Positions 1-26,750 of a DNA stretch of 26,750 nt are shown piece by piece. Location: the IMG/VR virus record IMGVR_UViG_3300036814_000873, positions 1-26,750 of that record. The stretch is one strand, 5' to 3'. The notes below the pieces were generated by a model that did not search any database, was not told where the DNA came from, and worked only from the letters and a program-made list of their open reading frames with translations. The position numbers were made by a program, and so were the translations under genes. This DNA is from a virus. The first letter of the stretch is position 1. Every line of letters begins with the position of its first letter.

Positions 1-288
1 GAGTGGCTCAAGGAGGAGCGTCATGCACTCAGCAAAAAGATGATGGGACAGCTTCAGGCAGCAGTGCGAGACCCGGCGCCTACGCCACGTCCAAAATCTG
101 ATGGAAAAATTTCAAGCGGGATCACGAACACAGGGATGGGTTTCCAGATGTGGCGGGATTCCGAAGGACGCGACTATGCGTATTTTCCAGACCACCCAAT
201 CAACGATCAGATCAAGCAGCGTGGTTCTGGTTTTGAAAAATCTCCAGACGAAGGGAGGAAATTTGGGCGAGCTTTCCGAGATGGTTGA
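1..288 (+). CDS. Hypothetical protein, 5' end outside window
   Basis: The reading frame is open from the first base of the window to a TGA at 286-288, giving 95 visible residues. The N-terminal stretch before the first ATG (EWLKEERHALSKK) is charged and helix-like, so the gene most likely begins to the left and the ATGs at 40 and 43 are internal. The middle is Pro- and Gly-rich and holds an aromatic cluster (GMGFQMWRDSEGRDYAYFP). The C-terminus is rich in charged residues and Gly. I recognise no family. Its 3' end overlaps the start of the next small gene. The position, upstream of recombination genes in a T7-like phage, suggests a replication or early-region accessory protein, but this is inference from context only. 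An alternative start at ATG 40 cannot be excluded, because an AAGGAGGAG lies at 10-18. Confidence 0.6.
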   Translation, partial: EWLKEERHALSKKMMGQLQAAVRDPAPTPRPKSDGKISSGITNTGMGFQMWRDSEGRDYAYFPDHPINDQIKQRGSGFEKSPDEGRKFGRAFRDG

Positions 289-496
289 GGCACTCAAGCA
301 GAACACAGAGCAGGTCAGGAAGCTCAACGAACTACTGGCTCCAGAACTCAAGCGCAGCGAGATCTTGCGGGATTCACGGAAGCGTCAGGAAATCCTGCGT
401 GACTGCATCAGTTCAGACTTGGCGAGGATTCGAGCAGATGATGCCAAACGATGTCCCCCGCTTTCGGCGGAGAGCGGGGACCAGTATCGCTCGTAG
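263..496 (+). CDS. Small hypothetical charged helical protein
   Basis: The product is about 77 residues if it starts at TTG 263, or 71 residues from ATG 281. I prefer TTG 263 because AGGGAGG at 252-258 sits just 5' of it, whereas ATG 281 has no Shine-Dalgarno at a usable distance. Leu and charged residues alternate over the first 55 residues (EMVEALKQNTEQVRKLNELL), typical of a long amphipathic helix or short coiled coil. The C-terminus is Cys/Pro-containing and looks unstructured. No family is recognised. It overlaps the end of the preceding gene. Its last codons also encode the first of three hairpins, and its TAG stop (494-496) lies within the second. Confidence 0.5.
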   Translation: MGELSEMVEALKQNTEQVRKLNELLAPELKRSEILRDSRKRQEILRDCISSDLARIRADDAKRCPPLSAESGDQYRS

Positions 497-546
497 CGAT
501 GCTGCGGAGCGTGGTTGGCAGGTATGCCAGTGGGATCCGCGCTCCG
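456..546 (+). promoter_or_regulatory. Three consecutive hairpins in the leader of the gene at 578
   Basis: Three inverted repeats follow each other. CCCCGCT (456-462) pairs with AGCGGGG (473-479). ATCGCT (486-491) pairs with AGCGAT (495-500) around a 3-base loop. CGGAGCG (505-511) pairs with CGCTCCG (540-546) and encloses an inner TGGCA (516-520)/TGCCA (525-529) stem with loop GGTA. No T-run follows, so a standard intrinsic terminator is unlikely. RNA processing, mRNA stabilisation or attenuation are possible roles. Confidence 0.45.
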
Positions 547-551
547 GATTC

Positions 552-564
552 ACAACCAAACTAA
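552..564 (+). promoter_or_regulatory. 13-base leader element, copy 1
   Basis: ACAACCAAACTAA occurs here, 13 bases upstream of the ATG at 578, and again unchanged at 1875-1887, 12 bases upstream of the RecT start at 1900. Both copies are followed by one base and then CAG, running into the purine-rich ribosome binding site. It may be the 3' part of a phage promoter or a translation-enhancing leader. Only the repeat itself is seen directly. Confidence 0.4.
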
Positions 565-577
565 CCAGAGAGGTGCA

Positions 578-907
578 ATGTTTAACCGAAAAAAAGAGCG
601 AATAAGGAAATCGACTTCAGTTGGAGTCCCAAGCGAGGCGATAGATGTTCTGAAGGAGTTTTTAGCGGCGCACGCAACTGATCCTACGGGACCGACGTGG
701 TCTCTGGGACGCTTCATCTCGCAAGCAATCCACGAGAAAATCCTACGGGAAACAGAGGAGTATGTCGTTCCGGCGGAAGTGAGACCTGTGCTAAAGAGGG
801 AAGACCGAGATTCTGAAGGAAACCCCTTGGACTGTGATTCTGAAGGATACCCCTTGGGTCTTTCTAAAGGCCGGGGATCAAACCCCGTCGAAGGAGGGTC
901 AGAATGA
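578..907 (+). CDS. Ribbon-helix-helix-like small protein
   Basis: The product has 109 residues. The start at ATG 578 is chosen over the longer frame from 515 because AGAGAGG at 567-573 sits directly upstream and the earlier codons overlap the hairpin region. After a basic N-terminus (FNRKKERIRK), a short strand-like stretch (TSVGVP, 13-18) is followed by a helix (SEAIDVLKEFLAAH, about 19-32) and a second helix (SLGRFISQAIHEKIL, about 42-56). This layout is that of ribbon-helix-helix DNA-binding proteins such as CopG/Arc, though no diagnostic residue settles it. The C-terminal third is probably disordered and holds a nine-residue duplication, DSEGNPLDC then DSEGYPLGL. The stop overlaps the ATG of the next gene (ATGA at 904-907). 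It may be a small regulator of the early region, which is inference. Confidence 0.6.
   Translation: MFNRKKERIRKSTSVGVPSEAIDVLKEFLAAHATDPTGPTWSLGRFISQAIHEKILRETEEYVVPAEVRPVLKREDRDSEGNPLDCDSEGYPLGLSKGRGSNPVEGGSE
809..857 (+). repeat. Near-perfect 22-base direct repeat within a gene
   Basis: Bases 809-830 and 836-857 are identical at 21 of 22 positions (the difference is A/T at 821/848). The spacing of 27 bases keeps the reading frame and duplicates nine residues in the C-terminal tail of the ribbon-helix-helix-like protein. Confidence 0.8.
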
Positions 908-1017
908 CTTTGATCGACTGCCTCGCAAAGGATCAGTGCCAGGGGAAACTAAAGAAAAAACGCTCGTGGTGGATAAAACTGCTGAAGCGCAGGAGGACCG
1001 ATGGCACACGCCTCTGA
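904..1017 (+). CDS. 37-residue basic, Trp-containing microprotein
   Basis: The frame runs from ATG 904 to TGA 1015-1017. It has the clearest ribosome binding site of the region, AAGGAGGG at 891-898, five bases from the ATG. The start overlaps the stop of the upstream gene (ATGA) and the stop lies past the recE start at 1001, so the three are probably coupled. The second half is strongly basic with adjacent tryptophans (KLKKKRSWWIKLLKRRR), which suits nucleic-acid or membrane-surface binding. Two cysteines lie at positions 6 and 12. There is no recognised family. It could be a helper of the RecE/RecT pair or an early host-takeover peptide; both are inference from position. A competing frame (834-1022) lacks a ribosome binding site and is judged a shadow. 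Confidence 0.55.
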   Translation: MTLIDCLAKDQCQGKLKKKRSWWIKLLKRRRTDGTRL

Positions 1018-1843
1018 CCTGAAAAAACCGTGGTTTGAAATCATCGAAGGCATGTCCAACGAGGACTACCATGCACACCACGGGATCGGGAAATCTGGAC
1101 TCGACCGAGTTCGCAGGAGCATTGCACACTACCAGCAGCGACCAACCGCGACACCGTCTGCACCGATGATCGAGGGCAGCGCGTTTCACTGCCGTGTGCT
1201 TGAACCAGAACACTGGGGAACGAGGTACGCGGTTGCTCCAGATCTGGATCGGCGCACCAAAGCAGGGAAGGCCGCGTGGGCAGAGTGCCAGGAAGAATCC
1301 AAAGGTTTGACCGTCTTGACCCCAGAGCAGGACGCCCGGATTGAGAAGATGACGCAGGCAATCGACAGACACCCCGTCTGGGAGAGCATCGGCTGGGGAG
1401 GTGGAGATGTTGAGGTCTCGGTCTTCTGGGAGGAGTTGCTCTACTCCCAAGCTGTCACCTGCAAGGCGCGTCCGGATTTTGTTTCTGCGGACAAGAACAT
1501 CCTTGTGGATCTGAAATCAACTAGAGACGCAAGTCCAGAAGCCTTTGCAAAGTCGGTTGCAAACTTCAGATACCATATCCAAGCAGCGTGGTATTTACGC
1601 GGCTGGCGTGCTGCAACGCAGATTGATGCCGACTTTGTCTTCCTTGCCGTTGAGTCGTCTCCGCCTCACGAAGTAGCGTGTTACACGCTAGGAGAAGCAG
1701 AGCTGGCAGAAGGCTGGATGCAGGCGATGGATAGTTTGATAAAATTCGCAGCATGGAAGTCTGGGGAGCTTAAAGTCACTGGCTATCCTGCTGAAATTCA
1801 ACAGCTGAATCTTCCTCGTTGGGCGTTTCAGGAGTGTAAATAA
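1001..1843 (+). CDS. recE: RecE-like exonuclease (PD-(D/E)XK, exodeoxyribonuclease VIII type)
   Basis: The 280-residue product resembles the nuclease domain of RecE/exodeoxyribonuclease VIII, which degrades the 5' strand of double-stranded DNA ends to expose 3' single strands for annealing. Visible signatures are the N-terminal motif with Ser32 and the conserved GSAFHCRVLEP (59-69, His63), Glu138 in a strand, Asp159 in KARPDF, Asp170-x-Lys172 in VDLKST, and the following helix with Gln194 and Tyr198 (YHIQAAWY). The length fits a stand-alone phage RecE domain. The start at ATG 1001 has AGGAGG at 991-996. The next gene is RecT, its usual partner, after a 56-base gap with a tandem repeat and a leader motif. 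In T7 the end-processing role belongs to gp6, a different nuclease fold, so this looks like a functional replacement. Confidence 0.85.
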   Translation: MAHASDLKKPWFEIIEGMSNEDYHAHHGIGKSGLDRVRRSIAHYQQRPTATPSAPMIEGSAFHCRVLEPEHWGTRYAVAPDLDRRTKAGKAAWAECQEESKGLTVLTPEQDARIEKMTQAIDRHPVWESIGWGGGDVEVSVFWEELLYSQAVTCKARPDFVSADKNILVDLKSTRDASPEAFAKSVANFRYHIQAAWYLRGWRAATQIDADFVFLAVESSPPHEVACYTLGEAELAEGWMQAMDSLIKFAAWKSGELKVTGYPAEIQQLNLPRWAFQECK

Positions 1844-1863
1844 CTGTGAGTCAACTGTGAGTC
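1842..1863 (+). repeat. Tandem 11-base repeat at the recE stop
   Basis: AACTGTGAGTC occurs twice without a gap (1842-1852 and 1853-1863). The first copy contains the last two bases of the recE TAA stop. Its position 36 bases upstream of recT suggests a possible operator or promoter component. Confidence 0.8.
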
Positions 1864-1874
1864 ATGGGTTCTAA

Positions 1875-1887
1875 ACAACCAAACTAA
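1875..1887 (+). promoter_or_regulatory. 13-base leader element, copy 2, upstream of recT
   Basis: ACAACCAAACTAA is identical to bases 552-564. It is followed by ACAGGAG, which supplies the RecT ribosome binding site. The two copies stand at nearly the same distance from their start codons, which argues for a shared regulatory or leader function. Confidence 0.4.
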
Positions 1888-1899
1888 ACAGGAGAAAAT

Positions 1900-2961
1900 A
1901 TGAGTGGTGAACTTACGAAAGGCGGATTGTCGGATCTGCTGCTGCGGATGCAACCGCAGATGAAAATGGCTCTGCCGGTACATGTGACCGCTGCACAAAT
2001 CCAGCGGGTGGTCCTCACGGAAGTCAGCAAGAATCCATCGATCCTCAGATGTACGCAGACGAGCGTGTTGACGAGCGTGATGGAAGCGTGCCAACTCGGG
2101 TTGGTTCCGAATTCGACGCAAGGACTGGCTTATCTCGTCCCTTATGGCACGCGCTGCCAACTGATTCCGGGTTTTAGAGGATTGATCAAACTTGCGCTCC
2201 AGAGTGGGAAGGTTTCCAAGATCTGGGCGAAGGTTGTCCACGAGAAGGATCACCTCGAGTACGAGGAAGGACTGATTCCCAAACTCAAACACACACCCTA
2301 TCTCGGAGGAGATCCAGGGATGTTCGTTGGAGCCTACGCAATTGCAAAGATGATCAACGATCCGGATCCACAGTTCGAGTACATGGGGAAGACTGCAATT
2401 GACACGATCCGCAGGAAGTCTGCGTCTGGAGGCAAGGGTCCGTGGGCTGATAATTACGAGGAGATGGCTAAGAAAACCGTGATCCGTAACCTCACGAAGC
2501 GCCTTCCCCTCGAGAGTGACCGTGTCACTATCGCAGCAGAGAAGGTCGAAGGAGGGATGTCCGGAATGGAGTACGATCTCGAGGTCAAGGATTTTGTCTA
2601 TGTCGATGGAGATGACGACGTCCAGGATACTGCTGCTGCTCGCATCAATGCAGACATTGAGAAATCTGTGAAACTCAAAAAGGGAAAACCTGGGCCAAAA
2701 CCAAAAGCACTGCTTGAGGTTGAGTCAAAGGGAGCGACCAAGTCGAATCTCTCTGGATTAGAGCTGGCACTGGAACAACTCAAAAGCAAACCGCAGGAGG
2801 ATCTCAGAGATTTTTATATCCACAACGAAGTCCACTGGATGAACGAGCTGGGTCCAGATGCAATGGCAGAAATCGATGAGGTCTACAGCTCCAGACTTGA
2901 AGAACAGCAACTTGTCCAAGCTGACGTGCAGGGGGATGCTGAGAGCATCCCTGCGTCTTGA
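1900..2961 (+). CDS. recT: RecT-family single-strand annealing protein
   Basis: The 353-residue product matches the RecT family, which coats single-stranded DNA made by RecE and anneals or inserts it at homologous sequence. The core spans about residues 10-210. It opens with helical stretches (LLLRMQPQMKMALPVHVT), then SVLTSVMEACQLGLVPN (55-71), then the hallmark AYLVPYGTRCQLIPGFRGLI (77-96), and ends with the Lys/Arg-rich ADNYEEMAKKTVIRNLTKRL stretch. The C-terminal third is charged, low in complexity (KKGKPGPKPK) and acidic towards the end, as in many annealing proteins. CAGGAG at 1889-1894 supports the start. No single-stranded-DNA-binding gp2.5 homologue is visible in the window, so this may cover that role in recombination. 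The gene ends in a strong hairpin just before the RNA polymerase region. Confidence 0.92.
   Translation: MSGELTKGGLSDLLLRMQPQMKMALPVHVTAAQIQRVVLTEVSKNPSILRCTQTSVLTSVMEACQLGLVPNSTQGLAYLVPYGTRCQLIPGFRGLIKLALQSGKVSKIWAKVVHEKDHLEYEEGLIPKLKHTPYLGGDPGMFVGAYAIAKMINDPDPQFEYMGKTAIDTIRRKSASGGKGPWADNYEEMAKKTVIRNLTKRLPLESDRVTIAAEKVEGGMSGMEYDLEVKDFVYVDGDDDVQDTAAARINADIEKSVKLKKGKPGPKPKALLEVESKGATKSNLSGLELALEQLKSKPQEDLRDFYIHNEVHWMNELGPDAMAEIDEVYSSRLEEQQLVQADVQGDAESIPAS
2928..2954 (+). terminator. Strong hairpin at the 3' end of recT
   Basis: GGGATGCT (2933-2940) pairs with AGCATCCC (2944-2951) around the loop GAG. The stem continues as GCA (2928-2930)/TGC (2952-2954) past a two-G bulge. It lies inside the last codons of recT and is not followed by a T-run, so it may slow or process transcripts rather than end them. 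An RNase III site or phage-polymerase terminator is possible. Confidence 0.4.
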
Positions 2962-2962
2962 C

Positions 2963-3133
2963 ATGGGAATAACCCGCTCGTCCATGCTCGCCAATCCTCG
3001 TCGCAGGAGTTATTTGCGGCAAAAAGTGGTGGGTAACCAATACGTCTGTCGTCTCGGTCTTGTTTCTCCGCAGGCGGCAATCCCGAAGGCTACGGTGGCG
3101 AGCGGGTCTACTGATTCTCAAACTGGTCTATGA
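2963..3133 (+). CDS. Possible 56-residue protein between recT and RNA polymerase
   Basis: The frame begins at ATG 2963, one base after the recT TGA, and ends with TGA 3131-3133 overlapping the RNA polymerase ATG at 3130. Tight joins at both ends match the coupling seen across this genome, and RNA polymerase has no Shine-Dalgarno of its own, so translation through this frame would explain its initiation. The product is basic (NPRRRSYLRQK) with a Ser/Thr-rich tail and no recognised family. Against it, there is no clear ribosome binding site, and Ala codons lack the strong GCA preference of the neighbours. The region may instead be a structured untranslated leader: ACCCGCTCG (2972-2980) is complementary to CGAGCGGGT (3099-3107). 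Confidence 0.4.
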   Translation: MGITRSSMLANPRRRSYLRQKVVGNQYVCRLGLVSPQAAIPKATVASGSTDSQTGL

Positions 3134-5583
3134 ACAACTACTCAAAGAAACTTGAACAGCAGCAACTTGAGTTGAAGGCACACCGCGAGTCGTTTGCACG
3201 GTTGGTGAAAACCGTTGAGCGTAACGAGCGCGGCGGGAGGGCGTCAATCTCTCCGCATTCGAGGAAACTGATGGCAGAAGCTGTGCGTGTGGTTGCAGAT
3301 GAGATTTCTATCCGGAAACATGCCAGGGTTGGGCAACCACTGAAGCAGTATCGTTTCCTCGAACACCACGGCGTCCTGCCGAAGGAGGCTGCTTATCTCT
3401 GCGTCAAAACTGCAATTGATCTCCTCAGTGTGAGGACAAGTGGACGGGAGCAAGGACATGCAGTCCTCTGCCGTAAAATCGGGGGTTTGGTCGAGGATCA
3501 TGCTCGCATGTTGAGTTTCAAACGGCAGGAAGCATCGCTGCTACACTACGCGAAAGCTGCTCTCGGAAAGCTGAGTTCTCCCGGACGTGCCCGTCGTCGC
3601 AAACACTACCTTGCAGCAGAGAAAGCAGCAGGTCTTGCGTGGAAGGCGTGGCCTCTGAAACAAAAACAGGATCTTGGATTGTTCTTGATGCACTGCTTCA
3701 GGATTCGCACAGGTTTGGTAGACTTTCCGCTGCTGTTTCGCTATGGGAAGTCCTACAAGGTGACACAACTGACGGAGGGGGCTACGGCATGGATGATGGA
3801 GTTGCTCAAGGAAGAGGCTCAACATTGCTCCATCACCCCTCCTTGTGTCGCGCTGCCGAGAAAATGGGAGGGAGTTTTCGGTGGGGGGTATCACACGGAG
3901 GCACTCAGGTTTCCTGCAATTGCCCTGCACTCTTCTAAGTTCCTCAAAGATGCAGATGCCGTCAAACAGAGTGCAGAGTTCGATTGTCTCAATGTCTTGC
4001 AGGCAACTCGGTGGAGCGTCAACAGCCAAATCTCTGCGTTCATTCAGCAACTGCTGGAGGATGGAGTCGAGATCGCAGGAATTCCAGGTCCAGAAAAACC
4101 AGTTCCAGAGTATCCGTTTCCAGAAAAGATTCCAACTTCTGACCTGACTGAGGCACAAGCAGAGGTACTGCGACAGTATCGCTCGGCTGCACGGGGTATC
4201 CACGAATCCAACTCTGATAACCGCTCGATCCGCCTGCACTTGATCCGTTGTCTGCAAGCATGTCGCGAATTCTCTTCAAAAAAATTCTCCTACGTTTACT
4301 ATTCGGACTTCAGGGGCAGGAAGTACAACGCCTATTCGCCGCTTTCTCCGCAGGGTCCAGACTTCTCGCGAGCATCTCTCCAGTTCGCTACTGCCCTACC
4401 AGTTGACAACGACGAAGCCGAGTTGATGCTGGCATCCCACGGTGCTGCTATGCATGGGCACGACAAAGTCTCTTTGCAGGATCGTTTGGTGTGGGTCAGA
4501 GAGAACGAAGATCGAATTGTGAGATGCTCAGAGGATCCCCTCTCGGAAATGTGGTGGAGCGAGGCAGACAAGCCCTTCCAGTTCCTTGCATTTGCACACG
4601 ACTGGTCAGGGTATCTCAAAGCAGGACGTGGATACGAGTCGCGGCTGCCGGTGCAGATGGACGGAAGTAACAACGGACTCCAACACTTCAGTGCGCTGAT
4701 GCTCGACCCTGTTGGTGCAGGACTCACCAATCTGACCCCGTTTCCAACTCCACAGGACGTCTACCAGGCAGTCGCAGACAAGGTGCAGACCCTCGTACAG
4801 GAAGACGCAGCAGCAGGAGATCTCATGGCAAGCGGTTGGCTCGACTGGGGGATCACAAGAAAACTTGTCAAACGTCCAGTGATGATTCTGCCCTACGGAG
4901 GAACCCCGTCTGCGATGCGACGATACGTCTGCGAGGTGATCGAGGATGGACTCTCTGCCGGAAAACCCTACCCGTGGATTACCAATAAACCACGACCAGA
5001 CGGGTGGCGGGAGGCAGGCTATCTTGCAGCAAAGATCAACTTGGCAATTGGGTCAGTGATGCGCTGTGCGAATGACGTGATGGACTGGGTGAGGGGAGCA
5101 GCACGCACCTATGCTTCAGCACAACTCCCCCTGACTTGGGAGACTCCCTCGGGTTTCCGGGTTGCACAGAACTACCTCAAAGTCTCCTCACGAGTGTCCC
5201 AAACTATTCTGGACGGCAGCCTCGTTTCCCTGCGCTATCCGGAGGAGACAGACGAGATCATGTCACGACGTGCAGTCCAAGGATCCTCGCCAAATTACAT
5301 CCACTCCCTGGATGCTGCACATCTCACGCACACGGTGCTGGCTGCTCAGGAGAGAGGAATCTCAGACATGATGGTGATCCACGACTGCTTTGCAGTCCAT
5401 GCAACACATGCTGCTGCGCTCTCAACGATACTCAGGGAGCAGTTCGTGGATCTCCACACCCCACATCGGCTGCAAGAACTCAAGATGCAGTTTGAGAGAT
5501 ATGGGCCCACACTTCCTGATGTCCCAGAACGTGGAGATTTGGATATCTCAAGCGTACTCGACTCTGAATACCTGTTTGCATGA
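3130..5583 (+). CDS. T7-type single-subunit DNA-directed RNA polymerase
   Basis: The 817-residue enzyme (T7: 883) transcribes the phage late genes from phage-specific promoters. Key motifs are all present. YYSDFRGRKYNAYSPLSPQG lies near residues 390-410. Asp511 in MDGSNNGLQHFSALM corresponds to catalytic Asp537 of T7. Lys581 and Tyr589 in KLVKRPVMILPYG match Lys631 and Tyr639. Asp752 in VIHDCF matches Asp812. The protein ends in ...YLFA, close to the T7 ...FAFA carboxyl end that sits near the active site. The N-terminal promoter-binding part is less conserved. No Shine-Dalgarno precedes ATG 3130, which overlaps the stop of an upstream small frame (ATGA), and the gene overlaps the endonuclease gene at its own end. 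Lying between recombination and structural genes is the phiKMV-like rather than the T7 arrangement. Confidence 0.97.
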   Translation: MNNYSKKLEQQQLELKAHRESFARLVKTVERNERGGRASISPHSRKLMAEAVRVVADEISIRKHARVGQPLKQYRFLEHHGVLPKEAAYLCVKTAIDLLSVRTSGREQGHAVLCRKIGGLVEDHARMLSFKRQEASLLHYAKAALGKLSSPGRARRRKHYLAAEKAAGLAWKAWPLKQKQDLGLFLMHCFRIRTGLVDFPLLFRYGKSYKVTQLTEGATAWMMELLKEEAQHCSITPPCVALPRKWEGVFGGGYHTEALRFPAIALHSSKFLKDADAVKQSAEFDCLNVLQATRWSVNSQISAFIQQLLEDGVEIAGIPGPEKPVPEYPFPEKIPTSDLTEAQAEVLRQYRSAARGIHESNSDNRSIRLHLIRCLQACREFSSKKFSYVYYSDFRGRKYNAYSPLSPQGPDFSRASLQFATALPVDNDEAELMLASHGAAMHGHDKVSLQDRLVWVRENEDRIVRCSEDPLSEMWWSEADKPFQFLAFAHDWSGYLKAGRGYESRLPVQMDGSNNGLQHFSALMLDPVGAGLTNLTPFPTPQDVYQAVADKVQTLVQEDAAAGDLMASGWLDWGITRKLVKRPVMILPYGGTPSAMRRYVCEVIEDGLSAGKPYPWITNKPRPDGWREAGYLAAKINLAIGSVMRCANDVMDWVRGAARTYASAQLPLTWETPSGFRVAQNYLKVSSRVSQTILDGSLVSLRYPEETDEIMSRRAVQGSSPNYIHSLDAAHLTHTVLAAQERGISDMMVIHDCFAVHATHAAALSTILREQFVDLHTPHRLQELKMQFERYGPTLPDVPERGDLDISSVLDSEYLFA

Positions 5584-5909
5584 AACCAAGATTCGTTCCA
5601 AAAACAGAGGGCATGAACCGACTGGAGGCAGAGTATGCCCAGTTGCTTGGCCTGCTCAAACATGGAGGAGACATCCTCGACTGGCGCTATGAACCAATCA
5701 AACTGAGACTTGCACACACCACGTTCTACACACCAGATTTTCTTGTGATCCAAGCAGACGGATTTGAGTTCCATGAAACAAAAGGTTTTATGAGGGATGA
5801 TGCCGCAGTCAAACTCAAGGTTGCTGCACAACTCTATCCGTGGTTCACCTTTGTTCTTGTCCAAAAATCCAAATCAGGATTCAGTTACAAAACCATCAAA
5901 ACTGCATGA
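5580..5909 (+). CDS. PD-(D/E)XK endonuclease in the T7 gene 3 (endonuclease I) position
   Basis: The 109-residue protein has the elements of a PD-(D/E)XK nuclease: acidic Glu16/Glu18 in the first helix, ProAsp at 52-53 (FYTPDFLV), and Glu66-x-Lys68 (FHETKGF). T7 endonuclease I, which cleaves Holliday junctions and branched DNA, uses Glu20, Asp55, Glu65 and Lys67, a very similar spacing. The sequence also resembles small phage nucleases of the DUF1064 type. The following segment (DDAAVKLKVAAQLYPWFTFVLV) fits the usual helix and strand that complete the fold. Its place directly before the lysozyme gene copies the T7 gene 3-3.5 order. ATG 5580 overlaps the RNA polymerase stop, without its own ribosome binding site. 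The likely role is resolving recombination intermediates and, as in T7, degrading host DNA; substrate choice is inference. Confidence 0.75.
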   Translation: MKPRFVPKTEGMNRLEAEYAQLLGLLKHGGDILDWRYEPIKLRLAHTTFYTPDFLVIQADGFEFHETKGFMRDDAAVKLKVAAQLYPWFTFVLVQKSKSGFSYKTIKTA

Positions 5910-6415
5910 CTACAAAATTCGAGCATGGCCCAAACTGGAAAGAGCGCGAGCAGACCAACCTCATTGTGATCCACTCCTCACTGACTCCTGCAACAAGAGA
6001 CGACGGCATCGAATACCTGCGCTCCCGGCACATGCGGCAAGGCTGCATCGAGGTTGGCTACCACTTTGTCATCCGGCGTAACGGGGTGATCGAACAAGGA
6101 CGTCCGCTCCATGCAACCGGCAGCCACTGCGGGGATCGTGATTTTGACAGCATCGGCATCTGCATGATTGGAGGAGGCGACAACAAACATAAGGCAAAAG
6201 GTCCAGACTACACCTCTGCACAGATGCGAACCTTAGCCTACGTCTGTCTCACACTGATCAGAATCTATCCTGAAGCAGAAGTCGTTGGACACAACCGCAC
6301 CACCCCTTCAACTCGCTGCCCGGTTTTTAACGTCGCAGACTGGTGGGTTGAACTTTCTCTTAATCTTAAAACACTGAATCATGCAGAACATCCTTACAAT
6401 TTTCCTTTAAAATAA
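5906..6415 (+). CDS. T7-type lysozyme, N-acetylmuramoyl-L-alanine amidase
   Basis: The 169-residue product aligns throughout with T7 gp3.5 (151 residues), a zinc amidase that cuts the bond between muramic acid and L-alanine and in T7 also binds and inhibits RNA polymerase. The zinc ligands are His23 (IVIHSS), His129 (VVGHN) and Cys138 (TRCPVF). Tyr52 in VGYHFVIRRNG corresponds to T7 Tyr46. The SIGICMIGG stretch is also diagnostic. The T7 active-site lysine before the cysteine is not obvious here, since the loop reads TTPSTRCP and is one residue longer. The start is set at ATG 5906, which overlaps the endonuclease stop (ATGA); an upstream ATG at 5840 would lie inside that gene. Proximity to the polymerase gene fits possible regulation of it, which is inferred. 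The C-terminal tail (about 148-169) extends beyond T7. Confidence 0.93.
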   Translation: MTTKFEHGPNWKEREQTNLIVIHSSLTPATRDDGIEYLRSRHMRQGCIEVGYHFVIRRNGVIEQGRPLHATGSHCGDRDFDSIGICMIGGGDNKHKAKGPDYTSAQMRTLAYVCLTLIRIYPEAEVVGHNRTTPSTRCPVFNVADWWVELSLNLKTLNHAEHPYNFPLK

Positions 6416-6462
6416 GTTAGTTACCCCCTGCTCTCCCACTCGCTAAGAAAGGTATTTTTTGT

Positions 6463-6639
6463 ATGGACATAACCAGAAAAAGCATGTTAGAATGGGGAAT
6501 TAGCGACGATCTTCTCAAAGAATTGCGGAAGATTTTCCCCGATAAATGTCCAGCCTTGGGAGTACGTCAAGAGGAAGTTTGGTATTGTGCAGGACAAGCC
6601 TCTGTCGTTAAAAAACTAGAACTCATGCAGAAGGAGTGA
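6463..6639 (+). CDS. 58-residue hypothetical protein
   Basis: The frame runs from ATG 6463 to TGA 6637-6639. AAGAAAGG at 6445-6452 lies upstream at a workable spacing, and the gene fills the gap between lysozyme and the structural block exactly, ending three bases before the next ATG. The product begins with a charged helical stretch (ISDDLLKELRKIF), has two cysteines (29 and 42) and ends with a Lys/Glu helix. The phrase GVRQEEVWYCAGQASVVKKL hints at a small helix-turn-helix fold, but no family can be named. Codon choice (TTA, GTA, AAA, ATT) is AT-richer than in the flanking genes. The 47 bases before it (6416-6462) hold no clear hairpin and might contain a late promoter. Confidence 0.65.
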   Translation: MDITRKSMLEWGISDDLLKELRKIFPDKCPALGVRQEEVWYCAGQASVVKKLELMQKE

Positions 6640-6642
6640 ATC

Positions 6643-6987
6643 ATGGGAGTGGAAACTTACGCGGCAATCGCAGCAATCTCTGCGCTTTATGGTGCAAAAA
6701 CGCAAGCGGACTCGGCTTACGATCAACAGAAAAATGCAGACGATGTAGCATATAAGCAGAAACAACAAATAGCTGCTCAGAACGCACGGAACGCAGAGCA
6801 GGATGTGCTGGCACGCAACGAAATGGAAGCAGGACTGGAGGACGAGTCTGGAGGACCGCGTCTCAGGTCTGTAGCACAGGGGCAGGGAGGCAGGCGCGTC
6901 CGCAGGGACACCCTCACTCAAAAAGGTTTGGGAATCCCCACACAGGGCAAGCAAGGACTGCAAACAGGCTATGCCGGAAATGTCTGA
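6643..6987 (+). CDS. Small virion-associated protein in the T7 gene 7.3 position
   Basis: This 114-residue protein is encoded directly before the portal gene, where T7 has gp7.3, a small virion protein needed for tail function and adsorption. The N-terminus is Ala-rich and hydrophobic (YAAIAAISALYGA). A long Gln/Ala/Asn-rich helix follows (about 20-65). The C-terminal part is basic and Gly-rich (QGQGGRRVRRDTLTQKGLG) with the low complexity seen in gp7.3-like proteins. Sequence identity to gp7.3 is not evident, so the assignment rests on position and composition. AAGGAG at 6631-6636 supports ATG 6643. The end overlaps the portal start by 17 bases. Confidence 0.55.
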   Translation: MGVETYAAIAAISALYGAKTQADSAYDQQKNADDVAYKQKQQIAAQNARNAEQDVLARNEMEAGLEDESGGPRLRSVAQGQGGRRVRRDTLTQKGLGIPTQGKQGLQTGYAGNV

Positions 6988-8587
6988 CTCCCGGAGCGCA
7001 AAGGACCGCTACGAACACGCAACCGCAGAGAGACTTCCCTACCTGACTCGGGCAAGGAAATGTGCGGAACTCACCATTCCGTCACTCTACCCGCAAGAGG
7101 GTGCGACCTCGTCAACCACCTTCCCAACTCCTTACCAAAGCCTTGGCGCACGGGGGGTGAACCACCTCTCTGCAAAGCTTCTCCTCACCCTGCTGCCGCC
7201 TAATGCCCCCTTCTTCCGGCTGGCAATGGATTCTTCGACACGAGCTGAGGTGGCTCCTGACTCGACCAAAGGGGACGTGGACCTTGCAATGTCTCGTGCA
7301 GAGAAAGCGATCATGCGAGAGATCGACTCTGCTGCAACACGGGTGCAGGCATTTGAAGCAATTAAACACCTCATCGTCTCTGGGAATGTCCTGATCTGCT
7401 GGCCGGATCCTGCAAAGGGCAGGGTGCGTGTCTATCCGCTGGATCGATACGTTGTCCTCCGGGATTTCGAGGGGGCAGTGCAGGACATCATCATCAAGGA
7501 AACGGTTTCTCCACTGATGCTTCCGGAGCGTGCTAGATCCTTGATTGCACAGGACAAGAATAAGACGTCTGACTCTGAGCGTGAGATTGACATCTACACA
7601 TGCGTCCGCAGAGGAGAGCAAGGGTGGACGGTGTTCCAGGAAATCGAAGACCAGATGGTTCCAGGGTCTCAGGGAGTCTATCCCAATGACCGGACCCTCC
7701 CGTGGCTGCCGCTGATTTTTGATTCTGTTGATGGCTCAGACTACGGACGCGGACACATCGAGCAGTACTACGGAGATCTCAGAAGTTTGGAGACTCTGAC
7801 TCAGGCTATTGTCGAGGGATCTGCTGCCGCAGCACGAGTGCTGTTTCTTGTGACTCCAAATGGATTCACGTCTGAGCAGGATCTTGCAGAGACTCCAAAT
7901 GGTGGTATCATCACAGGAAACGAGCAGGATGTTGGCGTCCTTCAGATGCAAAAACACAATGATTTCAGTGTTGCAAAGGATACAATCGCCAGCATCACAG
8001 AGAGACTCTCCTACTCATTTCTTCTCAACTCTGCAATCCGCAGGGATGCAGAACGAGTCACCGCAGAGGAGATCCGCTACATGGCACAGGAACTCGAAAG
8101 TTCTCTTGGCGGAGTCTACTCCTTGCTTTCAAACAGTTTCCAGTTGCCACTTGTGAGGATCATCCTCGACAAACTCGAGGCAAAAGGAGAACTCCCGCCG
8201 ATGCCAGCGGAGATGGTGCAGCCACAGATCGTCACTGGACTCGAAGGTTTGGGACGTGGAGACGACCTCAATCGACTCTCAGAGTTCTTGCAGGATATCC
8301 AACTGCTCTCCCAGGCAGAGGGGATCAGGGCTGAGATGAATGTTGGCGAGATCATCAATCGACTCGGCGCTGCACGCGGAATTGAAATCCACGGACTGGT
8401 CAAGTCAGACGAGGAGAAAGCACAGGAGCAGGAAGCAGCACAAAAGCAAATGAAGGAGCAGCAGTTCCATGAACTCCTCAAAACCGCTAGTCCTGAGATC
8501 ATCAAACAGTTTGGACCCATGTTCATGGGTGGGCAGCAGCAGCAGCAGCAGCAGCCTGGTGGTCCTCCAACTCTCAATCAAGGATAA
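6971..8587 (+). CDS. Portal protein (head-tail connector, T7 gp8-like)
   Basis: The 538-residue product matches T7-type portal proteins (T7 gp8: 536). Twelve copies form the ring at one head vertex through which DNA is packaged and ejected. Recognisable parts are the N-terminal RYEHATAERLPYLTRARKCA, then GARGVNHLSAKLLLTLLPPN (about 57-77), the FEAIKHLIVSGNVLICWPD block (about 124-142), and RDAERVTAEEIRYMAQELES (about 358-377), which is typical of the family. The C-terminus carries seven consecutive glutamines (522-528) encoded only by CAG, then a Gly/Pro tail. ATG 6971 overlaps the preceding gene; ATG 6980 is an alternative start nine bases later. The scaffold gene follows after five bases. 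Confidence 0.95.
   Translation: MPEMSDSRSAKDRYEHATAERLPYLTRARKCAELTIPSLYPQEGATSSTTFPTPYQSLGARGVNHLSAKLLLTLLPPNAPFFRLAMDSSTRAEVAPDSTKGDVDLAMSRAEKAIMREIDSAATRVQAFEAIKHLIVSGNVLICWPDPAKGRVRVYPLDRYVVLRDFEGAVQDIIIKETVSPLMLPERARSLIAQDKNKTSDSEREIDIYTCVRRGEQGWTVFQEIEDQMVPGSQGVYPNDRTLPWLPLIFDSVDGSDYGRGHIEQYYGDLRSLETLTQAIVEGSAAAARVLFLVTPNGFTSEQDLAETPNGGIITGNEQDVGVLQMQKHNDFSVAKDTIASITERLSYSFLLNSAIRRDAERVTAEEIRYMAQELESSLGGVYSLLSNSFQLPLVRIILDKLEAKGELPPMPAEMVQPQIVTGLEGLGRGDDLNRLSEFLQDIQLLSQAEGIRAEMNVGEIINRLGAARGIEIHGLVKSDEEKAQEQEAAQKQMKEQQFHELLKTASPEIIKQFGPMFMGGQQQQQQQPGGPPTLNQG
8534..8554 (+). repeat. (CAG)7 microsatellite encoding polyglutamine in the portal
   Basis: Seven uninterrupted CAG codons encode Gln522-Gln528 near the portal C-terminus. 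Uninterrupted trinucleotide runs can change length by slippage while keeping the frame, so this tail may vary between relatives. Confidence 0.9.
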
Positions 8588-8592
8588 GTTAC

Positions 8593-9384
8593 ATGCCAGC
8601 AGTTGACACCCATGACGCGCCAGCACCTGAATCCCAGGAATACCTCGACGGGATGGCAGCAAAGACAGACGCGGAGCAAAGACTTCCAGAGGAAACCAAA
8701 GGATATCCAGAGACCAACGGAGAAGACCGACCGGAATGGTTGCCAGAAAAATTTAAGAGTGCAGAGGACATGGCAAAAGCCTACTCTTCGCTCGAGTCAA
8801 AGCTTGGATCCAAAACCTCTGATGAAGAAACACCAGCAGACCCCCAGCAGACCCCCTCTGTTGAAGAGGCGCAGGCAATGCTATCCGACAAGGGGTTGGA
8901 CTACTCAAAATATGAACGAGAGTTTGTCGATCAAGGTGGACTCTCAGAAGACAGTTTGAAAGAACTCACTGACCAAGGACTCTCGCGGGAGTTGGTCGAT
9001 GGGTTCGTTAAGGGCCAGCAAAGTCTGGTAGAACAATCGAGACGAGATGCATTCGACGTTGCAGGAGGAGAAGAGGAGTATGGTCAGATGATGGACTGGG
9101 CAACAAAAACCCTCAGCGAAACCGAAGTCGAGCAGTATAACTCGATGCTTGGAGTCAATGCAGAAAACAACCGTTTTGCAACCCGGTCCCTTGCCGCCCT
9201 CTGGCGTCAGGAGACTGGATTTGCTCCGTCTCTCATTCAAGGCCGAGGCAACCCCTCCCCTTCCGGGTATCAGTCGTGGGCACAGGTTTCCGAGGCAATG
9301 CGCGATCCAAGGTATCAGAATGACTCTGCATATCGAAGGAACGTGGAACAACGAGTGGGGCAAAGTTCGTCACTCGACAATTAA
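8593..9384 (+). CDS. Capsid assembly scaffolding protein (T7 gp9-like)
   Basis: The 263-residue acidic protein lies between portal and major capsid, the fixed place of the T7 scaffold, which guides procapsid assembly and then leaves the head. The first 90 residues are Pro/Glu/Asp-rich and probably disordered. WLPEKFKSAEDMAKAYSSLE (about 49-68) is a characteristic scaffold motif. The middle is helical and acidic (GGEEEYGQMMDWATKTLSE). The end is positively charged and contains the typical GYQSWAQVSEAMRDPRYQND segment (about 224-243), a likely capsid-binding region. AAGGAT at 8580-8585 precedes ATG 8593. Downstream lies a 128-base non-coding leader before the capsid gene. Confidence 0.9.
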   Translation: MPAVDTHDAPAPESQEYLDGMAAKTDAEQRLPEETKGYPETNGEDRPEWLPEKFKSAEDMAKAYSSLESKLGSKTSDEETPADPQQTPSVEEAQAMLSDKGLDYSKYEREFVDQGGLSEDSLKELTDQGLSRELVDGFVKGQQSLVEQSRRDAFDVAGGEEEYGQMMDWATKTLSETEVEQYNSMLGVNAENNRFATRSLAALWRQETGFAPSLIQGRGNPSPSGYQSWAQVSEAMRDPRYQNDSAYRRNVEQRVGQSSSLDN

Positions 9385-9392
9385 CGGAAAAT

Positions 9393-9408
9393 CCTAATCC
9401 CCTAATCC
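9393..9408 (+). repeat. Tandem CCTAATCC repeat in the capsid leader
   Basis: CCTAATCC occurs twice without a gap (9393-9400 and 9401-9408). It sits in the loop of a weak inverted repeat, TAACGG (9382-9387)/CCGTTA (9411-9416). It lies just after the scaffold stop, in the longest gap of the late region. Confidence 0.7.
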
Positions 9409-9472
9409 CACCGTTAGAATCCCCTGACCCGTTGCGGCGGACAATCTTGGGCGACTGAGTGTGAGAGCAAGG

Positions 9473-9495
9473 GACGGTATTACACCGTCACTTAT
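9473..9495 (+). promoter_or_regulatory. Hairpin and possible phage promoter upstream of the capsid gene
   Basis: GACGGT (9473-9478) pairs with ACCGTC (9484-9489) around ATTAC. The overlapping string TATTACACCGTCACTTAT (9478-9495) resembles the T7 promoter core TAATACGACTCACTAT if small gaps are allowed. T7 also has its strongest promoter directly upstream of gene 10. The match is imperfect and no second copy was found in the window, so this is a candidate only. The capsid ATG at 9513 has just a weak AAAGAA before it. Confidence 0.3.
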
Positions 9496-9512
9496 CACAT
9501 AAAGAACCCAAA

Positions 9513-10493
9513 ATGACTACTGCTGTTCCCTCCCGAATGGGACAACTTAACGGGGCTGGCGTTGCACAAGTCCAGTTTCTAAAGGTTTTCGCAGGCGAGG
9601 TCTTGACCACGTTTGACGAAACCAATCTGATGAAACCCCTGCACATGACCCGGACTATTTCGTCTGGTAAAAGTGCATCATTTCCGGTGGTCGGCACTGC
9701 CGCCGCCGAGTATCATGTGCCCGGAGTCGAAATTCTGGGTGTAGCGCAAAAACACGCCGAGCAAGTCGTGGTGATTGATGGATTGCTGATCTCTCATGTC
9801 TTCATTTCCAATCTGGATGAGGCGATGAATCACTATGATGTCCGGGGTCCATACGCGCACAATCTTGGACAGGCACTTGCCAACAGGTTTGACAGGAACT
9901 GTCTGGTCCAAGCGTACAACGGTGGTTTTCAGACCACGACCATCACAAGTGGAAAGCCTGCTGCTGCGAATCAGATTGTTCTGGCGGCAGACACCGATGA
10001 CCTAGTTGGCGACACTCTTACTTCGCACATTATGACGATGGCGAGGATGATGGATCAAAATGACGTTCCGGCGAATGACCGCTACGTTGTATTTGACCCG
10101 ATTCAGTATTATAAGATTGTCGAAGGGACCAAGGCACTCAATCGCGATTGGGGTGGTTCTGGCTCGTTTGCAGAAGGAGAAGTGCTGCGGATTGCAGGGA
10201 TTAACGTCCTCAAATCCAATCACCTTCCGGCAGTGGCAAACGATACCGTAGCGGACACAGGGATCATTTCAGGAAACATCTATACCGGTGATTTCAGGAA
10301 GTTCCTTGCCGTTGGATTTCACAAATCCGCAATCGGAACCGTGCAGTTGATGGGTCTCAAGGTTGAGGCAGAGTATGACATCCGCAGGCAGGGTCATCTG
10401 ATGGTTGCAAAGTATGCTCTTGGTACAAAGTGGCTCCGTCCGGAGTCGTGCTACCAGATCAACTACGCGACCAACCAAGCAAGCCGCGCCTAA
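9513..10493 (+). CDS. Major capsid protein (T7 gp10A-like, HK97 fold)
   Basis: The 326-residue protein (T7 gp10A: 345) forms the icosahedral shell. Family features visible are the N-terminal FLKVFAGEVLTTFDETNLM (about 24-42), the SGKSASFPVVGTAAAEYHVPG stretch that resembles the E-loop region, the DRNCLVQAYNGG helix end, and MARMMDQNDVPANDRYVVFDP (about 176-196), which is highly typical of T7-like capsids. The C-terminus ends shortly after YALGTKWLRPESC. No slippery site or extended minor capsid form comparable to T7 gp10B was noticed. The gene has its own structured leader upstream and a strong hairpin downstream, as expected for the most abundant virion protein. Confidence 0.95.
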   Translation: MTTAVPSRMGQLNGAGVAQVQFLKVFAGEVLTTFDETNLMKPLHMTRTISSGKSASFPVVGTAAAEYHVPGVEILGVAQKHAEQVVVIDGLLISHVFISNLDEAMNHYDVRGPYAHNLGQALANRFDRNCLVQAYNGGFQTTTITSGKPAAANQIVLAADTDDLVGDTLTSHIMTMARMMDQNDVPANDRYVVFDPIQYYKIVEGTKALNRDWGGSGSFAEGEVLRIAGINVLKSNHLPAVANDTVADTGIISGNIYTGDFRKFLAVGFHKSAIGTVQLMGLKVEAEYDIRRQGHLMVAKYALGTKWLRPESCYQINYATNQASRA

Positions 10494-10504
10494 TCGGGCT
10501 TCAC

Positions 10505-10525
10505 GCGGGGGTGCAATGCCCCCGC
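10505..10525 (+). terminator. GC-rich terminator hairpin after the capsid gene
   Basis: GCGGGGG (10505-10511) pairs perfectly with CCCCCGC (10519-10525) around a seven-base loop, followed by ATCTCTTACTTT. T7 has its T-phi terminator at the same place, after gene 10. Partial readthrough would set the lower expression of the tail genes. Confidence 0.75.
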
Positions 10526-10550
10526 ATCTCTTACTTTACATTGGAGAATC

Positions 10551-11180
10551 ATGGCGATTCCACAGGTTACAAATCCAAAGCTGGAGGCAGTCAACATCAT
10601 GCTCTCTTGCATCGGAGAGTCTCCAGTGAACTCCTTGGTGTCTGGACTTGCGGATGCAGAGGCAGCAGAACTGATCCTCAACCGGGTCAGCAAGGAAGCT
10701 CAAACGGAGGGCTGGCATTTCAACACAAGGATCACTTACACCCTGCCGGTTGACGAAGCCAATCAAATCCCAGTTCCTGTGAACACCCTACGGCTCAATC
10801 TTGCAGACACCAGCAGGGGTTATCCTCTCACACAGCGCGGCAGTTTCATCTACGATTACGAGGAGAATTCCTACATCGTTGGAGTCAAGTATCCAACCGT
10901 CAAAGTGGACTTGGTGGAACAGCTTGGTTTCAATGAGGATGCTGCTGCACGAGAGGCAATTCCAGAATACATGCGGCGCTACATCTCAATTCGTGCTGCA
11001 CGAGTCTTCATCTCAAGACATCTTGGTTCAGAGAACATCTACGGATTCACGGAGAAGGACGAAGCCATTGCTCGCGGAGAGTTGAAACAAGCAGAATCCC
11101 GAGCGCAGCAGTTCTCCATCTTTGATCACCACACCAAGGGGGCTAACGCACTCTACACCTCCTACAACCGTCTCATCTGA
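10551..11180 (+). CDS. Tail tubular protein A (T7 gp11-like, tail adaptor)
   Basis: The 209-residue protein matches T7 gp11 (196), the ring that joins the portal to the nozzle. The N-terminal KLEAVNIMLSCIGESPVNSL (about 9-28) and the TEGWHFNTRITYTLPVD segment (about 52-68) are diagnostic. Later YMRRYISIRAARVFISRHLGS (about 141-161) forms the conserved helix, and the Ala/Glu-rich C-terminal helix follows. GGAGA at 10542-10546 supports the start at 10551. The gene ends immediately before the ATG of tail tube B, so the two are probably translated together. Confidence 0.93.
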   Translation: MAIPQVTNPKLEAVNIMLSCIGESPVNSLVSGLADAEAAELILNRVSKEAQTEGWHFNTRITYTLPVDEANQIPVPVNTLRLNLADTSRGYPLTQRGSFIYDYEENSYIVGVKYPTVKVDLVEQLGFNEDAAAREAIPEYMRRYISIRAARVFISRHLGSENIYGFTEKDEAIARGELKQAESRAQQFSIFDHHTKGANALYTSYNRLI

Positions 11181-14138
11181 ATGCCCTTCATCAGCGATTC
11201 GTGGCCCAATTTTGCAGATGGGATCTCACAGCAACCTGTGCTGTTGAGGACACCAACGCAGGGAGACGAGCAGATCAACGGATTGAGCGACCCCGCACTG
11301 GGATTGAGCAAACGTCCCTGCACGGAGCATCTTGCAAAAATCGGTGACTACGCAACCCCGAATCTCTTTGGAACCACCATCACACGGTCTGCAACTGAAG
11401 CGTACTTTCTCCTAATTGCAGCAAACTCGGTTCCAACCCTCAATGACACCACGTCCGGTGCAAGCGTAGCAGTCAACGTCACAGAGGCAACAGATCACGA
11501 GATCTTAACGATTACCTTCTCCACAACCACTGCAACTGTCACCACTGCATCGGCACATGGACTCAGCAGTTTAGACAAGGTGCAGATCAACAGTGCAGAA
11601 GTCACTGCCGGGACCAATACCTACAACGGACCTTTCACGATTACTTACACAGGAGCCACGACCTTCACCTACCCGATAGTAGAGCCTTCAGTTGCTGCAT
11701 CAGGAAGTCCAACCTTTGCACAGATTTTTGAATCCACAATGTCAGGGGCGGAACTGGTCTCCTACAACGCCATTGTTGATTACCTCAAGGTTGCAGACCC
11801 GCAGACCAATCTGAGATCCGTCAGCATCGCAGATGAAACCTACCTGCTCAACAAGTCCACCACTGTAGCAAAGACCACCACTCTCACAACGAACCGCGAC
11901 TACAAGGAAGGCGTAGTTCATGTCAAGGTTGGCGCATTTGGAACCACCTACACGATCACCCTTCAGGCCACTGATTTCGCGCACTCAACCTCAGAAAGCG
12001 GCACAGACGTCTCTGAGCTTGTAACCCGAAACACCGCAATCACAGACTCACTTGTCACGGCACTCAACAACGGAGTAGCGGCAACCTACAATCAGGATTC
12101 TAACCAAGAGACGAGCTTCAGCGCGACCTCTGGGGGTTCTGCCATCACCCCAACAATCACAGTCCGACACCGCAAAGGTGAGTCGGTGATCCACTTCAAG
12201 AGTGCAACTCTTACGGACACCTTCACTCTCGAGGGCAAAGACTCCAGGGATTACGGACACATGATGTCGTTCCAGGGATCAGTTGGAGACTTTGCAAAAC
12301 TTCCAACCAAGGGACCAACGACAATCGACGGCTGGGAGATCAAGGTTTCAGGAGATTTTGCCAAGGATCAGGATGACTACTATGTCAGTGCAGTCAGAAA
12401 CGCATCAACTGGAGAAGTGACCTACACTGAGTCTGCAAAGGATAACGAGAAGCATCAGTTCAACGCAACCACCCTGCCAAGACGTCTGGTCCGGAACTCG
12501 GATGGAAGTTACTCTCTCAAGGAAACGGCCTGGACTGCAAGAGTCTCTGGAGATGACACAACCAATCCGTATCCCAAGTTTGCAGGAAACACCATTGCAG
12601 ACATCTTCTATCACCAGTCCCGTCTAGGATTCCTCTCAGGAGAGACTCTGCATCTCTCAGAGACCAACGAATACGGTAATTTCTTTCTGACAACAGTCCT
12701 CACTCCACTTGCGACTGCTCCCATAGAACTGAGTAGTGCAGGTACAGAAATCTCAGTGTTGGAATACGCACTCCCGTACTCCGAATCTCTGTTGATGTTC
12801 TCAAAGCTCAACCAACCGGTGCTACGCGCTCCAGACGTCTTGACTGCAAGCTCTGCTGCACTCAGGATTTCAACGAGATTCGAGGCATCTCTGAAAGCAA
12901 AACCTGCATCCTCTGGAAGGTTCATCTTCTTTGCAGAAAAAAGAGGCTCGCACTGCGGGATCCGAGAGTACTTCACGGACTCGAACACGAATACAATGGA
13001 TGCTGCACAGATCACGATGCATGTTCCAAAGTACATTGCAGGAGAAGCAGTGCAACTCCTGGCATCCTCGAACTCCGATATCCTTTGTATCCGCACCGAC
13101 GATGCTGATTCTGAGGAAACCGTCTGGGTGTATCGATACACCTGGCTAGGAGCGCAGAAAGCACAGGCATCCTGGTCAAAGTGGACCTTCGATGGCAAGG
13201 TCAGGGCAATGGGATTCGTGGAGTCTGATCTCCTTCTCATTCTGGAGCGTGGATCCAAGAGTTATCTTGAACGTCTGCATCTTGGAAGGGATTCTGCTGC
13301 ATCTGAGAACGACATGTCCTCTGCAATGCATCTCGACCGGAGGGTGAAACTCACCAGTGACTCGTCCTTTGATACCTTCCACTCTTCCTACTATCAAGAC
13401 GCAGGCACTGGCGTGGCAGCTACTGTCACCAATTGTGTTTCTCTCACCAACGTCACAACCTGCACCACAACAGCAGCTCATGGAGTGATTGTAGGAAACG
13501 CAGTTACAATTGCAGGAAACTCGGTTGCTGCACACAACGCCACCCACCTTGTTACTGAGATTCCTTCCACCACCACCTTCAAGTACGCACTCACAACGGC
13601 AGACGCAACAGGAACAGGAGGAACTTCTACTCTTCAAAACTCAACCCTCATCTACATCGACAAAGCAGGAGACGCAAAGACTGCAACAGAGGTTGGGGCA
13701 CTCACTCTCTCAGCTTCAGTCCCAATCTGGGTGGGCATTCCCTACGAGTTTAAATACAGGATCTCAGAACCAGTGGTTCGTCTCAAACAAAACGAGGCAG
13801 CAACGACTTCAGGACGTATCCAACTCCGGACCATGAGTGTCAACTATGCAGACTCTGGATATTTCCGGGTGCAGATCAAACCCCAGGGGCACGATGTGAC
13901 TGTAGCTGGAGTCACCATGCGGGACGTTGCCACCCATACCTTCAATGGAAGAATCGTTGGAGCCGCAGCAAACGTAACCGATACCACTCCAATCCTCTCT
14001 GGAACCTTCCGATTCCCAGTGTACTCGATTTCAACTGGAGTCCAAGTGGAGATCACCTCCTCAGAGTGGATGCCCTGTTCGTTTCAAGGCGGAGAGTGGG
14101 AAGCACAGTATTACACAAGATCAGGAAGGATTAAGTAA
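11181..14138 (+). CDS. Tail tubular protein B (T7 gp12-like nozzle) with two inserted modules
   Basis: The 985-residue protein is the nozzle at the tip of the short tail (T7 gp12: 794). The N-terminus (SWPNFADGISQQPVLLRTPT, about 7-26) is the family signature, and the C-terminal strand-rich part ending in SFQGGEWEAQYYTRSGRIK is also typical. The extra length is largely due to two related inserts. One, at about residues 107-175, contains TVTTASAHGLSSLDKVQI and TTFTYPI. The other, at about 745-819, contains CTTTAAHGVIVGNAVTIAGN and TTFKYAL. Both look like a small Thr-rich beta module seen in many phage surface proteins. ATG 11181 directly follows the gp11 stop with no ribosome binding site. The stop shares one base with the next ATG (TAATG). 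Confidence 0.92.
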   Translation: MPFISDSWPNFADGISQQPVLLRTPTQGDEQINGLSDPALGLSKRPCTEHLAKIGDYATPNLFGTTITRSATEAYFLLIAANSVPTLNDTTSGASVAVNVTEATDHEILTITFSTTTATVTTASAHGLSSLDKVQINSAEVTAGTNTYNGPFTITYTGATTFTYPIVEPSVAASGSPTFAQIFESTMSGAELVSYNAIVDYLKVADPQTNLRSVSIADETYLLNKSTTVAKTTTLTTNRDYKEGVVHVKVGAFGTTYTITLQATDFAHSTSESGTDVSELVTRNTAITDSLVTALNNGVAATYNQDSNQETSFSATSGGSAITPTITVRHRKGESVIHFKSATLTDTFTLEGKDSRDYGHMMSFQGSVGDFAKLPTKGPTTIDGWEIKVSGDFAKDQDDYYVSAVRNASTGEVTYTESAKDNEKHQFNATTLPRRLVRNSDGSYSLKETAWTARVSGDDTTNPYPKFAGNTIADIFYHQSRLGFLSGETLHLSETNEYGNFFLTTVLTPLATAPIELSSAGTEISVLEYALPYSESLLMFSKLNQPVLRAPDVLTASSAALRISTRFEASLKAKPASSGRFIFFAEKRGSHCGIREYFTDSNTNTMDAAQITMHVPKYIAGEAVQLLASSNSDILCIRTDDADSEETVWVYRYTWLGAQKAQASWSKWTFDGKVRAMGFVESDLLLILERGSKSYLERLHLGRDSAASENDMSSAMHLDRRVKLTSDSSFDTFHSSYYQDAGTGVAATVTNCVSLTNVTTCTTTAAHGVIVGNAVTIAGNSVAAHNATHLVTEIPSTTTFKYALTTADATGTGGTSTLQNSTLIYIDKAGDAKTATEVGALTLSASVPIWVGIPYEFKYRISEPVVRLKQNEAATTSGRIQLRTMSVNYADSGYFRVQIKPQGHDVTVAGVTMRDVATHTFNGRIVGAAANVTDTTPILSGTFRFPVYSISTGVQVEITSSEWMPCSFQGGEWEAQYYTRSGRIK

Positions 14139-14866
14139 TGGGGATCGAGTCGGGCGGTAGCGGATACCTTGGAGCCGGTGTCGCAGGAGCGCAGGTTCTC
14201 GCTTCAGAGTATTCTTGGGCGTCGGCAAACCGGATTGCAGGAGAGCGCAAGAAACTGGAGATTGAGCAGATCAATGACCAGCGTGAGCGTGCAGGAAAAG
14301 ATGCAGCGCGTCGTTCAGAAGAAATGCAGATCCGCAGGGAGCAGGAACGTCAGATCACCGCAGCATCCTCTCTGGCACTTGTCAAGAAGGAGATGCAAGA
14401 ACAGGCAGCCGCAGAGGCATCCGCAGAATATCGAGGAGTCGAAGGAGGCTCTGTGGAGGCATTCAAACTCCAACTCACAAGAGAGAACCTTGCAGCAATG
14501 CAGCAAGTATCCGGCAACTTCAATGATCTCAAGAACCACATCTCCCAGATGATCTCAGATAACTGGAATTCCTTGGAGGACACCCGCGAGTCCCTCGATC
14601 TTGCAGAAGAGGTTGCAGAAATCAAACGGAAGGAGGCAGTGCCAGAGGTCGCAGTTCTGAGACTGGGACAGCTATCCTCGATCCTTCAGGGGGCAGCACA
14701 CGACTATAAGTACGGAACCCCGTGGTTTAGTGGGAAGGAAACGCCTTCGCTCGCGATTCCTAAACAAACTAAACCACCCTTGTCTAGGTTCACGCAAAAG
14801 CCAGCTCTTGGTTATTATGGGCAATATCGTTCTACAACATCACAAAACCTGAACAAACCTCACTGA
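14138..14866 (+). CDS. Internal virion protein, T7 gp14-like
   Basis: The 242-residue protein occupies the gp14 place (T7: 196). In T7, gp14 is stored in the head and ejected to form a pore in the outer membrane. The N-terminus is Gly/Ala-rich and moderately hydrophobic (GGSGYLGAGVAGAQVLASEY). A long charged helix follows (about 30-95), and the segment AEASAEYRGVEGGSVE (about 91-106) resembles the conserved gp14 motif. The last 50 residues are Pro/Lys/Gln-rich and differ in character from the rest. AAGGA just before the overlapping TAATG may serve as ribosome binding site. The stop overlaps the next start (TGATG). Confidence 0.8.
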   Translation: MGIESGGSGYLGAGVAGAQVLASEYSWASANRIAGERKKLEIEQINDQRERAGKDAARRSEEMQIRREQERQITAASSLALVKKEMQEQAAAEASAEYRGVEGGSVEAFKLQLTRENLAAMQQVSGNFNDLKNHISQMISDNWNSLEDTRESLDLAEEVAEIKRKEAVPEVAVLRLGQLSSILQGAAHDYKYGTPWFSGKETPSLAIPKQTKPPLSRFTQKPALGYYGQYRSTTSQNLNKPH

Positions 14867-17800
14867 TGGCAGAATCGGCACAACAGCCAGCACAGCGTTA
14901 CCGGCGACCAATCCCAGGAGTGTCTTACACCGGGGGAGTCCAGGTTGGTGTTCCCGCAGCGAAGAACCCCTATGCACAACTGTCGGATTACATCGGACAG
15001 GCCGGGTCTTCAATACTGGCAATGCGCCAACTTGATTTGGAACTGGAATCAGCAAAGATCGATGAAAAGGTTGCAATTGGGATGGTCACTCCCGCAACTG
15101 ACGACCCTTTTAAGGACAATCTGCTCTACAAGGAGAGATTCCGTGAGGTTGCCTCTGATCATCTGGGGAAAGAAGCAGCAATGGTTCTGGAGTCGGCAGC
15201 GCCAGGTATGATCACTGAAGCCATGAAGGGCTACATCTTTGGAGGAGAACACTCTCCTGTAGAGAGCTTCAAGGAATCACTGGACGCATGGCAGGAGGAT
15301 TATGCAGGAACAGTACTTGGGGAGCAAAATGTATCAGAGTTTGGGGTTCATCCTGCGTATCTTAAACAACTTGAGATAGCAAAGACTCGTGCCTACGGGT
15401 TACTGAACAACTCAGTGCAGACCGAGACCGTCTCTCAGTTGATGATCACTGCCCGTGGTAAGATCAGAGACTCCCTTGATTCCGTCCGCAACGCTAATCA
15501 GGAGTTGAGTCCAAACTTCCTGCGGGAACTGCGGGACAACTTCAAGGATTATCCGCTGAAACTACGCGGAGAGAACAGCATCGAAACCCTGATCCACCAG
15601 GAGGTGGTTGCCGGGGCATTGAACACCTTGCAAGACCCTTCAACTGAGGAGCCTGCATGGATACGCGCATATGAAGAGTTAGAGGCTCTTGATCAAAAGA
15701 GATTTGCAAAAAGCGGATTGAGCTTGAACGCACTCGTTCAGGGAAAGAATCCCTCTCCTAAACCCTCTGTGCTGACGACCGCAACAGATCTCCTGCATAA
15801 ACGGATAAAAGGAGCAAACAGTCAACTGAAAACGGGGACAACCCAAAAGCAGCAGAATTGGTTCCGCAATTACATTGGGATGACGCGACTAGAACGATCC
15901 AGCCTCACCCGTAATCATGTGAGGGACAACGCCCCCTACGCACAGCTTTCGACTGCTCTCACTTTGCACGATGAAGCCACTAGCACAGGTTCAGCGATAA
16001 CTGCTGCAATGAAGTTCAAACACGTTGCTCACATCAAATATCCGACAGAGGAAGGACTCGATCTTTTTCTTGCAACAAAGCCAGAGTGGGAAGACTACTT
16101 CGATGAAATTAAGGGGCAATGGGCAGATAGCAATAAGGCTGCCGAGGCACAAGTAAAGGCAACGTCTCTGACCAACACTCAATTTGCAAACTATCTTGCG
16201 GTCGATGATTTGATGCTGCTTGATGAGAGGCATGACTTCATTACAGATTTGGAGAAGAAAGGGCCAGACGGGAATCCCGGCATAAACCGGGCACAAGTCC
16301 GTAGTCTGCGGCTCAAAGAGAGTGTGCTGCTGAAAACGGCAGCGGTGGGACTCGATTCCGCGCAAGGCAAAGGGATGACTGCCATTTTGAACACTTCTGG
16401 GTTTGGATCACTCAAAGCAGCGGATCTCGAGAATCTCTTATCCACACACAATATCAAAGACACCAACAGGGGAGTTATCCGGTCCTACCACAAGGCAGAG
16501 ATAGCCCGTCTCAAAGAGTTAGCCACTGCAAAGAAACAGACCACGAAGGAAGCAGAACGGGCGACGCTCCGGGCAGCAGGGAGAACCACACTCACAACGG
16601 CAGAAGGGCTGAAACGGTTATTTGCCGATGACGGAGGAAAGCAGTACATCGGAGAACTCACCATTACACACAATTGGGATACCGCCGATATCGCCTGGGC
16701 TAACGCATTATTAGAGAACAGCAAGAAAGTCGAAGCAACCGCAGAAGCCCAGGAGCAACAAAAGCTTTTTCTGAAACTACTTGCAAGGAAAGATCTCGAC
16801 AAGATCCCAATTGAAGAGTTTTACAGACAGATTGCAGCCTTTCTCGGACCCGAGAAAACCCTACTTGCCAGCCAGCGGTCAGAACAGGACGCTAAAAGTA
16901 AGAAACTGAGTGAAGAGGATGCCAGAGTAAAACGTCGCAACGACGGAGTCAGCGGGTTGACCTACCAAGATTTCGCGTCCGACCGAGCAAAGGAGACTAT
17001 CCTCGTGCGGGTAAGCTTGTTTGATTTGGAACAAGTGGACGAGGACTATCTCATGGCAAAGATGGAGCGCATCAAAAGCATTGAACTGGGATATGCAGCA
17101 GACGAGGAGTTCGGGGTCTTCAAGTCGTTTGTCAACAGAATGGATTTGGCGTCAGTTACTACTGCACAGATCGAGAATGAGTTGCAAGAAATCACGAACA
17201 CAGAACTCAGAAGTGCAGCACGTCGAGAATGGCAGGAGCAGCGTGCCCTCGGACTTGCAAATGCTGAGGCAGAGAAGACAGAAGAAAGAAGGGTAAATGC
17301 ACTCCGGGCATATGGACATCTCAGCAACAGTGAAAACGAGGGGGAACTGCTGGCATTAGACTTCGGCTTACTAAAAGAGGACCACCCACTCTTTGCACCA
17401 GAGGGAGATCAGTATCGCGATACGCTCATAAAGCTAAAGCGGAGAACTGAGGTTCAACGGGTAGAGTCCAAAGACAGGATGGAGCAGAGGAGAGCAGATG
17501 AGCGCGTGAGGACACTCTCCAATGGTTCAGAAATCTCCAATCGAATCCTGCTCCAGATCCCAGACCTTGTGTCGGTGTCCGTCCGGTGGAAGCTGCTTCC
17601 TTTTCAGTTGGAGTTGTTGCAAGAACGTAAGAGGGCATTAGTAGCAGAGGATAAGGAGGGCAAAGCAAAGATCAGTGCGGACAAGGATTCCACAGCAGAA
17701 CTACTGAGACTCTTTAAACTGTCTGACGAAGAGCTTCTGGGCCAGGATATTTCTGAGAACTCCATCCTTTTTGAAGAAGATGCTGTAGCCGCAGCACGTC

Positions 17801-19323
17801 TTCAGGAGGCAGCACAACGGCGTGCAGAAGGAGGAGTAGCACGGACAGGAGCTGAGGTCGTTGCGTCACTCGACAAAAATACTTCCATCTCAAGGAGTCT
17901 GCTGCTTCAGACAGATCTTACCAAGAAATGGGCAAAGGAAAACAACGTCACACAGGCACAGCTTACAATCCTCAAAGCCCGTAAGACAGTAGTCAAAAAA
18001 GAGGAAGACGATGCAACGAAGGAAGGAACGGCGGCAGACGCCTCTGCAACCGAACTGATGCGTATTTGGGATCTTGGAGATGACGCCCTCATTGACTTGG
18101 ACATCCCTAGGAAGACGCCGCTACTCAATGAGGCAGATAAAAAGAAGGCGAAGTCTCTCCAGGACGCTGCACTTGGACGTGCAAGAGATCAGACGTTAAT
18201 CAAGGAAAAATCTCGTCGTCTCTTCTGGAAGAAAAAATACTTGGCAGATATCCCGCTGCTGCTGGAAACGAGTGATGAGGATCTGACAAAGAATCTGGGA
18301 GCTTTTACCGGAGGACTCTCAGAGGTTCTTATCGTGAAGTCCAAAGAAACGGAAAAAATAACAGGTGATCCTCTTGAACATGCTGCTGACCGTCTGATGT
18401 ATGAAACAATGGGAAAAGACATTACAGGCATGACCCCTCAAGCAATCCAGGATCTCCTGCCAGTATCAGGAGAGAATAGTCTTGTCAGCAACGACAAGAG
18501 ACAGCAGAAACTTCAGACAGAACTGTTGAGGCAACGAGGCGAAAAAGCCAGTGAGGCCGCAAAATTAAAAGCAGAACAGAGTGTCCATGCCGTGCAGCGC
18601 ACCACCAATGACTATTATCGCAGGATCTCGCTGATCCGTGCCAACTCGGAACTCGATTTCACTAAGCAGATTACACAAATCCAGACGATACAAACAGAGG
18701 CAATCGGCACATTGGCAGAGGAAAATCAATTCCGCGCACTCAACGCACATGCCGATGCAGAAGTCAAAAAACTGGAAGATCTGCGGGAAACAGAACCAGA
18801 AACTTACACGCAGGAGTGGCGACCCCTTGTAAACACACTGTTCAACGAGATTGTCAAATATCCGTTTGATGACCTCTTGCAGTACAAAGACCCGAATACA
18901 CCAACCGAGGATATGCTGATTGAAAGGTATCAGGTGCTGATTCTGAAGGGAAAAGACCTCACAGAAGCGCATCGGGTTGCAAAGGAGATATTCGATAAAA
19001 ATAAGGATCTCGATCTGGATGACGTCTCTGCGAAGATGACTCCATATCTACAGGAGGTCAGGGAAAAGGTGACTGATAGTTTGCCGACATGGCTCAGCAG
19101 CGCAACTGTTAAGGATGTGAAACCGAGCCACGTCATTGATCGGGCAGAGCTTGAGGCAGCAACAGGGTTAAAACAGGACAACTCGACGGGGCAGTTCACC
19201 GATAATGTGACTGGAGGAACACTTCCCCAAAAAGCTGCTCATAGCATATTTTTACTACAGCAACTGGGCAGTCCTTCATCACAACAGACCGTTCCTTTAT
19301 CACAACTACCGACCGTACGCTAA
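14866..19323 (+). CDS. Very large internal virion protein, T7 gp15 position
   Basis: At 1485 residues this is about twice T7 gp15 (747), an ejected core protein that helps build the DNA channel across the periplasm. The N-terminal part (NPYAQLSDYIGQAGSSILAM, near 35-54, followed by long helices) suits the gp15-like family. From about residue 450 the sequence is dominated by charged helices rich in Glu, Lys, Ala and Arg, consistent with long helical bundles. Residues about 882-995 and 1000-1108 are related tandem copies. TAELLRLFKLSDEELLGQDI (943-962) aligns with ATELMRIWDLGDDALIDLDI (1061-1080), and each copy ends in an Ala/Arg-rich helix. No enzyme motif was recognised. The gene lies between the gp14- and gp16-like genes, which makes the core-protein assignment firm in position though not in detailed homology. 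Confidence 0.75.
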   Translation: MAESAQQPAQRYRRPIPGVSYTGGVQVGVPAAKNPYAQLSDYIGQAGSSILAMRQLDLELESAKIDEKVAIGMVTPATDDPFKDNLLYKERFREVASDHLGKEAAMVLESAAPGMITEAMKGYIFGGEHSPVESFKESLDAWQEDYAGTVLGEQNVSEFGVHPAYLKQLEIAKTRAYGLLNNSVQTETVSQLMITARGKIRDSLDSVRNANQELSPNFLRELRDNFKDYPLKLRGENSIETLIHQEVVAGALNTLQDPSTEEPAWIRAYEELEALDQKRFAKSGLSLNALVQGKNPSPKPSVLTTATDLLHKRIKGANSQLKTGTTQKQQNWFRNYIGMTRLERSSLTRNHVRDNAPYAQLSTALTLHDEATSTGSAITAAMKFKHVAHIKYPTEEGLDLFLATKPEWEDYFDEIKGQWADSNKAAEAQVKATSLTNTQFANYLAVDDLMLLDERHDFITDLEKKGPDGNPGINRAQVRSLRLKESVLLKTAAVGLDSAQGKGMTAILNTSGFGSLKAADLENLLSTHNIKDTNRGVIRSYHKAEIARLKELATAKKQTTKEAERATLRAAGRTTLTTAEGLKRLFADDGGKQYIGELTITHNWDTADIAWANALLENSKKVEATAEAQEQQKLFLKLLARKDLDKIPIEEFYRQIAAFLGPEKTLLASQRSEQDAKSKKLSEEDARVKRRNDGVSGLTYQDFASDRAKETILVRVSLFDLEQVDEDYLMAKMERIKSIELGYAADEEFGVFKSFVNRMDLASVTTAQIENELQEITNTELRSAARREWQEQRALGLANAEAEKTEERRVNALRAYGHLSNSENEGELLALDFGLLKEDHPLFAPEGDQYRDTLIKLKRRTEVQRVESKDRMEQRRADERVRTLSNGSEISNRILLQIPDLVSVSVRWKLLPFQLELLQERKRALVAEDKEGKAKISADKDSTAELLRLFKLSDEELLGQDISENSILFEEDAVAAARLQEAAQRRAEGGVARTGAEVVASLDKNTSISRSLLLQTDLTKKWAKENNVTQAQLTILKARKTVVKKEEDDATKEGTAADASATELMRIWDLGDDALIDLDIPRKTPLLNEADKKKAKSLQDAALGRARDQTLIKEKSRRLFWKKKYLADIPLLLETSDEDLTKNLGAFTGGLSEVLIVKSKETEKITGDPLEHAADRLMYETMGKDITGMTPQAIQDLLPVSGENSLVSNDKRQQKLQTELLRQRGEKASEAAKLKAEQSVHAVQRTTNDYYRRISLIRANSELDFTKQITQIQTIQTEAIGTLAEENQFRALNAHADAEVKKLEDLRETEPETYTQEWRPLVNTLFNEIVKYPFDDLLQYKDPNTPTEDMLIERYQVLILKGKDLTEAHRVAKEIFDKNKDLDLDDVSAKMTPYLQEVREKVTDSLPTWLSSATVKDVKPSHVIDRAELEAATGLKQDNSTGQFTDNVTGGTLPQKAAHSIFLLQQLGSPSSQQTVPLSQLPTVR

Positions 19324-19327
19324 ATAG

Positions 19328-22300
19328 ATGGATCCAAAACTTGAACAGGAATTCGTCTCGAACGACCCCGTACTGCAAGAGGCAGCCTGGAAAGGGGAAA
19401 TTACGTCAGATAACGCAGCTATGATCCAGGAGCAGCTTGTCACTGCTGGCATGACCGCAGATGAGGCGAAGAAAGACCCTGAAAAGTTTAAAGGGCTTCT
19501 CTTGCAGACAGAAAGAAGGAACGAGCAGGCAAAAAAGAATGACAACCTCTGGGAGAATTATAAGAACAACATGGATCCAGGGTTCACATCTGCAATTGTC
19601 AGTGGAATGGTCAAGGCCGCCAACGCGGCTGCCGAACTAGTCAACGAGGGAGCAACCACTGCTGCCGCACTAATGATGGCTCCTACCTTTGGTCGTGTTG
19701 GAGTCAAGACTTTCGGTGAGGGGAAAGAGATTGTCGAAAAATATGCAGAACCCCCGTTTAAGGCCGATTCAACAACTCCTGACGTTCCTGAAGGCTGGGA
19801 ATACGCGATGACCGAGGGAGCCGCACAGTTTTTCACAGGACATGTGGTGGTCAACGCACTGCTCCCAGGGTCAAGTACAGCAAGATGGACTGCACAAGCA
19901 GTCCATGAGGCACAAAAGGGGGCTATAGTCGCAGGAACCTTCTTCAAGGCCAATGAACCAAACCTTGCAGACATGCTCGCTGCCTTTTTCGACCTTGACC
20001 GAGACCCGGAAACCAAGATTTCCCCTGTAGAAGAGACACTCCGTTCCTACTTGTTAACGCAGGAGGACGACAGCATGGCGTGGGGACGTCTCAAGAACGC
20101 AGTCCTGGACATGCCACTGTCGCTTGCATTCGATGGTGTGATGGCAGCATTCAAGGGAATCAAGGACAAACTGGTCTGGGGGGCAAAGAAACTGGGCGAT
20201 AAGATCTCAGAACCTGCGCCAGGACAGATTGGAGACCCCCAATCGGTTAAGCCAACGGAACAGGCTGATCTTGTGCCGGTTGAAGAGCGTCTTGCAGAGG
20301 AAGGTTACTCACCAGAGCAAATACAGGCAGCACAAGAACAGGTAGCAATAGAACAGGCAGCCAGACCCATTGCAGATGCTGTAGACGACCAGTTGATTGT
20401 TGACCCAGACGCCTTCGATAACTTCCTTGCATTGCAAGATGCTCCTCCACAGCAGCTCTACAGTAAAGAGGGAGCAGTACTACCCGAGCAAAGCGCCGCG
20501 CAGGCTAAAGAAGAAGTCAGAAGAGGTGGGCAGTGGAAGGGGATCAACTGGAAATACAAGAGTTTTGATAGTCCAGAAGATGTCATGCAGATTGTGGACG
20601 AACTCACGACCGCCATGAGGGAATCCCTAGACCGCAAGCTTGGCGACCCAGCAACTTGGGACAGCGACAGATTTGTAGCAGAACAACTGAATCTTGACCC
20701 TAGAACCTTGGAGAGCATCGCAGGAACGCTGCAACTCACACGCCAGCAGATGATTGGATACCACATCATCCAAGCGCAGGGAATGCAACACCTCAAAACA
20801 TTGCAGAAAGCAGTAGATGATGCGATCAACCCAGATGAACAGGCAGTTGCACTGGTGCGCGTCCACGAGCATTTCAACATGCTTGCAACGATGCACTACT
20901 GGATTGCAGGGGCAGAACAGGAAATGGGACGGCTGCTGAACGCACAGAAGATGCCATTTGACGGAAGTGGAGACAGCACCTTATTCAAGGCATACGTTGA
21001 CAGCACCGGAGGGCAAGCCAGTTATGCACAGATCAAATCACTTGTGGAGCAGATGGAGGTTCAGCGCGAGATGGGCGCACCAGGCGTTTGGTTGGAACAA
21101 CTGAAGGTTGCAAGCCGCACGATCTCACGCGGAGCGGTACTCACCAGGGATCTTGTGGTTGACATTGCAATCCAAGGAATGATTGGAAATCTGGTCACAA
21201 TCAACAGAAATCTCCTTGGAAACAGTTATGCAATCGCAGACCGGCTGTTGGTCAAACAGTTTGCAGGACTTGTCCCTGGCAGTGGAGTCCCCCTCGGAGA
21301 AGCAATGGTACAACTCAGAGCAATGTTCCGGCATTGGCCTGATGCAGTAAGACGTTCCACGGTTGCACTTGTTGATGATCAACCAAAGACCAAGTCCTTC
21401 CGGAAGGATTTCTATCAGTCTGCGGGGAAAGCACCACTGGCACAGGCATTCGATGGAAAGCTTGTCGACTCTGAACTGTTCATCAGCGATGGAATCAGTT
21501 TTCTCAACAAGCTGCTCTATGTGCCAGGACGTGTCAACATGTCGATGGATGAGTTCTACCAGAGCATCAACATTGGAATGGAGCGTGAGGCACTCGCATT
21601 TCGGATTGCAAAGGAACTGGAAAGCAACGGGTCTTTATCTCCTGGATACACTACAAACGATGTCTTCAATGACATCATCACAAGAAACCAAAAGGCGCCT
21701 GCTCAGGTCAAATCGAGGTATGAAGAACTCAACCAGCATGAGATGACAGTTGCCGCACAGCAGACCTATGCCGTCCCCGCAGGTTCAACTCCTTCACACT
21801 TCAACGGGGTTCACAACCTTTTGCGAGATTTGAAGGAGAAAGATCCCTCTGGGATTATCAGGATCCTGTTTCCCTTCTACAACACAACAGTCAATCTCGA
21901 TAAATTCGCACTTGAACGAATTCCTGGCGCAAACCTGATCATCAAGCAAGCAAAGAACGAACTCTTTGGCAAGAACCGTGAGTTGCAGGCAGAGGCACTC
22001 GGAAAGCTCTTCATAGGATCAGGAATAATGGCAACCGGATTCGAGCTTGCAGAATCAGGACTGCACAGGGTTTGGTCTGCATCAAAATCAGGACTGGTGA
22101 AAGGAGGGATGACCGCAGGATTTCCTCCACAAACTGACCCCCGCAAGTCAACAACCGAAGACACTTCTCGCATCCCGAAGCGTCAGTATCTGATTGACTC
22201 AGATTGGCAGCCCTATTCTATCCTTAGAGAAGACGGATACATCTCCATCGCAGGGCTTGATCCTGTCACGCTGATGCTCCAGGCCGGTGCAGACATGAAC

Positions 22301-23269
22301 ATGCTCTATCACATCTACTCGAGTCCAGAGGTGCAGCGTGGACTGTTTGCCTCAGATGCAGATTTCAAATCTGCTGTGGATGCCAGCAGCGAGTTTTTCT
22401 TCTACCTCGTTGCCGCAGCAAAGACCAAGATCGACACACGCCCCCTAAGCAAGGGAAGCTCTGACTTGTTGGCACTGGGAGATCCCGATGACTTCAGGAA
22501 TGACGCGGCAATAAGCAACCTGATGTCAAATGCCTATCCCCTTGCTTCCTTCTACCAAACCCTGCGCTCACAGTGGGCACGAGCAGATGACAAATACCAG
22601 AGGAATGCAAAAGCCCGTGAGGCAACTGAGAAATCTCATAAGAGCTGGATGCGCAGGAACACTGCATTGACAGATCCAACAGGTGAGGGAGGCTCCAAAG
22701 CTCTCAATCCCAGGGTAAACTTCATGGGAGATCCATTCCTCAACCAAATTCCGTTTCACCTTGCAGGCGTTGACTTCTCACGCGCACAGGCATTCTTCAA
22801 CGTCTTCAGAATCACTCCAAAGGATTTGAATCCTGTCAGTGAGCGCATCCACCAACTAGGAGGACTCAGTTCTGATTATCCGGTGCGCTGGACGAAGACC
22901 CTGCTCGACGATGCATCAGGAAAGAAAAAACCGTTTGACCTCACAGATAAACAGCAGTACGAATGGGTGAAGGAAGCAACCAAGCTCAACCGTCAGGTAC
23001 TGCCTGCTCTTGTAAAAGGATTCGCAGTAGACTTTCCTGCAAACAAGCAGCGGGAAATGCTGGAGAAGGCAATTGCATTCAACAAGGAAAAGGCCAAGAT
23101 AAACGTGATGCACCGGCCTGGGTCATCGTGGGCGCCAATCGCAAAGGAGTTGGCAGGTTTGAAAGTAGCGTCCAAACGAGGCGAGATGGGAGACCTGCGT
23201 CCTCCAGAATTCTATAATACAACCGGGAATCCACGGGAACCCCTTCAACAATTTATTGAGAGTCCATAG
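19328..23269 (+). CDS. Internal virion protein, T7 gp16-like, without visible transglycosylase motif
   Basis: The 1313-residue protein has almost the length of T7 gp16 (1318), the ejected protein that spans the inner membrane and starts DNA entry. T7 gp16 begins with a lytic transglycosylase domain. Here the first 100 residues are charged helices, with no catalytic Glu-Ser pair and no GLMQ-like motif. Several Ala/Gly-rich hydrophobic segments could interact with membranes, for example near residues 94-120, 168-205 and 895-915. The middle (about 360-560) has the helical IIQAQGMQHLKTLQKAVDDA and EQEMGRLLNAQK stretches common in large phage ejection proteins. The start at 19328 follows the previous stop by four bases with no Shine-Dalgarno. 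The stop abuts the fibre start. Confidence 0.8.
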   Translation: MDPKLEQEFVSNDPVLQEAAWKGEITSDNAAMIQEQLVTAGMTADEAKKDPEKFKGLLLQTERRNEQAKKNDNLWENYKNNMDPGFTSAIVSGMVKAANAAAELVNEGATTAAALMMAPTFGRVGVKTFGEGKEIVEKYAEPPFKADSTTPDVPEGWEYAMTEGAAQFFTGHVVVNALLPGSSTARWTAQAVHEAQKGAIVAGTFFKANEPNLADMLAAFFDLDRDPETKISPVEETLRSYLLTQEDDSMAWGRLKNAVLDMPLSLAFDGVMAAFKGIKDKLVWGAKKLGDKISEPAPGQIGDPQSVKPTEQADLVPVEERLAEEGYSPEQIQAAQEQVAIEQAARPIADAVDDQLIVDPDAFDNFLALQDAPPQQLYSKEGAVLPEQSAAQAKEEVRRGGQWKGINWKYKSFDSPEDVMQIVDELTTAMRESLDRKLGDPATWDSDRFVAEQLNLDPRTLESIAGTLQLTRQQMIGYHIIQAQGMQHLKTLQKAVDDAINPDEQAVALVRVHEHFNMLATMHYWIAGAEQEMGRLLNAQKMPFDGSGDSTLFKAYVDSTGGQASYAQIKSLVEQMEVQREMGAPGVWLEQLKVASRTISRGAVLTRDLVVDIAIQGMIGNLVTINRNLLGNSYAIADRLLVKQFAGLVPGSGVPLGEAMVQLRAMFRHWPDAVRRSTVALVDDQPKTKSFRKDFYQSAGKAPLAQAFDGKLVDSELFISDGISFLNKLLYVPGRVNMSMDEFYQSINIGMEREALAFRIAKELESNGSLSPGYTTNDVFNDIITRNQKAPAQVKSRYEELNQHEMTVAAQQTYAVPAGSTPSHFNGVHNLLRDLKEKDPSGIIRILFPFYNTTVNLDKFALERIPGANLIIKQAKNELFGKNRELQAEALGKLFIGSGIMATGFELAESGLHRVWSASKSGLVKGGMTAGFPPQTDPRKSTTEDTSRIPKRQYLIDSDWQPYSILREDGYISIAGLDPVTLMLQAGADMNMLYHIYSSPEVQRGLFASDADFKSAVDASSEFFFYLVAAAKTKIDTRPLSKGSSDLLALGDPDDFRNDAAISNLMSNAYPLASFYQTLRSQWARADDKYQRNAKAREATEKSHKSWMRRNTALTDPTGEGGSKALNPRVNFMGDPFLNQIPFHLAGVDFSRAQAFFNVFRITPKDLNPVSERIHQLGGLSSDYPVRWTKTLLDDASGKKKPFDLTDKQQYEWVKEATKLNRQVLPALVKGFAVDFPANKQREMLEKAIAFNKEKAKINVMHRPGSSWAPIAKELAGLKVASKRGEMGDLRPPEFYNTTGNPREPLQQFIESP

Positions 23270-26185
23270 ATGTCTTATTCCTCTGTTTCCTACTCTGCAA
23301 ACTCTGCTGCAAACTCAGGAAAGGACTATACCTATCCTTTTCCTGCTGTCACACATGACACTGACAACATACTGGTCCTTGTCGGCGGAACCTCGCTTGC
23401 AATCACACGCTACACTGTTGCCTCCTCTGGAGGAACAATCACGCTGGAAGCAGCACCAGGCGCAGGAACCGCACCACTTGACGTTGCTCTCTCTGCATCC
23501 AATGTTCTGAAAGTCTACCGGTTCACGAACCGCACCTCCCCAGAGGTGGTGTTCTCCTCAACTGCAATCATCCAGGATGAGGATCTCAACAATGCAACGG
23601 ATCAGGTGCGCTACCTTGCACTTGAAGCGGTGGACCGGGCAAACGAGGGGATGACAATTGATGAATCTGATGCCTCCAGATACAACGTACAGATTGATGG
23701 AGTGGACAAGCGTATCTTTGGAATTGCAACTCCTACAAATGACAAGGATGCAGTAAATAAGGCATACGCCGATGCTAATGTTTCACTTGCAGCAGGTTCT
23801 GCAACCGCAGCAGCAGGTTCAGCAACAACAGCAGCAGCAGATGCTGTTTCAACAGCAGCAGATGTCGTTCTTACCAATGCAGATGTTGTTCTTGCTGAAG
23901 CCGACAAGGTACAGACGGGGTTAGATAGAGTAGCGGTAGCAGCAGACTTAGTAGCAACCAATCAGGACACGATTGACACCGCAGCAGATGTTGTCTTGGC
24001 AGAAGCAGATAAAGTTCAGACAGGATTAGATCGAGTTGCAACAGCAGCAGATAAAGTAGCAACAAATGCAGACGTAGTTCTGACTGCTGCCGATGAACTA
24101 TTAACGAGAGCAGACACTGTATTAACGGCTGCGGATGTTGTTAGTTCTGCTGCTTCAGCAGCGGCAGCGGCAGCCTCCTTCGACAGCTTTGATGACCGCT
24201 ACCTTGGAGCGAAGAGTACGGACCCCACAGTTGACAATGACGGAGCCACTCTACTTGACGGGGCACTCTACTTCAACTCTGTTGCAAACAACATGCGGGT
24301 GTACGATTTGGGTACAACGACATGGATAGTTGTTGCATCGTCACTTCCACAAGGACTTGCCGCCTCGGATAGTCCAACTTTTACACAAATAAAACTTACT
24401 GGAGGATCACCCGGAGTAGACAAGGTTTTAACTTCAGATGCTGATGGAGATGCAACTTGGGAAGTAAATGCCAGCCCTCCAATACTGACCTCACTAGATT
24501 ATCCCGGCGATGATACTGCATTGGATACTGTTGGTGAATTTAATCTTACTGGTTCTACTACTGTTAGTGGAGATGCAACAATAACAGTATCCAGTACCAC
24601 CGCTTTAAAACAAGGTATGTTGGTTACAGGGACAGGTATTCCTACTGGTGCTGACAGAACTGTTTTGTCTATAACAGATGGCACCCATTTTGAGCTTTCT
24701 GTAAATGCCGATGTAAGTGGTACTGCTACACTAACATTTAACACACAAACACTTGTAATTACTGGCAGTAATTTTACGTCTACTATAACATCGGTTACTA
24801 GTGCTGGCACGACTCCTAGTACAGTAACAAGGGATAGTTCAACTCAAATTACTGTTTCAGGTTTTCCTGCAAAAGCTGTAGGAACCTACGCTGATGCTCT
24901 TGGTTTAGTAGTAACGAATTCAACTGGTTTGGCAGGAAATATCAATGTTGACTATAGTCCTTTACCGGGATGGACGAGTCCTGCATCTGGAAATCTTTTA
25001 GATGATTATACAGGAACTATTACTGAGATTGATCTAGTTGGGGGAGCTGATACAGATTCTTATGTAATAACAACTGGTGCATTACCGGCTGGTTTGGCAA
25101 TGAACTCGACTACAGGTAATCTAACAGGGAACATGACTGCTGGTGCCGCAACATATAATTTTACTGTTGATGCAATAGATGCACAGGCACAATCTTCTCC
25201 AAGATTATTTAATATAATAAGCAAAGGTGCATTACCCGATCCTACTGGTGGATCTGGAGCCGGTGGGAGTGGTAGTCCTTATACTTTTACTGGTGATGGA
25301 ACAACTGGTACAAGTGGGCAAGCATACAGAGTTCATGAATTTTGGTATTCTGGTACAGCTGACTTTCTTAACCATACTTTTCAGACTTATAGTAACTTAA
25401 CTGATATTGTTGAGTATTTGGTAATTGCAGGAGGAGGTTCTGGTGGTATTTATTCACCTTCATCAGGAGGTTCTGGTTATCATGTGGGTAACAGCGGTAA
25501 CACTTCTTCTATTGCCAATTCTGGAACACTGATCGCCTCAGCAGGTGGTGGTTATGGAGGTTGCTATCCCAGCGTTTCGGGTGGTTTAGGTGGTTCAGGT
25601 GGTGGAGGTGGTGGTGCCTCGGGAAATGGTGGTGCCCTCACAACTGACGAAGGATATGATGGCTCTGATGCTGGTGGTGGTAGCGGTCCCGGAGGAACCT
25701 ATGGAGGAGGAGGAGGAGGAGGTTCTGGTGGTACAACGGACAGTGAAGTGGGTGGTTCCGGAACATCTTCTTATATAACAGGAACCTCGGTACCTAGAGG
25801 CGGTGGTGGTGGTCAATCTTCTACAGGCTATAATGGCAATTCCTTAGGCGGTGCAGGAGGCGGAGGCCAAGGCGGTAATGGAACAACATCTGCTACTCCC
25901 GGTGTCCAAGGAGAAGATGGAACTGGGTCTGGTGGTGGTGCAGACGATGACGGATCAGGTGCTGGTTCAGGTGGTGGTGGTGCAGGAGGGTATCGTTCTG
26001 CTGTTTATGTAGGCCTTACAGGAGAAACTTCTGGAGGCGGTAGTACAGCAAGGACAAAACTTACTTTTAATACAGGATCATATACCATTCGTGTCGGGGC
26101 AGGAGGAGCCTCTGTAGGTAGTGCGAGCGATGCATTGTCAGGTCGAGGTGGACATGGTATTGTAATACTTAGATACCCAATATAA
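23270..26185 (+). CDS. Tail fibre protein (T7 gp17-like N-terminus, glycine-rich tip)
   Basis: The 971-residue fibre recognises the host surface. Domains in order: a T7 gp17-like tail-attachment part (about 1-150, with YPFPAVTHDTDNILVLV); 15 exact heptads at 189-293 of pattern x-Ala-Asp-x-Val-x-Thr/Ala forming a coiled-coil stem; a small domain with YLGAKSTDPTVDNDGATLLD and ALYFNSVANNMRVYDL (about 311-355); Ig-like Thr/Ser-rich beta domains (about 403-653); and a glycine-rich C-terminal part (about 655-971) that opens with IVEYLVIAGGGSGG and closes with GGHGIVILRYPI. The latter recalls marine phage adhesins and the polyglycine-helix tips of T4-like adhesins. From about base 24,400 the DNA is AT-richer and Gly codons switch from GGA to mostly GGT, a sign of domain exchange. 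The start abuts the preceding stop. Confidence 0.92.
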   Translation: MSYSSVSYSANSAANSGKDYTYPFPAVTHDTDNILVLVGGTSLAITRYTVASSGGTITLEAAPGAGTAPLDVALSASNVLKVYRFTNRTSPEVVFSSTAIIQDEDLNNATDQVRYLALEAVDRANEGMTIDESDASRYNVQIDGVDKRIFGIATPTNDKDAVNKAYADANVSLAAGSATAAAGSATTAAADAVSTAADVVLTNADVVLAEADKVQTGLDRVAVAADLVATNQDTIDTAADVVLAEADKVQTGLDRVATAADKVATNADVVLTAADELLTRADTVLTAADVVSSAASAAAAAASFDSFDDRYLGAKSTDPTVDNDGATLLDGALYFNSVANNMRVYDLGTTTWIVVASSLPQGLAASDSPTFTQIKLTGGSPGVDKVLTSDADGDATWEVNASPPILTSLDYPGDDTALDTVGEFNLTGSTTVSGDATITVSSTTALKQGMLVTGTGIPTGADRTVLSITDGTHFELSVNADVSGTATLTFNTQTLVITGSNFTSTITSVTSAGTTPSTVTRDSSTQITVSGFPAKAVGTYADALGLVVTNSTGLAGNINVDYSPLPGWTSPASGNLLDDYTGTITEIDLVGGADTDSYVITTGALPAGLAMNSTTGNLTGNMTAGAATYNFTVDAIDAQAQSSPRLFNIISKGALPDPTGGSGAGGSGSPYTFTGDGTTGTSGQAYRVHEFWYSGTADFLNHTFQTYSNLTDIVEYLVIAGGGSGGIYSPSSGGSGYHVGNSGNTSSIANSGTLIASAGGGYGGCYPSVSGGLGGSGGGGGGASGNGGALTTDEGYDGSDAGGGSGPGGTYGGGGGGGSGGTTDSEVGGSGTSSYITGTSVPRGGGGGQSSTGYNGNSLGGAGGGGQGGNGTTSATPGVQGEDGTGSGGGADDDGSGAGSGGGGAGGYRSAVYVGLTGETSGGGSTARTKLTFNTGSYTIRVGAGGASVGSASDALSGRGGHGIVILRYPI
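23834..24148 (+). repeat. Fifteen tandem heptads coding for the fibre stem
   Basis: Residues 189-293 divide exactly into 15 seven-residue units with Asp at the third place of every unit but the two visible drifts in the flanking residues. A 19-residue block (ADVVLAEADKVQTGLDRVA) occurs at 204-222 and again at 239-257, 35 residues apart, or five heptads. The DNA copies differ at many third positions, so the duplication is old or kept by selection. Confidence 0.85.
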
Positions 26186-26216
26186 TTGTCACAACAATGG
26201 ATACAAGCAATAACTA

Positions 26217-26462
26217 ATGACCGCAAACGAAAAAGCGAATCACTTTCTTGGAGGATACTGGAAGTGCGAAGGCTGCGGATTACTGATTGAAGACACGCTT
26301 TATGTTTGTCCTGAGTGCAAGGCTAACAAGACTGAAAATGAGAATGTAGATAAACGGCTTGTTGCTCTTGGCCCGGACTTAGACTCATACATCGGAGTCA
26401 ACGGAATTACTTTAGATCAACAAGATGAGATGATTGCAGACCAAGGATACAAAGGTAAATGA
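26217..26462 (+). CDS. Small zinc-ribbon protein
   Basis: The 81-residue product has two CxxC knuckles, Cys17/Cys20 (CEGC) and Cys31/Cys34 (CPEC), ten residues apart. This is a compact zinc-ribbon or rubredoxin-like fold, with aromatic residues nearby (YWKCEGC, TLYVCPEC). The rest is acidic and has no recognised motif. Its function is unknown: a virion or fibre-assembly factor, a nucleic-acid-binding protein or a lysis-region accessory are all possible. The start at ATG 26217 has no strong ribosome binding site; the preceding 31 bases (26186-26216) hold no clear terminator. The end overlaps the next start (ATGATG). Confidence 0.75.
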   Translation: MTANEKANHFLGGYWKCEGCGLLIEDTLYVCPECKANKTENENVDKRLVALGPDLDSYIGVNGITLDQQDEMIADQGYKGK

Positions 26463-26713
26463 TGGGAAAAGCTAATGACTCCGATACACTTTCAGAAATA
26501 CTGTCTAGGATTTCCGGGTTGGAAGTCCAAACAAAGTTGATAGAAACTAGGATCGGAAAACTCGATGAACATCACGATAGGCACACCGAGGTCTTAGATG
26601 CACTCAGGAGCCGCATGGACAGGCTCGATGGTGCGAAGGGACTAGCGATGGTTCTGATTGCTGTTGTGGGTGCTTTGGGTAGTATTGCAGGATGGTTCTT
26701 TGGCAAGATGTAA
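26459..26713 (+). CDS. Holin-like small membrane protein
   Basis: The 84-residue protein has an amphipathic, coiled-coil-like N-terminal part (SEILSRISGLEVQTKLIETR, then DEHHDRHTEVLDALRSRMDR) and one C-terminal membrane segment at about 61-81 (GLAMVLIAVVGALGSIAGWF), ending in a short GKM. The layout resembles XhlA/BhlA-type holin-related proteins. T7 places its holin gp17.5 at the same site, just after the fibre gene. Such a protein would permeabilise the inner membrane and release the amidase encoded at 5906. The start can be ATG 26459 or ATG 26462, both overlapping the upstream stop. The stop overlaps the next ATG (TAATG). Confidence 0.7.
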   Translation: MMGKANDSDTLSEILSRISGLEVQTKLIETRIGKLDEHHDRHTEVLDALRSRMDRLDGAKGLAMVLIAVVGALGSIAGWFFGKM

Positions 26714-26750
26714 TGCCGTCAACCGAACATGACAAGATCATCTACTTACG
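26713..26750 (+). CDS. Start of a further gene, cut by the window edge
   Basis: ATG 26713 overlaps the holin-like stop (TAATG), and the frame is open to the end of the window with 12 full codons visible (MPSTEHDKIIYL). Too little remains for a family call. In T7 order the genes after the holin encode the small terminase subunit, Rz-type proteins and the large terminase, so a terminase gene is plausible by position only. Confidence 0.45.
   Translation, partial: MPSTEHDKIIYL

Follow-up and report, generated by a model that had tools for sequence, protein, structure and literature searches.

Gene content of the window

The DNA analysed here, referred to below as the window, is the full 26,750 bases of IMG/VR record IMGVR_UViG_3300036814_000873. 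The record is classed as linear, and hence is probably a fragment. All features described are on the plus strand. The window opens with the 3' end of an early gene (positions 1–288; 95 codons in the window), for which no match was found in Pfam or PHROG. It is followed by a short early open reading frame (ORF; 285–500) that shares 35–44% identity with ORFs of 60–74 amino acids in the related contigs L004, L007, L008, L013 and G001 (see below) and is kept in all members of the lineage that extend upstream, and by an ORF for a hypothetical early protein of 130 amino acids (515–907) with no reliable family match in Pfam or PHROG.

The next two genes are predicted to encode a RecE-type PD-(D/E)XK 5'-3' exonuclease of the DUF3799/exonuclease VIII family (1001–1843) and a RecT-family single-strand annealing protein (1900–2961). 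The recE ORF has an ATG start and codes for 280 amino acids. The product matches Pfam DUF3799 (PDDEXK-like) with 97 bits, against a cut-off of 26, and PHROG 412 ('exonuclease VIII') with E 4.5e-76. A six-member RecE profile matched the solved nuclease domain of Escherichia coli RecE (3H4R) with E 3.8e-44 over profile positions 20–279, and the putative nuclease motif, consisting of H63, D159, D170-x-K172 and Q194 in the numbering of the window protein, is invariant in the six-row alignment. The recT ORF, also with an ATG start, codes for 353 amino acids, and its product matches Pfam RecT (141 bits, cut-off 24), PHROG 148 (E 5e-73) and the structure of LiRecT (7UB2; E 3.7e-16). The two genes are adjacent and co-directional, 56 bp apart, which is the layout of a RecE/RecT pair (SynExo). 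A preliminary description of this DNA had placed a RecE-like PD-(D/E)XK exonuclease and RecT at these coordinates, and both assignments stand; by profiles and by comparison with a solved structure, the product of 1001–1843 falls with RecE and with no other nuclease family.

Directly after the pair, as also described previously, lies the gene for a T7-type single-subunit RNA polymerase (RNAP; 3130–5583; PHROG 414, E 1.2e-200; Pfam PF00940, 330 bits), an assignment that agrees with its position in the RNAP tree (see below). An ORF at 5580–5909 encodes a small endonuclease-like protein resembling Holliday junction resolvases of the TnsA/DUF1064 type (PHROG 190, E 2.4e-14; Pfam TnsA and DUF1064 matches were below the cut-off). 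It occupies the position of gp3 in T7, and no kinship to gp3 was detectable there with the gp3 sequences of LUZ100 and CRP-171 as queries. The overlapping ORF at 5840–6415, the real start of which may lie slightly downstream of 5840, encodes an N-acetylmuramoyl-L-alanine amidase of the T7 gp3.5-like lysozyme family (Pfam Amidase_2, 63 bits; PHROG 822, E 1.7e-43).

The remainder of the window is made up of virion genes. These encode a T7-type portal or head-tail connector protein (6971–8587; PHROG 449, E 1.4e-173; 49% identity to the LUZ100 portal), a scaffold or head assembly protein (8593–9384; PHROG 1052, E 9.9e-52), a T7-type major capsid protein (9513–10493; PHROG 267, E 4e-77; 48% identity to that of LUZ100), tail tubular proteins A (10551–11180; PHROG 446, E 6e-44) and B (11181–14138; PHROG 457, E 2e-180), an internal virion protein (14138–14866; PHROG 805, E 1.6e-6) and a tail fibre (23270–26185; PHROGs 38058, 2710 and 13481). 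Between the last two, two very large proteins of 1485 and 1313 amino acids (14866–23269) take the place of the T7 internal core proteins gp15 and gp16, as judged by position and size; they gave no PHROG match at 1e-5 and have homologues at the equivalent place in the related genomes G001–G003. Apart from these two, the virion proteins named above are, like the RNAP, of the T7 type, and the portal, capsid and tail tubular genes stand in T7 order, which bears out the earlier description of a T7-like phage.

Early region of the related phages

A search of IMG/VR with the single RecT sequence did not reveal relatives, which were found by searches with RNAP and capsid alignments. The RNAP searches gave 13 further contigs, with RNAPs 55–62% identical to that of the window over the aligned part. 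In eight of these (L004–L008, L044, L045 and L046; RNAP 55–57% identical), recT lies just upstream of the RNAP gene. RecE is present in all that reach far enough (L004, L005, L007, L008, L044 and L046), and L045 retains its end. The six contigs with both genes have recE and then recT, the two being separated by one gene in L007, L044 and L046. The intervening gene codes for an HTH protein in L007 and for a ParB-like protein in G001 and G002, the records behind L046 and L044, respectively, and in several members an HNH-like ORF lies between recT and the RNAP gene. The RecT-bearing relatives derive from separate metagenomes. Since the order RecE-RecT-RNAP recurs in several independent contigs, a chimeric assembly and a chance reading of the locus were both ruled out.

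Upstream of recE, the contigs L004, L007, L008, L013, L044 and L046 carry genes for a Cro-like HTH protein and a DnaD-like helicase loader (PHROG 2514, E 2.9e-21 in G001; PHROG 428, E 2.9e-27, and Phg_2220_C in L007). The loader gene lies downstream of the cro-like gene, as in lambda-like early regions. A divergent XRE repressor gene precedes them in relatives whose contigs reach far enough upstream, and a tyrosine integrase gene (PF00589), or its end, is found in L007, L013 and L046. Thus, the order in the relatives is tyrosine integrase, divergent XRE repressor, Cro-like protein, DnaD-like loader, RecE, RecT and T7-type RNAP, followed by the small endonuclease, the amidase and the T7-type head and tail genes.

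The most extensive record, G001 (42,704 bases), has fibre genes, a T7-type large terminase gene (terL; PF22530, 134 bits), small early genes, integrase, repressor, loader, RecE, ParB-like protein, RecT, RNAP and the virion genes, in that order; terL is absent from the truncated window. The DNA of G002 is about 90% identical to that of G001 over most of their common length. The gap between the contig ends of G001 falls among the fibre genes, and G002, which spans it, has only fibre and chaperone-like genes there.

As the window lacks its own upstream early region, the relatives were used for that part. Positions 1–445 of the window were aligned by tblastx with the stretch between the loader and recE genes of L004, L007, L008 and L013 (E ~1e-20 to 1e-24), and the ORF at 1–288 is the syntenic counterpart of the one after the gene for the DnaD-like loader in the same contigs. 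Hence, the cut end of the window lies inside the same early operon. From this synteny and from the relatives, the RNAPs of which are 55–57% identical to its own, the phage represented by the window is predicted to possess an integrase, a repressor and a loader.

The markers of a temperate life cycle in the relatives, upstream of the point at which the window stops, are the integrase, the divergent HTH repressor and an attP-like 3' half of a tRNA-Lys(UUU) gene, which adjoins the integrase gene of G001 as in many attP sites. ARAGORN makes no call at this half gene, probably owing to a degenerate 5' half. Lysogeny, like the gene functions of the lineage, is predicted from sequence. RNAP alignment scans of 84,980 species genomes revealed neither a prophage nor a host of the lineage; a scan with a narrow RNAP alignment gave nothing, and one with a wider alignment gave other T7-like lineages only. 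A search for a host by the 3' half of tRNA-Lys was empty in the genomes of two classes and in 18 single genomes.

A multi-copy promoter of the T7 type or of another phage type was not recognised in the intergenic regions. In L046 and L007, a TTGACA hexamer compatible with a host promoter lies between the repressor and cro-like genes; a consensus promoter scan of this intergenic stretch showed no excess of promoter-like sites. A conserved element consisting of TGACC, a small hairpin and GAYAATC was revealed 5' of the capsid gene (9425–9446 in the window) by an alignment of 14 members, with one copy per genome. It matches no Rfam family, and may be a promoter or a leader. Iterons were sought in the loader gene, and none was convincing.

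Probable replacement of the T7 replication genes and its phylogeny

The preliminary description proposed that RecE and RecT replace the gp6 exonuclease and the gp2.5 single-strand protein of T7. This is supported, as neither homologue was found in the window or in the near-complete relatives, and proved to be understated. Searches by tblastn with gp2.5, gp3, gp4, gp5 and gp6 of LUZ100 and CRP-171 found nothing in the window, G001, G002, G003 or L007. As controls, members of the lineage were recovered with the RNAP and portal of LUZ100, and LUZ100 and CRP-171 were each recovered with the proteins of the other. The DNA_pol_A profile had no match in G001–G004, nor the DnaB_C profile in G001–G004 or the window, and LUZ100 and CRP-171 were positive with both. 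No unassigned non-structural ORF of G001 is of the size of a polymerase. Taken together, G001 and G002 cover almost all genes of such a phage, and DNA polymerase, helicase-primase, gp6 and gp2.5 were not found among them. The autographivirus trait of possessing its own gp5-type polymerase, gp4 helicase-primase, gp6 and gp2.5 was thus not seen in G001–G004 or in the part of the genome that the window covers. Given that the whole T7 replication module is replaced in the relatives and a lysogeny region has been gained, the exchange involves the whole early block and goes beyond the recombination genes.

The locus could also be read as that of a lytic T7-like phage in which the exchange stopped at the recombination genes, RecE and RecT standing in for gp6 and gp2.5, and the T7 replisome is encoded in a part of the genome outside the window. 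The window is a fragment and, taken alone, is compatible with distant replication genes; phiKMV-like phages do have their replication genes upstream of the RNAP gene. However, the members that reach upstream have the integrase, repressor, Cro-like protein and DnaD-like loader at the place of the phiKMV-like replisome, positions 1–445 of the window are syntenic with the interval between loader and RecE in those members, and the combined complement of G001 and G002 is as given above. An exchange confined to the recombination genes is therefore unlikely.

For comparison, 43 T7-RNAP loci outside the lineage were collected from bacterial genomes and virus records, 35 of them with at least 5 kb beyond the RNAP gene. 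At least two of gp2.5, gp3, gp4, gp5 and gp6 were found in 32 of these 35, the three exceptions being the distant sequences L078, L084 and L085. Neither RecE nor RecT was found in any of the 43 loci, and RecT was not found in 15 other T7-like records searched over their whole length. A search of 50,697 phage records for co-location only gave none in which RecE, RecT and a T7-type RNAP occur together at one place. A match to DNA polymerase A is also missing from several other T7-like records, and these keep gp2.5, gp4 and gp6. The T7-like genome G006, which appeared to have no replication genes near the capsid gene, was rejected as a further case when gp2.5, gp3, gp4 and gp6 were found in an inverted block. 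Two podoviruses with RecE, Acinetobacter phage Alexa and Paracoccus phage KLEP18-1, were rejected as parallels as no T7-type RNAP is annotated in them.

In the RNAP tree, the lineage forms a single, fully supported clade on a long stem, located within T7-like phages that bear the T7 replisome. The tree is rooted at its midpoint, which is arbitrary, and the relevant deeper forks are weak (SH-aLRT 82–90). The long stem, together with the existence of many integrase-bearing T7-like lineages, would suit a history in which T7-like phages started out with the lambda-like block and the others gained the T7 replisome later. The nesting of the lineage inside the forms with a T7 replisome, with the reservations on root and forks just given, speaks against this order of events, which is considered very unlikely.

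In the trees of RecE and of RecT, the lineage is monophyletic (support 100/99 and 100/100, respectively), and the inner groups (the window; L044 and L046; L004–L008) match those of the RNAP tree. This pattern suggests a single acquisition of the pair in the common ancestor of the lineage. The RecE of the lineage is sister to a group of RecE of Synechococcus phage S-CBS1 and the viral contig L017, in a clade with RecE of Edno5 and other phages. In the preliminary description, the pair was proposed to have a possible role in concatemer formation and genome mosaicism. There are signs in the sequences that gene exchange went on within the lineage. L004 and L007 share 92% identity in RNAP and 97% in the portal protein and only 54% in RecE. 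L044 has a capsid protein with 89% identity to that of L007 and 75% to that of L046, yet the portal proteins of L044 and L046 are 97% identical. It is most improbable that RecE and RecT are recent accessory cargo (a moron) that does no essential work beside the RNAP gene: insertions do occur at this place (the ParB-like, HTH and HNH-like genes) and RecE of L004 and L007 differ to the extent given above despite their similar RNAPs, but RecT is present in every member covering the place and RecE wherever it is covered, both follow the RNAP topology with the motif residues conserved, and no other T7-type exonuclease or annealing protein is present.

Proposed functioning of the locus and known systems

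The window very probably belongs to a temperate autographivirus lineage that has a lambda-like early block in place of the T7 genes for replication and recombination and uses its T7-type RNAP as the late-gene switch. In a lysogen, the repressor would silence the early operon, which on induction or in lytic infection would be read by the host RNAP. The DnaD-like loader would then bring the host helicase to an origin, and the host polymerase would copy the phage DNA. RecE is expected to resect double-strand ends in the 5'-3' direction and RecT to anneal the strands left, with the small endonuclease possibly resolving junctions, and genomes would in this way be recombined end to end into the concatemers that the T7-type terminase needs. 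The phage RNAP, encoded by the last gene before the late block, would then transcribe the late genes. In lambda, this job is done by Q, and the place of Q corresponds by analogy to that of the RNAP here.

T7-like phages are usually seen as carrying RNAP, DNA polymerase, helicase-primase and recombination proteins together, as one invariable set. In the present lineage this set appears to be broken: the virion, terminase and RNAP stay, with lambda-type functions for lysogeny control, replication and recombination. It is likely that this is a distinct temperate T7-like lineage relying on the host replisome and on lambda-type recombination, that the RNAP was rewired as the late switch of a phage controlled by a repressor and a Cro-like protein, and that, in evolution, the T7 modules for replication and for transcription can be separated. 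The very core of T7 replication would then be replaceable, and a T7-type RNAP or a T7-like capsid would not safely indicate that a phage is lytic or has a replisome of its own. The lineage opens to testing T7-type packaging on concatemers made by RecE/RecT, the control of a phage-encoded RNAP by a repressor, and the passage of modules between T7-like and lambda-like phages.

Temperate T7-like phages are already established; Pseudomonas phage LUZ100 is a T7-like phage with temperate features, and earlier cases, including Rhizobium phage Pasto (Boeckman et al. 2022, as cited in PMC10134795) and pelagiphages, are reviewed in the report on it (PMC10134795). Besides the portal and capsid proteins compared above, LUZ100 shares with the lineage the T7-type RNAP (32% identity) and a tyrosine integrase with an adjoining tRNA gene. 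In contrast, it keeps gp2.5, gp3, gp4, gp5 and gp6, has no annotated RecE/RecT, and has a MarR-like regulator where the lineage has the divergent repressor/Cro pair. Desulfovibrio phage ProddE, temperate by annotation, and Pasto likewise combine an integrase with a T7-type genome. ProddE resembles the lineage further in a cI-type repressor gene divergent to the RNAP gene, and also has an antirepressor; Pasto has a tRNA gene near the integrase gene, as do LUZ100 and G001. Unlike the lineage, both carry a T7-type single-strand binding protein, endonuclease I, primase/helicase and DNA polymerase, and in ProddE a gp6-type exonuclease is present and RecT was not found. All temperate T7-like phages examined thus keep T7 replication genes. 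In the openly accessible literature searched, no T7-like phage with RecE/RecT or lacking the whole T7 replisome was found, and loss of the whole T7 replisome in a temperate T7-like lineage is, as far as searched, new.

In gene order, the lineage resembles the phiKMV-like phages (phiKMV, BUCT609 and NMeng1), in which the RNAP gene lies shortly before the late structural genes and, in BUCT609 and NMeng1, after the replication genes. The latter two differ in having their own DNA polymerase, helicase, primase and exonuclease, with no RecE/RecT annotated. The recombination genes find their counterpart in the Rac and lambdoid systems of temperate siphoviruses and prophages (Edno5, Escherichia phage 673R7 and Bordetella phage IFTN3), which have the same adjacent arrangement of RecE and then RecT, and, for RecE only, in Synechococcus phage S-CBS1, the RecE of which is sister to that of the lineage within a clade that also includes RecE of these phages.

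Apparent gene exchange and inserted genes within the lineage

The major capsid genes of the lineage members L044 (from 12256), L046 (17043-18032) and L007 (14285-15268) were compared. The L044 capsid protein is 89% identical to that of L007 and 75% identical to that of L046, whereas the portals of L044 and L046 share 97% identity. Thus, judging from these sequences, the capsid gene has apparently been swapped between sub-lineages. The capsids of L099 and L101 are 65-73% identical to that of the window and their portals only 57%.

An ORF of 697-849 aa, belonging to no known family, lies between the amidase and portal genes in L004 (9217-11766) and L007 (9685-11778) and is present neither in the window nor in G001, the record of L046. 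Further genes are inserted near RecE/RecT in L046 (7935-8762), L007 (3610-4062 and 5265-5705) and L005 (1997-2434); they encode a ParB-like protein and a protein with an HTH domain, and in the RecT-RNAP interval there is an HNH-like ORF. In the window, the tail fibre gene is followed on its 3' side by a gene whose small product carries a zinc ribbon of the rubredoxin-like type (26217-26462; weak Pfam match, below the cut-off).

Candidate integration site and early-region repeat

A degenerate tRNA-Lys(UUU) gene with an intact 3' half, which was not called by ARAGORN, adjoins the integrase gene of L046 (3062-3127, minus strand) and is attP-like. An imperfect inverted repeat with 23-bp arms was found at matching positions within the DnaD-like loader gene of L007 (1511-1560) and L004 (1377-1424), and is a candidate origin or binding site.

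Replication genes of other T7-like records

No match to family-A DNA polymerase was found in nine T7-like records of 38-60 kb (G006-G013 and G015, the records of loci L150, L156, L110, L119, L134, L145, L146, L159 and L127); gp2.5, gp4 and gp6 are kept in those inspected closely. The T7-type RNAPs of L078, L084 and L085 are very divergent. Their contigs are assigned to Planctomycetota and Gammaproteobacteria, and at most a few genes nearby can be recognised as T7 replication genes.

Conserved elements flanking the capsid gene

One conserved element per genome precedes the major capsid gene (window 9425-9446). It consists of TGACC, a stem of ~4 bp whose two sides co-vary across members, an NGNG loop and GAYAATC, and is followed 3' by a larger hairpin. 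The element occurs at the equivalent site in L004, L012, L044, L046, L091-L093, L095 and L096, and in variant forms in L007, L097, L099 and L101. It matched no Rfam family, and may be a phage promoter or an mRNA leader. All aligned members share a G+C-rich hairpin between the capsid and tail tubular A genes (window 10494-10550 and equivalents), at the position that the late terminator occupies in T7.
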